64,000 bases of DNA from Oceanococcus sp. HetDA_MAG_MS8 (GCA_019192445.1 JAHCMK010000001.1:62001-126000); one strand, 5' to 3'; shown: positions 1 through 64,000, counted from the first letter of the stretch. Numbers and translations: made by a program. The notes: a model not told the origin generated them from the letters alone.

Positions 1-2120
1 TGAAACGCCACGCCGACGGTATCGTCGAGCTGTGCTTCGACCTGCAAGGCGAGTCCGTCAATAAGTTTAATCGGCTCACCATGCAGGAGCTTCAAGCCGC
101 CGCGAATGAACTTGCAGCGGACACTAACCTTAAGGGACTGCTTGTAACGTCTGCCAAGGACGTATTCATTGTGGGGGCCGATATCACCGAGTTTGGTGAG
201 TCCTTTGCGCTGCCCGATGAAGAGCTGCTGGAATGGTGCGCTCAGTCCAACGCGGTCTTCTCCATGATTGAAGACCTGCCCGTACCCAGCGTGACGGCGA
301 TCAATGGCATCGCACTGGGCGGCGGTCTGGAAATGGCCCTGTCCACCGATTATCGCGTGATGGCCGACAAGGCTCAGGTGGGCTTGCCCGAAGTCAAGCT
401 GGGCATCATTCCCGGCTTTGGTGGCACCGTGCGCCTGCCGCGTTTGATCGGTGCCGACAATGCCATCGAGTGGATTGCTCAAGGCAGCCAGAACAAGGCC
501 GACGCGGCGTTGAAAGCTGGGGCCGTGGATGCTGTGGTCAAAGGCGACAAGCTGCGTGACGCAGCGCTGAACATGCTCAAGGCCGCCATCGCTGGCGACT
601 ATGACTGGCAGGCGCGGCGTAAGCAAAAGACCGGTCCGCTGGAGCTGAATATGGTGGAGTCCATGATGGTCTTCGAGACCGCCAAGGCCTTCATCGCCGG
701 CAAGGCTGGCAAGCACTACCCGGCCCCGGTTGCTGCCGTCAAAGGCATGCAAAAAGCGGCTGGCATGAGTCGTGACGAGGCCATCAAGGTTGAATCCAAG
801 GCCTTTGTGTCGGTGGCCAAGACGCCCGTGGCTGACAGCCTCGTGGGCTTGTTCCTCAACGATCAGCTGCTGAAGAAAAAGGCTAAGACTGCGGGCAAGA
901 TTGCTCATCCGGTCAAGCAGGCAGCCGTATTGGGTGCGGGCATCATGGGTGGCGGAATCGCCTACCAATCGGCGTCGAAGGGCACGCCGATTATCATGAA
1001 GGACATCAAGGCCGAACAAATCGATCTGGGCCTGTCTGAAGCCAATAAATTGCTGGCGAAGCTTGTTCAGCGCGGCAAAATTGACACCGCAAAAATGGGC
1101 AAGGCTCTATCCAACATTCGCCCAACGCTGAGCTACGCGGATTTCGGTGGCGTCGATATCGTTGTCGAAGCCGTGGTGGAGAACCCCAAGGTCAAGCAAG
1201 CTGTTTTGGCCGAGGTCGAGGCGCAAGTTGGTGAGAACACCATCTTGGCCTCAAACACCTCCACCATCTCGATCACCCACCTGGCCGAAGCCTTGAAGAA
1301 GCCTGAAAACTTCTGTGGCATGCACTTCTTCAACCCGGTGCACCGTATGCCTTTGGTGGAAGTCATCCGCGGTGAAAAAACCTCGGATGAAGCCGTTGCC
1401 ACGACGGTGGCCTACGCAGCGGCCATGGGCAAAACCCCCATCGTTGTTAACGACTGCCCGGGCTTTTTGGTCAACCGCGTGCTCTTCCCGTACTTCGCCG
1501 GCTTCCAGGGCCTGGTCAACGATGGGGTGGATTTCCGCCGCATTGACAAGGTGATGGAAAAATTCGGCTGGCCCATGGGCCCGGCCTACTTGCTGGACGT
1601 GGTCGGCATCGACACGGCACACCATGCCCAGGCGGTGATGGCCGAAGGCTTCCCGGACCGCATGGCCAACGATGCACGCACTTCCCTGGATGTGATGTTC
1701 CAGGAAGACCGCTACGGCCAGAAGAACGGTCGCGGCTATTACGTGTACGAGCTGGATAAGAAGGGCAAGCCCAAGAAAATCGTTGACGAGTCGGTATTCG
1801 AGCTCATCAGCGGCGTGCAGGGCGAGGCCAAAGAGGTTAGCGATGAGGAAATCATCGAGCGCATGATGCTGCCGATGATTTTCGAGACCGCGCGCTGCCT
1901 GGAAGAAAACATCGTGGCAACGCCGAACGAGGCCGACATGGGCTTGATTCTGGGGATTGGCTTCCCGCCCTTCCGCGGCGGCGCGCTTAAGTATGCCGAC
2001 CGGCTGGGCCTGGCCAATGTGGTGGAGACGGCCAAGAAGTACGCCGACCTCGGTGCCCTGTACACACCGCCTGCCGCAGTCACCGAACGCGCGGCTGCCG
2101 GCGAGACCTTCTACAAGTAA
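1..2120 (+). CDS. fadB: Fatty acid oxidation complex subunit alpha FadB (5' end cut by window)
   Basis: Multifunctional beta-oxidation protein: enoyl-CoA hydratase plus 3-hydroxyacyl-CoA dehydrogenase, cytoplasmic, partner of FadA. The frame is open from base 3, so the start lies upstream; the ATG at 81 is internal. Compared with the roughly 715-730 residues usual for FadB, about 15 N-terminal residues are missing. The crotonase part shows [19 protein letters not shown] and [14 protein letters not shown], which carry the oxyanion hole and the two catalytic glutamates. The dehydrogenase part starts with the NAD-binding motif [12 protein letters not shown], followed by SNTSTISI and [14 protein letters not shown], which carry the catalytic His and Glu. 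It ends with the usual PPFRGG segment. fadA starts 48 bases downstream, so the two form the standard fadBA operon. Confidence 0.96.
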
Positions 2121-2165
2121 TGCCAGGTAGCCGCTGAACCAGCGGCTGCCGCTAAGGAGAAATGA

Positions 2166-3332
<1,167 letters not shown>

Positions 3333-3357
3333 CCTCAGCCCTCAAGGCTTAAACATG

Positions 3358-3394
3358 AGCCGCAGTCGGTGAAAGCCGGCTGCGGCTTTTTTTT
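3358..3394 (+). terminator. Rho-independent terminator of fadBA
   Basis: A 12-bp stem (AGCCGCAGTCGG paired with CCGGCTGCGGCT, one T:G pair) with a six-base loop is followed directly by eight T residues, 26 bases after the fadA stop. Confidence 0.9.
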
Positions 3395-3459
3395 ATGCTC
3401 CGCCTTTGGGTTGTGCTGGCCCGTACCTTGGACAGCCCCGGAGTCGAGGATCAAGGCGA

Positions 3460-5265
3460 TTATTGCTCTGCAGGCGTAGCCAGAGCCCAGCTTTGGATGA
3501 GGTCGCCCGGGGCATAGCCAAACAGGGCATTGCCGCCGCTCACAACAGCAATATGCTGCCGACCGTCTACTTCATAGCTAATCGGAGGCGCATTCACCCC
3601 AAACGGTGTTTTGGACTCCCAGAGTTTTGCGCCGGTTTCGGCAGCGAGAGCCAGTAAGGCACCGCCGCCCTCACCACTAAACACCAAGCCACTATCGGTG
3701 CTGAGCAGCCCGCCAATAAGAGGGTTGGATGTGCGTTGTTGCCAGAGGACGCGGCCGCTATCCAAGTCCAGAGCACTGATTAAACCGTACCTTTCCGCAT
3801 CATAAACCGGCGACATAGAGGAGTACTGCAGCGCCGGTGCTTCTTCGCTTGCGGGCAGAGTATGCAGCCGGTACTCCACCGGCCAGTGAATGCCCGCAAT
3901 AAACACTTTGCGCCGCTGGGCGTCTACGGATACCGGGGACCAATTACTGCCGCCAATCACGCCGGGGTAGACGATGGTGCCTTCTGCTGATGGCGGCTTG
4001 AACATGTTGTGTTGCGGAACAAAGGGCTCGCTTTTGTACAGCAACTCTCCGTTGTCACGGTTGAGCACATAGAACCACCCGGTTTTTCCGGCTTGGCCTA
4101 CCGCTGGCAGGCTTTTGTCCCCCTGTTGCCAGTGGAAGAGCACCGGAGGACTAGCCACGTCATAGCCCCAGAGATCATGCGGCACCTGTTGATAGTGCCA
4201 GCGCAGTGTCCCGGTGTTGACGTCGAGGGCCACCACAGAGGAGGTGTAGAGGTTGTCGCCGGGCCTGGATGAGCCTTGCATTTGCGGTGAAGGATTGCCA
4301 GTGCCGAAGAACAGGGTATCGGTGGCGGTGTCAATCACGGGTGTGCTCCACACCGAGCCGCCGCCATAACGCCAAGCTTTGCTGTAAGAGGGGGCTTGGG
4401 CTTTTTCGCGTTGCGGATTTCTTGGCAGGCGCTCTCCATCGGCGGTGCTCTGAACAAAGTCGCCCTCCCAGCCTTGCTCGGGAATGGTGTCGAACTGCCA
4501 GATCGGCTCGCCCTTGCTTAAGGAATAGGCCGCAATAAAGCCACGCCGACCATAATGACCAGCGATTCCGACCACGGCCCCGAGAGGGGCATTCTCCCGA
4601 GGGTTATCCAAGTGCAAACCATAGCCCACGCCGGTAATGCCGATGATGACCTTGTCGCCGTGCACGGTGGGAGCCATATTCAGCCCAGCCCCCGAAGTGC
4701 CCACCACTTTGCCTGTGGCTTGAGTGCCCAAAGCGCGAATATCTTCGGCGATTCCGGCATCACCGCCGGTGACATCGCGGTCCCAGAGCAGCTCTCCGTT
4801 GGCCGCATCCAGGGCCAGCAAGTGCCCATCCACGGTGCCCATCAGCACCCGTCCCTGGGCCAGGGCGACGCCCCGGTTGGCTGGTCCGCAACAGGGCTTA
4901 CGTCGCATGTCGCGGCGGTGCTGGTAACGCCAAATCTCCTCGCCGCTGGCGGCATTCAAGGCCACCACATGGTTCCAGGGCAGGGATACATACATCACCC
5001 CATCGGCAACGATGGGGGTGGCCTGGAAGCTGCCCTTGATGCCGGTCTTAAAGGACCAAGCCGGCTTGAGTTGATGAATGTTCTCCGGGCTGATCTGGCT
5101 GTTTAGTACATGGCGATGATGGGCCGCATCGCCGCCGTAGAGCGGCCACTCGGCCTGCGCGGCTAGCGCGTAGGAGATGCTGCTGAGTAATGCCAGCCCC
5201 CAAGCTTGTTCCTGCCATCGCCTAAGCCCCTGGCTTGGCCGTGACAGGGTGCCAGATGCTGCCAT
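3460..5265 (-). CDS. PQQ-dependent quinoprotein alcohol dehydrogenase-like protein
   Basis: Periplasmic eight-bladed propeller quinoprotein, expected to oxidise an alcohol with bound PQQ and Ca2+. Visible family marks are the adjacent Cys-Cys pair in PCCGPANRGVA (the PQQ-site disulfide), GTGNPSPQ (Ca-binding Asn), RPGDNLYTSSVVALD (catalytic Asp) and HDLWGYDVASPPVLF. The frame stays open upstream to a TTG at 5364, with ATGs at 5289 and 5265. I chose 5265 because it leaves a short basic N-region before a hydrophobic segment ending ALAAQA, a good Sec signal; 5289 is possible. No cytochrome c, PQQ synthesis gene or aldehyde dehydrogenase is adjacent, so substrate and electron acceptor cannot be read from context. 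It has no C-terminal haem motif, so it is not a quinohaemoprotein. Confidence 0.88.
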   Translation of the reverse strand: MAASGTLSRPSQGLRRWQEQAWGLALLSSISYALAAQAEWPLYGGDAAHHRHVLNSQISPENIHQLKPAWSFKTGIKGSFQATPIVADGVMYVSLPWNHVVALNAASGEEIWRYQHRRDMRRKPCCGPANRGVALAQGRVLMGTVDGHLLALDAANGELLWDRDVTGGDAGIAEDIRALGTQATGKVVGTSGAGLNMAPTVHGDKVIIGITGVGYGLHLDNPRENAPLGAVVGIAGHYGRRGFIAAYSLSKGEPIWQFDTIPEQGWEGDFVQSTADGERLPRNPQREKAQAPSYSKAWRYGGGSVWSTPVIDTATDTLFFGTGNPSPQMQGSSRPGDNLYTSSVVALDVNTGTLRWHYQQVPHDLWGYDVASPPVLFHWQQGDKSLPAVGQAGKTGWFYVLNRDNGELLYKSEPFVPQHNMFKPPSAEGTIVYPGVIGGSNWSPVSVDAQRRKVFIAGIHWPVEYRLHTLPASEEAPALQYSSMSPVYDAERYGLISALDLDSGRVLWQQRTSNPLIGGLLSTDSGLVFSGEGGGALLALAAETGAKLWESKTPFGVNAPPISYEVDGRQHIAVVSGGNALFGYAPGDLIQSWALATPAEQ

Positions 5266-5375
5266 GAAGCCTGGCTGGGAATGGTGCATAAGGGGCCGCC
5301 GCGTCTCCGTACTGGCCTTAAATACTTCCACCCCCGCAGCCTGGCTGGTCCTGCTTAAGACCAATGGAGGAGGGC

Positions 5376-5927
5376 TTAGGGTTGGCTGGATTTTGCCTTT
5401 TTAGAGCTGAGCTGGGGCTCGAGTAAAGCTTGCTCAGCGAGCTGGGCCAGCGCCGCGTTGATGGTGCTGGCAGCGGGGTGATCGATTGCTAGACCATGGC
5501 GGGCGAACATAGCTCGAGCATCCACATACACCAGTTCGACGCCAGAACTGGCCGCTCGAATGAGCATTCTTTGGGGCAAATCCAAAGCCAGATTCGGTGC
5601 TTGATGCATCAAGGGTGTGCCCAGAGCCGGGTTGCCAAAGACCAGTACGGTGGTGGGCGGAAGCGCGAGGTCGGCTGCAGCTGCATTGCGGTGATGATCA
5701 ATGCGTTGCATCAAGCTGAGCTTGGGGTGGGCCTGCAGGGCTTGCTCCAGTTGAGCCACGGCTTGAGCTTGCGGGATTGAGGCGCGCAGAATCACCCAAT
5801 CCTGCGCTCCATCGTGGCCGAATGATGGCGCTGGCGCTGGCGCTGGCGCTGGTGCTGGTGCTGGCGTTTGCGAAGCGCAGGCCTGCATTCCCATGATGAG
5901 CAGTAGGCTGATTGCAATCTTATTCAT
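5376..5927 (-). CDS. DUF302 family exported protein
   Basis: 183 residues with an N-terminal hydrophobic segment ending MGMQAC, which could be an atypical lipobox (Met at -3), followed by a low-complexity (Ala-Pro) linker. The rest matches the DUF302 fold: RIDHHRNAAAADLALPPTT, VLVFGNPALGTPLM, LPQRMLI and a final segment around ARHGLAIDHP. DUF302 proteins have no settled function; many are periplasmic. It lies upstream of the PQQ dehydrogenase on the same strand, about 110 bases from its chosen start, so co-transcription is possible but unproved. No convincing ribosome site precedes the ATG. Confidence 0.8.
   Translation of the reverse strand: MNKIAISLLLIMGMQACASQTPAPAPAPAPAPAPSFGHDGAQDWVILRASIPQAQAVAQLEQALQAHPKLSLMQRIDHHRNAAAADLALPPTTVLVFGNPALGTPLMHQAPNLALDLPQRMLIRAASSGVELVYVDARAMFARHGLAIDHPAASTINAALAQLAEQALLEPQLSSKKAKSSQP
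5827..5862 (+). repeat. Hexanucleotide tandem repeat coding for the Ala-Pro linker
   Basis: Six GGCGCT/GGTGCT units in a row, on the opposite strand to the DUF302 gene, encode alternating Ala-Pro. The unit is a multiple of three, so copy-number change would alter linker length but not the reading frame. Confidence 0.8.
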
Positions 5928-5985
5928 GGCGCGATGAGTTAAAGCGGGCAGCTGAGTCCGGCATTAAGCCTGCGCTCAGCCAAAG

Positions 5986-6420
5986 TTAATGGGTGCCCGG
6001 CAAGCACAGCAGGGTGAGTACCAAAAATGCCAGCCACAGACCAATCTCGGCGGTTTCGGTCCAAGGCTGGGTTCTTTCGAGCGCTCCCCAGATGTGTACC
6101 AGCACCATCATCAAACAAAAGGCCGCGAAGAACTGCATCAGAACTTCGGTACCAAAGCCAGTCCAGGCCGCGCGAAAGAAGAAGAGGTTGGTAACCAGGG
6201 CAAAAGAGCCCAGACAGCGCGCGAAGTACCAGCAAAGGTCGGTGTCGTCGGGCAGCTTCCACTGCAGCATGTGGGCCCACTTTGCCGGCATTAGTAAGAT
6301 GGGCAGGCTAAATGCCAGGAGGGTAATGAGCGATAACACCTGCAGGTAGAGCGCGGCGTGCTCTGACCACATGCCAATCCAGTTCATGCGCTTGTTGTTT
6401 TGTCTCCCGTGGCTACTCAT
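5986..6420 (-). CDS. Small polytopic membrane protein, function unknown
   Basis: 144 residues with about four hydrophobic segments (roughly residues 25-45, 68-88, 90-110 and 120-142) and short charged loops, which indicates an inner-membrane protein. I do not recognise a family. Met12 (MNWIGMW) is an alternative start, with a GGGAG sequence rather far upstream of it. It shares a strand with the DUF302 gene (gap 58 bases) and is divergent from the aldolase-like gene. Confidence 0.6.
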   Translation of the reverse strand: MSSHGRQNNKRMNWIGMWSEHAALYLQVLSLITLLAFSLPILLMPAKWAHMLQWKLPDDTDLCWYFARCLGSFALVTNLFFFRAAWTGFGTEVLMQFFAAFCLMMVLVHIWGALERTQPWTETAEIGLWLAFLVLTLLCLPGTH

Positions 6421-6551
6421 AGTGCCAGACGGGCCCGTGACTCACGCCTCGCGTCCGACCAAGGTCCAATGCGGCGCCTGTAGCCTTCTGCCCAGCGCGA
6501 TTTAGGGTTAGGCTGATGCTTGTGGAGCGAGACAACCCACAGGAGTAATAC

Positions 6552-7319
6552 ATGGGCGACTTAATGAGCCAAAGCCTCCAAGGCCAAGTGTCAGAGCAGG
6601 AATGGCAGGCTAGGGTGAACTTGGCCGCCGCCTACAGGCTGGTTGCCATGTATGGCTGGGACGATCTGGTCTTTACGCATATCTCAGCTCGAGTGCCGGG
6701 ACCGGAGCACCATTTCTTGATCAACCCCTACGGTTGGTTGTTTGAGGAAATCACCGCCAGCAGCCTGGTGAAGGTAGACCTCGACGGGAAGGTGGTGATG
6801 GATACCCCATACCCCATCAACCCGGCTGGCTTCACCATTCATTCGGCCATTCATGCTGCGCGGGATGATGCCCATTGCGTTATGCATACGCATTCGCTCA
6901 ACGGTGTGGCTGTATCCGCCCAGGCGGCTGGTTTGTTGCCCTTGTCGCAGCAGTCCACCATTGCCTTGGCGGCTCTGGGCTATCACGACTACGAGGGTAT
7001 TGCTCTGCGCGCCGAAGAAAAGCCTCGTTTGGTTGCCGACTTAGGCCAGAACAGTTTCCTCATGCTGCGCAATCATGGTTTGCTCACCGTGGGCGCCAGC
7101 CCCGCCGATGCATTTCTGGCCATGTATGTGTTTGAGGCAGCCTGCACGATACAAGTGCGCGCCCAGTCTGGCGGTGGGGAACTGGTCCAGGTCGATCCGC
7201 AGATTCTAGCCGGGGTACAACAAGCCGCCGCCCAGGTGACCAAGGGTCTTGGAGGAGAGCTAGCCTGGCCAGGCTTGTTGCGTAAGCTAGACCGCCACAA
7301 CCCCGGCTACGACCGCTAA
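6552..7319 (+). CDS. Class II aldolase/adducin family protein
   Basis: 255 residues with the class II aldolase/adducin fold, a zinc-dependent family that includes fuculose-phosphate aldolase and many uncharacterised aerobic members. Visible marks are DDLVFTHISARVPG near the N-terminus, FLINPYG, the zinc-site histidines in HCVMHTHSLNG, and LMLRNHGLLTVG. The spacing fits the adducin-like subgroup, which often sits in aromatic or lipid catabolic loci rather than sugar pathways. An ACAGGAGT ribosome site precedes the ATG at a good distance. It stands alone, divergent from the small membrane protein, so its substrate is unknown. Confidence 0.85.
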   Translation: MGDLMSQSLQGQVSEQEWQARVNLAAAYRLVAMYGWDDLVFTHISARVPGPEHHFLINPYGWLFEEITASSLVKVDLDGKVVMDTPYPINPAGFTIHSAIHAARDDAHCVMHTHSLNGVAVSAQAAGLLPLSQQSTIALAALGYHDYEGIALRAEEKPRLVADLGQNSFLMLRNHGLLTVGASPADAFLAMYVFEAACTIQVRAQSGGGELVQVDPQILAGVQQAAAQVTKGLGGELAWPGLLRKLDRHNPGYDR

Positions 7320-7526
7320 GCAAAGTACGGCTAAGCCGCTGGGTTGCATTCACCGCCGCTTGGGCTAAACACTTCAGCAATCGCCCCTAGGCTGCGGCTA
7401 CTATGCTTAAGCCGTCTACTGCCTGGCTATGCTTGCGGATGCCTTTGAAATTTGCCAAGGCAGATGGGAGCGAGCCGGCACCAAAGCCGGGCCTAGTCAG
7501 GCGACTAGACCCAGCAGCAACGGCAA

Positions 7527-8306
7527 CTAGCGTGACTTTTCCATGGACTTACGGGAAGTCGCCAGGACCATCTTGCGCGGCAAAAACGGCAGCACGCAGT
7601 TCAGCACGAACTTCAAGCCAAAGTCGTTAATCGCAACCAACTTCTGGTTCTGCATGGCCTTGTATCCGTATTCGGCCACCGAGGCGGCGCTTGCGGCCTT
7701 GTCGAATACAGCCACTCCATCCAAATCTCCGGCAGCCACAAAGCCCGTGGCCACCGGGCCCGGACACAAGGCCGTCACACTCACTCCAGTGCCCTTGAGT
7801 TCTTCGGCAATGGCCTGCGAGAAGGACAACACAAAAGCCTTCGTGGCGTAGTAAGTGGCCTGCAGCGGGCCCGGTAAAAAGCCCGCCGTAGAGGCTACGT
7901 TCAAGATTTGCCCATGACCGCGCTCGACCATGCCCTGGAGGAAGAGATGACTGAGCTCGGTCAAGGCGGAAATGTTGAGTTGAATCATCTCCAAATCACG
8001 GCGGATGTCGCGTTCATGGAATTTCCCATGGCCGCCAAAGCCCGCATTGTTAATCAGGATGTCGACCTTGAGTCCCGCGTCCTGAGTGGCAGCGGCCACG
8101 TCTTGCGCCGCGCCTGGCTGCGATAGGTCTTGAGCAATAGTGGTGACCTGAACCTTATGCGCACTCTCAAGCTCATCTTTCAGCGCCTGCAACTTGTCCG
8201 CGCTGCGCGCGACCAGTATCAGATCGCCGCCCTGACGGGCGTGGATGCGGGCGAATTCAGCGCCAATGCCACCGGATGCACCGGTGATGAGAGCGGTGTT
8301 GCTCAT
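7527..8306 (-). CDS. Short-chain dehydrogenase/reductase (SDR)
   Basis: 259-residue classical SDR. Cofactor motif TGASGGIG at residues 8-15, NNAG in the central fold, the catalytic Ser region NVASTAGFLPGP and the catalytic pair in YYATK. The Arg in LVARSADKL after the second beta strand suggests NADP(H). The C-terminal segment LKFVLNCVLPFLPRKMV is hydrophobic, as in SDRs acting on lipids, fitting a cytoplasmic or membrane-associated acyl or ketone reductase. Substrate unknown. The start ATG follows a GAGGAGAC ribosome site. No operon partner. The 207 bases downstream hold only weak hairpins (for example 7489-7512) without a T tract. Confidence 0.9.
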   Translation of the reverse strand: MSNTALITGASGGIGAEFARIHARQGGDLILVARSADKLQALKDELESAHKVQVTTIAQDLSQPGAAQDVAAATQDAGLKVDILINNAGFGGHGKFHERDIRRDLEMIQLNISALTELSHLFLQGMVERGHGQILNVASTAGFLPGPLQATYYATKAFVLSFSQAIAEELKGTGVSVTALCPGPVATGFVAAGDLDGVAVFDKAASAASVAEYGYKAMQNQKLVAINDFGLKFVLNCVLPFLPRKMVLATSRKSMEKSR

Positions 8307-8435
8307 AACTGTCTCCTCAAAGTGTCTTAAGCGGGCATCTTAGCGGTTTAGCCGGATTTGGCCTTCATTGCGCCCCATGTTTGGCTCGCAAAGTAGTGAT
8401 GAGGCAGCCTACGGCGTGGGGGCGCATTCTGAGAC

Positions 8436-9470
8436 TTAGCGAGGCGCTGAGGCTGACTGGGGCGCCGCAACGGATTCTCGAAGCTGCCCAGGTGTGCTTT
8501 TAAACCAGCGCTGGCAAGCCCGGTTCAAACTGGATACATCCTGAAAGCCCAGCAGAAAACACACTTCACTGAGGCTGAGTGCGGCGTTGGCCAAGTAACC
8601 CTTGGCGAGCTCCTGGCGGAGCTCGTCCAGCACCCGGCTGAAGCTAGTATGGTGCGCCGCCAGTTGGCGCTGCAGCTTGCGGGGACTCATGTAAAGGTGC
8701 TGCGCGAGTTGCTGCAAGCTCGGTTCGCCGTTGGCGAGATGCTGGGCAAGGTGGTCACGAAGGCTTTGCACAATATCCGGACGTTGGATGTTGTTTAAGT
8801 TGGATTCCAACAGGGCTTCGTTGGCGCGGGCCAGCTCGGGGTTCCCGGTGGGCAAGGATTCATCCATCACATCACGGCAAACACGGATGAGATTCTGATC
8901 AGCGGCGAATTTCGGCATCAGGCCGAAGGCTTGGCAGTATGTTTGCGTGTCGCTGGGGGCAGGGTGGGAAAAATGCAGCTCCTGCAGGCTGAAACCGCGG
9001 CCGTAAAGCTGCCGTCCCATGCGATAGATCACACAAACCATGGCCTCGATGGCCTGCGGCGCGGGTTGTATGGGCCCATCAACAGGTGCAATGACCAGAG
9101 TGGTACCGCGGCTGTCGCTACGCAGTTCTAAGCTGCCCGCATCGCTTACCACCGCGAAATAGCGCAGGAGTCGCTCAAAGGCGTCTTGGAGGGTGGTGCT
9201 AGCGAGCAAGGCATAGCCCAGCGCCTGAAAGGTCGCGTGGTCCACATGCCGCGCCACTTCCAAACCCAGATCCTCTCGCCCCGAAGCTTGCACCGCAAGC
9301 GCCCATAAGCGCGTGGTGCCTTCAAGGGCATAACGTCCTTGCGGCTGGCGCAGGAGGGCCGGATCCAGGCCGGCCTCCCGGATCAGATGCGGCGCGTCTA
9401 AGCCGAGGGTCCGCATCGTCGCGACCAAGGCCCGCGTCCAGCTCGATAAGGAAGTGGGGCTTTGTTTCAT
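8436..9470 (-). CDS. AraC-family regulator with N-terminal AraC-type ligand-binding region
   Basis: 344-residue transcription factor. The first about 200 residues match the arabinose-binding-domain-like region of OruR/Qdr-type regulators (EVARHVDHATFQALGYALLAS is typical; quoted in part only as EVARHVDH). The last about 100 residues hold the two helix-turn-helix motifs, LQQLAQHLYMSPRKLQRQL and LSEVCFLLGFQDVSSLNR. A GTG at 9494 also opens the frame, but an AAGGAGA ribosome site lies inside that extension and serves the ATG at 9470, so I chose 9470. It is divergent from the fatty-acid desaturase with 111 bases between the starts, so it probably regulates that gene, perhaps in response to a lipid or hydroxy acid. 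Confidence 0.9.
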   Translation of the reverse strand: MKQSPTSLSSWTRALVATMRTLGLDAPHLIREAGLDPALLRQPQGRYALEGTTRLWALAVQASGREDLGLEVARHVDHATFQALGYALLASTTLQDAFERLLRYFAVVSDAGSLELRSDSRGTTLVIAPVDGPIQPAPQAIEAMVCVIYRMGRQLYGRGFSLQELHFSHPAPSDTQTYCQAFGLMPKFAADQNLIRVCRDVMDESLPTGNPELARANEALLESNLNNIQRPDIVQSLRDHLAQHLANGEPSLQQLAQHLYMSPRKLQRQLAAHHTSFSRVLDELRQELAKGYLANAALSLSEVCFLLGFQDVSSLNRACQRWFKSTPGQLRESVAAPQSASAPR

Positions 9471-9581
9471 GGTGGATCGAAGTCTCCTTGGCACCTGGGG
9501 CCAAAAACTTGGCGTGCGAGGCCTCTACTCGTGAAAGTGAACGACTGTACTCTATGGAGCATTCAGACAGGAGACTGCCTC

Positions 9582-10697
9582 ATGAGCAAACCCCATCACT
9601 ATGACCCATCGAGCATGACGGACGCGGAGAGAACGGCCGCGGTTAAGGCAGAAATCCAAGCTGCCGGCGAAGATATCAAGGCACGCTTTCCCATACTGCG
9701 TCACCAGAACCTCATCGGCGCCAGCATTATGGCTGTCTCCCTGGCCGGAATGCTGGCCTGTGCCTGGGCGTATATCGCTGGGCATATGGCTTGGTGGCTG
9801 TGTGTGCCTTTGGTGGCCATTTTTGCCAGCTTCATCCATGAGCTGGAGCATGACCTCATCCATTACCAGTACTTTCGCAAGCATCCGCGCATCAACAGCC
9901 TGATGTTGCTGTTGGGCTGGATGGCTCGCCCCAGCACCATCAACCCCCTGGTACGGCGCAAACTGCACTTCCACCACCATAAACACTCCGGCACGGAGTC
10001 GGATCTGGAAGAACGCGGTATCACCAACGGCGAGCCCTGGGGCTTGCGACGTTTGTTGATGACCGGCGACAACATGCTGGCGGTGTATCTGCGCCCAGTG
10101 TCCACCTTCAAAATGGTGCGTGCCTACATCAAGGCCCAAAAGCCCAAGGACAAAGCAGCGTTTCGCAAGATGGCCTGGGAGCAGCGCCTGAGCTATTCCC
10201 CGCTGGCGACCATCTACTACGCCGCTTGGCATGGCTGGCTGCTCTGGCATGCGGCAGTGCTTTTGGCGACGGCCTTCGGCCATCCGCTAGAAGCCCAGGG
10301 CGTGTTCGCCGGTGTGGTGCAGACCCTCAATGTGCTGGCGGTGGTTTGGATGCTGCCCAGCTTACTGCGCACCTTCTGTCTGCATTTCATCAGCAGCAAC
10401 ATGCATTACTACGGTGATGTCGAGGACGGCAACATCCTCCAGCAGACTCAGGTCTTCAACGCCTGGTGGCTGGCACCGCTGAATCTGTTTTGCTTCAACT
10501 TCGGCAGCACCCACGCCATTCACCACTTTGTGGTGGGGCAGCCCTTTTACCTGCGGCAGATGGTGGCTCCGCGTGCGCACGCCATCATGCGTGAGATGGG
10601 GGTGCGGTTTAACGACTTCGGCAGCTTCAAGCGGGCCAACCGCTACCGGCCCGCGCCCACGGAGAAAGCCGAAACTGTGGAGGCCGCAACTGCCTGA
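9582..10697 (+). CDS. Membrane fatty acid desaturase family protein
   Basis: 371 residues. Integral-membrane di-iron desaturase/hydroxylase family, with three histidine clusters in the usual order: HELEHDLIH, HFHHHKHSG and STHAIHHF. Hydrophobic segments flank them (about residues 45-90 and 205-260). The open frame reaches back to 9462, but the ATG at 9582 has an ACAGGAG ribosome site eight bases ahead and the upstream part lies in the divergent promoter region, so 9582 is the likely start. Acyl-lipid or acyl-CoA desaturation of fatty acids is the family role; regiochemistry cannot be read. The divergent AraC-type gene is the probable regulator. Confidence 0.88.
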   Translation: MSKPHHYDPSSMTDAERTAAVKAEIQAAGEDIKARFPILRHQNLIGASIMAVSLAGMLACAWAYIAGHMAWWLCVPLVAIFASFIHELEHDLIHYQYFRKHPRINSLMLLLGWMARPSTINPLVRRKLHFHHHKHSGTESDLEERGITNGEPWGLRRLLMTGDNMLAVYLRPVSTFKMVRAYIKAQKPKDKAAFRKMAWEQRLSYSPLATIYYAAWHGWLLWHAAVLLATAFGHPLEAQGVFAGVVQTLNVLAVVWMLPSLLRTFCLHFISSNMHYYGDVEDGNILQQTQVFNAWWLAPLNLFCFNFGSTHAIHHFVVGQPFYLRQMVAPRAHAIMREMGVRFNDFGSFKRANRYRPAPTEKAETVEAATA

Positions 10698-10707
10698 GGA
10701 TTATTAG

Positions 10708-10851
10708 CCGCAGATTGGCACAGATGAACGCAGATTTTTGGGGTGCCTTGTGTCGTTGCTAAGCGCGGCTCAACGGTGTCCAGAGTGTCAGGCTAGGCGG
10801 TGAGCGTCACAGGGCCACTCGTTCATCGGTGCTCATCTGTGACATCTATGG
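10708..10851. repeat. CAGATT-type intergenic repeat, unit A
   Basis: Left end is three CAGAT-containing decamers (CCGCAGATTGGCACAGATG then AACGCAGAT). Right end CATCTGTGACATCTATGG is an imperfect inverse of the left. Interior blocks TGGGGTGCCTTGTGTCGT and GGCGGTGAGC are shared with unit C, so A and C are diverged direct copies of one element of about 145 bp. No open frame of note inside. Confidence 0.85.
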
Positions 10852-10924
10852 GAGAAATATCAGCGGTCGGTTGCTGCTGATGATGCGACCCAGTTTGGTT
10901 GGCATCAAGCGAGGTGTTTGTTGG

Positions 10925-11090
10925 CCGCAGATTGGCACAGACGAACGCAGATTATGAGCCGCTTTCTGCAGCGCCCTGCTTGATTGACAGGTAAGCCTCG
11001 AGTCGAGGCTTGGCCAACAGCACAGACAGGACAATCTGTTTCGGCGACATCACCCGAAACATCATCTGCGTCAATCTGCGTAATCTGCGG
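10925..11090. repeat. CAGATT-type intergenic repeat, unit B (inverted-repeat ends)
   Basis: About 166 bp whose left end (10925-10953) repeats the unit A end, and whose right end (11063-11090) is the same CGCAGATT decamer series in inverted orientation, giving terminal inverted repeats of roughly 28 bp. The interior differs from units A and C and contains a perfect palindrome. It looks like a small non-coding mobile or recombination-prone element, but no transposase or target-site duplication was seen. Confidence 0.75.
10993..11011. repeat. Perfect palindrome in repeat unit B
   Basis: Nine-base arms AAGCCTCGA and TCGAGGCTT around a single G lie near the left-centre of unit B. No T tract follows on either strand, so it is not a standard terminator. 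Confidence 0.7.
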
Positions 11091-11146
11091 CTCCTGGTCT
11101 CCATGCCACGCTGATGCAGGCAAGCCGCTCGCCAAGTGTTTTTTGA

Positions 11147-11289
11147 CCGGAGATTGGCGCAGATGAACGCAGATTGTGGGGTGCCTTGTGTCGTCGCAGA
11201 GCCAGGGTTTTGGTTGGTCTAGGCTTTGAGCTTGGCGGTGAGCATCATGGGGTCACCCATTCATCGGCGCCCATCTGTGACATCTGTGG
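11147..11289. repeat. CAGATT-type intergenic repeat, unit C
   Basis: Diverged copy of unit A in the same orientation: left end CCGGAGATTGGCGCAGATG, shared interior blocks, right end CATCTGTGACATCTGTGG. Together with A and B it fills most of the gene-free stretch 10698-11399. The remaining bases (11290-11399) show no clear gene or strong promoter. Confidence 0.85.
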
Positions 11290-11399
11290 AAAGATTTTTC
11301 CTGTTGCTGCGCCGGTGATGACGTGCCGTTGGCTGGTGGTTGTTAAGACTGCAGATACGCAGGTGATATAGTCCAAACACGCTGGATTTGAACCTTGCC

Positions 11400-12866
11400 A
11401 TGCGCTTCCAACACTATTGCTTAGGCCTGCTTGCTGTGCTGGCCACTTCTGTTGCCGCCCATCCGCGGGTGGCGCTCGATCCTACTTTGCCTACGGATCT
11501 CACCTTTTCCGCAACGGATAATGTCGAGTATTTAGGGCGCTTCCCAGAGCACTCGGGTACGGCCGGTGCACGCTTATTGGGGGATCGGTTTTATCTGACC
11601 GATCCCCGCGGCGTCTTTGTCTATGACGTTTCCATACCGGAAAGCCCAGAGTTACTGGGGTCGCTCATACTGCCCCAAACATTCACCGGCGTTGCTTTGG
11701 CGCAAGAAGATCCCGATACCGATGGCAAGATTTTGTTGGTGGATAGCGTCGACCCGAACATGCCGGAAATTGGCGATGGTTTGGTCTTCGGCAGTCTGCA
11801 AGTTGTGGATGTATCAGACCCTGCCAATATGCGCGTTCTGGGTACCGCAGATGTGGCCGACCACACCTGGAATTGTGTGTCGGCGGAAGTCGACGGCGAA
11901 CTGAATGGCTGCGCCTATGCCTATGGACGTACGGGTTGGATCGTAGACCTTAGAGATCCGACGAACCCCACTCCGCTAGAGCAGACCTGGCGCGCCGCGG
12001 TGAACTATGGTGACTTGGGCAATACGCCCTACACCCATGACCTCACAGAGATTCGGCCGGGCATTGTGATGTCAGCCGGCTCCAGCAATATCTTGATGGA
12101 TACCCGCGACCCGGCGAACCCGGTGGAGTTGAATCGGGTGAGTTTTGAGCCTGAGCGTTTCTCCACTTTGGGCTATCACCAAGTGGAGTGGCCCAATGCC
12201 GGCCGCGACAGTATTGCGGTCTTTGGAACCGAAATCGCTCCCTCCGGAAATACCAATACTGCCGGTAGCGATTGTGAGGCCAGCGCCGATGGGGGCGCCA
12301 ATTCTGTGGTGGAAACCTGGGATGCGCGCGCCGTATCCGCAGCCCTTGATGCTTACCTGGCGGGAGAGCTTAACGTCGAAGATGTCCGCGCGATGAATTT
12401 CAGCCTGCTGGACGCCTACGATGCTGGCTCCCGCGGGCTGTTTCTGGACGGTTCTGCGCCTGGTCATGTGCTGTATTGCGCCCACTGGTTTGAAGTGCAT
12501 CCCGAGTTTGATGGCAGCGGCCTGATGGTGGTGTCCTATTACGACCGCGGTACCCGCTTCGTGAACATTGACCCTCAGGGGCAGATGGAAGAGGTGGGCT
12601 GGCTGGTTGCCGCAGAGAGCTATAGTGGCTCTGCGCAGTGGGTATCCGAAGACGTTGTCTATGTCATGGACTACCGCCGCGGCCTGGAGATTATTCATCT
12701 CGTCGACCAACCGGCGACGCAGGTCTACCAACGCAATGCCAATGCTACCCGTCCCACGCGCGGTGGCGGTGCCTTCTGGGCACCTTTGATGATTGCTGTT
12801 CTGCTCACGGGCGCAACGTGGCTGCGCCGACGCCAGGTCGCCTTCTGTGCGGCCCATGACCGGTAA
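11400..12866 (+). CDS. Exported LVIVD-repeat (beta-propeller) protein with C-terminal membrane-anchor tail
   Basis: 488 residues. The N-terminus is a Sec signal (hydrophobic run ending VAAHP). The body carries LVIVD-type repeats, for example VFVYDVSIPESPELLG, LQVVDVSDPANMRVLG and IVDLRDPTNPTPLEQ, which fold as a beta propeller of unknown ligand. It ends with Gly-Gly-Gly-Ala, a hydrophobic stretch APLMIAVLLTGATW and Arg-Arg-Arg, the layout of a GlyGly-CTERM-like sorting tail, though ten further residues follow. The frame opens at a TTG at 11388; the ATG at 11400 starts cleanly at the signal peptide and was preferred. The stop lies six bases from the end of the convergent NuoM-like gene. Function unknown. 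Confidence 0.75.
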   Translation: MRFQHYCLGLLAVLATSVAAHPRVALDPTLPTDLTFSATDNVEYLGRFPEHSGTAGARLLGDRFYLTDPRGVFVYDVSIPESPELLGSLILPQTFTGVALAQEDPDTDGKILLVDSVDPNMPEIGDGLVFGSLQVVDVSDPANMRVLGTADVADHTWNCVSAEVDGELNGCAYAYGRTGWIVDLRDPTNPTPLEQTWRAAVNYGDLGNTPYTHDLTEIRPGIVMSAGSSNILMDTRDPANPVELNRVSFEPERFSTLGYHQVEWPNAGRDSIAVFGTEIAPSGNTNTAGSDCEASADGGANSVVETWDARAVSAALDAYLAGELNVEDVRAMNFSLLDAYDAGSRGLFLDGSAPGHVLYCAHWFEVHPEFDGSGLMVVSYYDRGTRFVNIDPQGQMEEVGWLVAAESYSGSAQWVSEDVVYVMDYRRGLEIIHLVDQPATQVYQRNANATRPTRGGGAFWAPLMIAVLLTGATWLRRRQVAFCAAHDR

Positions 12867-12872
12867 GTTCGG

Positions 12873-14366
12873 CTACGGCAATGAGGGTGATGCGGAGCGC
12901 AGCATTTCGATCTGGGCCACGATTTCGTTCACGCTTGCGTCCATGGTCTGCAGTAGGGGGCCGGGGTAGAGGCCAATACCGAGTACTACGGCGGCCAATG
13001 GCACCACCGTGCACATCTCACGAAGGTTGAGGTCAGTGAGCTGACTGGCGGCCTGGGTGCGGGGCTGCCCGAGGGCCACCCGCTGGAGCATCCAGAGCAT
13101 GTAGGCCGCGCCCAGCACAATGCCGCCCATGGCCAGAACGACGAAGATGAAGTGTTCGTAGGATACGCCCACCAAAATCAAGAACTCTCCAATGAAGTTT
13201 GAGGTGGCGGGAAGGCCGAAAGAGGCGACGGCGAAGAGGCTTAATATGGCCACAAAGCGTGGCATGCGTTGATGCAGACCGCCGTAGTCAGCCATGGCTC
13301 GGCTATGCGTGCGGTCGTAGAGCTGGCCCACAATCAAGAACAAGGCGCCGGTGGTCACCCCGTGCGTCACCATTTGCAGTATGGCCCCTTGCACACCTTC
13401 GCGGCTGAAAGAAAAAATACCCAGGGTGACAAAGCCCATGTGGGACACCGAGGAATAGGCCACCAACCGCTTGAGATCGCTTTGGGCCAGGGCCATGTAG
13501 CCGCCGTAGAGGATGGCGCTCACCGAAAGCCAGAGCAAAGGGGTGGCAAAGGCAATGGCGACGTCGGGGAAAATGGGCAGGCAAAAGCGGATCATGCCGT
13601 AGCCGCCCATTTTGAGTAGAACCCCAGCAAGCAGAACGCTCCCGGCTGTGGGCGCTTCGGAGTGAGCGTCCGGTAACCAGGTGTGAAAGGGGATCATCGG
13701 GAGCTTGATGGCAAAGCCGAGGAACAAGGCAGCGAAAATCCAGGTTTGCGCGCTGGGCGAATAGTCGTGCTCGGCCAATGCCAAAATCTCGAAGGTGCCG
13801 GCTTCCAGCGACAGCCCCAAGATCCCCACCAGCAAGAGCAAGCTGCCAATCAGGCTGTAAATCACATACTTGAGGCCGGCCGCCGCGCGCTCGGGACCGC
13901 CCCAGAGAACAATCATGAAATACATGGGAATCATGGTGACTTCCCAGAGCATGAAAAATAAGAAGGCATCTAGCGCGGTAAACACCACAATCATCGCGGC
14001 TTCGACGATCAAGATCAGGATCATGAAAGCGCGTAGCCGGGTGCGAATGCCGACCCAGGAACCCAACACACACAAAGGGCAGAGCAGGGCGGTCAGCAAT
14101 ACCAACAGAATGCTGATGCCATCCACTCCCACGGCGTACTGAATGCCAAAGGTTGGCATCCATTCCACGCGTTCAACAAACTGCATGCCCTGGTTGCTGG
14201 TGTCGAAGCCCAGCCACAAACCCAGGGCCAGGAGCAGATTAAGCAAGGTGGTAATCAGGGCGGTGTGGAGTATGACTGGCTCGCGCACAAAGGCAACGGC
14301 GGCAATACCGAGCACCGGCACGGCGATCATCCAACTGATCAAATGATCGGCAAATAAAGCGGCCAT
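12873..14366 (-). CDS. NuoM-like proton-translocating subunit (last gene of dab-mrp operon)
   Basis: 497 residues and about 14 transmembrane helices; NADH-quinone oxidoreductase chain 4 / Mrp antiporter-like family. Key residues of the channel are present: Glu142 in FMLWEVTMIPMY (TM5), Lys221 in FAIKLPMIPFHTWLPDAH (TM7) and Lys252 in LLKMGGYGM (TM8). GGAGGG precedes the ATG. It lies 15 bases after the NuoL-like gene and is the last cistron of the operon. No NADH, flavin or iron-sulfur subunits of complex I are near, so it serves a Mrp-like complex, not respiration complex I. Whether it moves H+, Na+ or powers DabA is inference. Confidence 0.9.
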   Translation of the reverse strand: MAALFADHLISWMIAVPVLGIAAVAFVREPVILHTALITTLLNLLLALGLWLGFDTSNQGMQFVERVEWMPTFGIQYAVGVDGISILLVLLTALLCPLCVLGSWVGIRTRLRAFMILILIVEAAMIVVFTALDAFLFFMLWEVTMIPMYFMIVLWGGPERAAAGLKYVIYSLIGSLLLLVGILGLSLEAGTFEILALAEHDYSPSAQTWIFAALFLGFAIKLPMIPFHTWLPDAHSEAPTAGSVLLAGVLLKMGGYGMIRFCLPIFPDVAIAFATPLLWLSVSAILYGGYMALAQSDLKRLVAYSSVSHMGFVTLGIFSFSREGVQGAILQMVTHGVTTGALFLIVGQLYDRTHSRAMADYGGLHQRMPRFVAILSLFAVASFGLPATSNFIGEFLILVGVSYEHFIFVVLAMGGIVLGAAYMLWMLQRVALGQPRTQAASQLTDLNLREMCTVVPLAAVVLGIGLYPGPLLQTMDASVNEIVAQIEMLRSASPSLP

Positions 14367-14381
14367 ACGGTGTTCCCTCCG

Positions 14382-16403
14382 CTAACTAAACCAGTAGAAA
14401 AAGCTCAGCGCCGCTACCAGCAATAGCACCACCACCAAGAGGTTGTGCTGCAGGGTATGCGCCTCATAACGCAGAGCCTGGCGGCCCGTTTTCTCCACGC
14501 TGCGCGCTACCTGATCCACCGAATGGGCGAGGGCTCCGGTATCGATGACCTCGGCTAACTTGTGAGCCATGCCTACGCTGCCGGCACCGACCGACTCCAC
14601 TTGGCGGTCGATGATATCGCGGTCAATGCGGCGGGCAAGCCAGGCGGCTACGGCCACCGAACCCGGTGCTACCGAGAGTATGAAGCGATCAATAAGTCCC
14701 CGATCAATTACCCGCCAGCCCCAATGTGCAAAGGCCAGACTAGGGCGGACAATGACCGCCTCATAGAGCTCATCGAAGTAAGCCTTGTTCAGGAAAAACA
14801 CATACAGGCGCTTGTTCCAGCTTGCCGCGTTGGGGCCCGGAGCATGATCCCGGCGCAGCCAAGCCAGCCCCCAGCCAAGTACCGCCGCGGCCAAAGCGAC
14901 CCCTAGCGCTGGTCCAACACCTGGGCTGGTCTCCACCGCCATCGGCGCTGCGCCCACATAAGGCGACAAATAGCCCACAAACCAGCGCCACACTGCAAGC
15001 AACACAGCAATCCACAAGCCCAGGGCCAGGGCAACGCCGATGAGATAGCGCCGGTGGAAGAACTGGGGTCGTACCCAGCTGCCTTGCGAGGCAGGCCCGG
15101 CAGGGCTGTGGCGGAAGACTTCGTTAATGCACTTGAACACATAGATGGCCGTACAAAACACGGTGCTCAAGCCCACCACCCAAAAGAGCGTGGAGGCTGC
15201 GCTGAAGTTTTGCGAGAGCCATAAATGTTGGTAAGGCGCCGAGAAGATCACAAGCGGGGGTAGCAGAGCGAGTAAGAGCGCGGCTATATACAAGCCCTGA
15301 GTGGCAGGAACGGGGGGCTCTGGGTGCTCGGCGAAGCGCCGTTTGGTGGCTGCCAGTGAATTGCCAGTGGAGAGGAATAAGAAGGCTTTGAAAAAGCCAT
15401 GTGCGATCAAGTGGAAAATGGCCGCCACAAAAGCGCCCACACCACAGAGCAAAATCATGAAGCCCAGCTGACTCATGGTGGAGTAAGCCAAACTGCGTTT
15501 GATGTCGCTCTGGGTCAAAGAGACGATGGCCGCAAAAAGAGCGGTCAGGCCACCGACAATAGCAATCACCGTCATGGCACTCGGTGATAGCACCAGCACG
15601 GGGCTGAGTCGCACCAGCAAAAAAGGTCCGGCGTTCACCATGGTGGCGGCATGAATAAGGGCCGACACCGGGGTAGGCGCTTCCATGGCTAGGGGTAGCC
15701 ACACATGCGCAGGCATTTGTGCCGACTTACCAACCGCGCCCATGAATAAGCACAGCGACATCACGGTCATGGCGGTGGGCGAAAACTCCGCACCGGAGCG
15801 CGCCAAGGCCAGGATCTCGGGAATATCCAAGGTGCCAAAGTTTCGGAATGCCAAAATCACGCCGATGCTCAGGCCCACATCCGCAATGGAATTCACCAAA
15901 AAAACCTTGGTGGCCGCGCGTATAGCTGAGGGGCGGTCGGCGTAATGAGCAATGAGCAAGTAGGAGCAAAAGCCCATCACCTCCCAAAAAATAAAGGTCA
16001 CCAGCAAGTTGTTGCTCATCACCAAAAAGGTCATGGCTGCGGTGAACAGGGCGGTGAGGGCAAAGAAGCGGCTATGCCGCCGGTCGCCGATCATGTAGCG
16101 CCCAGCATAGACCTGCACGATGCTGCTAACGCCGGTAACCAGCAATAAGATGAGTACGGTGAGTGGGTCGATATAAAAGCCAAAGTCCACCACCAAATCG
16201 CCCACAGCGAACAGCTGGTAAAGATCCAGCTGAATGGCGCCCTGTGCTTGCACTTGCGTGAAGGCCAGCAAGGACAGAACAAAACTCGCCGCGACTGCGG
16301 GGATGACGATTCGATGCCCTTTGCCTTCTAGCCGGCGACCTGCCACCAACAACAGTAGCGATGCGGCCAGGGGCAGGGTGGGGATGAGGGTATAGATCAG
16401 CAT
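14382..16403 (-). CDS. NuoL-like / DabB-candidate proton-translocating subunit
   Basis: 673 residues. NuoL/MrpA N-terminal family, with Glu142 (FIFWEVMGFCSYL), Lys227 (GAVGKSAQMPAHVWLP) and His252 (SALIHAATMV) at the conserved positions. After the antiporter core the C-terminal third contains a long amphipathic stretch with paired IDRGLIDR and IDRDIIDRQ motifs and a final membrane helix, matching the lateral helix of NuoL. The start is GTG at 16406 or ATG at 16403. In characterised DAB systems, DabA works with DabB, a protein of this same family; here this is the best DabB counterpart by family, although dabA is seven genes upstream rather than adjacent. That assignment is inference. Confidence 0.88.
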   Translation of the reverse strand: MLIYTLIPTLPLAASLLLLVAGRRLEGKGHRIVIPAVAASFVLSLLAFTQVQAQGAIQLDLYQLFAVGDLVVDFGFYIDPLTVLILLLVTGVSSIVQVYAGRYMIGDRRHSRFFALTALFTAAMTFLVMSNNLLVTFIFWEVMGFCSYLLIAHYADRPSAIRAATKVFLVNSIADVGLSIGVILAFRNFGTLDIPEILALARSGAEFSPTAMTVMSLCLFMGAVGKSAQMPAHVWLPLAMEAPTPVSALIHAATMVNAGPFLLVRLSPVLVLSPSAMTVIAIVGGLTALFAAIVSLTQSDIKRSLAYSTMSQLGFMILLCGVGAFVAAIFHLIAHGFFKAFLFLSTGNSLAATKRRFAEHPEPPVPATQGLYIAALLLALLPPLVIFSAPYQHLWLSQNFSAASTLFWVVGLSTVFCTAIYVFKCINEVFRHSPAGPASQGSWVRPQFFHRRYLIGVALALGLWIAVLLAVWRWFVGYLSPYVGAAPMAVETSPGVGPALGVALAAAVLGWGLAWLRRDHAPGPNAASWNKRLYVFFLNKAYFDELYEAVIVRPSLAFAHWGWRVIDRGLIDRFILSVAPGSVAVAAWLARRIDRDIIDRQVESVGAGSVGMAHKLAEVIDTGALAHSVDQVARSVEKTGRQALRYEAHTLQHNLLVVVLLLVAALSFFYWFS

Positions 16404-16410
16404 CACGGGT

Positions 16411-17865
16411 TTAGGCGCCTGTAGAGGCCAGCAAAAACTGGAAGACCGGGTCGCTGAACAGGCCCAGCAAAATCATCGCGGCTGCTGCTGAACCCATGCT
16501 GAATCCCAAAGAGGGGGGTACGACCGCAGCTCTAGCAGTGTGCCCCGAGGGTTGGTGAAACCAGGCCGCAAAAACCTTGACGAAGTAGGCCAGGGTCAGC
16601 AGGGTGGAGGCCACCACGGCAAAGGCCGCCAGGTAGTGCTGCTCCTGCAGAGCACCCAGGATGATGTTCCATTTGCCGAAAAAGCCTCCAGTTGGCGGTA
16701 AGCCGACCATAGAAATGGCCACAATGATCAACACGCTGCTCAGCCAAGCGGAACGGGTGGAGGCTTGGCGGAGCTGGTCGAGGGTATGGGCGCGGTAGTA
16801 GTGCACTAGCGCCCCAGCCAGCATGAACAATGCGGCCTGCATCACCGCATCGTTGATCAAATAAAACATCGCTCCGGCAAAGGCAGTGGAGTTACCCAGG
16901 CTGGCACCAATCAAGATCAACCCAATATGGCCAATGCCGCCATAGGCAAACATGCGCTTGATGTCGGTTTGAATCAGGGCCAAGGCTCCGCCCAAGATGG
17001 CGGCAATAATTCCCAGGTCCTCCAAGAACACCAACACCGGCACATGGCTGACCTCTACCCCCGGGGTGATCAGCGAATACTCGATTCGTACCCAGGCCAC
17101 GATGGCCACTTTGGTAATGGTGGAAGCCAGCAGTGGCGCCACCGAGCTTGGCGCCTTTTCGTAAGCATCCGGCAGCCAGGTATGTAGCGGCAGTAGCGCC
17201 ATCTTGATGGCCAAACCCAGGAACAAAAAGCTGAGCCCGCCAACCACGGCGGTGGAGGTCATCAGGCTGGGTAAACGCTGCGCCAAGTCGGCCATGTTCA
17301 GGGTGCCCGTGGCCGCATACAGATGGCCGACGCCCAATAAATACAAAGTGGCGCCAAAGGAGCTTAATAAGAGGTAGCGATAGGCATAGACCAAGGCTTT
17401 GCCTCCACCAATACCCACCAAGGCATAGGCTGGCAAAGCGGCAAGCTCCAGGAATACGAAAATATTGAAGAGGTCGGCAGCGAAAACAATGCCCACCAAG
17501 CCCGAGAGCATGAGCAAGATGAGGGTGTAATAGGGTGTGCTCTGCCTTAGCTTGCTGGGGACCACCAGGCGCCCGTACAGCAGCGAGAGCAAAGACACTC
17601 CGCTGATGGTGAGCACCACAACTGCGGCGAGTGGGTCATCGAGCCAGGCAATGCCAATGGGGGCCGCCCAACCGCCCAGTGCATAGTGGATGCTGCCGGT
17701 GCTCAGAACCACGCTGAGATTGATGGCCGCCAGGACCACTAACAAGCCCATGATAAGCAGGGTCAGAGGCTGGGCCAGAGCGCGGTTTTTCGCCGTGACT
17801 AAGGGCAGAGCTACGCCACCAATAAAGGGCAGCAAAAAGAGCAAGATGGGAAGTTGGTGGCTCAC
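16411..17865 (-). CDS. mrpD: Mrp antiporter subunit D
   Basis: 484 residues, 14 predicted transmembrane helices. The essential pair of the family is present: Glu140 in NIFVFLELAALPAYAL and Lys221 in LAIKMALLPLHTWLPDAY. LNMADLAQRLP matches MrpD/MnhD proteins rather than NuoN. It overlaps mrpC by four bases and the NuoL-like gene starts four bases after its stop. Expected role: ion-translocating inner-membrane subunit of a Na+(or H+)-moving Mrp complex. Confidence 0.92.
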   Translation of the reverse strand: MSHQLPILLFLLPFIGGVALPLVTAKNRALAQPLTLLIMGLLVVLAAINLSVVLSTGSIHYALGGWAAPIGIAWLDDPLAAVVVLTISGVSLLSLLYGRLVVPSKLRQSTPYYTLILLMLSGLVGIVFAADLFNIFVFLELAALPAYALVGIGGGKALVYAYRYLLLSSFGATLYLLGVGHLYAATGTLNMADLAQRLPSLMTSTAVVGGLSFLFLGLAIKMALLPLHTWLPDAYEKAPSSVAPLLASTITKVAIVAWVRIEYSLITPGVEVSHVPVLVFLEDLGIIAAILGGALALIQTDIKRMFAYGGIGHIGLILIGASLGNSTAFAGAMFYLINDAVMQAALFMLAGALVHYYRAHTLDQLRQASTRSAWLSSVLIIVAISMVGLPPTGGFFGKWNIILGALQEQHYLAAFAVVASTLLTLAYFVKVFAAWFHQPSGHTARAAVVPPSLGFSMGSAAAAMILLGLFSDPVFQFLLASTGA

Positions 17866-18248
17866 TCTGGCTGCTCCAAAACCTCTTGCTCATCCAGGCT
17901 GCCAAAGCGCCTATAGATGCCGGTTACCAAGGCCAAGGACACGCCTAAGGTGGCCACCTGCACCACGATGGCGGTCACTGTGAGCACATGGGGAAGCGGA
18001 TTGGCATAGGCGCCCACATCAATGGCAGCTTGCGCAGCGCTTTTCGCGTCAAGCACCGGTACCGTTGCTCCATCCTTGGCACTAAAGGCCACCAAGAAAA
18101 ACACGGCACTGGTTTGGACGATGTACAGGCCAATGAGCTTTTTCACCAGGTTGGGGTGTACGGCCATGATGTACACCCCCCATAAGAACAAGATCACGAA
18201 CACAATGAAGTTCGGTCGCTGGGCCCAGGTTTGAATGAGCTCAAGCAT
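17862..18248 (-). CDS. mrpC: Mrp antiporter subunit C (NuoK-like)
   Basis: 128 residues with three transmembrane helices. NuoK-type signature regions: NLVKKLIGLYIVQTSAVFF and ANPLPHVLTVTAIVVQVAT, the latter typical of MrpC/MnhC. An acidic tail (SLDEQEVLEQPE) follows. It overlaps mrpB by eight bases and mrpD by four, indicating translational coupling. Confidence 0.92.
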   Translation of the reverse strand: MLELIQTWAQRPNFIVFVILFLWGVYIMAVHPNLVKKLIGLYIVQTSAVFFLVAFSAKDGATVPVLDAKSAAQAAIDVGAYANPLPHVLTVTAIVVQVATLGVSLALVTGIYRRFGSLDEQEVLEQPE

Positions 18249-18702
18249 GCTCTTGGTCCTCGGTGCTGAGGGGGTCTTGATCGGCGGCCAGGCTCATCGC
18301 GATGGAGACTCCGGTGACCGCCACATCGGCGGCAACGCCGACCTGAGTGAGTAGGATGCCCAGGTAGTGCCGGGAGGACTCATCCATACCCGGTATGGGC
18401 AGATGGGAATAGTTCAGGTACTGACCCCCACCAATCAGGCACAAGCCGCCCACCCCGGCGAAGATCAGCAGGCCCACGCCGTCGCCGTGCAGAATCAGCC
18501 GGGCCAAACGTGAGCCCTCTGAACCCACGCCATAGATGAGGATGGCCAGAATCATACTCGCGGCCAAGATCACGCCGCCCACAAACCCACCTCCAGGGCC
18601 ATACTGACCAAAGAGCAACACATACAGCCCGAACAGTTGGGCAACCGGGATGACCACTCGGCCCAGGGTTTGCACGATGACGCTGTCGTGAGAATGAATC
18701 AT
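18241..18702 (-). CDS. mrpB: Mrp antiporter subunit B (MnhB domain)
   Basis: 153 residues with four transmembrane helices and the MnhB signature LFGQYGPGGGFVGGVILAAS. The last third, HYLGILLTQVGVAADVAVTG, matches MrpB. Overlaps the split MrpA gene by four bases and mrpC by eight. Confidence 0.92.
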   Translation of the reverse strand: MIHSHDSVIVQTLGRVVIPVAQLFGLYVLLFGQYGPGGGFVGGVILAASMILAILIYGVGSEGSRLARLILHGDGVGLLIFAGVGGLCLIGGGQYLNYSHLPIPGMDESSRHYLGILLTQVGVAADVAVTGVSIAMSLAADQDPLSTEDQEHA

Positions 18703-19220
18703 GGCTTGTTCCGTAGGATGAGCACGCAGGCAATACCGGCGGTAAAAATCACCATGGTCTCGACCAAGGTATCCAGGGCGCGGTAGTCCATGAGCACCGC
18801 CGTCACCAGGTTCGGGGTGCGGGTTTGGTCCAAGCTGTCGGCAATATATGTGGGCGACACATGGGTGCTGGCAGGCGATGCCGGGTCGCCAAAGGCGGGC
18901 AGATCACCGGCTCCATAGAGCAGCAAGATGGCCAGCGCCGGTAAGCTCACAAAGGTGATCCAGGGCATGCGCGAGGCCCGAATGCGGGTGTCCTTTTCGG
19001 CGGCGTTAAATAGGGTGAGTAAGAAGAACACCGTGGCGAGACCAGCCCCGACTACGGCTTCTACAAAAGCCACATCCACCGCGCCCAACGAAGCCCAGAC
19101 CAAGGCCAGGGTGAAGCTGTAGGAGCCCAAAATAAACACGGCCGAGATCAGGTCCTTGACCATCAGTGCGCCAGCAGCCGTCATCACCAGCAAAACCAGT
19201 AGGGGGATCTCCAGGGTCAT
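18699..19220 (-). CDS. Split MrpA C-terminal part (DUF4040/MbhD plus MbhE-like)
   Basis: 173 residues. The N-terminal half (residues 1-75) is the DUF4040/MbhD hydrogenase-subunit-like domain with DVAFVEAVVGAGLATVFFL. The C-terminal half resembles MbhE, with NLVTAVLMDYRALDTLVETMV. In Bacillus-type Mrp these domains are fused to the C-terminus of MrpA; here they are a free protein, as in Mbh/Mbs-type complexes and some group 2 Mrp clusters. Four-base overlaps on both sides. Confidence 0.88.
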   Translation of the reverse strand: MTLEIPLLVLLVMTAAGALMVKDLISAVFILGSYSFTLALVWASLGAVDVAFVEAVVGAGLATVFFLLTLFNAAEKDTRIRASRMPWITFVSLPALAILLLYGAGDLPAFGDPASPASTHVSPTYIADSLDQTRTPNLVTAVLMDYRALDTLVETMVIFTAGIACVLILRNKP

Positions 19221-19516
19221 GAGGGGTCCTTTGGTGTAGGCCGGGCCCCGGAGCGATACGCAGCCCGAATAGTGGCATGCGAAATCACGGGGTTGAGCAA
19301 ATAAACCAGGCCCAGCACCACCAAAATCTTGAGAAAGTTCTGGTTGAAGCCCTCATAAACGGCCAAGCCCAAGAGCACCAGAGCCGCGCCCAGAGAATCG
19401 GTGAGTGAGAGTGCATGCACCCTGGAGAATACGTCGGGTAAGCGCAGCATCCCGATGGACCCCACCACCAAAAAGAACAGCCCCGCCAGCATCAAAATCA
19501 CCGCGAGCACCGTCAT
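19217..19516 (-). CDS. mrpG: Mrp antiporter subunit G
   Basis: 99 residues with three membrane helices. MrpG/PhaG/MnhG signatures: GSIGMLRLPDVFSRVHALSL, then DSLGAALVLLGL and a third helix ending NPVISHATIRAAY. Small inner-membrane subunit needed for Mrp assembly. Overlaps both neighbours by four bases. Confidence 0.93.
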   Translation of the reverse strand: MTVLAVILMLAGLFFLVVGSIGMLRLPDVFSRVHALSLTDSLGAALVLLGLAVYEGFNQNFLKILVVLGLVYLLNPVISHATIRAAYRSGARPTPKDPS

Positions 19517-19785
19517 GATTGGCTACCCCCGCGTTGTTCTAAAAATTTGGCGATGGCCAAAGCACCAACCAGGTTGAGGAGGGCATAGCCGGTGGAAATG
19601 TCCACGAACATATCCACCCGGTCGTAGACGGTACCAATCACTACGATCAGCACGATGGCCTTGGTGGAAATGCCATTCAGGCCAAGGACGCGGTCATAAG
19701 GCGTGGGGCCGCGCACCACCCGGAACAGATACACCAGTATCAATGCGGCCAAGGTGAGCACCATGAAGTAAAAGAACGTGGTCAT
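19513..19785 (-). CDS. mrpF: Mrp antiporter subunit F
   Basis: 90 residues, three membrane helices, with RVVRGPTPYDRVLGLNGIST and the conserved aspartate region in FVDISTGYALLNLVGALA. Matches MrpF/MnhF in length and motif order. Overlaps mrpE and mrpG by four bases each. Confidence 0.93.
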   Translation of the reverse strand: MTTFFYFMVLTLAALILVYLFRVVRGPTPYDRVLGLNGISTKAIVLIVVIGTVYDRVDMFVDISTGYALLNLVGALAIAKFLEQRGGSQS

Positions 19786-20252
19786 GCAGAGGTCTCGGCC
19801 TGGGGAAATATCCGCGCCACGCGTGTTTGCAGCTCCCCATCGAGGATGCCTTGCGCCGCGCTGGCATCCAGGGCATGGACCACCATGGTGTGCGGGTCAA
19901 TCTCCACTGTGATGGTGCCCGGCGTCAGGGTGATGGAATTGCCCATGGTGACCAGCTCCGCTTTGCCCTTGAAGCTCACAGGCTGCTCGATAAGACGCGG
20001 CGCGATGGGGAGCTTGGGATGCAATATCAACCAGCTCACCTGCAGGCCGCTCTTGAGAATCTTGCCCAGTAGCCACGGGATGAAGAGCAGGGCTTGCCTG
20101 AGGTTGACCGGCCGCGCCGGGGCTTTGCCAATGCCATTGAGCCAAACGATGCCTACAGAGAAGGTGGCGCCGGCCAGTAGGTGCAGCGGGTGCAAAGAGG
20201 TAGAAAGCGCCAGCCAAAGCAGGAATAAAGCTAGTGTCGCCAGGATTTTCAC
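19782..20252 (-). CDS. mrpE: Mrp antiporter subunit E
   Basis: 156 residues; MrpE/MnhE with two or more N-terminal helices and the signature MGNSITLTPGTITVEID, ending in a soluble domain. The frame opens at an ATG at 20270, but a GGGAGG ribosome site lies just after that and points to the GTG at 20252, which forms a GTGA overlap with the dabA stop. This mirrors the four-base overlaps through the rest of the operon, so I chose GTG. Confidence 0.9.
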   Translation of the reverse strand: MKILATLALFLLWLALSTSLHPLHLLAGATFSVGIVWLNGIGKAPARPVNLRQALLFIPWLLGKILKSGLQVSWLILHPKLPIAPRLIEQPVSFKGKAELVTMGNSITLTPGTITVEIDPHTMVVHALDASAAQGILDGELQTRVARIFPQAETSA

Positions 20253-23101
20253 AGGGTGATGGCCTCCCATTCCCCAGCCGTGTTGTAGCGCTGGAAGGTC
20301 CAGTTGGAGGAGTCCACAGCTACCAGGTTTACCCAGCCATTGTGGAAGAACTGCTGCAGCACCGCATGCTTGGCAATAATGCCCGTGATGATGTCTGGCG
20401 AGGCTTCGATCAGCGCCAGCAAGCGCATGGGTTCATGAAAATGCTCGGGCCCATCGTTCACGGTTTGTAAGGGCAAGCCGGTGGCCAAATCGCTTTGGGC
20501 CCCATACATCACCCCAATTCCGGCCACGATGTTGTGAATGACCTTGGAGCCGCTGCCGTACTTCCAAGGATCGGTGGCCGAGGTGTAGTACTGCATGTTG
20601 ATCCACTCGCCCACCACCAAGGGTGCGGTCATGATCTTTTCTAAGATCTCACCCTGAGGGTCGATGGCTGGATCATAGGAGTGCAGAAAGCAGCGGCCTT
20701 CTAAATCGATACCTTGGGTCAGCGCACGGCGCCCGATGATAAAGGCGGCATTGCCGGACAAGCCCCATTCCGGGCGGGTGCTGGCCCAGTCGGCGCTGCG
20801 GGTTTTGACGTGCTCCCAGGCCTGCTCGGCATTGAGCCCTTTGGGGCTGTCGGGGATGCGTTGGACGCGTTCCCAGGCTTGTTGCCGGCCGCCCTGGGCG
20901 AGCTGTTGCTCCAGCTTGTGAAGGTCGGGTTGATGGGAGGCGGGTAGCTCACACAAATCGTAAAACTCAACACGGTCGGTGGTGGTGTTGTGTTTGGCGG
21001 CTAAAAACCAGGTGTCTTGAGGGATCTGCAGGCCGCGTTCGGCCAGTGCCTGGCGCACCTCAGGGTTGTTGCCCATGGCCGCAAAAGCGCGGGCATTGGG
21101 ATCCCCATGCCGGCCTCCACAGGCACCGCAATCCAGAGCAGCGGAGTAGGGATTATTATCGGTGGTGCTGCCGTGCCCGCAGAGCACCACAAAGCGCCCA
21201 AAGTTCTCTATCAGGCCAATGGTGCGTAGCCCGCCGGCAACAAAGTCGGCTTGTTGGGCAATGCTAAAACCCTGGGGCAGAGTAATAGGCCGGCCGCCCA
21301 CGGGCTGGGACTGGGCTTGCTCCGAGGGGTCGATCTGGGTGGCCACAGTGGGGGCAAAGAAACCGCTCAAAGCCGATTGCAGCCCTGCAAAAGCTCCACC
21401 GAAAAGGGTCTTGCCCAGCAGACCCAGGCTAAAGAGCAAGCCCAGTACATCCACCAGCAAAAAGGCGGCAATGGGGTTGTGCTTTAAGTCATGGAATAAG
21501 TGCTGGCCCAGCTCGCGCCAGCGTGTTCCCGCAGCGTAGTCTTGGAGAGCATCCTCCTGACCCCCACGCGGTAGCTCCACCGAGGCCTGGCCGGGGGTGA
21601 GCAGCACCGGGCACAGGGGGAGGGACTCTTCGGTGTCGTACCCACGGTGGCTGATGGGTATTCCAAAGAAGCCGGCGTAGCCGAAGGTTTGCACCTGACC
21701 CGTGGCTTCGAAATGGCGGCGGAAAGGCTCAGAGCGCACGTCAATGCAAAAGGCCGCTTGAGCCAGGGGGCGCCCTTCTACTTCTGGAGTAGAGGCTTTT
21801 TTCTCGGCGATTTTGCGCAGCAAGCCGCAGCGATAGGAGTCTTCATAGGCCTCCAGCCAGACCGCCTGGTGCTGCTCCTCCGGAAAGGCATCCATCCAGC
21901 CCAATAGCGTCTCCGCTTCGGCCTGGTTGAGTGCTCTGATGGTCGCGGGAGAAAGATCCAGACATTGGGCGAGCTGGAAGAGCCGCCAGGCTTGGGCGCA
22001 TACCTGGGCCGTATTGGGGCCGGGTATCTGGCTGCGGGCCAAGCCCCGGGACTGGATGGCCGCACTGATCTCGGCCAAGGTGCCCGCGCAGCCCAAGTGG
22101 CGTCGTGCCGCCACGGCGACCAGTTCCACCTCGTAGAACATTCGTACCGCAAGGTACTGCACGGGGTCGATGGGGTAGGCGTTTTGAATGGGGTCTTCGG
22201 GGTTGAGACCCCGCCAGCGAACCAAACCCGTCCAGCCAGGCAGCTGGGCAAAAGCTCGGCTTAAATATTCCAACCAGCGTGATGCCGGAATTTGTAGTTG
22301 CTTAAAGGCCTGCAAAATAGCCTGGTGCGGGTCATCTGGGAGCTGCGCAATCTTGGACTGACTGCCTTTGATCCCCATCAGCGCCGCGCTGGAATCGTAT
22401 TGCGCCAAGGCCTTCCAGGCGGCAAAAAATCCCCCTGCTTTGGCCGGCATTTCCCAACTGGCCATGCCTTCATCCACGAAGGCCGACAGCCATTTGATGA
22501 CCTGGGCATCAATGTCTGCAACTACGCTGCTTGAGCAGAGCTGGTCCAGCCAGTCGCTGAGCAATTGATGTTGGGGTAGCTCCACCGCCACATCGGTTGT
22601 GTTGGTGGCGGCTTCGGGATGGGTTTGCGGGTCGTCGAGTTTTAAGCTGGACAGTACGGCCTGCCAGAGCTCGCGTAGGTCTTCACGCTGAGGCTGCTGA
22701 GGGCCTGCTTGATAGGCCCGCCCAGAGGCAAATTCCCAGTCCAGCAGTTTGGGCTCTAAGGGGCGAATGCCATGGACCACTGTGGCCTGGAGAACCTCGG
22801 CCGAATGAATGAGCCGCTTGCCGGCCTGAATGCTCCCTTCAAGCTTGGGGGCAAGCCGGATCATGGCCCTTTCTAGGCTGGTGGCCTGGATACGCCCGGC
22901 GCTGTACAGCTCGCGATATTCCTGCGTGGGTAAATAGCCGCGTGCCCCGAATAACTTCTGCCCCTGATCAAAGGCGGTATCGAAGGGGAGATGCTCCAAG
23001 CCCTGCAATGGGTTATGCGACACATACCCTTTCATCGGCCAGAAGGGTGAGACTGGCGCTAAGGCTTCCTCAATCTGGGTGTGCAGAGCGCTTGCGGTCA
23101 T
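20249..23101 (-). CDS. dabA: DabA-type inorganic carbon uptake protein (UPF0753/DUF2309)
   Basis: 950 residues, mostly soluble, expected on the cytoplasmic face of the inner membrane. DabA is a beta-carbonic-anhydrase-like zinc protein that, coupled to an ion-driven membrane subunit (DabB), converts CO2 to bicarbonate inside the cell and so accumulates inorganic carbon. The predicted zinc and active-site set is complete: Cys452 and Asp454 in AFCIDVRSEP, His643 in VLCGHGS and Cys658 in ALDCGACGGRHGDPNAR; the His-to-Cys spacing of 15 equals that of characterised DabA. The family start motif PMKGYVSHNPLQGLE is present. It sits two bases after sulP and overlaps mrpE, so it is made with a full Mrp module. 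That coupling is the notable feature of the operon. Confidence 0.93.
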   Translation of the reverse strand: MTASALHTQIEEALAPVSPFWPMKGYVSHNPLQGLEHLPFDTAFDQGQKLFGARGYLPTQEYRELYSAGRIQATSLERAMIRLAPKLEGSIQAGKRLIHSAEVLQATVVHGIRPLEPKLLDWEFASGRAYQAGPQQPQREDLRELWQAVLSSLKLDDPQTHPEAATNTTDVAVELPQHQLLSDWLDQLCSSSVVADIDAQVIKWLSAFVDEGMASWEMPAKAGGFFAAWKALAQYDSSAALMGIKGSQSKIAQLPDDPHQAILQAFKQLQIPASRWLEYLSRAFAQLPGWTGLVRWRGLNPEDPIQNAYPIDPVQYLAVRMFYEVELVAVAARRHLGCAGTLAEISAAIQSRGLARSQIPGPNTAQVCAQAWRLFQLAQCLDLSPATIRALNQAEAETLLGWMDAFPEEQHQAVWLEAYEDSYRCGLLRKIAEKKASTPEVEGRPLAQAAFCIDVRSEPFRRHFEATGQVQTFGYAGFFGIPISHRGYDTEESLPLCPVLLTPGQASVELPRGGQEDALQDYAAGTRWRELGQHLFHDLKHNPIAAFLLVDVLGLLFSLGLLGKTLFGGAFAGLQSALSGFFAPTVATQIDPSEQAQSQPVGGRPITLPQGFSIAQQADFVAGGLRTIGLIENFGRFVVLCGHGSTTDNNPYSAALDCGACGGRHGDPNARAFAAMGNNPEVRQALAERGLQIPQDTWFLAAKHNTTTDRVEFYDLCELPASHQPDLHKLEQQLAQGGRQQAWERVQRIPDSPKGLNAEQAWEHVKTRSADWASTRPEWGLSGNAAFIIGRRALTQGIDLEGRCFLHSYDPAIDPQGEILEKIMTAPLVVGEWINMQYYTSATDPWKYGSGSKVIHNIVAGIGVMYGAQSDLATGLPLQTVNDGPEHFHEPMRLLALIEASPDIITGIIAKHAVLQQFFHNGWVNLVAVDSSNWTFQRYNTAGEWEAITL

Positions 23102-23103
23102 GC

Positions 23104-24735
23104 TTAGCTCGACTGCTTGCGGGCTGCGAGTGGATGCGCGGAGAAGGGCCGATGATGCTCCAGACCGACGATGGCTAATTCTCGGTCGCTATCAGCGAAC
23201 TCGGTTTGCAGTTCGTCCAGACTGGCCATCACGGTATGGTCAACAAAGCGCGTATCCGACAGGTCCACCACCACCTTCTTCGCTGTTTGCTGGTCGATGC
23301 GGCGTTTCAGCCCGATCCAGGTACTAAACAAGGCAGCGTCATGCACTTTGATACGGGCCACGCCGGCAGCGTCTGTGCTGATGTCGGCTGAGGTACGGAT
23401 TAAAGCGGAGACACCCACGCCATTGAGCACATGAATGGCGACCTTCACCGCAATGCCAATACCGATGCCCATCAGCAAGTCCGTAGCGAGCACCCCGATG
23501 ATGGTGGAGACAAAAATAATCAGTTGCTCTGGTCCCACCTTCCACATGTGGATGAACTCTTGGGGCGACGCCAGCCTAAAGCCGGTGAACACCAACATGG
23601 CAGCCAGTGCCGCCAGTGGAATGCGGTCGATCAGGGAGGGAACCAGGGCCACAAAAAGCAGCAAAAACACCCCATGGAAGAGGTTGGCAAAGCGCGTACG
23701 GGCGCCGTTATCGATATTGGCCTTGCTCCGCACGATTTCCGAGATCATGGGCAAGCCACCCACAAAGGCCGCGGCGGTATTGCCCACACCCACCGCGAGC
23801 AGGTCGCGGTCGGCATCCGTTTTTCGCCGCCAAGGGTCGATTTGATCCACCGCTTTGGCGCTGAGCAAGGATTCCAGGCTGCCAATCAGGGAGAACATGA
23901 TCACGTACTGGATACCGACTGAGGTCAACACTCCGGAAAAGTCCGGGAAGACCAAGGCGGTAAACATGTTGTCCGGCACGTCCACCAAAAACTGCGGGCC
24001 GAGCGTATGCACGGCGTCGCCCAGGGTGTAGCTGCCTGCGGCACCAATGTCGAAGTACACGCCCATAGGCACCGCAACCAACAGCACCAGCATGGGTGCC
24101 GGTACCAGCTTGAGCTTGGGGTTTTTAATGAGCGGGAAGCAGAACATGATGAACAGGCTGATACCGCCGATGAGAGCGATGACCGGGTTCATTTGGGCGA
24201 AGTACTGCGGAAAGGCTGCCAGCCGTTCCAAGGGCGCTCCCGAGGCGCTTACCCCCAGGGCGATGGGCACCTGGGTGGAGATGACAATGACCCCGATTGA
24301 GGCCAGCAAACCATGGACCGCTGCTGTGGGGAACAAGGCGCCCAAGACGCCTGCGCGGAACAGACCGAAGAGGATCTGCACCACGCCCGCGACGACCCCC
24401 ACGCCCAAGGCCATTCGGTAGGCTTGTAAATCCGCAGCCGGGTCTGCGCCGGCGGTGTAGCCAAAGCCAGTGACACAACCCAGGGCCACCACGATTAGTC
24501 CTGCAGCCGGCCCTTTGATGGTGAGCTCTGAATTGCTGATAAAGGCGGAGAGAATGCCGCCAATAATGGCGGTAAAAACCCCGGCAATGGCCGGATAACC
24601 GCAGGCCAGTGAAATGGCCAGACACAGGGGCAGGGCGATCAAAAACACCAAAAAGCCCGAGAGGGCATCGGCTTTGAAGTTGGACTTCAGCCCAGCGAGG
24701 TTGCCCCTAGGAACCGGGGTATGTGCTGCGCTCAT
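23104..24735 (-). CDS. SulP family anion (probable bicarbonate) transporter with STAS domain
   Basis: 543 residues. SulP/SLC26 permease: N-terminal DALSGFLVFLIALPLCLAIS, then GPAAGLIVVALGC, about 12-14 helices, and a C-terminal STAS domain (about residues 425-530) with VVVDLSDTRFVDHTVMASLD. The C-terminal LEHHRPFSAHPLA fits the proteobacterial subgroup often placed beside carbonic anhydrases. Members carry sulfate, bicarbonate or other anions; the adjacent dabA favours bicarbonate, by inference. The frame extends to 24780, but GGGGAG precedes the ATG at 24735, which I chose. First gene of the operon. Confidence 0.9.
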   Translation of the reverse strand: MSAAHTPVPRGNLAGLKSNFKADALSGFLVFLIALPLCLAISLACGYPAIAGVFTAIIGGILSAFISNSELTIKGPAAGLIVVALGCVTGFGYTAGADPAADLQAYRMALGVGVVAGVVQILFGLFRAGVLGALFPTAAVHGLLASIGVIVISTQVPIALGVSASGAPLERLAAFPQYFAQMNPVIALIGGISLFIMFCFPLIKNPKLKLVPAPMLVLLVAVPMGVYFDIGAAGSYTLGDAVHTLGPQFLVDVPDNMFTALVFPDFSGVLTSVGIQYVIMFSLIGSLESLLSAKAVDQIDPWRRKTDADRDLLAVGVGNTAAAFVGGLPMISEIVRSKANIDNGARTRFANLFHGVFLLLFVALVPSLIDRIPLAALAAMLVFTGFRLASPQEFIHMWKVGPEQLIIFVSTIIGVLATDLLMGIGIGIAVKVAIHVLNGVGVSALIRTSADISTDAAGVARIKVHDAALFSTWIGLKRRIDQQTAKKVVVDLSDTRFVDHTVMASLDELQTEFADSDRELAIVGLEHHRPFSAHPLAARKQSS

Positions 24736-24752
24736 AAGGCCGCTCCCCGCGC

Positions 24753-24780
24753 TGTATACCATTGCGGGTTTTGCCACCAA
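24753..24780 (-). promoter_or_regulatory. Candidate sigma-70 promoter of the sulP-dabA-mrp operon
   Basis: On the minus strand TTGGTG (24775-24780) and TATACA (24753-24758) are separated by 16 bases, about 18-40 bases upstream of the chosen sulP start. The leader would be very short. Confidence 0.35.
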
Positions 24781-24910
24781 CCAGACCCCAACCGAGCCTG
24801 TCGCAGGTTATTCATCGCTCCCCCATGTATTGCCGTGTCTCAAACCTAGGCGAGGGGAGGATTTAGATGGTCACCGTCCCATGCAGAGATTGCAGCCCCA
24901 CAACAGCGAC

Positions 24911-24945
24911 AGAGGAACACCATGCCCGGGAACGTGGTGTTCTCT
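24911..24945. other. Imperfect hairpin in the sulP-esterase intergenic region
   Basis: Arms AGAGGAACACCATG and CGTGGTGTTCTCT pair with one bulge and one mismatch. It lies between divergent genes with no gene upstream to terminate. Could be part of a small RNA or a regulatory site; not assigned. Confidence 0.4.
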
Positions 24946-25032
24946 CAACCATCTTTTGGTCTCCCCGGTGCCTGCATCCTAGTAAACCTTGGCAGGGATG
25001 TCGATTAGCCCTGAGTCTAAGCTTGGCTGTGG

Positions 25033-25063
25033 TCCGCCTAAGAGCACCCAGCTCTTAGGCGGA
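25033..25063. other. Perfect 13-bp hairpin in the sulP-esterase intergenic region
   Basis: TCCGCCTAAGAGC and GCTCTTAGGCGGA flank a five-base loop. No T tract on either strand, so it is not a plain intrinsic terminator. The gene-free stretch 24781-25361 otherwise shows no believable coding frame. Confidence 0.6.
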
Positions 25064-25288
25064 ATGGTGTGACCTAGAGGCAAGCAATACTCGCCCCCGG
25101 CAGAAGCTCTTGCAGTGATGTGCGCCGTGAGCTGTTTGGATTGGGTAGTGGGAGTCGCCCTGATGGCTGTTTGCGGTGGCTGTCTGCGCTGCCAACTTCG
25201 GCTGCACACTCTGCGCAAAGGCTGGACAGTTCCGGGGCTAGAGTAGACACTCGCCGCCACGAGGAGATCGGCTTCTAGCTCGCACATA

Positions 25289-25305
25289 GTCGCGCTAAGC
25301 GCGAC
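25289..25305. promoter_or_regulatory. Palindrome upstream of the esterase gene
   Basis: GTCGCGC-TAA-GCGCGAC, perfect seven-base arms, centred 65 bases ahead of the esterase start. Position suits an operator; the binding protein is unknown. Confidence 0.35.
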
Positions 25306-25361
25306 CAGGCTGTTGTTGTAGTCGCGGTTTCCCCTTTGTTCATCGCCTAGGAAGAGACGCT

Positions 25362-26369
25362 ATGAAGCACTGGCCTCGCCAGGCGCTGTTGGGGCTGATC
25401 TGCGCAGCATTGATGGCATGCGCCGACAACAACGCACCAGACCTCAGCCAAGCTACCGAGCTAGCTGTACCGGGTGCTTACTTTCTTGCCGATGAGCCCC
25501 TTTGTCCACCGCCGCAGTGCTTTGAAGTTCGTATACCAGTAGCCGACGACATGCAGGTCAGCGATGACCGAGTGCGGGTGGTTTTGCCCAAAGGATATGC
25601 GGATCAGCAGAAAACTTGGCCGGTGCTTTACCTCTTGCATGACGCACCCGGTGACTACCGCACCTGGACTGAAACGGGAGCGGTTTTCGAGCTCATCAAA
25701 GATCTACCGCTGATCGCAATCATGCCGGATGGTGGTGGGGGCAATCCCGGCTGGTATTCCGACTGGGAGGACGGCAGTTTTCAATGGCAGAGCTATCACA
25801 TGGGAGTCATGCTGCCGTTTTTGGAAGCTCACTTGAAGGTAGGCACCGAGCCGCTACGTGCGATCGCCGGCCCTTCCATGGGCGGATATGGGGCCATGTA
25901 CTACTCAGCCAGTTACCCCGGGCGCTTTGTCGCTGCGGCTGGCTTTTCCGGCGCCGTGGATTTTCTACATCTGGATCGGGTGAGTGCCCTTTACGCCTTC
26001 TTGGCAGGCTTTAGCGGTGTGGCGCCCAGCAATGCCATCTGGGGCGACCCGCTCAGCAATTACCCGCGCTGGCAAGCCCAAGACCCGGGAACCCAGGTGG
26101 AGGGCCTACGCGGTATGCGCATTCTGCTCAGCAGCGGCAATGGCCTCCCCGGCGGTCCTTACGACAATCTGCCTGCCGGTTTGCCCGAATACGGCATCGA
26201 GCCCATCTTGCTGACCATGAACCAAAGCTTTGCCGATACGCTTGCGGCCGCGGGCATTGAGCACGACACGTGGTTCTACGGGCCGGGTTATCACAACTGG
26301 CCTTATTACCGAGATGCTTTTATTTGGGCCCTGCCGCAGTTGCTGCAAGCATTGGGTGTCGTTGGTTAA
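25362..26369 (+). CDS. Exported esterase (esterase D / antigen 85-like alpha/beta hydrolase), probable lipoprotein
   Basis: 335 residues. Signal ends in lipobox ALMAC with Cys20 as lipidation site and Ala next, which favours the outer membrane. The alpha/beta hydrolase core is of the putative-esterase family (feruloyl esterase, S-formylglutathione hydrolase, mycolyltransferase relatives): PVLYLLHDAPGDYRTW, nucleophile Ser172 in GPSMGGYGAM, and the likely catalytic His in GPGYHNWPYYRDAF. Substrate unknown. AGGAAGAG precedes the ATG. It faces the LysR gene tail to tail and belongs to a run of exported hydrolases. Confidence 0.85.
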   Translation: MKHWPRQALLGLICAALMACADNNAPDLSQATELAVPGAYFLADEPLCPPPQCFEVRIPVADDMQVSDDRVRVVLPKGYADQQKTWPVLYLLHDAPGDYRTWTETGAVFELIKDLPLIAIMPDGGGGNPGWYSDWEDGSFQWQSYHMGVMLPFLEAHLKVGTEPLRAIAGPSMGGYGAMYYSASYPGRFVAAAGFSGAVDFLHLDRVSALYAFLAGFSGVAPSNAIWGDPLSNYPRWQAQDPGTQVEGLRGMRILLSSGNGLPGGPYDNLPAGLPEYGIEPILLTMNQSFADTLAAAGIEHDTWFYGPGYHNWPYYRDAFIWALPQLLQALGVVG

Positions 26370-26488
26370 CGCTTACAGGCCCTTGGTGCAGGTTGCATGC
26401 GCGCTTTGCGGAAATGCTCGGCCAGCCCATTGGCTGACCAACATGTCGCTACACAGCGCTGGGGTAGAAGTGCGTGTTGTTTGGCGTT

Positions 26489-27400
26489 TTAGTCTTGCGG
26501 CCAGCTTTGAGCGACTTTGTCAGCTTGGCGTCGCAGTTGTTGTCTTAGCCAGTTGTGAGCAGTATCTCGTTCTTGGCTCCTGTGCCAATACATCATCACG
26601 CTAACTGGGGGCAGCCGAAAAGGGACACGCCGGCAATGTAGCGGCATTAACGCTTGATAGTGCCGGGCCAAAAAGCGTGGGAGGGTGAGAATCAGATCTG
26701 TTCTCGCGGCAATGTGGCAGGCAGAGTGATAGCTATTGCCTCTTAAAACGACATCTCGATAGTGGCCAAGCCGTTCAAGCTCGAAGTCTTCGTAGACGCT
26801 GCCATGGTTCCGCCTAGAAACAGCAATGTGCATGGCCTGAAGGTAGGCCTCAATCCCCCATGTTGTTTTTGATGCTGCATGGCCTTTCCTCATCACCACG
26901 CACATTTCGTCCGTGAGGATGGGTTCGTTGGCAATGCCTGCAGCGACCCGCTGAGGGACATCGACAACAATGTCTACATCGCCGCTGGATAAGTGTCGGA
27001 CCAGGTCGTCGCGACCTATGCGTAGACTTTGCAGCCTTACGTTCGGTGCTTCAGACCTTAGCTGACGCACGAGCTCTGGCAGGAGCGGTAGCTCTAGAGG
27101 CTCCAGAAGGCTCAACACAAACTTTCGATGTGAAGTTTCTTTATCAAATGTTTGCCCCCGCTTGGCAGTGCTTTGAAGGGTCAGTAAAGCCCCGGCGATA
27201 TCGTTCGCTATTTCATGAGCGAGCGATGTGGGTTGAATGCCACGCCCATGCCTTTCGAACAAGGGGTCATGGAAGTGTTCTCTCAAACGCGCCAGTGAGT
27301 TACTCACAGCCGGTTGGGTGATGTGCAGCTCCTTCGCCGCTTCTGTCAGGGACCCAGAGCGATAGATGGAGTCGAAAGCGCGAAACAGATTGAGATCCAT
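26489..27400 (-). CDS. LysR-family transcriptional regulator
   Basis: 303 residues. Winged helix-turn-helix at residues 1-60 (LFRAFDSIYRSGSLTEAAKE, then LHITQPAVSNSLARLREHF), followed by a periplasmic-binding-protein-like effector domain. HDPLFERHGRGIQPT is typical of the NodD/LeuO-like branch. It is divergent from the penicillin-acylase-like gene, whose expression it probably controls along with the DUF6351 gene. A perfect palindrome with LysR-box geometry lies 11 bases ahead of its start. Confidence 0.92.
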   Translation of the reverse strand: MDLNLFRAFDSIYRSGSLTEAAKELHITQPAVSNSLARLREHFHDPLFERHGRGIQPTSLAHEIANDIAGALLTLQSTAKRGQTFDKETSHRKFVLSLLEPLELPLLPELVRQLRSEAPNVRLQSLRIGRDDLVRHLSSGDVDIVVDVPQRVAAGIANEPILTDEMCVVMRKGHAASKTTWGIEAYLQAMHIAVSRRNHGSVYEDFELERLGHYRDVVLRGNSYHSACHIAARTDLILTLPRFLARHYQALMPLHCRRVPFRLPPVSVMMYWHRSQERDTAHNWLRQQLRRQADKVAQSWPQD

Positions 27401-27410
27401 GACTTCAAAA

Positions 27411-27427
27411 CATCACTAGCAGTGATG
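27411..27427. promoter_or_regulatory. Candidate LysR operator
   Basis: CATCACT-AGC-AGTGATG, perfect seven-base arms containing the T-N11-A pattern of LysR sites, 11-27 bases upstream of the LysR start in the divergent region 27401-27663. Likely autoregulatory by position; the rest of the region shows no clear site. Confidence 0.55.
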
Positions 27428-27663
27428 TCTTTTATCACAAAAATAAATTTGACTTATCTAGAGGGCGTTTTAGGCTATTCGCTAACTCAGAGGGTTAGCT
27501 CCTGCTCGTCATCACGCTAGATAGCGACCGGCAGCGGGCAAGCTCTGGTGCTGCTGCGCTTGCTGAAGATCCCTTTTGAGATCGGGGCATGCCGACTGCT
27601 GAAGGGGGCTTTCTCACGATCTAGGGATACGACTTCAGCGCACTGACCTACGGAGACTTCACA

Positions 27664-30285
27664 ATGCGTGTTTTGATTTGGGTGTTGATCCCTCTATTCG
27701 TATCTGCCTGTCAAGGCGGTCGCGAGAGCACGCAGGAGTTTCTCTCCAACAGTAGCGATCCAACTGTCGATCTCGGCAGTCGTGCTGACGAAGATTCCGA
27801 AAAGGACATGTCGGCCACGATTTACCGCACGGAATATTCCATTCCGAATATCGTTGCCGACGATTATCTCGGCCTGGGCTATGGCGTTGGCTATGCGCAG
27901 GCTGAGGATAACTTCTGCATTCTGGCTGCGGTTTGGGTGGGTCTGGAAGGCAGGGCTGCGATGTACTCGGGGCGTTACCTCGGGCCGGGAAGGGCAAACA
28001 GGGATCTTTATCAGACCTTTGTGAACGCTACCGTTGATTTTGACAATTACCTCACCAGACCACTGCCACATGGGTTGACTGGGGAAGCATTGGACCTAGT
28101 TGACGGCTACATACATGGGTACAACGACTACCTCGCCAAGTTCGGTGTCGACGGCATCCCGGATGAGGACTGTCGCGGCCAACCCCATATTCGGCCTATC
28201 ACGCGGATTGATATCGCACGCAGAATTTATGATGTGGTTGGCAATGCCGGTCGCGATCTTGTCTGGCAGGGTATGGTTGAGGCGGAGGCGCCGGGCGTCA
28301 CGAGCGTTCCTAGTTTGCCCAACGAGGTGCCTTTCGTAGGACGAATCCCTGTAGTTAGCGACGTCATCGACATCATAAACGACCTCGTTGAAGAGCTTAC
28401 GGGCCAAATACCTACTCGTTCGAGCAACTCAGAATCCGAAGTTCCGCCGGCCGACTTGATTCTGGCCTTGGGCAAGGCTTTTGCGGATCGTGTGGAGCAT
28501 GGCGGTTCAAATGGCGTCGCGCTGGGTTCTGAAGCGACGGACAACGGGTCAGGGATGCTACTGGCTAATCCTCACTGGGGGTGGGATGGGCCGCTGCGGT
28601 ATTGGCAGTCGCATGTGAATATTCCCGGCGAACGACATGTGTCAGGGGCTGGCTTTCCCGGATTGCCCATGATCCTGATCGGCCATAACGAGAGCCTCGC
28701 CTGGACTCATACTATCTCTGCTGCACGACGCCTTGCGTTGATGGAGTTGCAGTTGGTGCCCGGAAATTCCACGCAATACATTGTTGATGGAGCAGTCCTA
28801 GATATGGACGTGATACCGGTCACGGTTCAGGTTCGCGAAGATGATGGCAGCCTGACGGAACGCTCAACGACCTTCTATTCAACGATTTATGGCCCGGTAA
28901 CAACGAGCATTTTAGGTATCGATTTGTTGCCGTGGACGCAAACCATGGCCTTCGCCCTTCACGACACCATTGGTGACAGTGCGCGGACCGTAAACCAGTT
29001 TGTCGAATCGAATATGGCCCGCACGGTTGATGAGCTGTATGAGGTTCACTCCAAGTGGCTGGGAAATCCCTTTGTGACGACTACGGTTGCTGATTCTCAG
29101 GGCAATGTGCTTTGGACGGATGTGGGGGCAGTACCCAATATTTCCAATGAGCACGCTGCTTTGTGCAATACCCCACTGGGGCACGCATTGTGGAATACCT
29201 TTGCGGTGGCGGTCCTACGGGGGTCGCTATCCGCCTGTGAGGTTCCTACTGCACCAGACTCTGTTACCCCGCAGACCATGCCCGCAGCATCACAGCCCGT
29301 GCAGAAGCGCAGAGACTATATGACGAACTCCAACGAGAGCTACTGGCTTTCGAATGCCTATGAACCGCTCGAGGGGTATTCACGTGTATTTGGTCCTGAG
29401 CGTTCGCAGCGCCAGCTTAGAACTCGTCTGGGTCATCGCATGATTCTAGAGCGGATCGAAGGCCTGACGGAGGACGGACAATCAACATTCAGCCGCAGTG
29501 ATCTCCAGGAGCTACTGTTTAACAATCGCAACATGCTTGGTGAAATGTGGGCCGATGATCTTGCGGATGCTTGTGAAGCCGCGGGTAGCTTTCCCGCAAC
29601 ACCGTCTGAGGCTGGCGCAGAAATAATAGATGTGAGCGAGGCCTGTCCGGTGATTCGCAATTGGGGAAAGACCAACACGCTTGATGATCCTGGGGCAGTT
29701 TTGTTCTATCGCTTCTCAGCTCAGTCCTTGGTAGATCTTGAATGGACCTTGTCTTATATCGGTTTGCCTTCGACGCCGATGTGGCGGGTTCCGTTTGATG
29801 TGAATGACCCAGTCAACACTCCAGATGGGCTGAATCCGGCTTGGGTCACGGCCTATACCGCCCTTGCCGATACGGTTAAGGAATTCAAGGAGCGCGGCAT
29901 TCCACTGGACGCCACGCTCAGAAAATATTCTCGGAGTAGTTATGGTGATCCAGATATCCCTCTGCATGGCGGTGTCGGGCAGATCGGGCTCTTCAACATT
30001 GTTGATATGACCTGGGGGGGCGACCACATAAGCATGGGGACACCGGGGGGGACAAGTTTCGTCCAGGTCACACAATTCTTCAAAGATGGGCGCTGCCCTG
30101 ATGATCGTACGCTGCTGGTGAGTTCACAGCGCAGCCAGCATGCATGGGATCGGGCTGACGAGCAGAAACTGCTTTACTCACGCGGACAATGGGTGAATCC
30201 CCCCTTCTGTGATGACGAGTTAGCTGCAGCGCCCAAGGAGTCGACAACGTACCTCGACAATGGGGTCATCACAATTGTTGATTAA
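27664..30285 (+). CDS. Penicillin acylase family Ntn-hydrolase, probable lipoprotein
   Basis: 873 residues. Lipobox LFVSAC (Cys16). Penicillin amidase (S45) family: the alpha chain begins with YRTEYSIPNIVADDYLGLG and YAQAEDNFC; the self-processing site is Gly281-Ser282 in GGSNGVALGSE, making Ser282 the expected N-terminal nucleophile of the beta chain. LLANPHWGWDGP and LSNAYEPL follow, as in the family. Such enzymes hydrolyse amides including penicillins, acyl-homoserine lactones (PvdQ, QuiP) or aculeacin; the length and lipid anchor resemble a subgroup of large gammaproteobacterial homologues with unknown substrate. An alpha-chain extension with the repeat-poor region 205-265 precedes the cut site. 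ACGGAG precedes the ATG. Confidence 0.88.
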   Translation: MRVLIWVLIPLFVSACQGGRESTQEFLSNSSDPTVDLGSRADEDSEKDMSATIYRTEYSIPNIVADDYLGLGYGVGYAQAEDNFCILAAVWVGLEGRAAMYSGRYLGPGRANRDLYQTFVNATVDFDNYLTRPLPHGLTGEALDLVDGYIHGYNDYLAKFGVDGIPDEDCRGQPHIRPITRIDIARRIYDVVGNAGRDLVWQGMVEAEAPGVTSVPSLPNEVPFVGRIPVVSDVIDIINDLVEELTGQIPTRSSNSESEVPPADLILALGKAFADRVEHGGSNGVALGSEATDNGSGMLLANPHWGWDGPLRYWQSHVNIPGERHVSGAGFPGLPMILIGHNESLAWTHTISAARRLALMELQLVPGNSTQYIVDGAVLDMDVIPVTVQVREDDGSLTERSTTFYSTIYGPVTTSILGIDLLPWTQTMAFALHDTIGDSARTVNQFVESNMARTVDELYEVHSKWLGNPFVTTTVADSQGNVLWTDVGAVPNISNEHAALCNTPLGHALWNTFAVAVLRGSLSACEVPTAPDSVTPQTMPAASQPVQKRRDYMTNSNESYWLSNAYEPLEGYSRVFGPERSQRQLRTRLGHRMILERIEGLTEDGQSTFSRSDLQELLFNNRNMLGEMWADDLADACEAAGSFPATPSEAGAEIIDVSEACPVIRNWGKTNTLDDPGAVLFYRFSAQSLVDLEWTLSYIGLPSTPMWRVPFDVNDPVNTPDGLNPAWVTAYTALADTVKEFKERGIPLDATLRKYSRSSYGDPDIPLHGGVGQIGLFNIVDMTWGGDHISMGTPGGTSFVQVTQFFKDGRCPDDRTLLVSSQRSQHAWDRADEQKLLYSRGQWVNPPFCDDELAAAPKESTTYLDNGVITIVD

Positions 30286-30406
30286 TGGAAGCCCGATGAG
30301 CCGACAGAGCCTGACGGGCGCTCCCAATGATCGCAGCTAGACGTACTTCGACGAGAAACAGCTTCGCCTAAGTGCAGGTTAAAAAGCCTATAAGAGTAAG
30401 TTCGAG

Positions 30407-32722
30407 ATGAGAAAAGACCATCATTTGCCAAACGCCGCCGAAAGACGATTGCAAACACATAAATTTGCGGCTAAGGGCCCGATTCTATGGGCTCTTTCCA
30501 TATTTGCCTGTTTGACGGCTTGCAATGGAGATATGGAAGGCGGCCGTCGCTCAACTGCTGTTGTCTCGGATGCTGGCCTGGAGTTGCGGGTCCTTTCCAA
30601 CCGGCCGGACTTGATCAGCGGCGGTGATGCCCTGGTCGAAGTGGTGGCCGCGGAAAGTGAATCGGTACACGTGACGCTCAACGGTGCCGACGTGTCTGAT
30701 CAAGTTCGTCGGCAGGCCAATGGCCGCATCATGGGCTTGGTCAAAGATTTGAAGCTTGGAGAGAACCGGCTGAAAGCGACTGCCGATGGAGCCCAGGCAG
30801 AACTTGTAGTCATTAATCACCCTAACTTTGGGCCGGTATTTTCTGCCGGTCAACACCGACTGAAAGATTGGGACATCTGTGCCAGTGGGCTTCCCAGTGA
30901 GCTTAACGATTGCAATATCGAGGTGAGCTATCGATTCTTCTACAAATCGTCGAGCCCACTGGCGACTGGATTGACTGAATTCGACCCGGAGCAGGGGATA
31001 CCGTCCGATGTGGCCCAAACCACAACGCAGACTGGAGAAACCGTCCCGTTCATTGTTCGCCGAGAGGATGGCTTTCAAGATCGCGATCGATACACGATCA
31101 TGGTGTTGTACAAGCTTGATGAAGATTGGTCAGCGATTGAGCCCCAGTCGCAATGGAACCATAAACTTTTGATCACGCACGGCGGTGGCTGCAACATGAG
31201 CTTCCAGCCGAGCAGCCCGGTACTGAGTGACGTTAGCGGGGTCACTGGGTTTGCCCCGCCGCCCTTGGAAGACACCTATGTCATCGCACTGGGTGAAGGA
31301 TTTGCGGTTCTCTCTACGGCGCTGAACAACAATGGCCATAACTGCGACCATGTGCTTCAGGCTGAGTCTATGATGATGGCTAAGGAGCGCCTGGTGGAGC
31401 AGTACGGCGAATTGCGGTACACCATTGGCACCGGCTGTTCAGGAGGCGCCATCACTCAGCAAACTGTCGCGAACGCCTACCCCGGAATTTACCAGGGCTT
31501 GCTTACAACCTGTGCCTATCCCGACAGTGTTTCGCCCGCGGTTCAGTTTTATGATAACCATCTGATGCGCCAGTACTTCGAGTTTCCCGCGCGATGGGGG
31601 CAAGGGGTGATTTGGTCGCCGCATCAGTTTGGGCTGGTTGAGGGGCACATTACTCACCTCAATGCGGTGGTTGGGGATGATGGGCTATTTCTGCCAGCCG
31701 TCACAACCAGTGGGAACTGCGCCGGAGATGCAACCTACCATCCTACGAATAATCCCCAAGGGGTTCGTTGCGGGGCCATTGAGTGGTACAAGCATATCTG
31801 GGGGACGCAATGGGTCGACGCGAAAAGTGCTGATGAGCAGATCGAGGTGACCAAGATTCCTGTCGGCAACGAAGGTATTCAATATGGTTTAGAGCTACTC
31901 AAGATCGGGCAAATCACGCCGGGCCAGTTTGTTGACCTGAACCTCAAGATCGGCGGTCTCGATTTCGATATGTTGCCCCAAGTGCAACGTTCCCGATCCT
32001 CTGATGGAGCTATTTCTGCAGCATTTCGTGGCGGAGCCGGAAATGTGGCTAATAATCTCGACACCGTTGCAATCATCAACTTCTTCGGACCTGATCCAGG
32101 CGCGGCCCACGACACAGTACATGCTTGGTGGACCCGCTGGCGCTTGGATCGCGAGTTCGGTCACCATGACAATCATGTGATGTGGGGCGGTCCCATTTTG
32201 ATATTCGGTGACCCCTTCTATTTTGAGCAAAGCTTTTATGCGATGGATCGTTGGCTGACTGCCGTTGAGGCGGATGTCAGTGGGAGCCCGCTGAGTGAGC
32301 GCATCATCGCCAACAAGCCTACCGATGTTCATGACCAATGCAGCAATGGCCTCGGTCTCAAGGTGGCAGATGAAATCTGTGTTGAGCTGCTCCGCACGCC
32401 TTTCGCGTATGGAACAGCACGGACCGTGGCCGGAGCGGATCATTTGGCGACCAACTACGATTGCCAGCTCAAGCCCTTTTCCCGGGATGATGATTACGGT
32501 TTGATTCCATTCACCGAAGATCAGTGGCAACAGCTGGAGGCACTGTTCGCTAACGGTGTATGCGATTACGAACAGCCTGGGTTAGGGGAGACTACCAAGA
32601 CGGTTCCCTGGTTGACTTATCAATTGGATGACGGGCGGATAGCAACTGGCGGACTGGAGTTGCCCGCCGCGACCTACCCTGCTGGCTGGGGGAGCCCCGC
32701 GTTTTCGGACATGTGGAATTGA
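30407..32722 (+). CDS. DUF6351 family exported protein, probable lipoprotein hydrolase
   Basis: 771 residues. Long N-region, then a hydrophobic run ending CLTAC (Cys39, Asn next). The segment LRVLSNRPDLISGGDALVEV opens the DUF6351 region as I recall it. A central GTGCSGGA motif (Cys344-Ser345) resembles the nucleophile elbow of tannase-like alpha/beta hydrolases, and LLITHGGGC precedes it. A beta-sandwich N-terminal domain (about residues 55-130) is suggested by the SVHVTLNGADVSDQV stretch. Reaction unknown. It follows the acylase gene on the same strand after 121 bases with no terminator seen, so joint transcription is likely. The ribosome site is weak. Confidence 0.75.
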   Translation: MRKDHHLPNAAERRLQTHKFAAKGPILWALSIFACLTACNGDMEGGRRSTAVVSDAGLELRVLSNRPDLISGGDALVEVVAAESESVHVTLNGADVSDQVRRQANGRIMGLVKDLKLGENRLKATADGAQAELVVINHPNFGPVFSAGQHRLKDWDICASGLPSELNDCNIEVSYRFFYKSSSPLATGLTEFDPEQGIPSDVAQTTTQTGETVPFIVRREDGFQDRDRYTIMVLYKLDEDWSAIEPQSQWNHKLLITHGGGCNMSFQPSSPVLSDVSGVTGFAPPPLEDTYVIALGEGFAVLSTALNNNGHNCDHVLQAESMMMAKERLVEQYGELRYTIGTGCSGGAITQQTVANAYPGIYQGLLTTCAYPDSVSPAVQFYDNHLMRQYFEFPARWGQGVIWSPHQFGLVEGHITHLNAVVGDDGLFLPAVTTSGNCAGDATYHPTNNPQGVRCGAIEWYKHIWGTQWVDAKSADEQIEVTKIPVGNEGIQYGLELLKIGQITPGQFVDLNLKIGGLDFDMLPQVQRSRSSDGAISAAFRGGAGNVANNLDTVAIINFFGPDPGAAHDTVHAWWTRWRLDREFGHHDNHVMWGGPILIFGDPFYFEQSFYAMDRWLTAVEADVSGSPLSERIIANKPTDVHDQCSNGLGLKVADEICVELLRTPFAYGTARTVAGADHLATNYDCQLKPFSRDDDYGLIPFTEDQWQQLEALFANGVCDYEQPGLGETTKTVPWLTYQLDDGRIATGGLELPAATYPAGWGSPAFSDMWN

Positions 32723-32944
32723 ATGCGCCAGCTTCCGCCGGCTGATCGTACTCTCGAACCCCGTTTATTGATTGTTCAAGGGTTTCCGTCAGACACCAGA
32801 CCTAATGCCGATTCAGTTCCTTATCCCACAATACCAATACCTTTATGGCCTGTAGCCAGCTCCCTGTTGTGATGAGGAGCTAGAGATTGTCCCCTTGAGT
32901 CCATCAAAGGGCTCAGCGCAGATGGCAGCATCACCGTCTATTAA

Positions 32945-33241
32945 TGGCCTGCGACATTGCTGCACTGGCGGAGGGAAATAGGCCCGCGTCTTCTCGCGAG
33001 TGAAGTGATTCAAGCAGGGGGATCGATTTCAGCGGGTCGACAAGGAGGGGACGAGTTGGGACTGTGGTTTGGCCGGTATGACGCAGAGGGAGTTCAGCTC
33101 TAGGCACGAAGCCTGAAGCTATGAGAACCAATCACCAACGCCGAAGCCCATTGGGCGACAGTTGTTGTCGGGGGTGGCCGGTCTGGATGCTATGTCTATG
33201 ATCCAGGCCTCTACGAGGACAACGATAATCTAGCCGCGAGC
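32945..33241 (+). pseudogene. Possible decayed coding remnant
   Basis: One frame reads GGSISAGRQGGDELGLWFGR, then two stops, then NAEAHWATVVVGGGRSG and YVYDPGLYEDND before a final stop. The composition looks protein-like, but no family is recognised and there is no start signal. This may be chance. Confidence 0.2.
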
Positions 33242-33322
33242 TAAGCAAGTTGTAACGAGGCTCACTGCTCATTCGATAACTCAGCCGGTGACCGGAAGGC
33301 CCAAGAACCGAGTCGCTGTACC

Positions 33323-33359
33323 CGCTCAATCAGTGGTCATCTGCGACCATCTGTGGAAA
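33323..33359. repeat. Solo right end of the CAGATT-type repeat
   Basis: CGCTCAATCAGTGGTCATC followed by TGCGACCATCTGTGGAAA matches the right ends of units A (10815-10853) and C (11255-11291), in the same orientation, at the 3' edge of the cytochrome operon. No left end was found nearby. Confidence 0.65.
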
Positions 33360-33376
33360 ACAAAGGTCACAAGATC

Positions 33377-34120
33377 TCAGCGGTTCTGCTGACTCTGGCG
33401 CTGAATTTCCGCCAGCCGTTCGGCGGCGTCTTTGTCGCTGGGCCAGACCACGGTGGGGAAGAGTAGAACCCGTAGCAGGCCGACGAGCATGTACAGGTAG
33501 GTGAGGCTGAAGATGATCCCGCAGAGCATGGAGATCACCTCGAAGTTGGGGCTTAAGTATTTGATGCCCCACCAGCTCATCACATCCACCAACGCAGCAG
33601 CCAGGCCCAGTGGAAAGATCCATTGATAAGGCCAGAGGTGATTGAACTGCATGGAAAAGGGCACACCAATCACCAAGAAACTGGTGGTAAAGCCAAAGAG
33701 GTGGGCGTGGGTGAAGGCAATCAGCTTGCCCAGGCTCATATTGGCAAAGTAGGCCTCGGCATCGCCGTGCAGGTGGAGCTGGTAGGCGATTTCGCTGGCA
33801 CCGAAGACAAAGGCGATGGCGTAGAGGGTAATGGCCATGGCCAGTCCGCGTTTCACGCCGGTGGAGAAGCCATGCAGGTTGATGGAAATGGTGGAGCGCT
33901 TGAAAGGTACCGTGAGCCAGACCAGCGTCATCAGCAAGATGTAAAACAGGCCCAGGGCGATGGGGCCGCCAATGCTGATCCAGGGGCTGACCGGTGCGGC
34001 AACTTCAACCACGTCATCCAGAGGGATGTCGTCGAGCACGCTCAGGCCGTCTTGGGCCCAGCTCATGCTGCTCAGCGAGCAGAGCAGAACGAGTGCGAGG
34101 TGGCGTGGCTGCGGCATCAT
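33377..34120 (-). CDS. Polytopic membrane protein of cytochrome operon, unknown
   Basis: 247 residues. An N-terminal signal-like run ends MSWAQD, followed by a short periplasmic stretch and about six membrane helices. Histidines occur inside or beside helices (YQLHLHGDAEAYF, AFTHAHLFGFTTSFL), which could ligate haem or contact quinol. The protein is last in a four-gene operon of c-type cytochromes, so a membrane electron-transfer or anchoring role is a reasonable inference. I do not recognise a named family. Confidence 0.65.
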   Translation of the reverse strand: MMPQPRHLALVLLCSLSSMSWAQDGLSVLDDIPLDDVVEVAAPVSPWISIGGPIALGLFYILLMTLVWLTVPFKRSTISINLHGFSTGVKRGLAMAITLYAIAFVFGASEIAYQLHLHGDAEAYFANMSLGKLIAFTHAHLFGFTTSFLVIGVPFSMQFNHLWPYQWIFPLGLAAALVDVMSWWGIKYLSPNFEVISMLCGIIFSLTYLYMLVGLLRVLLFPTVVWPSDKDAAERLAEIQRQSQQNR

Positions 34121-34125
34121 CGTTA

Positions 34126-34950
34126 TCAGGATTTCAGACGCAGGCGCAGGATGGTGGCGGCTTTATGCAGCCCGCGCGCCAGAGCCTCATCCAGGCTATT
34201 ACCGCCGGGGCGCGGCAGCTCTTCTACGGCCAGGCCCAGCACTTGTTTGTACGCCGGAGAGTTTTCCAGGCCATCCCGACCCTGGGTATGAATGGCCTGC
34301 GCTGCCGTCACTTTAAGTTGGCGGTCCGTGGCCAGCAGCACAAACAGGGTTTGGTCTTCAAACTGCGTGGGCACTATGATCGCCGTGCCCTGGGTGCGAC
34401 CCTCAGCTACCGGGATGTAGATAGTGGTGTCGTCACTACTGCTCAGCGTCAGCCCCAGCTCCGCGGCGCGGGCTTTTTCGGCCTGGGTCAGAATGGCATC
34501 CAGCGGTTTGTATTGGCGAATATCCGGAAACAGCCGCTGGACTTCGCGGGGAATGAGCGCGGCCATAGACAACCAATCACCGGGCATTTTGGGAGTGGAT
34601 CTCGCATCGCTAGGATGCGCTTTGGCGGCGAGTTCGGCGGCGTTACTGAAGCCGTCGCCATCGGCATCATCGTCGGCCATGGCGGCAAAGCTGCGCATGT
34701 TGCTGCCGGCGTCTTTGAAGGCCTTCCCGTAGTCGTTGAGGTCGCTGCCCCCACCGTCCTGGTGGCAGGCCGCGCAACTGGGCATGAAACCGGCATGTTG
34801 CTTGAGCATCTGGGCAAAGCGCGGTTCGGCTGCGGCGGGAAGTGAGATGACGAATGTCCCCGCCCAGAGCAGCGCCACTATGGCTGTGGAGCATCTCGAA
34901 GCAGCGAAGCCTCTACGCGGTAAAGCCGTTGTCTGGAGTGGGGCTGTCAT
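34126..34950 (-). CDS. Exported protein with one c-type haem motif and Ca-binding-like loop
   Basis: 274 residues. Sec signal ending PAAAEP. A single CXXCH (CAACH) sits near residue 60, followed by DDDADGDGFSNAAELAA, an Asp-rich loop like those of EF-hand or thrombospondin type 3 repeats. The C-terminal 130 residues (from about LFPDIRQYKPLD) form a separate domain that vaguely recalls FMN-binding domains of RnfG/NosR, but I see no flavinylation Ser/Thr motif, so that is a weak guess. Likely periplasmic electron carrier. Gaps of five and nine bases to neighbours show an operon. Confidence 0.65.
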   Translation of the reverse strand: MTAPLQTTALPRRGFAASRCSTAIVALLWAGTFVISLPAAAEPRFAQMLKQHAGFMPSCAACHQDGGGSDLNDYGKAFKDAGSNMRSFAAMADDDADGDGFSNAAELAAKAHPSDARSTPKMPGDWLSMAALIPREVQRLFPDIRQYKPLDAILTQAEKARAAELGLTLSSSDDTTIYIPVAEGRTQGTAIIVPTQFEDQTLFVLLATDRQLKVTAAQAIHTQGRDGLENSPAYKQVLGLAVEELPRPGGNSLDEALARGLHKAATILRLRLKS

Positions 34951-34959
34951 CGTTGGAAC

Positions 34960-36720
34960 CTAAAAATCGAAGAGCGTCGGTATCTGGGCGCGCATGGCAG
35001 CAATAGGCGATGCGCCTCCATTCTCTGCGGCCCGGGCATGGGCTTCCATCAAGGCCTCGCGCTGCCAGGAGTCCGCCGGCGGCATGAGCTGGCCTTCATT
35101 GCGGGTGCCCAGATACCGCTCGAAATCCAGCACTTCACGGATCTCGCTACGGTCCTGAATATTGGCCAGTACCGTGGCTTCGTCAGGGCCGGACATGAAG
35201 TTGAGGTCGGCTGATGGGTTACCCCGATGGCAGGCAAAGCAATACTCGGCGTAGGGCTTCAAGACAGAATCGGCAGCTAATTCCAAGGGGGGCTCGCCTT
35301 GCAAAATCGGCGGCGAAAACGCATGGCCATCGTCAAAGACATACGCCTGCGGCTCTGCTCCCAAGGCAGCACTCAATGCTTGTATTAGCGTTTCTCGCAC
35401 TACGGGCTGGGCCGCAAAGAGCTCATCCGGCAGCTGTGCTGCGGCCTGTTGCAACTTGGCGGCGTCGTAGTTGGCCAGCTGCTCCAGTCGCGCCCAGTCG
35501 GCGGGGCTGAACAGTTGGGCCAGGGCATAAGCGCCGTCGAGACTAGTCGCGTCAACCCACTCTTTGGGAGGGCGCTGGCTTAAGGGGTCCAGCTCCGGCG
35601 GGAGTGGGGGCAGACGGTCGAAGGCGGCCAATTTATCCAGGCTTTGTTCGCGGGCGGGTGCCGGGGCGAAGATCGCTCGCAGCCGCACCCAGAGGCTGTC
35701 GGAATACAGCTCCTGCTCCAGCGGATTGCGATTGCCCAGGTCGTTGTTGATGTGGGCAATGCCTTTATTGGGCCATACCGCAGCTTGCGCCTGGGTCAGC
35801 GCCTGAGCTGTGCTGCTATCGGGGCTGAGGCTGGCGGGGTTCAGCCCATATTGCAGCGCGGCCGATAGCAGAGCCCGGCGGCAGGCCTGGCCTTGCTCGC
35901 CGCAGCCGTCCAGCCAGATGCGCTGGGTGACCATCAGTACGTTGCCCATATTGGTGAGGTCGTCAAAGCGCTGCGCATCATCCAGTGAACGCATCACCGG
36001 AGCTTGCTGATAATGCGTGCTTTGCAACGCCTCCTGCAGCTTGGCGCGAATATCCGGGTTGGCGTTGGTTTCCCGCCAGGGACGCACCGGGAAGATGGGG
36101 CTGCCGCCCGCATGGCAGGTGGTACAGATAGCACGCTTGGCATAGACGATGCGCGGTATGCAGCCCTGGCAGTAATCCTCCACCAACTGAAACTCAAAGC
36201 GGCCGGCAGCGCTGTTGTAGCTCAGCACCTCGATTTCGTTGGCCTCTTCGACGAAGCCCAAAAAGAGCCGGCCGCGCAGTCGAGCCGGTAACACGGCTCC
36301 GGCCGGTGGATCAGTATCGGCGGCATACACAACGCGCGGGGCGCCGAAATGGGCATGGCCTTTGAGCAAAGAGCGCCCATCGGGAATCAGCATTTGCTCC
36401 GGTTCAGCCTCGGCGCCGGCGGCCTCCTGCATGGCCGCAACCAATTTGGGAAAGGGGTAGGGCAAGCTGCCATGCCGGGCGATCAGTTGATCAAAAAGCG
36501 AGCGTGTGCCCTCCGGGGGTAGATCGTCCCGGCTCAGGGCTGCGGTGAGTGGATGGCCCTGGGAATCACTCTGGGCATCACTCTGGCGCTGCTCGGCCAG
36601 GGCTTCAATACCCGGACTAGCCTGCGGTTCTGGCCCGCAGGCACTGAGTACACCGAGCATCAATACGGCCGGCCCTAAGCAGAGCCGGCCATAGCCTTGT
36701 GCCAAACCTGCCCGCATCAC
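34960..36720 (-). CDS. Lipoprotein with two CXXCH haem motifs
   Basis: 586 residues. Lipobox VLSAC then Gly-Pro, pointing to the outer membrane. Two c-haem motifs: CTTCH near residue 200, in a domain with extra paired cysteines (YCQGC before it, CGEQGQAC after it), and CFACH near residue 495, in a C-terminal cytochrome-like domain ending LGTRNEGQLMPP, where the Met may be the axial ligand. The start is GTG at 36720, in a GTGA overlap with the preceding cistron, or the ATG three bases on. No close named family recognised; periplasm-facing electron transfer is inferred. Confidence 0.7.
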   Translation of the reverse strand: MMRAGLAQGYGRLCLGPAVLMLGVLSACGPEPQASPGIEALAEQRQSDAQSDSQGHPLTAALSRDDLPPEGTRSLFDQLIARHGSLPYPFPKLVAAMQEAAGAEAEPEQMLIPDGRSLLKGHAHFGAPRVVYAADTDPPAGAVLPARLRGRLFLGFVEEANEIEVLSYNSAAGRFEFQLVEDYCQGCIPRIVYAKRAICTTCHAGGSPIFPVRPWRETNANPDIRAKLQEALQSTHYQQAPVMRSLDDAQRFDDLTNMGNVLMVTQRIWLDGCGEQGQACRRALLSAALQYGLNPASLSPDSSTAQALTQAQAAVWPNKGIAHINNDLGNRNPLEQELYSDSLWVRLRAIFAPAPAREQSLDKLAAFDRLPPLPPELDPLSQRPPKEWVDATSLDGAYALAQLFSPADWARLEQLANYDAAKLQQAAAQLPDELFAAQPVVRETLIQALSAALGAEPQAYVFDDGHAFSPPILQGEPPLELAADSVLKPYAEYCFACHRGNPSADLNFMSGPDEATVLANIQDRSEIREVLDFERYLGTRNEGQLMPPADSWQREALMEAHARAAENGGASPIAAMRAQIPTLFDF

Positions 36721-39122
36721 ATCAGTTTCAGGAACTCGGTCAGCGCATCTTTGTCGCTGCGGCTGAGGTCGATACCGAATTGGTGCCCTTTGTTTTCAAC
36801 CAGGTCATCACACTTCTGATACAGAGGTGCGTGCGGGTCGGAGCTGGCGAAATAGGCCACCGGAGTGCCCTTGCGCACCGGTAGTTTGATCAGACCTTGG
36901 CCATCTTCACGCGGCGCCAGCCAGATGTCCTCGGTGGTTCCGGTGATTTTCGGGCTGCGGTGTGGTTCGCGGCTGGGGTCGTCAGACATCAGCAATTCAT
37001 CCATGGCGAGGTGGTATTGCTGTATACGTCCGCGAACGCTGGTATCGATGCCTCCGTCTTCGGTATAGGTGAGTTCCCCGATGGCATTGTTGTGCAAGAA
37101 GGGCGCATGAGACCACACCGACAACAGGGAAATATTGCGGTAATAGCCGGGCCCGCCAGGGCCGATGTCCTGGGTGCCAAAGGCGCGCCCACCTAATCCC
37201 GGAACCATGCGGTTAAAGCGTCGCGGTACCGAACCAGGGGAGGGGCGGTCTTGATAAGTTTCCGAGGCGAACTCTTCCCAGATATGGCCTTTGTTGTGGT
37301 TGTCATGTCGAGCCCGGCAGGAGTTGGTGCCAATCTCGTTAAAGGGCTCGGGGTTGTCATTGCCCAGCCAGTCCTGGCCAAACATGCCATCGCGGACGAA
37401 CTGCGCCGGACGCAAGCGGCCCTGGTCGTCTTTCTGCATGTATTTGCGCTGGAAGGCTTCAGAGTTGCGTACGGCCGCCGGGAATTCGTACTCCCAGAAG
37501 GCTTCGGCGCCAAATACATGGCCTTCGTAGAATTTCTCCAGCGCGTCTTTGTCGCCGACGATGGTTTCTGGCGGTACCCGGGTGGAGTGGCATTGGGCAC
37601 ATTCGCGGGCGAAAACTTTACGGCCCTGTGGGACTTGCTCTAGGTCGATGAATTCGCGCCCTGGGGTGCCGTCTACGTCCGTGGCATTGAGCAGGTAGAA
37701 GGGACCACCGGCGAGCAGGTACATGGCCATGTCTGGCATTTTGGCATCGGCATAGTTCCAGGCATCGCAGTCACGCGCACATTGCTCGATGCGCATGGGC
37801 TTTTGCGCTGCGTCCTCGCCGAAGAAGGTGCCCGGAACCGGGAAGTTGGGTACCCAGCATTCTTCGGTGCACATGCCGATGTTCACGTACACGCGGAGTA
37901 GCGCCAGGCGCTCACCCACGGAGTCTTCGCCGCCCTTGAGCACATGTAGCGTGGGTGCAGTACTCATTTCCCCCGTAATCGGGTGCTTCATCTCATGTTG
38001 AAACACCCGCTTGTTCATGAAGTCGGTGATGTTGTTCTGGGTGCCGGGGTTGTGCATGAAGTCGTTGGGGTTCAACGAGGTATCTACGGTGCCTGGGCGC
38101 GCCGCAGCCACCGCCTGCACCGAGAAGTGGTCACGCGGCACCGCCGACAGGAAGGCCGCCAGCGGCTGGTTCACATACTGGTTGCCAATATGCCCGGTGA
38201 TGTTTTCCCACTCCGGCTCATTGGGGTTGGCTGGCGGGTTGGTAGGGTCGAAGGCCACATGGCATTGCACGCAGGGATGACCAATGGCGAAGCGCTGCTG
38301 CTTTTGCATTTCACCCTCGGTGTAGGGAGTGCTGCGCGGGTCGAAGACCACCTCTCCATCCGGCCCATACTGTGGCTCTTTGAAGTACTTGCGATAGCCC
38401 AGCACGCCCGTGGATTTGGGGTCTTCGCACTTATCCAGCCAGAAGGTGGAGGCATCGCCTTGCTCACAATCGGGGTCGTTGATCAGCCCCCATTTGCTGA
38501 AGCGGTAAGGCCGATGCTTGGTATGCATCCACTCGGCGTAGTGCATGTTCTCTTCGCCGATGGTGCGGGCCAGGTGAATCTCGTTGAGATCCTGGTTGCC
38601 AAAGGTGCCCTTAAACCAGGTATCGCGGCCGCGGCGCACCATGGCGCGCATGGCGGCGGCCTGCACCGGGTCGGTTTTCTCCAGCTCGGTAAACATGCTG
38701 GCCACAATGCGGCAGCCCTCGGCGTCGTAGCCGGTGGGCTGTGGCTGGTCGCAGGGCGGAGGTGGGTCCTGCGGAATGGGCACAATATCCCAGGTGATCG
38801 GCCCGCCGCGCTCATGGGTGGCGGGGCTAGTACCGTCTTTCCAAACCTTGCGTGCGGCGAGGGTGTCGTAGAAGTGCTTTTCGAACCAGGCCGCGTGTTC
38901 CTGATATTGTGGGCTGCCTTCGTATACCCCAGTGATACGACCGAGCTCGACAAGGTCCTGGACGGTGACGCTGCGCAAGGTACGGCTAAAGCCCGCATTC
39001 TCCGCCTGTGCTCCCGTGTCGGCATGGCTGTCCGCCCATATGGGTTGGGCAGCGGCGCATAGAACGATGCCGAGCAGCGCGGCTGCTGGCCGCGACGGTA
39101 GTCGGAAATTTTGTGTGATCAT
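36717..39122 (-). CDS. Large exported di-haem c-type cytochrome
   Basis: 801 residues with a Sec signal ending QPIWADS. Haem motifs CVQCH (about residue 285) and CAQCH (about residue 510) plus several other cysteines. LLSVWSHAPFLHNNAIGEL in the second domain is the hallmark of di-haem cytochrome c peroxidase and RoxA/RoxB rubber-oxygenase relatives. At 801 residues it is longer than either. The frame reaches 39200, but GGGAGAG precedes the ATG at 39122 and the signal starts there. First gene of the four-gene cytochrome operon. Whether it is a peroxidase, an oxygenase or only an electron carrier cannot be decided from sequence. Confidence 0.75.
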   Translation of the reverse strand: MITQNFRLPSRPAAALLGIVLCAAAQPIWADSHADTGAQAENAGFSRTLRSVTVQDLVELGRITGVYEGSPQYQEHAAWFEKHFYDTLAARKVWKDGTSPATHERGGPITWDIVPIPQDPPPPCDQPQPTGYDAEGCRIVASMFTELEKTDPVQAAAMRAMVRRGRDTWFKGTFGNQDLNEIHLARTIGEENMHYAEWMHTKHRPYRFSKWGLINDPDCEQGDASTFWLDKCEDPKSTGVLGYRKYFKEPQYGPDGEVVFDPRSTPYTEGEMQKQQRFAIGHPCVQCHVAFDPTNPPANPNEPEWENITGHIGNQYVNQPLAAFLSAVPRDHFSVQAVAAARPGTVDTSLNPNDFMHNPGTQNNITDFMNKRVFQHEMKHPITGEMSTAPTLHVLKGGEDSVGERLALLRVYVNIGMCTEECWVPNFPVPGTFFGEDAAQKPMRIEQCARDCDAWNYADAKMPDMAMYLLAGGPFYLLNATDVDGTPGREFIDLEQVPQGRKVFARECAQCHSTRVPPETIVGDKDALEKFYEGHVFGAEAFWEYEFPAAVRNSEAFQRKYMQKDDQGRLRPAQFVRDGMFGQDWLGNDNPEPFNEIGTNSCRARHDNHNKGHIWEEFASETYQDRPSPGSVPRRFNRMVPGLGGRAFGTQDIGPGGPGYYRNISLLSVWSHAPFLHNNAIGELTYTEDGGIDTSVRGRIQQYHLAMDELLMSDDPSREPHRSPKITGTTEDIWLAPREDGQGLIKLPVRKGTPVAYFASSDPHAPLYQKCDDLVENKGHQFGIDLSRSDKDALTEFLKLM

Positions 39123-39332
39123 TATTGTGTTCTCTCCCCTAGGTGCCCAACCACGCTGGCTGCGCCGTAATGATGGAGAACTTGAGACGGTCATCCTCAT
39201 GCCACAGCACAGATCGAGGGCTTCACCGACTGCTATGGCGCAGCAGCTTGTACTCGTTCATCTGGACTGAGGTGTCGCATCGCCCTCGTTCTCAGAGTAG
39301 AAGTGTGCGCGATCAGGCCTCCAGGGGCAACT

Positions 39333-40649
39333 TCATGATCGGCTTCGCGGCTTGGTTTTGGCGGGTGCAGGTGCATCTGCAAAATGGCCCTCGAAGCCCT
39401 TTGCACCGGGCTGGTAATACACATGATCTTCTAGTTCAGCCGGGCGATGCTGCTGCGCGGAGGCAGCCTCGGGGTGATCGTGCGCGTAGGCGTAGTCTGC
39501 GCCATATCCCAAGTCTTTCATTAAGCCCGTGGGCGCATTGCGTAGAACCATGGGTACGGGCAAAGCGCCGTGCTCTTTCACATCTGCAAGGGCTGCATGC
39601 ATGGCGCGATAACTGGCATTCGATTTAGGGGCGCGGCCCAAGTAAGTGCAGAGCATGGCAATGGGAATGCGCGCCTCGGGCATGCCTACGAAAGCCACGG
39701 CCTCCTTGACTGCGGTGGCCACTTGGATGGCGCGTGGGTCGGCCATTCCAACATCCTCTGCTGCCAGAATCACCAAGCGGCGGACCACGAATAGTGGATC
39801 CTCGCCAGCTTCAAGCAGGCGCATGCACCAATACAGGCCCGCGTCTACATCGCTATCACGCAGGCTTTTGATCATGGCGGAGGTGATGTTGTAGTGCGAC
39901 TCTCCATCTCGGTCGTGGGCCAGCCAGCTGCTTTGCAAGGCTTCGGCGACGACCTCCTGAGTAATCACGCGATGAGCAGCGAGGTCGGCAGCGACTTCTA
40001 GTGCACCTAAGAGTCGACGCGCATCGTGCCCACACCCTCGGAGCAGCGCTTGGCCCGCCTCTGGTTCCAAATGGACCTGTGGTAAGCCCCGAGGGTCCTG
40101 GAGCACACGCTTAATCAGAGTTTGCAGCGCGGCCTCGGATAGAGGCTCTAAGGTGAGAACGCGCGTACGCGACAGCAAGGGCGCAATGACTTCAAACGAG
40201 GGGTTCTCGGTGGTTGCACCAATCAAAATGACGGTCCCGGACTCCACATGCGGTAGTAGGGCATCCTGCTGAGCCTTATTAAATCTGTGGATTTCGTCCA
40301 CAAACAGAACGCTCTGACGCCGATATTGGTTCCAACTCTGCTCAGCCTGATCTATGGCGGAGCGGATATCTTTGACGCCGGAGAGAACGGCAGAGAGCGC
40401 GATCATCTCTAGGCCACAAGCCTGGGCTAATAGTCGTGCCAGGGTGGTTTTCCCGCAGCCTGGCGGGCCCCAGAGGATGAGGGATCGTAGAGCGCCCTGG
40501 GCGACCATGCGCTGCAAGATGTGACCCTCTCCCAGCAAGTGACTTTGGCCCACAACCTCGTCCAACTGCTGTGGACGCATGCGCTCGGCCAGCGGAGCAC
40601 GCTCTCGCGCGCCATCGGCTGCCGCTGCGGCAAAAAGATCCTCTGTCAT
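39333..40649 (-). CDS. rarA: Replication-associated recombination protein A (RarA/MgsA)
   Basis: 438 residues. AAA+ ATPase of the clamp-loader clade acting at stalled forks. Walker A GPPGCGKTT (residues 61-69), Walker B with LFVDEIHRFNKAQQD, sensor region GATTENPSFEV, and the C-terminal MgsA oligomerisation part with YWCMRLLEAGEDP. The start is the ATG at 40649; a TTG immediately before it also reads in frame. It usually lies next to lolA or serS; here neither is present. Confidence 0.96.
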   Translation of the reverse strand: MTEDLFAAAAADGARERAPLAERMRPQQLDEVVGQSHLLGEGHILQRMVAQGALRSLILWGPPGCGKTTLARLLAQACGLEMIALSAVLSGVKDIRSAIDQAEQSWNQYRRQSVLFVDEIHRFNKAQQDALLPHVESGTVILIGATTENPSFEVIAPLLSRTRVLTLEPLSEAALQTLIKRVLQDPRGLPQVHLEPEAGQALLRGCGHDARRLLGALEVAADLAAHRVITQEVVAEALQSSWLAHDRDGESHYNITSAMIKSLRDSDVDAGLYWCMRLLEAGEDPLFVVRRLVILAAEDVGMADPRAIQVATAVKEAVAFVGMPEARIPIAMLCTYLGRAPKSNASYRAMHAALADVKEHGALPVPMVLRNAPTGLMKDLGYGADYAYAHDHPEAASAQQHRPAELEDHVYYQPGAKGFEGHFADAPAPAKTKPRSRS

Positions 40650-40670
40650 CAAGGCAGTTTAGTGCGGTTC

Positions 40671-40835
40671 TTATTTGGTCGCTAAGCGTGCATGCTGTAG
40701 CAGTGATGCGATGGCGGGTACCACCTGCGCGGTGCCGGGAACAGGGCAGGCTCCTGTAGGGCACACAAAGTCCCGTTGCATATCAATGCATAGCACCGCG
40801 CTATGTCGCCAGTCGGGCGATGTGAAGCTGTCCAT
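40671..40835 (-). pseudogene. Truncated isochorismatase-family cysteine hydrolase remnant
   Basis: A 54-residue frame starting at ATG 40835 reads AVLCIDMQRDFVCPTGAC and then AQVVPAIASLLQHAR, the N-terminal strand and helix of isochorismatase-like hydrolases with the catalytic Asp in IDMQ. It stops after LATK, and rarA starts 22 bases further on, so about two thirds of the domain is absent. Most likely a deletion remnant rather than a working protein. Confidence 0.75.
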
Positions 40836-40909
40836 GGCGCTTTCCCATCAGCGAAGCAGGGAATTAGTGTGCCCCGTCGGCGCTGGAGGCGCCAAGGTTG
40901 TCAGGGATT

Positions 40910-40940
40910 AAAAACGCCCCCTCACGGAGGACACTGGGCG
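40910..40940 (-). terminator. Rho-independent terminator of the motor operon
   Basis: On the minus strand CGCCC pairs with GGGCG, with an inner CCTC/GAGG stem around a CGT loop, followed by five T residues. It lies eight bases after the stop of the AgmX/TonB-like gene. Confidence 0.75.
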
Positions 40941-40948
40941 CAATGCTC

Positions 40949-41959
40949 TTAGGAGGGCGAGAAGAAGATCGGGTAATTAATGGTAATTTCCGGAACGTCT
41001 TTGGCCCCGAAATTAATCAACCGTACCCGCGCGAGCACTTTGCGTTCCAGATCTCCGTCACGCAGCTCCGAGGACACTACGGACACCGCGCTGACTGCGC
41101 CCGATGGTGCGATTGTGAGTTTGATCACCAACTTGCCCTGCAGAGCAGGGTTGCGACGAAGGGCGCGGTTGTAGATGGCGTAAATACCACCTTTGTTGCG
41201 GTCCATGATGAGCTGGATTTCCTCCAGCGAACGCCCCTGCGTGCGTTGGTCACCACCGAAGCCGGAGCGTTCCCGATTTTCGCCGAGTCCACCGCCCGCC
41301 GCTTCAATACGCTGGCCGCTGACACTACGCTGCCGCGGGCCCAACTCCGTGCCCTGTGACTGCGCACGTTGAATATCTCCAACGGAGGCCCCGCTGCCTC
41401 CACTCACATTGCCGCTGACGACATTGGCCGCGGCGATCTCATCGGCAGTGCTCGAGCGCTGCGCCTGGCGTAAGGGACGATTACGTGTTGCGCTGACAAC
41501 ATCTTCGGTCTGTAGGCTCTGTAATTGATTCAGAGCGCTGGCCAACTCGCGTTGGACCTTTTCCCGGGCCTGGGCACGACGATCAACCGGCGGCGGAGTG
41601 GGTGCCGGTGTGCTGATGGGCTCAGGTTCGACAGTTTCCACGGGCTCTGGGTCTGGTTCTGGTACCGGCTCAGGATCCGTAGTTTCCTCGGCTTCGGGCG
41701 TGGGCTCTGGTTCTGGCACCGGTGCGAGTGTCGGCTCCGGCGTGTCGGCCTGCTTCGCCGCTTGTTCGAGTAATAATGTGGCATAGCGATCAGATAGATC
41801 TTCGCCACCACCTTCTTCTAAACCGCTTAATTGGTATAGCGGAACCAAGATGCCCAAGACCACAAAGGGGATGGCAACAACGCCAAGAATGCGTTTGAAG
41901 CGGTCATCATCACTTTGCATTTCGGCCCAGGCACTCTGGGCATAAACATTGGCCGTCAT
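40949..41959 (-). CDS. AgmX/PglI C-terminal-domain protein (TonB-like energy-transducing arm)
   Basis: 336 residues. Short cytoplasmic N-terminus, one membrane helix (about residues 24-46), then a long Pro/Glu-rich periplasmic linker (residues 70-130), a Gln/Arg-rich stretch, and a C-terminal domain of about 90 residues: IYAIYNRALRRNPALQGKLV, then KLTIAPSGAVSAVSVVSSEL. This is the AgmX/PglI-type C-terminal domain seen in myxobacterial gliding proteins and related to TonB/TolA arms. It would carry force from the ExbB/ExbD motor across the periplasm. ATGA overlap with the ExbD-like gene upstream; terminator follows. Confidence 0.85.
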   Translation of the reverse strand: MTANVYAQSAWAEMQSDDDRFKRILGVVAIPFVVLGILVPLYQLSGLEEGGGEDLSDRYATLLLEQAAKQADTPEPTLAPVPEPEPTPEAEETTDPEPVPEPDPEPVETVEPEPISTPAPTPPPVDRRAQAREKVQRELASALNQLQSLQTEDVVSATRNRPLRQAQRSSTADEIAAANVVSGNVSGGSGASVGDIQRAQSQGTELGPRQRSVSGQRIEAAGGGLGENRERSGFGGDQRTQGRSLEEIQLIMDRNKGGIYAIYNRALRRNPALQGKLVIKLTIAPSGAVSAVSVVSSELRDGDLERKVLARVRLINFGAKDVPEITINYPIFFSPS

Positions 41960-42486
41960 GAGCTACTCAATTGGACGGTGCTTTGCTCGCGACTGAGCAC
42001 GGCAAATGAGACTTTTCCGTAATTGGCAGTCACGCAGCTGCGCATGATGCGTGTGATCAAAGCATAGGGCAGGGCTTTATCTGCCATTACAGTCACTTCG
42101 CCGCGGTCATCCTCCAACTCGGAATCAGCCTCGGGGATGATTTTCTTAGCTTGGTCACCCAAAGCCAAACTCAGTGCCGGCAAGTCGCTGGTATCTGCTT
42201 CCAAGGCGGCGCTGGTTGCCATGACCCGCTTGCCGTTCACCAGAATATCTTCAGGAGTCACCATCACCAAGACGGTCTCGCGCGCGCGTTCTTCGGCATT
42301 GGATTCCGGGAGCGCCAAAGCGTCGGTGCTTGGCAGTACCTCGACAGCTGAGGATTGCACCAATAAGAAGAAGACCAAGATGGTGAAGATATCCATCAAG
42401 GAGACGAGGTTCATGGACCCGACTTTACGCCCGCGCACGCTGCGTTTTTGCATGCGCTGACCGCGACGACTATGCGCGCTAATCAT
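41956..42486 (-). CDS. ExbD/TolR family protein (Asp-containing)
   Basis: 176 residues. Basic N-terminus, one membrane helix and a periplasmic domain. The helix reads NLVSLMDIFTILVFFLLV, and Asp32 is at the place of the essential proton-pathway Asp of ExbD/TolR. DRGEVTVMADKALPYALI in the periplasmic part matches the family. Overlaps the second ExbD-like gene and the AgmX-like gene by four bases each. Confidence 0.88.
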   Translation of the reverse strand: MISAHSRRGQRMQKRSVRGRKVGSMNLVSLMDIFTILVFFLLVQSSAVEVLPSTDALALPESNAEERARETVLVMVTPEDILVNGKRVMATSAALEADTSDLPALSLALGDQAKKIIPEADSELEDDRGEVTVMADKALPYALITRIMRSCVTANYGKVSFAVLSREQSTVQLSSS

Positions 42487-43016
42487 GGCTGAGACTCCGT
42501 CGATGCAATTTCGCCCAGGGAAATCTCGGGATACAACGCAACTTCAGTGCGTGTGCCCTGTGCGTCATCGACCTTGGTGCTGCGAACGGCATCCATGACT
42601 TGGATCAGAATGTCGTAGTTAATGGCCGGTTGTAGCAATACCACAGCAGCTTCTTTGCTCTTATCTTCGTCGCTGGCATTGGCTTTGACGTTGCGCAAGG
42701 CCACATTCAGTGCGTTGAAGTCGTATTCCCCAGCGTCGCTACGTGGCCATTCCACTTCCTGCCCGTCGGGTTTGCGTAAAGCCAGTCCGGATTCCCGAAC
42801 CAGAACAGTCGGGGGTGGAAGAGGGGGCTCATCCTGTTCTGCTGGCGGTTCACTGGTGTCTGGTGACGGCAGTGTGACCTCGAGGATGGCCAAACGCGAA
42901 AACACGGCGGTAATGAGCAGAAACGGCACGAGAATCACCATCAGATTCAAAAAAGCCGTGATATTCAGCTCACCGGGATCACCTTTATCGCGGTGACGAT
43001 GTCGACGTTGGAGCAT
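42483..43016 (-). CDS. ExbD/TolR family protein lacking the membrane Asp
   Basis: 177 residues, same plan as its neighbour: basic N-terminus, one helix ITAFLNLMVILVPFLLI, Pro-rich linker, periplasmic domain with PAINYDILIQVMDAVRS. At the position aligned with Asp32 of the neighbour stands Asn24, so this copy should not carry protons itself. With two ExbD-like chains per motor expected from ExbB5-ExbD2 structures, a mixed dimer is possible (inference). 22 bases after ExbB, four-base overlap with the next gene. Confidence 0.85.
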   Translation of the reverse strand: MLQRRHRHRDKGDPGELNITAFLNLMVILVPFLLITAVFSRLAILEVTLPSPDTSEPPAEQDEPPLPPPTVLVRESGLALRKPDGQEVEWPRSDAGEYDFNALNVALRNVKANASDEDKSKEAAVVLLQPAINYDILIQVMDAVRSTKVDDAQGTRTEVALYPEISLGEIASTESQP

Positions 43017-43038
43017 GGGCGCGGACCAGCGACTCGGC

Positions 43039-43680
43039 TTAAGCGCCGGTGTCGTGGCGGGCAGTGAGATTCAGGAAACGCACCGTGGTCATTTCCAGAG
43101 CATCAACAACTTCTGTGGTGCGTGCTTGGATGTAAGCATGGGCCAACAACAAGGGGATGGCGCACATCAAGCCAAATGCCGTGGTGTTCATGGCCACCGA
43201 GATCGATGCGGAGAGCAGGTTCGCTTTCTCGGCGGGGTTCACATTCGCTACGGCGGTAAAGCCCTGGATCAAGCCAATAATGGTGCCGAGTAGGCCAAGC
43301 AGGGTGGCGATATTGGCGAACACGAAGATGAAGGGGGTGCGGCGTTCCATACGGGGAATCACCTCCATCATGGCCTCTTCCATGGCCATTTCCACATCTT
43401 GGCGCTCTGCTTGAGCGGCGCGTCGTTCCAAACCGAAACCAAGCACAGCAGCCAGGGGAGCGTGGGAGCTGTCTACGGCATCGCGAGCGGCTTTGATTTG
43501 ATTGGTGGTGATGTCATGCGCAACTTCAGCCCAAAGCTGACGGTTGCCTTTTTCAGCGCGCCCCAAGAACAACAAGCGCTCGATGCTCATGGCTAAACCG
43601 AGCACCAAGATGACCACGATGGGGTACATGAACAGGCCGCCACTTTGAAAGAAACGGACAGCAATATCTACAAAATCCAT
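43039..43680 (-). CDS. MotA/TolQ/ExbB proton channel family protein
   Basis: 213 residues, three membrane helices. The C-terminal part ANIATLLGLLGTIIGLIQGF and the last helix NTTAFGLMCAIPLLLAHAYI are the MotA/TolQ/ExbB signature with its small and Thr residues. The first helix is YPIVVILVLGLAMSIERLLF. A GTG at 43689 also opens the frame; I chose the ATG at 43680. Stator ring of the motor, with the two ExbD-like proteins just downstream. Confidence 0.9.
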   Translation of the reverse strand: MDFVDIAVRFFQSGGLFMYPIVVILVLGLAMSIERLLFLGRAEKGNRQLWAEVAHDITTNQIKAARDAVDSSHAPLAAVLGFGLERRAAQAERQDVEMAMEEAMMEVIPRMERRTPFIFVFANIATLLGLLGTIIGLIQGFTAVANVNPAEKANLLSASISVAMNTTAFGLMCAIPLLLAHAYIQARTTEVVDALEMTTVRFLNLTARHDTGA

Positions 43681-43697
43681 AGGACTCACTTACTCAA

Positions 43698-44000
43698 TCA
43701 GGGTCGCGTGGCCATCGCAGCTGCGAGGGCGTTGTAATACTCGATTTGCCGAGCAAAGACTTCCGGGTCCAGCAATTCCGGCTGTACATCTAGCTGTCGC
43801 GCTGGGCGATCAAACTCCGCTTCGGGGTTTGCGCTACGCCATGGCGAGATATACAGGCCGATAGGCAATTCTTGGTCCCCGGTGATACGGGTTTCCTGCA
43901 GGGTGGCATCTGCATTGCCCTGCTGGGCGTGAGCTGCAAATGATGCAACGCACAACGCCAATGTTACTGTGCTTTGACGCATTCTGCTGGGCATCTTCAT
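43698..44000 (-). CDS. Small exported protein of the motor operon
   Basis: About 100 residues. From the ATG at 44000 it has a Sec signal (hydrophobic run ending SFAAHAQ) and a mature part of about 75 residues with no recognised domain, ending YYNALAAAMATRP. AAGGAGC lies in front of the start, which overlaps the upstream TPR gene stop as ATGA, so the longer reading frame up to 44129 is not used. Periplasmic; role unknown. Confidence 0.65.
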   Translation of the reverse strand: MKMPSRMRQSTVTLALCVASFAAHAQQGNADATLQETRITGDQELPIGLYISPWRSANPEAEFDRPARQLDVQPELLDPEVFARQIEYYNALAAAMATRP

Positions 44001-44587
44001 GCTCCTTGATCCATTCGTCGTTGCAGGTCTGCAATCCAACCGCGGACCCGAGGATCCGCTTCGGGCTCTGGGGTGTACTGCAAATAGTTTTGGTAGGCGG
44101 TTAGGGCTGCTGACCATTCTCCCCGCCATATCTCAAGCAAAATGCCAAGGTTGAGCCAAGCGGGCGCGTATTCACCGTCGTTGGCCAGTGCAGTCTCATA
44201 GGCCTGCTGAGCGGCATCGATATCGTTGGCTTCGCGGGCCAATACACCTTGTAGATTCCAAGCAGGGGCCAGTGTGGCATCTCGTTGCAGGGCTTGTTGC
44301 AGATAATCACTACAGGCGCTGTAGTCCCCGCGCGCATGTGCGAGCAGGGCGAGGTTCAGCCAGGGCGTGGCATAGCGAGGATAGCTTTCTGCGAGTTGGG
44401 TAAACAAAGCGGCAGCACTATCGCGGTCGTCGGCTTGCACGGCGGCAACGGCTTGGTTATGCAATTGCTGCTGAGGGCTGGCAGGAGCCGCGGTACCACC
44501 GCCCCCGCTACTGGCGCAGCCCCCCAACACCAGCAAGCTCAGCAGCAACGCAGCCTTGGTTTGGCGGCCCCAATCAACGCAGTTCAT
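43997..44587 (-). CDS. TPR-repeat lipoprotein
   Basis: 196 residues. Lipobox LVLGGC then Ala-Ser, pointing to the outer membrane; a Gly/Ser linker; then about three tetratricopeptide repeats (ATPWLNLALLAHARGDYSAC, APAWNLQGVLAREANDIDAA, APAWLNLGILLEIWRGEWSA). Protein-protein interaction scaffold. Overlaps both neighbours, so it belongs to the motor operon. Confidence 0.82.
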   Translation of the reverse strand: MNCVDWGRQTKAALLLSLLVLGGCASSGGGGTAAPASPQQQLHNQAVAAVQADDRDSAAALFTQLAESYPRYATPWLNLALLAHARGDYSACSDYLQQALQRDATLAPAWNLQGVLAREANDIDAAQQAYETALANDGEYAPAWLNLGILLEIWRGEWSAALTAYQNYLQYTPEPEADPRVRGWIADLQRRMDQGA

Positions 44588-47498
44588 CGTAAACCTCCTC
44601 GACGAGTTCGGTTTTGCCGAAGCGCGCCGGCAAAATTGTGCGGAGCTGAGCCAAGCTGCGCTGGATCCAGGTGTTGTCTATACCTTCAGCCAAGCGCGCA
44701 GCGTTAGCCTCATGCGCCTCTGCGGACAATTCCTCCAAGGGGAAGGCCTGCTCCTCAAGTAAGAGTGTGTACTGCTCGGCTTCGAGCATATCCAGTCCTG
44801 CCGGGGGGGGCAGGTCCATGAGCTCGCGGGCCAATTGGTAATACATTTCTCCAATTCTGAAGGTTGCCTGGGTGCTGCTATCGACAAAGCCGTAATCCAG
44901 AACGCCGCGATAGGCTCTCAAGGCCCGATCCATGGCCGCCTTTTTGCGGCTGAGTGTGCGGTCCAATGGCTGAGCCAGGCGCAGACGATTGAAGGATTGG
45001 AACTGATCCTCAGCCTTCTCCAGACTGGCATTCGCTGCGAGGAGGCGGACGGTATCGGCGCGTGGGCCGGGCTGTATTGTGCTGGCCAGAGAGATTGCGG
45101 CGTCCAGCCAATATCCGCGGTCGGGATTGCCCACTGCGGTCAGCTCCAGCATGCGCTCCAGGGCTTTGACTTGGCGCGAACCATTACTACTGCCGTGTTC
45201 GCGGAAATAGCGCCCATAAGTACTGCGCGCCGCGTCATTCACACTGTTCTTGTCGTACAGGGTTGCGGCCTGCCAGAGCGCATCCTTGCGTACGGTGGCG
45301 GCCAAAGTCGTGGTCGCTGCAATGCGCTCCAACTCGCGCGCTGCAGCCACTTCATCGCCAGTCTCAAGGTAGGCGGCCGCTAGGCGGCGCGTGGCCTCGA
45401 GTTGGAGCCGGTGTTGTGGATAGGCCTCACGAAACGCCAGTAGGGCCGTCACCGCTTGATCCCAGGCCTTGTCCTGAAGGTATGCGGCGGCGGCGTCGAA
45501 ATCGGCATCGGCGGCCAGTGCTGATCCGGGCCAAGCCTGCTTAACCCGCTGAAAGGTTGCGGCCGCGAGTTGTAAATCGCCAGCTTCGCGGGCAGCCACA
45601 GCTTGTTTGTAAATGCTGTTGGCCTGCGCTTCCATCAAGGTGACGCGGCCTGGTGCTTCTGGGGGGAGCTCCGCCAGCCAGTCAGCAAAGGCTTGCTCGG
45701 CTTCGGCATAACGCTGCGCGTCGTAGTGGGCGTAAGCGATGATGCGCCAGTTGGTCAAACGCAGTTCGCTACTTGCCCGTGGTTCTAAGCTGAGCACACC
45801 ACGCGCAATATTCATCGCTTCGTCGGCGCGATCAGCCTGGGCTAGCTCTTCAGCACTGCGTGTGAGCACCGCAGCGACTTGGGGATGCTCAGGAAAACGC
45901 GCTTGCAGATCCAAGCTGGCTTGCACTAAGTCATCCAAGCGCAGGTTGCGCTCTTCCACCGCGGCCTGCTCTAGCTGGCTGGTGCGCGCTAGTACCAAAG
46001 CGTAGGCGCTTTCCTCAGCACGTGGGTGAGTGGGGTGATTGCGTACGATGTAATCGAACTGTTGCGCGGCGGCGGCGACGGCATTGGCCGCGAAGAGGCT
46101 ATCCGCCCAGTTGTAGCGAATTTCCGTGCGCTCAGGCGCATCAGGGAAATCCTGTACATAGGCTGCGAAATAATCAGCAGCCCGGCGGTAATCGCTGATG
46201 GCTGCAGCGCCAGAGCCGTTTTCTGCCAGCGCCTGATAGTGGCGACCAAGCTCGCGCGTGGTGTCAACCAAAACCGCGTACGCCTCCGCAGAGGATTCTG
46301 GCGTGTTTGCCGTCCAAAAGGGTTGATTCAGCGCGTAGGTTGCTACATAGCGTTCTTTGGCAATGATGACCTGTTGATCGAAGCCAGCCTTGTCGTAGAG
46401 GTCAACAACTTTGGCTGCGTACACCGGTGCCAAGGGGTGGTTAGGGCTGCGCTCGGCTAGGCCATAAAACGCCGCGGCTGCGTCGTTAATTCGCTCCTTG
46501 TCGATGAACAGTTCCGCCAAGTTGGCGTAGAGCACCGGTTCATAAGAGCGTGGCTCACGTTCACCCAAAAACTCGGTGAGGGCAGGGCCACCACCAATTT
46601 GGCTAAAGGCCAAAGCCACCACACGCAGGACGTCCCGGACCAATTCGCGTTGGGCCCTGGGAATCACCTCCAGAGTCGCCTCGAGGTTCTCTACAGCACC
46701 AACGGGAAGTTCACGGTCCAGAATGCTGACGAAGACTTCCAAAGACTCGCGGTAGCGATCCTGCTTGTAAAGCGACCAACCGTACTTGTACTGCGCCTGC
46801 TCGAAGAAGCTAGATCCGGCCGGCGACTGCATCACAGTGCGGTACTCCTCCCCAGCCTCTTCGTATTGCCGCGTCTTGAACAGCAGCTCGGCACGGCGGA
46901 AGTGCGCATCCAGATTCAGCCTGGAGCCTGGGAAATCGCGGGTCAGCTCGCCAAGAGTCTTGATCGCAAGCTCGAGTTCGCCCAGGTTTTGATAGGCCCG
47001 CGCTAACTGATAGAGGATACGGTCATTGTCCGGCGCGTTGGGGCGAGCATCTAAGAGGCCGTTGTAAAGGGACACGGCCTCCGACTGGCTCACCGCGCCA
47101 GAGGCTTCTAGCGTGGGATCGAGCTCACTGGCTTCCACTTGCAGGTCCGCCAGACGGCGCTGAGTTTCAAAGCGCAGCTGTTGATCGTTCGGAGCCAGCT
47201 CCAAAATTGCCCGGTATTGCTTCAATGCTTCAGTGACGCCGCGGTCAGCCTGTGGCGCATCAGCATCAAGCTCCGCGGGACGCTCTGGTGTGTCCAGGCT
47301 CAATTCCGGAAGGGCCTGTTCGGCTTCTTCGCGCGCGCTGACGACCTGTTCCTGCTGCGCCAGCAGATCACCGAGGCTAGGCGCCTCTTGTCGCATCAGG
47401 GTGTCGAGGTTTTCCTGGTCGGCAGCGTCGTATTGCGCGGCACAGCTGGCCAGCAAAAGGGCGGCGCAGGGCGCCCAGGTAGATATATGTCGACTCAT
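44574..47498 (-). CDS. Large TPR-repeat lipoprotein
   Basis: 974 residues. Lipobox LLLASC with Cys19; then a long array of tetratricopeptide repeats nearly to the end, with typical pieces LARAYQNLGELELAIKTLGE and YKYGWSLYKQDRYRESLEVF in a BamD/YfiO-like or GltE/AgmU-like style. Outer-membrane periplasmic scaffold. Large TPR proteins of this kind accompany ExbB/ExbD/AgmX genes in myxobacterial gliding loci. Starts in TGATG overlap with the upstream TPR gene. Confidence 0.82.
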   Translation of the reverse strand: MSRHISTWAPCAALLLASCAAQYDAADQENLDTLMRQEAPSLGDLLAQQEQVVSAREEAEQALPELSLDTPERPAELDADAPQADRGVTEALKQYRAILELAPNDQQLRFETQRRLADLQVEASELDPTLEASGAVSQSEAVSLYNGLLDARPNAPDNDRILYQLARAYQNLGELELAIKTLGELTRDFPGSRLNLDAHFRRAELLFKTRQYEEAGEEYRTVMQSPAGSSFFEQAQYKYGWSLYKQDRYRESLEVFVSILDRELPVGAVENLEATLEVIPRAQRELVRDVLRVVALAFSQIGGGPALTEFLGEREPRSYEPVLYANLAELFIDKERINDAAAAFYGLAERSPNHPLAPVYAAKVVDLYDKAGFDQQVIIAKERYVATYALNQPFWTANTPESSAEAYAVLVDTTRELGRHYQALAENGSGAAAISDYRRAADYFAAYVQDFPDAPERTEIRYNWADSLFAANAVAAAAQQFDYIVRNHPTHPRAEESAYALVLARTSQLEQAAVEERNLRLDDLVQASLDLQARFPEHPQVAAVLTRSAEELAQADRADEAMNIARGVLSLEPRASSELRLTNWRIIAYAHYDAQRYAEAEQAFADWLAELPPEAPGRVTLMEAQANSIYKQAVAAREAGDLQLAAATFQRVKQAWPGSALAADADFDAAAAYLQDKAWDQAVTALLAFREAYPQHRLQLEATRRLAAAYLETGDEVAAARELERIAATTTLAATVRKDALWQAATLYDKNSVNDAARSTYGRYFREHGSSNGSRQVKALERMLELTAVGNPDRGYWLDAAISLASTIQPGPRADTVRLLAANASLEKAEDQFQSFNRLRLAQPLDRTLSRKKAAMDRALRAYRGVLDYGFVDSSTQATFRIGEMYYQLARELMDLPPPAGLDMLEAEQYTLLLEEQAFPLEELSAEAHEANAARLAEGIDNTWIQRSLAQLRTILPARFGKTELVEEVYDELR

Positions 47499-49270
47499 CA
47501 GCGGTCTTCGCTATCGTTCGGGGCTTGGTCATACAACCGAGCCAAGGCAAAGCGGGCTTCAATTTGGTATTTGCGAATCGCCTTTTGTTGCTCGAGCAGG
47601 GTATTCAAGGCGATATCCTCTAGAAGTTGGCGCTGCGCAGGGAGGGCGGCCTCGACATCAGCAAGCAATGTTTGCGCCTCGTTCATCAGGGGCCGCGCTT
47701 CGGCCGAGACCGAGCCGGGTTCAACGCTGAGGTCGCGACTCAGGTCCAGCTGCCGTTTGGGATCGAAGCGGTATGTCCACTCCAGCAGCCCTTCTAAGGT
47801 TTCATTGCGCGGGAAGCGGTTCAGCTCCGTGGCAATCTGTAGTTGGGGTTCCAAGCCTGGGAATAAGGGTTCCCGATAACGCTGGCGCTCGCGGCGAATA
47901 AGCTCGGCCGCATCGCCGGCCGCCAACACGGCCTGCGGGCCACTTTCCAGGCTGCGAATATCGGCCTGTAGCCGCCGCGATAGCTGCCGCAGGTCTCGGT
48001 AGTTTTTCAGCGCCTCTTGGAAGAGCGTGGTTCCCAGTGTATTGGCCAGGTACCAAGTTTCATCGGCATCCGCAAGTTCGGTTGCCCGCCATTTCCAGCC
48101 TGAGTACTCATTGGGCCGGGAGCGAATCAGCGTCTCAAACATCCGCCCATTGCGGGTGGCTTCGATGGCAGATTCCAAGCGCTTAGATGCCAGCTCCAGT
48201 CGCGCTAGGCCCACGTTGTAGTAACGACGCGCGGCATCGTACTCCCCAAGCTGAGTCAGCGCCCACGGCAGCGCGACTTCAACTTCGAGGACCGCCGTGC
48301 GGCGGACATCACGCTGAGCCAATGTTTGCCAGGCACTGATCGCCCGGCGGTAACGCAGCGTGCCATCGTTCTTGTTTTCGCCGGTTTGCAGCATGCCTAG
48401 GCGGCGGCGCAGGTCTTCATCAACCTTGCCCGGGCGAAGGATGGTGCCGAGCACGCCGCCCACCGTATCTTGCGTGTCTTGCTCGCGCAGGCGAACACGG
48501 TTCGGGGCTACAGCACTTAGCTCAGCCCAGCCCAAGGCCAGCAGGGCCTCCTCTGAGAAGGGGCCGTCCACGCGAATGCGCTGTAGCACGGGCAGGGCTG
48601 CGGTCCCATTAGCTTCGCGCAAATAGTCATAAGCCAATGTGAGGTTGGCTTGATCACGCAGAGCATGTTCCAGGGGGTCGTTCGCAATCTCTCGGCCAAT
48701 GTCGTCGAGCTTGCTGCGAGCTGAGCGAATGTCTCCAGCCGCAAACAGCGCCATGGCTAGATTGTATTTGCCGAAATTCGTGCGGCCTGCAACGCGGCGG
48801 TCGCTGAGCTTTGTGATGCTGTCTTGTAAGCGGCGCTGGCGCCCGGCAACCATGGCGCCGAGTAGCTCGCGCTCGTAGAAGCTGTAATTCCCCAGATCTT
48901 CTTCCATGGCTGCGAGCGTGGCCACGGCGGCATCGTCATAACCGCGTTCAAAGGCATAGCGTGCCAACTTGAGATACAGCTCGGACCGCTCTTCGCGGCT
49001 GAGTTCGTTTTGCGCAAGTAAACCCAAGAAGCGCTGCTCGGCCGCGTTGTAAAGCCCGTAGTTGAGGAGCTCATGAGCCGTGAACAAGGCGTGGTCAGTG
49101 CTGCCGATGCTTTGGGTCAACAACTCCAAAGCAGCGTCAAGGTGATTGCCGACCGTGTGCTGATAGAGGGCCTGGTTATGCCGGAAATCGCCTCGTCCGG
49201 GCTCATAGGCAAAGGTTGTGGTGGCTGCGATGCTCAGCGCACCGGCGAAGCAGAGTCGTAATGAGCGCAT
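47498..49270 (-). CDS. Exported TPR-like protein
   Basis: 590 residues. Sec signal ending TTTFAYEPG, no lipobox. Helical repeats resembling TPRs in the first 300 residues (ALYQHTVGNHLDAALELLTQ, ELYLKLARYAFERGYDDAAV), then longer coiled or helical parts with DIRSLESGPQ and QRQLLEDIALNTLLEQQKA. Likely periplasmic scaffold. TGATG overlaps at both ends couple its translation to its neighbours. Confidence 0.78.
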   Translation of the reverse strand: MRSLRLCFAGALSIAATTTFAYEPGRGDFRHNQALYQHTVGNHLDAALELLTQSIGSTDHALFTAHELLNYGLYNAAEQRFLGLLAQNELSREERSELYLKLARYAFERGYDDAAVATLAAMEEDLGNYSFYERELLGAMVAGRQRRLQDSITKLSDRRVAGRTNFGKYNLAMALFAAGDIRSARSKLDDIGREIANDPLEHALRDQANLTLAYDYLREANGTAALPVLQRIRVDGPFSEEALLALGWAELSAVAPNRVRLREQDTQDTVGGVLGTILRPGKVDEDLRRRLGMLQTGENKNDGTLRYRRAISAWQTLAQRDVRRTAVLEVEVALPWALTQLGEYDAARRYYNVGLARLELASKRLESAIEATRNGRMFETLIRSRPNEYSGWKWRATELADADETWYLANTLGTTLFQEALKNYRDLRQLSRRLQADIRSLESGPQAVLAAGDAAELIRRERQRYREPLFPGLEPQLQIATELNRFPRNETLEGLLEWTYRFDPKRQLDLSRDLSVEPGSVSAEARPLMNEAQTLLADVEAALPAQRQLLEDIALNTLLEQQKAIRKYQIEARFALARLYDQAPNDSEDR

Positions 49271-49812
49271 CAGCGAGACTCCCGTTCCAAAGCGTCCAGA
49301 CCCACGCCGGAGCCGCCGGGCACGTCCTTGACCCGCAACTCCAAGGTTAGAGGTTGACGCGATTTCGTCAGGGTCATCGTGGCGCGATGATCGACCGGCT
49401 CGCCCTCAGCATTGCGGCCCTGTAAGTACACATCCAAAGCAAAGCGGCCAGGGCTCACATTTCCGTGGAACAGAGGTGCGACGCCGCCGATACGCATGGC
49501 ATAAACCTGTTGGTCGTCAAACTCTTGACGCAGTAGGCGTTGACCCGCAGAGCTGAGTTCCAGGCTCTCTAAACTGAACCGACGCGCGGGACTGGTAAGG
49601 AAAATATCCAGACGCTGTTCGGGTGGATAGAAGTACTGGTTCTTATGATCCTGCACGGCTGCCAGAATATTGACGGCGCGCGTCTTAAGGTTTTGTACGG
49701 CGCTGTCGTTACGGCGCAACTCACGCAATAAATCGTCGGCATCGCGGGCAGGCTCCGCAGAAAGTCCAGGAGCAAGCCCGAAGGCAAGTAGTAAACAAGC
49801 AAGTCTTCGCAT
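49270..49812 (-). CDS. Small exported protein, first gene of motor operon
   Basis: About 180 residues from the ATG at 49812, where a Sec signal begins (LACLLLAFGLAPGLSAEP). The frame could extend to 49875, but that part does not look like a signal. Mature part: a helix rich in Arg/Asp, then beta-type sequence (YVYLQ-like strands; RFALDVYLQGRNAEGEPVDH). No family recognised. It is 75 bases downstream of the LysM transglycosylase gene, so a promoter may lie between. Confidence 0.65.
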   Translation of the reverse strand: MRRLACLLLAFGLAPGLSAEPARDADDLLRELRRNDSAVQNLKTRAVNILAAVQDHKNQYFYPPEQRLDIFLTSPARRFSLESLELSSAGQRLLRQEFDDQQVYAMRIGGVAPLFHGNVSPGRFALDVYLQGRNAEGEPVDHRATMTLTKSRQPLTLELRVKDVPGGSGVGLDALERESR

Positions 49813-49887
49813 TATGGATGTCCAGCTCCCGGTTGGCCGGGTTGTGGTGCAGGGCATGGGCCGTGACCCAGTCAATAGCGCATAACT

Positions 49888-51330
49888 TTAGCAGCGCGGC
49901 TCACTTTCGAGCAGATCTGAGCTGCACAAGGCGCCTTCGCGAGGCGCAAAGACGATGAGCAGGTCATTAGCATGGAGTTTGGGATGGCCTAATTGGTTCC
50001 AGCGGCGCAATTCCCCGACACTCACCTGGTAGTTACTCGCGATGATGTCTAATGAATCTTGGGGTTGAACGCGGTGGAGTAGCGGCTCTCGCCCCGCGGG
50101 TGGAGCAATACGCAAGCGCTGTCCGGCATGCAGGGGCTCACCCGGACGCAAATTATTCCAACGGCGCAAATTAGCAACATCTTGGCCTTGGCGTCTGGAG
50201 ACGTCCCATAAGGTATCGCCACTGCGCACCCAGTACCATTCCCGCGATTGCAGCTTACGTGGCTGTATACGCCGACGCTCGCGAACGGCCGCCAGCGTCG
50301 CCGGCGGCAGAGCTTGGCGACCGACTGGAATCCACAGCGCTTGCCCGACATAGATCTGGTTGTCGCTGAGGTCGTTAATATCGCGCAGAAGCGCAACGCT
50401 ACTATCCCAGCGTTCCGCAAGCCGACCGAGCGAATCCCCAGCTTGCACTTCCCAGGCCAGCCACTGCGTGCGTTGCGCAGTAGGGATGTTGGCCAAAATT
50501 TGTTGGGCACCGTCGTGAATACGCCGCGGTAACAACACCTGACCGGGGCTGTTAGGCGGCATGCTCCAGCGCGACCAGTGAGGGTTGTAAGCGTAAAGTT
50601 CGGTGAGGCTCCAGCCCAGCCATTCGCTCATCGCATCCAAGTCCACAGGCCCAGGAGTGAGCACAGCGACGGGCGCGCGTTCAGGGGCAATCCACGGCAG
50701 GCGATCCATTGTGGCCAGTGCCCGGGCCAGTCCTAGCAAGCGCGGAACGTAGTCGCGACTTTCGCTGGGTAGCGGTAGATTCCAGTAGGCGGTTGATCGC
50801 CCGCTACGGCGGGCCTGGCGCAGCAGGCGGGCGAGGCGTGTCTGCCCGGTGTTGTAGGCGGCCAGTGTGAGCGGCCAGCTGCCAAAACGTTGATGCAGGG
50901 AATCTAAGTAATTCAAAGCCGCTGCTGTGGCCTTGAGCGGATGCTGGCGTTGATCTTCCCAGATTGTATGCTCCAGGCCATGCTCGCCAGCAGCGTCGCG
51001 TCGAAACTGCCACAGGCCCACTGCCGCTCGGTCGGAGCGCGCTTGGGTCTCAAGCTGCGATTCGATGACCGGCAGTAAAGCCAGCTCCGCAGGCCAACCG
51101 CGCTCTATAACGGCTTCGATGACCGGGAATAACCAGTGGCCACGCTCCTCAAATATGACGCGCAGTTGGGGCGCACGCGTGCGCCAATGGCCCTCCCAGC
51201 GCTCAATATCTGAGTGTTGGAGGTGATCCAGCCCGTAGTGGGCGAAGAGGCGTGGCCACAGCTCTTCGGCGATTGCAGCATGACTTAGCAGGCCGAGTAG
51301 CAACCCGACCAAAACTCTGCTGATTGCCAT
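49888..51330 (-). CDS. MltD-like lytic transglycosylase with LysM repeats
   Basis: 480 residues from the ATG at 51330. Sec signal ending HAAIAEE; family 1D SLT domain with catalytic Glu90 in ALLPVIESQL and then AVGLWQFRRDA and TLAAYNTGQTRL; three LysM modules (roughly 300-345, 380-425, 430-475) with WYWVRSGDTLWDVSRRQGQD and VQPQDSLDIIASNYQVSVGE. It cleaves peptidoglycan at the outer-membrane side. A TAATG overlap with gloB shows coupling. A cell-wall lytic enzyme next to a trans-envelope motor operon is suggestive, but gloB-mltD is also a common neighbourhood by itself. Confidence 0.92.
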   Translation of the reverse strand: MAISRVLVGLLLGLLSHAAIAEELWPRLFAHYGLDHLQHSDIERWEGHWRTRAPQLRVIFEERGHWLFPVIEAVIERGWPAELALLPVIESQLETQARSDRAAVGLWQFRRDAAGEHGLEHTIWEDQRQHPLKATAAALNYLDSLHQRFGSWPLTLAAYNTGQTRLARLLRQARRSGRSTAYWNLPLPSESRDYVPRLLGLARALATMDRLPWIAPERAPVAVLTPGPVDLDAMSEWLGWSLTELYAYNPHWSRWSMPPNSPGQVLLPRRIHDGAQQILANIPTAQRTQWLAWEVQAGDSLGRLAERWDSSVALLRDINDLSDNQIYVGQALWIPVGRQALPPATLAAVRERRRIQPRKLQSREWYWVRSGDTLWDVSRRQGQDVANLRRWNNLRPGEPLHAGQRLRIAPPAGREPLLHRVQPQDSLDIIASNYQVSVGELRRWNQLGHPKLHANDLLIVFAPREGALCSSDLLESEPRC

Positions 51331-52091
51331 TAAAACTGATCTTTCCAGCGGCGAAGACTGGCAAAACACTGTTCGGGTGAGCCGCTGGGCCAGCCTTGCG
51401 CGCTGAGCGCGTCTTGCATGGATGCATCGGCGCAGCGAAGAAAGGGGTTAGTCTGCTGTTCCTCGGCAATGCTACTCGGCAGAGTGATGCGACCTTGCTT
51501 GCGGAGCTGGGTGACCTGTTCCACCCTGCTTAGCGTCGGTGCATGCTGCGGGCTCACCGCTTTTGCAAATTGGGCGTTGGCCAAGGTGTACTCGTGGGTG
51601 CAGTACACCGGAGTCGAGGCTGGAAGGGCACTGAGCTTGCTCAAAGACGCCCACATTTGCTCGGGGCTGCCCTCAAAGAGTCGGCCGCAGCCCATGGCAA
51701 AAAGAGTATCGCCACAAAACAAGGCTTGGGGATTGAAGTAGCAGATGTGATCCAGCGTGTGTCCTGGCGTTGCGATGACTCTGAAATCCCACGCTCCTAC
51801 TTGCACAATCTCTTGATCATTGAGAGGGTGATCGAGGTCTTGAAATGGACTCTGGGCTGGGCCATAAACCACGGCGTCGGGTGCATGTTGGCGCAGCTTG
51901 GCAATACCTCCGACGTGGTCCGGATGATGATGGGTGACGAGGATGGCCGCGAGCGGGAGGCCCTGGTCCTGCATGTACTGCAATACTGGGCTCGCATCAC
52001 CGGGGTCCACAACATACAAAGCCTGGTCGTGTTGCCAGGTCCAGATGTAGTTATCTTGAAAGGCCGGCAAGGCCGTGATGGTTGGTGTCAT
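51330..52091 (-). CDS. gloB: Hydroxyacylglutathione hydrolase (glyoxalase II)
   Basis: 253 residues. Metallo-beta-lactamase fold hydrolysing S-lactoylglutathione, the second step of methylglyoxal removal. Metal motif THHHPDH (residues 53-59), then VIATPGHTLDHICYF and ALFCGDTLF, and CTHEYTLANAQFA. The frame extends to 52169, but MTPTITALPAFQDNY at 52091 is the usual family N-terminus. Divergent from the methyltransferase gene. Confidence 0.95.
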   Translation of the reverse strand: MTPTITALPAFQDNYIWTWQHDQALYVVDPGDASPVLQYMQDQGLPLAAILVTHHHPDHVGGIAKLRQHAPDAVVYGPAQSPFQDLDHPLNDQEIVQVGAWDFRVIATPGHTLDHICYFNPQALFCGDTLFAMGCGRLFEGSPEQMWASLSKLSALPASTPVYCTHEYTLANAQFAKAVSPQHAPTLSRVEQVTQLRKQGRITLPSSIAEEQQTNPFLRCADASMQDALSAQGWPSGSPEQCFASLRRWKDQF

Positions 52092-52182
52092 GTACAAACT
52101 ACACAGCAAAATGGCGACAGCCTCAAGCTGGGGCAGGCATTGTGTGGCCTGTTCCCCCTCTCCATGCACAGGAGATTAAGAC

Positions 52183-52902
52183 ATGCGGCAAGGAATTAGC
52201 TTACAGGACTGGTTGCATACGCCTCGAGCTCAGCTCGCCATGCGTTGGGAGAAAGCCGTGCTAAGCCGCTTGTGGCCGCGATTCTACGGGCATAGTGCGC
52301 TGGCCATCGGCAGTTGGGGAGAACATCTGCCGGTGTTTCCGCCACGCTGGCGGGTTGAAGTGGTCGGGCATGAGCCGGGTTTGCATTGCGGGGCGCTCAG
52401 CGATCTGTGGGAGCTGCCACTGATGGACAGCAGCGCCGATTTGGCCATCTTGCGCCATAGTCTGGCCTTTGCCCGCTCACCTCATCGACTGCTCCGCGAG
52501 ACGGATCGCATACTCTCCCAGCGGGGACAATTACTCATCCTGAACTTTTCGCCGTTTAGCTCCTGGGGGCTGGGTTCTAAATTGCCCCTGCGCGCCATGC
52601 AGTTGCCGCACAATATGCGGCTGCTGAGTGCGAATCGGTTGATCGACTGGTTGCACTTGTTGGATTTTCGTGTGGAGGACATGGGGCACTACGGACCGCG
52701 CACACCCTTGTGGGCGGAGCGACTTGGTGTGAATCGGCTGATTCAGCCTGGCTATTTCATCTTGGCCCGCAAGCAACGCTTGCCGGTACGGCCACTGCAG
52801 CAGGGTTGGCGCCAAGCGCAGCCCTTGTGGGGTGGCCAGGTTGCCATGGGACGTAGCCGTAGTAGTGCACGTGTCATCCCGTTTCCACAAAGGAATGCAT
52901 GA
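52183..52902 (+). CDS. YafS-like class I SAM-dependent methyltransferase
   Basis: 239 residues. Methyltransferase-11-like fold by pattern: [20 protein letters not shown] and [20 protein letters not shown] are motif II-III regions. The SAM-binding glycine motif is unusual ([11 protein letters not shown]). In many gammaproteobacteria a protein of this type lies between gloB and rnhA, as here. Substrate unknown. CAGGAGA precedes the ATG; the stop overlaps the rnhA start as ATGA. Confidence 0.85.
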
Positions 52903-53345
52903 AGCATCAGGTTGATATTTGGACGGATGGCGCCTGTTCCGGTAACCCAGGTCCTGGCGGCTGGGGCGCTATTTTGCGCATGGGCGAGCGGGAGCGTGAG
53001 CTTTTTGGTGGTGAGCCCAACACCACCAATAACCGGATGGAGTTGCAGGCGGCCATAGCGGCGCTACAAGCGCTCAAACAGGCCTGCAGGGTGCAGCTGC
53101 ATACTGACTCCACCTATGTACAGCAAGGCATTTCCAGTTGGATTGCCAACTGGCGAAAGCGCAATTGGCGCACGGCGGCGGGCAAACCGGTGAAGAATCA
53201 GGATTTGTGGCAAGCCTTAGATGCGGCAGCACAGCGACACGAGGTGAGCTGGCACTGGGTCAAGGGTCACGCGGGTGATCCCATGAACGAGCGGGCTGAC
53301 GCTCTGGCACGGCAAGGGGTCGAGCAGGTACGCGCACATGCTTAG
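52899..53345 (+). CDS. rnhA: Ribonuclease HI
   Basis: 148 residues. Removes RNA from RNA-DNA hybrids. Catalytic carboxylates occur at exactly the E. coli positions: Asp10 ([15 protein letters not shown]), Glu48 (NNRMELQ), Asp70 (HTDSTYV) and Asp134 (ERADALAR). The basic protrusion region [16 protein letters not shown] is present. Overlaps dnaQ by eight bases. Confidence 0.98.
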
Positions 53346-54045
53346 AGAAATCGTCCTTGATACCGAGACCACGGGCCTAGAAGCGCGCAGCGACGAGATT
53401 ATCGAAATTGGCTGCGTGGAGATATTCGACCGGCGCATTACCGGACGTCATTACCATCAGTACATCCGCCCCAATGTAGCCATAAGTGCCGGCGCGGAAG
53501 CGGTGCATGGCATCAGCAATGAAATGCTGGCGGATAAACCCCGCTTTGCCGATGTGGCCGATGCCTTTTTGGAGTTTGTGGCGGAGGCCCAGGTTGTTAT
53601 TCATAACGCCGAGTTCGATAGCGGGTTTTTGAGCGAAGAGTTCCGCAGGATTGGCCGCGAGCAGCATTGGCCACCACCCGGTCCTATCGTGGATTCTTTA
53701 CTGCTTGCTCGGCGTAAGCACCCAGGCCAGCGCAACTCCTTGGACGCTTTATGTAAGCGGTATGAGGTTGATAACTCTGGCCGGGACCTGCACGGCGCTT
53801 TGCTCGACTCCGAGCTGCTGGCCGAAGTGTACTTGCGCCTGACCGGCGGGCAGAACGAGATTCGCCTGGAGTCACAGCCGGTTCGCAGTGCCAGCGGGGC
53901 CGAACGCTCCCTGGCCAGTGTGCTCAGCGAGGCCGCTCGTCGCCCGCGCTTGGCGGAGGTGGATACCGATGCTGCGCAGGCGCATCAGGAATACATTGCG
54001 GCCATGCGTGAGGCCGGTGCCTGCCTCTGGCCGGAGTCTGGCTGA
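53338..54045 (+). CDS. dnaQ: DNA polymerase III epsilon subunit (proofreading exonuclease)
   Basis: 235 residues. DEDDh 3'-5' exonuclease: ExoI motif VLDTETTGL, Exo[12 protein letters not shown], ExoIII with [15 protein letters not shown]. The C-terminal tail that contacts the alpha subunit is shorter and variable, as usual. Ends 31 bases from the end of the convergent Mrp-type operon; no clear terminator was seen between them. Confidence 0.97.
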
Positions 54046-54076
54046 GGCTTCAGTCCTGGCCACCGAAAGGGAGGGG

Positions 54077-55771
54077 TTAAAGCAGCAAGGCGCCTACGAC
54101 CGCAGCCAACAAGAGGAAGGTTGCGGCCATCACACCGACCGCTGGTGTGCCGCCCATCAAGCCTTTGTCGTTAGTGAGGTTACGCAGCTCGCGTAAGGCC
54201 AGGGCGGCGTAGTCGGCGCACCATGCGCCGGCTCGCTGACCCCAGCTGCTGAAGATGTTGTCCAGCCGCTGCGTGAGTTGCGGTGCCCAGCGCCGGTAAA
54301 GCACGTCGGAGTCCAGGTGCAATGCTCGGATTTCCGCAGGATATCGCCCGCTGCGGTAGAGCCACACAAAGGCCAGTCCAGCAAACAGCAGCAGCTGCAT
54401 CTGAGTGACCACATGGTCGGCGGTGTAGGGGATGAATTTGTAGTCTTGCAAAGGCAGCAGGGCGTATAGCAAGGCTGGGGCAATGCCCACCACAATACAT
54501 GCCAAGGCGGTGATGCCCATGGCAAGGAGCATAGGCCACGGCGCTTCCTGGACGCGGTGGCCTCCGTCATGCGCAAAGAAGGCAAAAAATGGCACTTTAA
54601 TTCCTGAGTGATCAAGCACCCCTGCCGACGCAAACAGCAATATCAGCCAAACCAGCGGATGGCCCTCGTAGACGGCGGCCGCCAAAATCATGGATTTGGA
54701 CACAAAACCCGAGAGCAGGGGCAGCGCCGAAATGGACATGGCGCCAATGATGCAAAAACGGGCGGTCCAGGGCATGCTGGAGTACAGGCCGCCCAGGTCC
54801 GTCGCTCGTGTGGTGCCCACGCGGTACAACACCGCGCCCATACTCATGAACAGCAAGGACTTGTAGAGGATGTGGCAAAAGGCGTGTGCGGCTGCCCCAT
54901 CCAAGGCCAGCGGTGTGCCGATGCCGACGCCGACCACCATAAACCCCAGCTGGTTGTTCAAGCTGTAGGCCAACACCCGGCGTAGATCGTTCTCCAAAAC
55001 CGCGAAGAAAATGGGGAACAAGGTCATCACGGCCCCAATGGGGATCAGGATGTCCGTGCCCGCATAGCTACGGATCAGTGCATAGATAGCCAGCTTGGTG
55101 GTGAAGGTGGACAGCAGCACCGTGCCGGCTGGCCCCGATCGTGGATAAGCGTCTTGTACCCAGTTATGCAGTAAAGGAAAGGCTGCCTTGATGCCAAAGG
55201 CCAGCAAGATCAGTAGCCCGCCAGGGCTGTCCAGGCCAAGGTGGTTGAAGCCCAAGTCCAATCCAGCCTGATGCCTGGCCAGCAAGCCAAAGAGTAGCAG
55301 TACGCCGGAAAGGATTTGGATGGCGAAATAGCGAATTAAGGCGCTTATCGACAGCCCATAGTCGGGGTGACGGTGCACTAACAAGGGCAACGACGCGAGT
55401 GCGGTGAACTCCCAGAACATGAACAGGCTGGGCAGGTCGGCGGCGAGGGTGGCGCCCACTGCAGAGCCGCAATAGGCCAAGCCGGCGGAGAATACCCGGC
55501 GATTATTCTCGGGCCAGGCGTAGAGCAGGCCCAGATTTCCGGCGATGAGAAAAATGGTGCCGAATATCAGCGCTAGTTTGTCGGCTCTATACCAGTCCCA
55601 GTTCAAAGCTCCTAGTTGCAAGGCGGTCGGGCCGTCAAGGCTCCACAGAGCGGCCAAGGCAAGAAGTGGGGCGGCGACCGCGAGCAGCCGGCCGAGGGCT
55701 AAGGGCAGCAGCCAAAGCATGCCGGCTGCCAGGTACAGCAACACGGCCGGGTGAAGTAGCCCCTCAATCAC
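54077..55771 (-). CDS. Third antiporter-like (MrpD/NuoL family) subunit, last gene of Mrp operon 2
   Basis: 564 residues, about 14 helices plus a C-terminal extension with a last helix (GVMAATFLLLAAVVGALLL). Proton-transporter motif with Glu121 (SLFMFWEFTALASLP) and Lys195 (AFGIKAAFPLLHNWVQDAYP), Lys226 in TTKLAIYALIR. The C-terminal extension contains RWAPQLTQRLDNIFSSWG, an amphipathic piece reminiscent of the NuoL lateral arm. Overlaps the small membrane protein gene by eight bases. Confidence 0.85.
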   Translation of the reverse strand: MIEGLLHPAVLLYLAAGMLWLLPLALGRLLAVAAPLLALAALWSLDGPTALQLGALNWDWYRADKLALIFGTIFLIAGNLGLLYAWPENNRRVFSAGLAYCGSAVGATLAADLPSLFMFWEFTALASLPLLVHRHPDYGLSISALIRYFAIQILSGVLLLFGLLARHQAGLDLGFNHLGLDSPGGLLILLAFGIKAAFPLLHNWVQDAYPRSGPAGTVLLSTFTTKLAIYALIRSYAGTDILIPIGAVMTLFPIFFAVLENDLRRVLAYSLNNQLGFMVVGVGIGTPLALDGAAAHAFCHILYKSLLFMSMGAVLYRVGTTRATDLGGLYSSMPWTARFCIIGAMSISALPLLSGFVSKSMILAAAVYEGHPLVWLILLFASAGVLDHSGIKVPFFAFFAHDGGHRVQEAPWPMLLAMGITALACIVVGIAPALLYALLPLQDYKFIPYTADHVVTQMQLLLFAGLAFVWLYRSGRYPAEIRALHLDSDVLYRRWAPQLTQRLDNIFSSWGQRAGAWCADYAALALRELRNLTNDKGLMGGTPAVGVMAATFLLLAAVVGALLL

Positions 55772-56000
55772 CGTAGTAGTCCTCTGAGCGTTTCAGCAAG
55801 GGGCGCAGCGCCTTGGCCCCGAGCACAATCACGCAATAGGCTCCAAAGCCCACCACGGCATAAAAGCCAGGCACTCCGGAAAAAGAAAACTCCACATGTC
55901 GATGGATGGCGAACTCGGCCAAGACGCTCAGCACCGCCAGTCCGAGCAGGACGCGGATCGCCAGCCGAATACCAGGGGAGGCGGGAGAGGGAGCGCTCAT
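55764..56000 (-). CDS. 78-residue membrane protein of Mrp operon 2
   Basis: From the ATG at 56000, which overlaps the previous stop as ATGA, there are two membrane helices (about residues 12-30 and 44-62) and a charged C-terminus RSEDYYGD. VPGFYAVVGFGAYCVIVLGA precedes the second charged segment. The longer frame to 56087 is antisense shadow and not used. I recall similar short proteins ending in EDYYD within other Mrp-like clusters, without a name. Probably an accessory subunit. Confidence 0.75.
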   Translation of the reverse strand: MSAPSPASPGIRLAIRVLLGLAVLSVLAEFAIHRHVEFSFSGVPGFYAVVGFGAYCVIVLGAKALRPLLKRSEDYYGD

Positions 56001-57436
56001 GGGGAAACTCCGGGCAGTGTGGCCATGACGGCAATGACCTGGCCTAGGCCAAAGAACCAGAACACGGATAGAGCCGCTGTAATGCACAGTGGAAGCACCA
56101 TGCTCAGCGGGGCCTCAGCAATGGCTTTGCTTGCTGGCGGATGGCCTAAAAAGCCACGTAAGGGGATCGGCAGCAGGTAGGCAATATTGAGCATGGTACT
56201 AGCGGCTAGTACGGCCAATATGGCCCATTGCCCTGAGGCGATGGTGCCCAGGCTCAAATACCACTTCACCCACGAACCCGCGCCGGGCGGTAAGCCAATA
56301 ATGGACAGGGCGGCAATGCCAAAGGCAGCAAAGGTGAAGGGCATTTTCCAGCCTAAGCCGTCCAGCTCCGACACATATTGCTTATGAGCGGCGGTGTATA
56401 TGGCACCGGCGCAGAAGAATAAGGTGATCTTGCCGCAGGCATGCGCAAGGATCTGCAAGCTACCCGCTAGCAGGGCTTGTGGCATGAGCAGGCAAGCCGC
56501 CACGCTTACATAGGCCAGTTGACTCACCGTTGAGTACGCTAGTCGCTGCTTAATGTGGTCGGCTCGCCAGGCCTGTACCGAGGCTAGTACCAAACTGATA
56601 GCGGCCACCCAGAGCACGGGCTGGGCCGCTCCAGTGGACAGCAGCAGCTCAGGGCTGAACACATAGATGGTGACTTTCAGCACCACGAACACGCCAGCCT
56701 TAACCACCGCCACCGCGTGCAGCAGTGCACTCACGGGTGTCGGCGCCACCATCGCCGCCGGGAGCCAGCGATGAATGGGCATCAGGGCCGCTTTGCCAGT
56801 GCCGAACATAAAGGCGGCAAACAGAGCAGCCAGTGCCGTTGGTGATAGATCGACCTCCGTGAGTAATCCGCCTGCGGTGAAATCACTCCGCCCCGCTAAC
56901 AACACGCTAATCACGATTGCCGGCAGTAAGAGGCCCAGAGAGGTGGCGAGCAAAAACCCTAAGTAGGTTCGTCCGCCCTGCAGCGCTTTGCCGTCGCGCT
57001 TATGGGTGACCAGTGGCCAAGTCGCCAAGGTGAGCCACTCATAGCCGACAAACAAGGTGATGAGATCACCGGCTAATGCGATGAGTTGGGCGCCGGCAAT
57101 AGATGCTGCAAAGGCAGTGAAAAAGCTTTGCTGGAATTTCTCATTGTTGCCGCGCATGTAGCCGGCGGCATAAATGGTGGTGAGCGGCCAAAGGACGGCG
57201 GCCACGGTGCCAAAGAGCAAGCCCAGAGGCTCCAACTCCAGCCGCATACTGAGCCCTGGCAGCCAATCCAACAGAACCAGCGCCGCTGGGGGGCCTTGGA
57301 CCCACCAATTCAGCCAGATTGCCGCGTTCAGCACGCCAACCATGACAGCCAAAAGCTCGCGTAGATTGGGGCGCGGGTTAAAGGCTGCAATCAGCAGAGC
57401 GAGAGCCGCAGGTAAGGCGATGGGCCACCAAATCAT
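55997..57436 (-). CDS. MrpA/NuoL-like antiporter subunit
   Basis: 479 residues. Conserved Glu133 (TLFVGYEWLTLATWPLV), Lys215 (FGTGKAALMPIHRWLPAAM), His240 and Lys246 (SALLHAVAVVKAGVFV). VAPTPVSALLHAVAVVKAG is the NuoL/MrpA-type TM8 motif. It likely supplies the ion channel that MrpA contributes elsewhere. Overlaps its neighbours by four bases on each side. Confidence 0.87.
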   Translation of the reverse strand: MIWWPIALPAALALLIAAFNPRPNLRELLAVMVGVLNAAIWLNWWVQGPPAALVLLDWLPGLSMRLELEPLGLLFGTVAAVLWPLTTIYAAGYMRGNNEKFQQSFFTAFAASIAGAQLIALAGDLITLFVGYEWLTLATWPLVTHKRDGKALQGGRTYLGFLLATSLGLLLPAIVISVLLAGRSDFTAGGLLTEVDLSPTALAALFAAFMFGTGKAALMPIHRWLPAAMVAPTPVSALLHAVAVVKAGVFVVLKVTIYVFSPELLLSTGAAQPVLWVAAISLVLASVQAWRADHIKQRLAYSTVSQLAYVSVAACLLMPQALLAGSLQILAHACGKITLFFCAGAIYTAAHKQYVSELDGLGWKMPFTFAAFGIAALSIIGLPPGAGSWVKWYLSLGTIASGQWAILAVLAASTMLNIAYLLPIPLRGFLGHPPASKAIAEAPLSMVLPLCITAALSVFWFFGLGQVIAVMATLPGVSP

Positions 57437-58872
57437 GGGTTGCCTCCGTAGCCAAAGACCGCTGCGGCGCGCATGCCTAGAGCGGCGACTTCACTATGGG
57501 TGCCTAACCAAAACATGGCGCTCAGGGCCAGCAACGGCGGAAGACTCTGGGCAAAGGTGATGCGCTGTAATGGGGTAGGGCCGGGGTCTGCCGCCAGCCA
57601 CATGGGTTCGAGCATGCGTAAGCAGTAGATCACCGCCAATAATGAACTCAGGACTACCACGCCTAAGCCGAGTCCATGACCGGCGGCGTAACTTGCGCCA
57701 AGTAGTGCCCATTTGGCGCTAAAGCCGGCGGTGAGGGGTACGCCGAGTAAACCCAATATGAGTAATGTCAGCAGCAATGTGCGCCAGGGGTCACGGCCGC
57801 GTAAGCCCTCCAGGTCACGGCGACTGCCGGCAGGGCCCAGCGCTAAGAAAATACCGCCTTTGATACTGGCGTGGGCAAAAAGTTGGAGAAAGGCGGCGGT
57901 GACTCCGGCCGCCGTACCCAAGCTGAAGGCGAAAAGCACATAGGCCAGCTGCGACACGCTGGACCAGGCCAACAATCGCCGAATGTCGGTTTGGGTACAG
58001 GCGGATAAGGCCCCCCAGACAATGCCGACCAGAGATACCACACCCAGCACATCCAGCCCCAAGCTGCCCATATCGCCGACGATGAGGGTGAGCCTGATCA
58101 GCGCATAGATGGCAATTTTGGTGGCGCAGGCCGCCAAGAAGGCAGTGACCGGCCAAGGCGCGGCTGCATATACCGCCGGCAACCATTGGTGTAGGGGAAA
58201 GCTGGCGGCTTTGAGCGCAAAGCCCAGCATCAAGAGTACGGTGCCGGCCAGAGCCACGGCCGGAAAGGCCGTGTCATCGAGGCGCAGGTCTAAGTCGGCC
58301 ATGTTCAGGCTGCCGGTGGCCTGCAGCCAAAAGCCAATACCCAGCAGCACGAAGCTGCCACCGAGTGTTCCCAAGATGAGGTACTGAAACGCGGCTAGGG
58401 CCGAGCCAGGGCGTGGGCCGGCTGCGACCAGCGCATAGGTGGTGAGTGAGGAGATTTCTAAGAAGACGAAGACATTAAAGGCGTCCCCAGTGCTCAGAAT
58501 GCCATTCAAACCGGCCAGGCAGAGCAGGAACAGGGCATAGAACACAGCCTCTCGGCCAGCAAAGGGCCCTTGGAGAACACCGGGGCTGGCGGCAAACAAC
58601 GACAGCGCCGCTGCGCCCCCGGTGAGCAGCAGCAAAGGCGTGTTGAATGCGTCCAATACAAATTCGATGCCCACCGGTGGCAGCCAGGCGCCGAAGTGGT
58701 AATGCTGGGCCTGGGTGGCTGTCAGTTCTAAGAGGGGGCCGGCCGTGAGTGCGCTACCGGCGGCAGCGAAGACGGCTAACAGCCAGCACATGGCGGGGTG
58801 GCGAATCAGTAAGAGCAAGGGGGCGCTGAGCATGGGCAGCAGCACGGGCACGATCAGCCAGGCGTTATTCAT
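57433..58872 (-). CDS. mrpD: Mrp antiporter subunit D, operon 2
   Basis: 479 residues. Glu139 in NVFVFLEISSLTTYALVA, Lys221 in GFALKAASFPLHQWLPAVY, and SLNMADLDLRLDD as in MrpD. The frame extends to 58905, but the ATG at 58872 starts at the first helix and overlaps mrpC by eight bases, as is usual here, so I used it. Paralogue of the gene at 16411-17865. Confidence 0.9.
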   Translation of the reverse strand: MNNAWLIVPVLLPMLSAPLLLLIRHPAMCWLLAVFAAAGSALTAGPLLELTATQAQHYHFGAWLPPVGIEFVLDAFNTPLLLLTGGAAALSLFAASPGVLQGPFAGREAVFYALFLLCLAGLNGILSTGDAFNVFVFLEISSLTTYALVAAGPRPGSALAAFQYLILGTLGGSFVLLGIGFWLQATGSLNMADLDLRLDDTAFPAVALAGTVLLMLGFALKAASFPLHQWLPAVYAAAPWPVTAFLAACATKIAIYALIRLTLIVGDMGSLGLDVLGVVSLVGIVWGALSACTQTDIRRLLAWSSVSQLAYVLFAFSLGTAAGVTAAFLQLFAHASIKGGIFLALGPAGSRRDLEGLRGRDPWRTLLLTLLILGLLGVPLTAGFSAKWALLGASYAAGHGLGLGVVVLSSLLAVIYCLRMLEPMWLAADPGPTPLQRITFAQSLPPLLALSAMFWLGTHSEVAALGMRAAAVFGYGGNP

Positions 58873-59221
58873 CGAATGGCCCATCCCGGATTTCGTCCTC
58901 CTCAATACTGCCCAGTTCTTCTTGCACCCTGACCACCAAGGCCAAGCCCACCGACAGCGTCGCTACTCCGACCACGATGGCGGTCAGAATCAGCACATGT
59001 GGTAGCGGGTGGCTGTAGCCGCTACCGCCCTCTTGCAGAATAGGGACACCGCCTGGAAAGAGCTTGCCCAGGGTGAGGTAGAACACGAAGATGGCCACCT
59101 GAAAAACCGACAAGCCCAGCAGTTTCTTCACCAGATTGTCCTGGGCGATGACCAAATACAGGCCGGTCACCAACACCACACCGAGCAGGGCATAAAGGCC
59201 TTGTGATGCCAGCGCTGTCAT
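58865..59221 (-). CDS. mrpC: Mrp antiporter subunit C, operon 2
   Basis: 118 residues, three helices, NLVKKLLGLSVFQVAIFVFY and SHPLPHVLILTAIVVGVATL. Paralogue of the gene at 17862-18248. Four-base overlap with mrpB. Confidence 0.93.
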   Translation of the reverse strand: MTALASQGLYALLGVVLVTGLYLVIAQDNLVKKLLGLSVFQVAIFVFYLTLGKLFPGGVPILQEGGSGYSHPLPHVLILTAIVVGVATLSVGLALVVRVQEELGSIEEDEIRDGPFDE

Positions 59222-59652
59222 CGTGGAGGCCTGCGCTGGGCAAAGGTGTAGAACAGCAAAAGCATGGTCGAGGTCACGGTAAGGCCGACGCCAAATTCAA
59301 TGAGTAACAAACCCAGATGTTGCCCATGGCTGGGGTGCGCAGGATCCAGGGCGTTGTAATCCAAGAAGGCCGCGCCGTTGATCAGCCCATAGAGTCCGGT
59401 GCCGGCGTAAATCAGAACCCCTAAGGGGGCCAGCCTGAGAAGTACCCGGCGCGGGACCACCTTGGCAGCAGCATCAATGCCAAACACCATGGCGTAGAGC
59501 ACAATGCCGGCAGCGAAAATGACCCCCGCTTGGAAGCCGCCCCCGGGCCCATAATCACCGTGGAACTGCACATACAGTCCGAAAAGCAGAATGAGCGGTA
59601 AGAGTTGCTTGGTGATCACACGGATCACCACGGGACTACCCGTTCGCATCAT
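59218..59652 (-). CDS. mrpB: Mrp antiporter subunit B, operon 2
   Basis: 144 residues with the MnhB signature FHGDYGPGGGFQAGVIFAAG and LLLIEFGVGLTVTSTML. Overlaps the split MrpA gene by 17 bases and mrpC by four. Paralogue of the gene at 18241-18702. Confidence 0.93.
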   Translation of the reverse strand: MMRTGSPVVIRVITKQLLPLILLFGLYVQFHGDYGPGGGFQAGVIFAAGIVLYAMVFGIDAAAKVVPRRVLLRLAPLGVLIYAGTGLYGLINGAAFLDYNALDPAHPSHGQHLGLLLIEFGVGLTVTSTMLLLFYTFAQRRPPR

Positions 59653-60214
59653 CGCGCTCCGGTTCTAGGGGGCGGTCCCGGGTGGAGCCCAGCAGTAGGT
59701 AGACAGCTAACCCCGCAATGAAGATCACAAAGGCTTCGCCCAGGGTGTCGAAGCCCCGATAGCTGCCCAGCACCGCCGTGACCACATTGGGTATATGGAT
59801 GGCCTCGGCAGTGAGCTGAAAGTAGTCCGCTGTGGCGGGATGTGTCTGCAGCGGGCTGTGTTCGTCCCCCAAGACCGGCATTTGCGGCACCAAACTGAGC
59901 CACAGCACAAAAAAGCCCAAGCAGGCCATGAAGGCGAGGCCCCGGCTGCGGCCGCGTGGCCCGCGCGTGCGAAAACGCAGCAGCGCCAGTGCGCCCAGCA
60001 CCAAGGCGGTGGAAATACCAGCGCCGACGGCAGCCTCCGTAAAGGCCACATCGGCGGCATCGAGCACCATGAACAGTGAAGCGCCGAGGAGAGAGAAGGC
60101 GCCGGTGAGCATGGTGGCCGAGAACACGTCGCGGCTGCGGACAATGCGCACACCAATGACCAGCTGCAGAATCAGCAGGGCATAGAGCAGGACAGTGGTG
60201 GTCACAGTACTCAT
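59636..60214 (-). CDS. Split MrpA C-terminal part (DUF4040/MbhD plus MbhE-like), operon 2
   Basis: 192 residues. DUF4040 half with DVAFTEAAVGAGISTALVL, then an MbhE-like half with NVVTAVLGSYRGFDTLGEAF. As in operon 1 these domains are not fused to a NuoL-like N-terminal part. ATGA overlap with mrpG. Confidence 0.88.
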   Translation of the reverse strand: MSTVTTTVLLYALLILQLVIGVRIVRSRDVFSATMLTGAFSLLGASLFMVLDAADVAFTEAAVGAGISTALVLGALALLRFRTRGPRGRSRGLAFMACLGFFVLWLSLVPQMPVLGDEHSPLQTHPATADYFQLTAEAIHIPNVVTAVLGSYRGFDTLGEAFVIFIAGLAVYLLLGSTRDRPLEPERDDANG

Positions 60215-60504
60215 CGCTGCATGCTGGGCTTATGCCCGCCGTGGAGAGCCGCCTGCGCTAAGGCATGCGTCGCGGTGGGGCTGGAGAACACCAGGAATAG
60301 CAGCAAGAATGCAAGCTTGAGAAAAATGATCCAGGAACTGCTCAAAAAGCCCAGCCCCGCGATCACCAAGGCGGACCCTAGGGTGTCGATGAGGCTGGCT
60401 GCATGGGAGCGCGTATACAGATCATGAAAACGCAGCATGCCGACTGAGCCGATTAAGCACACGCCTACCCCCAGAAATATCAAGCCATAACCCAACCAGA
60501 TCAT
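60211..60504 (-). CDS. mrpG: Mrp antiporter subunit G, operon 2
   Basis: 97 residues, three helices, CLIGSVGMLRFHDLYTRSHA and DTLGSALVIAGLGF, ending SPTATHALAQAALHGGH. Matches MrpG/MnhG. Four-base overlaps on both sides. Confidence 0.93.
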   Translation of the reverse strand: MIWLGYGLIFLGVGVCLIGSVGMLRFHDLYTRSHAASLIDTLGSALVIAGLGFLSSSWIIFLKLAFLLLFLVFSSPTATHALAQAALHGGHKPSMQR

Positions 60505-60794
60505 GGGGACTCCTCTTGTGGGCCATCGTCATGGAGCCCGTAGCCCAAGTGGCGGTAATGAATGAACTTGAGTACCGCAATGGTGCCGATAAAGTTGATG
60601 AGGGCGTAAAGCAGGGCCACATCCAAGAAGTCTGGACGACCCGTGGCAAAACACAGCAGGGCAATGAAGAGCACTGTTTTGGTGCCGAGGGCATTGACGG
60701 CCAAGATGCGGTCATACACCGCTGGCCCGCGCCAAATGCGCACGACGACCAGGGCCATGCCTGTTACCACCGCGAGCAAGGCGCCTTCAAGCAT
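60501..60794 (-). CDS. mrpF: Mrp antiporter subunit F, operon 2
   Basis: 97 residues from the ATG at 60794 (MLEGALLAVVTGMALVVV). VRIWRGPAVYDRILAVNALG and FLDVALLYALINFIGTIAVL are the MrpF motifs. A longer frame to 60896 runs inside mrpE and lacks support. Eight-base overlap with mrpE. Confidence 0.91.
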   Translation of the reverse strand: MLEGALLAVVTGMALVVVRIWRGPAVYDRILAVNALGTKTVLFIALLCFATGRPDFLDVALLYALINFIGTIAVLKFIHYRHLGYGLHDDGPQEESP

Positions 60795-61272
60795 CCTGAT
60801 CTCCTGCGCGACCAGTATCAAAGCGCTGGACACGAGCTTGGAAGTCACCGCTATCCAGATCCTCGAGGAAGGGGGCGTGCAGGCTGTGCACTTCAATTTC
60901 TTCGTCGATCACGCACATACTCAAGGTGCCAGGCGTGAGGGTAATGCTGTTGGCTAAGGTGGCTTTGCCAACCGGGCTCAGGTCGCCAATGGGGATGCGG
61001 CGCACCACGGGCTGCTCGCCACCGCGCAGCACGAGAACGATGACGCGTAGCGCTGATTTGAGCACTTCAATAGCCAGCCAGAACCAGTAGCCCAGCGTGC
61101 GGGTGCTGAGTTGACTGGGGTGGCCTTCGGCATCAACCACGTCGGCACGCCGGGCGAGCACCCAGACCAGCAGCACGCTGGCGGCGCCTAAACCCAACAA
61201 CAACCCGGTGAAATGACCGGATAAAGCCAGCCAAAAGCCGGCAAGCACTGCTGCAAAACTCACACTGCGCAC
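60787..61272 (-). CDS. mrpE: Mrp antiporter subunit E, operon 2 (first gene)
   Basis: 161 residues with two or three N-terminal helices and LANSITLTPGTLSMCVID. The frame opens at a TTG at 61305, but an AGGGAGA ribosome site lies inside that extension and points to the GTG at 61272, which I chose. mutS ends only 57 bases upstream on the same strand. Confidence 0.88.
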   Translation of the reverse strand: MRSVSFAAVLAGFWLALSGHFTGLLLGLGAASVLLVWVLARRADVVDAEGHPSQLSTRTLGYWFWLAIEVLKSALRVIVLVLRGGEQPVVRRIPIGDLSPVGKATLANSITLTPGTLSMCVIDEEIEVHSLHAPFLEDLDSGDFQARVQRFDTGRAGDQDA

Positions 61273-61329
61273 GGCGTGTGGGTCTCCCTGGAAAGCAGCG
61301 TGCAAGTGTGTGCGCGGAAAATGACAGCG

Positions 61330-63882
61330 TCAACCGCGACTTCGGTCATAGAGATCCTTTAGCTCGTAGAGCAGGGCATGTGCCTCACGTGGGCTGAGTG
61401 TGTCCGGGTCAGCCTCGTCTAAGGCGACTTCCCATGCGCTGACCTCCTCGCTCACCATAGGTTCCGGAGGCGTTGCAAACAAATCTAACTGTGGTGTGGT
61501 GGTTTGCAGAGCGGTGTGCTCCAACATTTGCAGAATCTTGTTCGCGCGTTGGGTCACGCTGCGCGGAACCCCGGCCAGGCGGGCGACTTGTAAGCCATAG
61601 CTCTGATTGGCTGGTCCTTCGCGCAACTCATGCAGAAACACCAGGCGGTCCTTGTGCTCAATCGCCGCCAGATGCACATTCTTGGCGCCGTCTATGTCTT
61701 GAGCGAGCGCGGTGAGTTCGAAGTAATGCGTGGCAAACAGCGTGAAGCTGTGATTGTGCTGGAGCAGATGTTCGGCAGCGGCCCGCGCCAAAGACAAGCC
61801 GTCAAAAGTCGAGGTGCCGCGGCCAATCTCGTCCATGAGCACCAAGGATTGGGGGCCGGCATGGCGCAAAATTTCGGCAGTTTCCTGCATCTCCACCATA
61901 AATGTGGAGCGGCCTGAGGCCAGGTCATCACCGGCTCCAATTCTGGTGAAGATACGGTCGATAGGCCCGATCTGCGCCTGCTCTGCAGGAATCGGCGCGC
62001 CCATCCAGGCCAGGACACAGAGCAACGCAGTTTGCCGCATGACCGTTGATTTACCGCCCATGTTTGGCCCGGTGATCAACAACAGGCGCTGCTCTGTGTT
62101 CAGGCTCAGGCTATTCGGCACGAATGGCTCGCGCGAATGCGCCTCCACAATGGGATGGCGTCCTGCGCGAATGTGGATGCCGGGTTTGGAGTTGAGTTGT
62201 GGCCAGACCCAATCCGGGCGCTGGGCGAGTAAGGCCAAGCTCAGGCTGGCGTCCACATTGGCCACCACATCGGCGCTGGCGCGAAGCGCATCCCGCCAGC
62301 GTTGTAGCTCATCTAGTAATGTTTCATACAGCGCTAATTCCCGGCTCAGGGAGCGTTCGCGCGCCGACAGCACCTTGTCTTCGAAGCCTTTGAGCTCTTC
62401 GGTGATGTAGCGTTCTACGCCTTTGAGTGTTTGTCGGCGGGTGTAATGCGTTGGTGCTTGTTCAGCCCGATTGCGTGGTAGCTCGATGTAGTAGCCATGG
62501 ACGCGGTTGTAGCCCACCTTGAGGTTGTCCAGGCCGGTCGCCGCCTTCTCACGTTCTTCAAACTCGGCCAGGAAGGTGGCTGTTTCACTGGCCAGAGCCC
62601 GCAGCTCGTCGAGCTCGTCGTCAAAACCAGTCGCGATGACGCCCCCATCACGCGCCAGCAAAGGGGGCTCTGCCACAACGGCCTGTTTGAGCCAGCTGGC
62701 CAGCTCCGGCAGCGCGTTCAACGCCTCGGCCTCGCTGTCCCAGAGTCCAGCTTGAAGAAGGATTTCGCGAATCGCGGGCAGCTGTTCTAAAGAGCGGGCC
62801 AAGGCGGCTAAGTCACGCGGCCGAGCCGAGCGCAGGGCGATACGTGTATTGACCCTTTCAATATCGCACAGTGGCTCCAGCAGCTCGTGTAGCCGCGTGG
62901 CATCGGGCTCTAAGGCTTGAATGCAGGCTTGGCGCTGATGCGCAGCGGTGGCGTCCGCCAGCGGACGCAGCAGCCATTCGCGCAGACGCCGAGCACCCAT
63001 GGCGGTGGCGCAGTCATCAATCAGGTCGAAGAGGGCGGTGGTGTCTGGGCGGTCGGGTTGCCGCACCAGATCCAGGTTGCGCCGGCTGATGCGGTCGATA
63101 ACCAAATGGCCGCTTACTGGGCGCGCGCGCATGCCATCAAGATGGGGCAGGTCATTGCGTTGGGTATCACGGGCGTAGCTGATGGCTGCTCCGCCGGCGC
63201 ACAAAGCTTGGGGCATGCCATCACAGCCGAAGCCGCGAAAGTCCGTGGTGCCCAATTGATCACCGAGTACCTTGAGCGCGGCTTGCTCGGCGAAGTGCCA
63301 GTCAGGCCAGCTCCGCGGAGCCGGGCTTAAACCGGCCTCAACAAATCGCGCATGGGCGCCCTCTGCGCATAAACACTCTGCTGGCTGCGCCTCCATTACC
63401 ATGCGCAATAGCTCGCCAACATCCGCGGTTTGCGCAAGCTCTAATTGGCCTGCGGCAAGGTCGAGCAGGGCCAGACCATAACCGGCTTTGTCGCAATGAA
63501 TGACGGCCAGTGGGGCACTGGCGCGCGCGTCGAGTAAGGATTCATCGGTGAGTGTGCCGGGTGTGACCACCCGTACAACGCGCCGTTCCATGGGGCCTTT
63601 GGCTTGGGGGTCCCCGAATTGCTCGGCAATGGCCACACATTCCCCTTTGCGCACCAACCGACACAAATATTGCTCGCAGGCATGCACCGGTATGCCTGCC
63701 ATCGGGACTTTTTGTCCGCCGCTTTCGCCACGGCTGGTCAGGGTAATATCGAGCAGCTCTGCGGCGCGCTTGGCGTCGTCGAAGAACAGCTCATAAAAAT
63801 CCCCCATGCGGTAGAACAGCAAGCGCTGTGAATGCTCGGCCTTGAGTGCCAAGTACTGCGCGATCATGGGTGTGTGCTGCAT
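61330..63882 (-). CDS. mutS: DNA mismatch repair protein MutS
   Basis: 850 residues, the usual length. Mismatch-contacting Phe-Tyr-Glu at residues 29-31 ([10 protein letters not shown]); ATPase Walker [10 protein letters not shown] about residue 610; signature [15 protein letters not shown] and Walker [17 protein letters not shown]; then [16 protein letters not shown]-terminal region of about 50 residues for tetramer and MutL contacts is present. The ribosome site is weak (CTAGG). Confidence 0.98.
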
Positions 63883-64000
63883 GCCTAGATGTACTACTGC
63901 GCGGGGCGCGTGGAATGGCGGGCCACGTATCCTAATGAAAATCGCCGCCTCGAGAGTATGTACACAGGTGAGTAGTCCGTTAACAGACTGGCCCGGACTT
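63883..64000. other. Upstream region of mutS to the window edge
   Basis: 118 bases. On the plus strand a frame from ATG 63935 stays open to the edge (22 codons, no recognisable protein, no ribosome site). It may or may not be the start of a divergent gene. Confidence 0.3.

Follow-up and report, generated by a model that had tools for sequence, protein, structure and literature searches.

A gammaproteobacterial Glt/Agl-type core complex operon and the linkage of its relatives to redox genes

The window analysed in this work (the whole stretch of 64,000 nucleotides from Oceanococcus sp. HetDA_MAG_MS8) carries a run of nine genes resembling the Agl motor and the Glt proteins of Myxococcus. What might a machine of this kind do in a gammaproteobacterium? 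The original prediction took it for a proton-driven trans-envelope machine related to Agl/Glt, perhaps serving surface motility, polymer handling or outer-membrane transport.

Gene content and relation to known systems

The ORF check and the gene prediction agreed that, as had been predicted, nine touching ORFs are present on the minus strand between positions 40949 and 49812, with overlaps or gaps of no more than about 22 bp; the first gene (b) starts at the ATG at 49812. The order of transcription is b-C-D-E-x-R-Q-S-G, followed by a putative terminator:

49270..49812, minus strand: gene b, exported protein of 180 aa, N-terminal helix and transthyretin/Ig-like beta-sandwich; a separate gene here
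47498..49270, minus strand: gene C, GltC-type exported TPR superhelix, 590 aa; assigned from position, export and fold, not from an HMM
44574..47498, minus strand: gene D, GltD-type TPR lipoprotein, 974 aa; lipobox LASC, Cys19
43997..44587, minus strand: gene E, GltE-type TPR lipoprotein, 196 aa; lipobox LGGC, Cys24
43698..43998, minus strand: gene x, small exported protein of ~100 aa, conserved in position, without a known domain
43039..43689, minus strand: gene R, AglR/TolQ/ExbB-type channel subunit with conserved Thr118, Thr136 and Thr170
42483..43016, minus strand: gene Q, first ExbD-type subunit, Asn24 in place of the membrane Asp
41956..42486, minus strand: gene S, second ExbD-type subunit, membrane Asp32 kept
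40949..41959, minus strand: gene G, arm with one N-terminal membrane helix, a Pro/Glu-rich linker and an AgmX/PglI (TonB-like) C-terminal domain (residues 245-333)
~40914..40941, minus strand: probable intrinsic terminator, hairpin and U5; -13.3 kcal/mol, z -1.4
49888..51330, minus strand: upstream neighbour, SLT + LysM (MltD-like) gene, outside the conserved module

The predicted ExbB, two ExbDs and AgmX-type arm were all recovered above the Pfam/NCBIfam cut-offs. R matched MotA_ExbB (PF01618, 90.4 bits; cut-off 22.9), Q and S matched ExbD (PF02472, 48.5 and 57.7 bits; cut-off 25.4), and the tail of G matched the AgmX/PglI model (NF033768, 68.6 bits; cut-off 40). With G, the equivalog models of M. 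xanthus GltG and GltJ scored far below their cut-offs (43.8 of 650 and 41.1 of 450 bits, respectively), the Pfam/NCBIfam profiles detected no FHA domain, and the TonB C-terminal domain stayed under cut-off (PF03544, 17.7 of 24.6 bits; TIGR01352, 26.3 of 27.1 bits).

The TPR proteins were found as expected in the 974-aa and 196-aa products, whose lipoboxes mark both as lipoproteins. They are classed as GltD- and GltE-like from their position and TPR domain, the best NCBIfam match of E being the GltE model NF033758 at 40.6 bits, under its equivalog cut-off of 225. The 590-aa product of gene C gave no TPR above the Pfam cut-off and is TPR-like by its AlphaFold model, which forms a superhelix; the set of its homologues had no match to the GltC model NF033756. 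The helix and sandwich of b were modelled with a pLDDT of 89.5, and their structural matches (Foldseek, VIA) were generic only (the PepT2 extracellular domain and transthyretin, Z ~8-11), such that no function was deduced. PDB sequence searches with G and b returned nothing useful. As for the single terminator proposed after the nine genes, a hairpin with U5 is indeed found, but its fold is modest and the terminator appears plausible, not strong.

The operon is present in a single copy in this genome, among housekeeping genes (rarA downstream; mltD-like, gloB-like, rnhA and dnaQ-like genes upstream). Within its taxonomic order, the window copy was inherited vertically beside mltD and rarA; in loci beyond this order, the core is not preceded by the MltD-like gene.

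Luciano et al. (2011, PMC3169522) described GltC, GltD, GltE and GltG together with AglR, AglQ and AglS as one gammaproteobacterial cluster, the "core complex" (their Group B genes). They noted one additional gene without a myxobacterial homologue, stated the function of the complex to be unknown and judged that the core by itself would not suffice for motility; gliding is not known from most of its carriers. The window operon likewise combines AglR, two AglQ/S-type ExbDs, proteins of the GltD, GltE and GltG types, a putative GltC and an additional gene in one operon, but both b and x are conserved extra genes, where one is mentioned in that paper. Should b correspond to the gene added in the cluster of Luciano et al., the Myxococcales would lack it. 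Judged from its sequence, the window operon belongs to this complex, and the machine itself is therefore not new. This match bears out the predicted kinship to Agl/Glt and supports a proton-driven trans-envelope machine and not plain TonB uptake. With the M. xanthus Agl-Glt gliding and Agl-Nfs spore-coat machines, the system shares the motor type, the AgmX/PglI tail of the arm, TPR proteins and a motor shared between modules. Unlike in those machines, the Group A genes (gltA, B, F, H, I, J and K) are not seen in the window operon, and G is without a detected FHA domain.

Conservation of the module and of its motor residues

At least 550 relatives of GltD were found in the genome collection, and GltD is present in 88 of 369 evenly drawn gammaproteobacterial genomes. 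The order b-C-D-E-x-R-Q-S-G proved nearly invariant in about 80 named loci and 60 class-sample loci from dozens of families, in agreement with the idea that the AgmX, ExbD and TPR genes should recur in the same order across genomes. Because the same order recurs in dozens of families, the nine-gene arrangement is far beyond chance. In several genomes, b forms the N-terminal part of a fusion protein with GltC (the HMM for homologues of b was built on domain envelopes for this reason), and by the Rosetta-stone argument these fusions indicate that b and C act together. The near-invariant nine-gene order and the frequent b-GltC fusion are new here. Some genomes carry motorless b-C-D-E-x sets, and others carry solitary b-C genes, one of which is present in the window's own genome (L039). 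The motorless modules recall Myxococcus, where one Agl motor serves both the Glt and the Nfs modules (PMC3858216).

In the motor, each of Thr118, Thr136 and Thr170 of R is conserved across 126 loci with at most one exception, and the membrane Asp of S is present in 121 of 121. At the aligned site of Q, Asn is found in 88 of 128 loci, the window included, with Asp in 39 and Ser in one; at least five changes at this site map onto the GltD tree, a FastTree tree whose midpoint rooting is arbitrary. In Myxococcus, the engineered AglQ substitution D28N abolishes proton conduction (PMC3858216); gene Q is equated with AglQ from gene order. The one-sided Asp/Asn pair would fit a heterodimer of Q and S that has only one proton site. 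This natural split, of which we found no earlier report among open-licence PMC papers, bears on the pairing of AglQ and AglS as hetero- or homodimers, a question called open in a review of 5:2 motors (PMC9389320).

Linkage of the core to redox genes

Outside the window's clade, a larger operon is common, in which redox genes come first and the core follows. Two layouts recur. In one, the core is preceded by genes for an HZS-alpha-like cytochrome, a small cytochrome-like lipoprotein, an SH3/barrel protein, an OMP barrel, a redoxin, DUF4266, DUF3570 and sometimes ApbE; in the other, by those for a LamG cytochrome, a Tat-signal protein and ApbE. The same-strand gene immediately upstream of the core encodes a redoxin, ApbE, DUF3570 or Tat-signal protein in 44 of 63 named loci vs. 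2 of 260 background genes, and in 24 of 58 loci of the class-wide sample vs. 1 of 225, where the two samples overlap in some genomes and the neighbour profiles were derived from the named loci. The gaps between redox gene and core are mostly -4 to +76 bp, and 4-bp overlaps are frequent.

Among the 369 genomes, GltD and DUF3570 are both present in 73, GltD only in 15, DUF3570 only in 22 and neither in 259 (odds ratio 57, p 8e-42), a co-occurrence that is partly phylogenetic; by family, the association is 39/48 (odds ratio 27). The control family DUF1302 gave an odds ratio of 3.8 with GltD. In 40 genomes, GltD and DUF3570 lie no more than 22 kb apart.

DUF3570 is a proven, flavinylated substrate of ApbE (Meheust et al. 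2021, PMC8238504), and the exact [ST]GA[ST] motif occurs in only 11 of 25 core-linked DUF3570 proteins. The DUF3570/DUF4266/ApbE/thioredoxin flavin systems of that work correspond to the cassette that precedes the core in many genomes and is encoded apart from it in the window's; the main text of the paper makes no mention of ExbD, TPR or gliding partners of DUF3570. It was the only open-licence PMC paper found to name DUF3570, and no earlier report of the redox operon linkage was found among such papers. Nor are this linkage, the b-C fusions, the motorless versions or the Asp/Asn split described for the core complex in the available parts of PMC3169522.

The partnership is not obligatory, since about six genomes of related Nevskiales have the core and no DUF3570; the same is true of the 15 GltD-positive genomes in the class sample (of 88). 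Some core copies adjoin giant DUF11/SdrD_B surface proteins instead, so that redox is not the sole theme and the cargo is probably variable. Relatives of GltC recur beside barrels of several families (DUF3570, OMP_b-brl, DUF3034 and DUF1302). An apparent type II secretion-like cluster beside the class II copies was rejected: its genes are the housekeeping run cutA-dsbD-redoxin-aroQ-accB-accC-prmA, and the redoxin in this run was therefore left out of the linkage evidence.

In the window's own genome, redoxin, ApbE, DUF3570 and DUF4266 genes were not found beside the core. An intact redoxin-ApbE-DUF3570-DUF4266 cassette lies on another contig (L161). It carries two SGAS flavinylation motifs, a WCGPC thioredoxin site and, in DUF4266, a C-terminal CGC. 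The window core may act in trans on this unlinked DUF3570.

Possible function of the machine

The most likely role of the machine is to move or energise redox or barrel proteins of the outer membrane, a role that the window's copy would share. More specifically, we give roughly even chances to the operon being a Glt/Agl-type core complex that positions, assembles or opens outer-membrane or surface redox proteins. R, by analogy a pentamer, would enclose a Q-S axle, which would be turned by protons moving past the single Asp32 in S and the conserved Thr residues of R. The motor would act on the arm G, whose TonB-like tail may cross the periplasm and hand force to the TPR lipoproteins D and E at the outer membrane. 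The periplasmic pair b-C would dock on an outer-membrane beta-barrel, just as GltC of Myxococcus was found experimentally to bind the barrels GltA and GltB (PMC4488436). In gammaproteobacteria, the barrel or cargo would be mainly redox: flavinylated DUF3570 with DUF4266, ApbE and a thioredoxin-like protein, and c-type cytochromes. In the window organism, a cassette encoded elsewhere would be served in trans.

Several other explanations have to be weighed against this redox role. A general envelope or lipid-trafficking machine, used for outer-membrane upkeep or hydrophobic/lipid cargo with the redox linkage as one of several uses, is possible, if unlikely. It would agree with the neighbours of the solitary, motorless b-C homologues, which are MMPL/RND, LolA-like DUF1329, outer-membrane barrel DUF1302 and YCF48-like genes (as at L039) or, elsewhere, an FtsX-type permease, and with the vertical maintenance of the window copy beside mltD and rarA. 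Yet those solitary loci are without D, E and the motor, and the co-occurrence of DUF1302 with GltD is weak. The linkage could also be a regulatory convenience, reflecting shared conditions with no physical interaction, since core and cassette are separate loci in the window's taxonomic order and some genomes carry just one of the two systems. The overlapping stop and start codons, the one tight gene order in many families and the strong co-occurrence make this quite improbable.

An energiser of a TonB-dependent receptor is suggested by the ExbB/ExbD/TonB-like parts and the weak TonB_C similarity, and the operon does share with TonB-ExbB-ExbD and TolQRA a proton-driven MotA/ExbB-type motor and a force-transmitting arm. 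It differs from them in its two unlike ExbDs, TPR lipoproteins and AgmX/PglI tail; to our knowledge, such ExbDs and lipoproteins are not components of TonB systems. With TonB_C and TIGR01352 under cut-off, several other MotA/ExbB loci in the same genome and no receptor-sized family recurrent among the identified neighbours of more than 100 loci, we find this reading very hard to sustain. Least probable, and only barely credible, is a surface gliding machine as in Myxococcus: the kinship to GltC/D/E/G and AglRQS, the AgmX/PglI tail and the large adhesin-like DUF11 proteins next to some copies speak for it, but the window's core has no adjoining barrel or adhesin gene. The predicted surface motility also runs against the insufficiency of the core alone and the dearth of known gliders among its carriers, as given in PMC3169522, and the recurrent partners are outer-membrane barrels and flavin/thiol/haem redox proteins. 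Of the other predicted uses, outer-membrane transport of some kind may still apply.

The redox role can be put in a bolder form, which we offer tentatively and which may well not hold: the gammaproteobacterial core would be a dedicated proton-driven machine of outer-membrane or surface flavin/haem electron-transfer proteins, with a Q-S heterodimer axle and the proton site on S only, and gliding would be a later myxobacterial use. The machine itself is ordinary, and the comparative data yield a testable function together with a prediction on motor design. Since its description in 2011, the core complex has had no known role; the redox linkage offers a concrete, testable one and might join two unexplained systems.

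Motorless gene sets and solitary GltC-like genes

Sets of the genes for the exported beta-sandwich protein, the GltC-, GltD- and GltE-type proteins and the small exported protein (b+C-D-E-x), devoid of the motor genes, were found in the compared loci L054 (4490-15034) and L051 (3295-15011), where their neighbours are DUF3034, globin-like, FMN_bind, PepSY_TM and OmpA-cupredoxin genes. The window's own genome bears a solitary GltC-like gene on contig C4 (L039:9854-19370), in a row with YCF48-like, DUF1302, DUF1329 and MMPL/RND genes, and L045 and L056 show similar layouts.

Core copies next to giant surface proteins

A gene for a giant DUF11/SdrD_B-type surface protein directly follows the arm gene of the operon in L176, L199, L207, L209, L211 and L212; genomes G206 and G176 each hold a further core copy, whose neighbours are redox genes instead.

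Other genes of the window

Neither of the large proteins encoded at 34960-39122, of 586 aa and 801 aa, has a Pfam match; several CxxCH motifs occur in the 801-aa protein, which resembles an exported c-type cytochrome. The gene for DabA, an inorganic carbon transporter subunit, adjoins that of a sulfate-permease-family protein (20249-24780), with Proton_antipo_M genes downstream (14382-16406), together forming a DAB-like or Mrp-like ion/bicarbonate cluster. At 54077-60504, a second series of membrane genes of the Proton_antipo_M family (54077-55771, 57433-58905) is accompanied by small membrane ORFs and resembles an Mrp-type antiporter operon.
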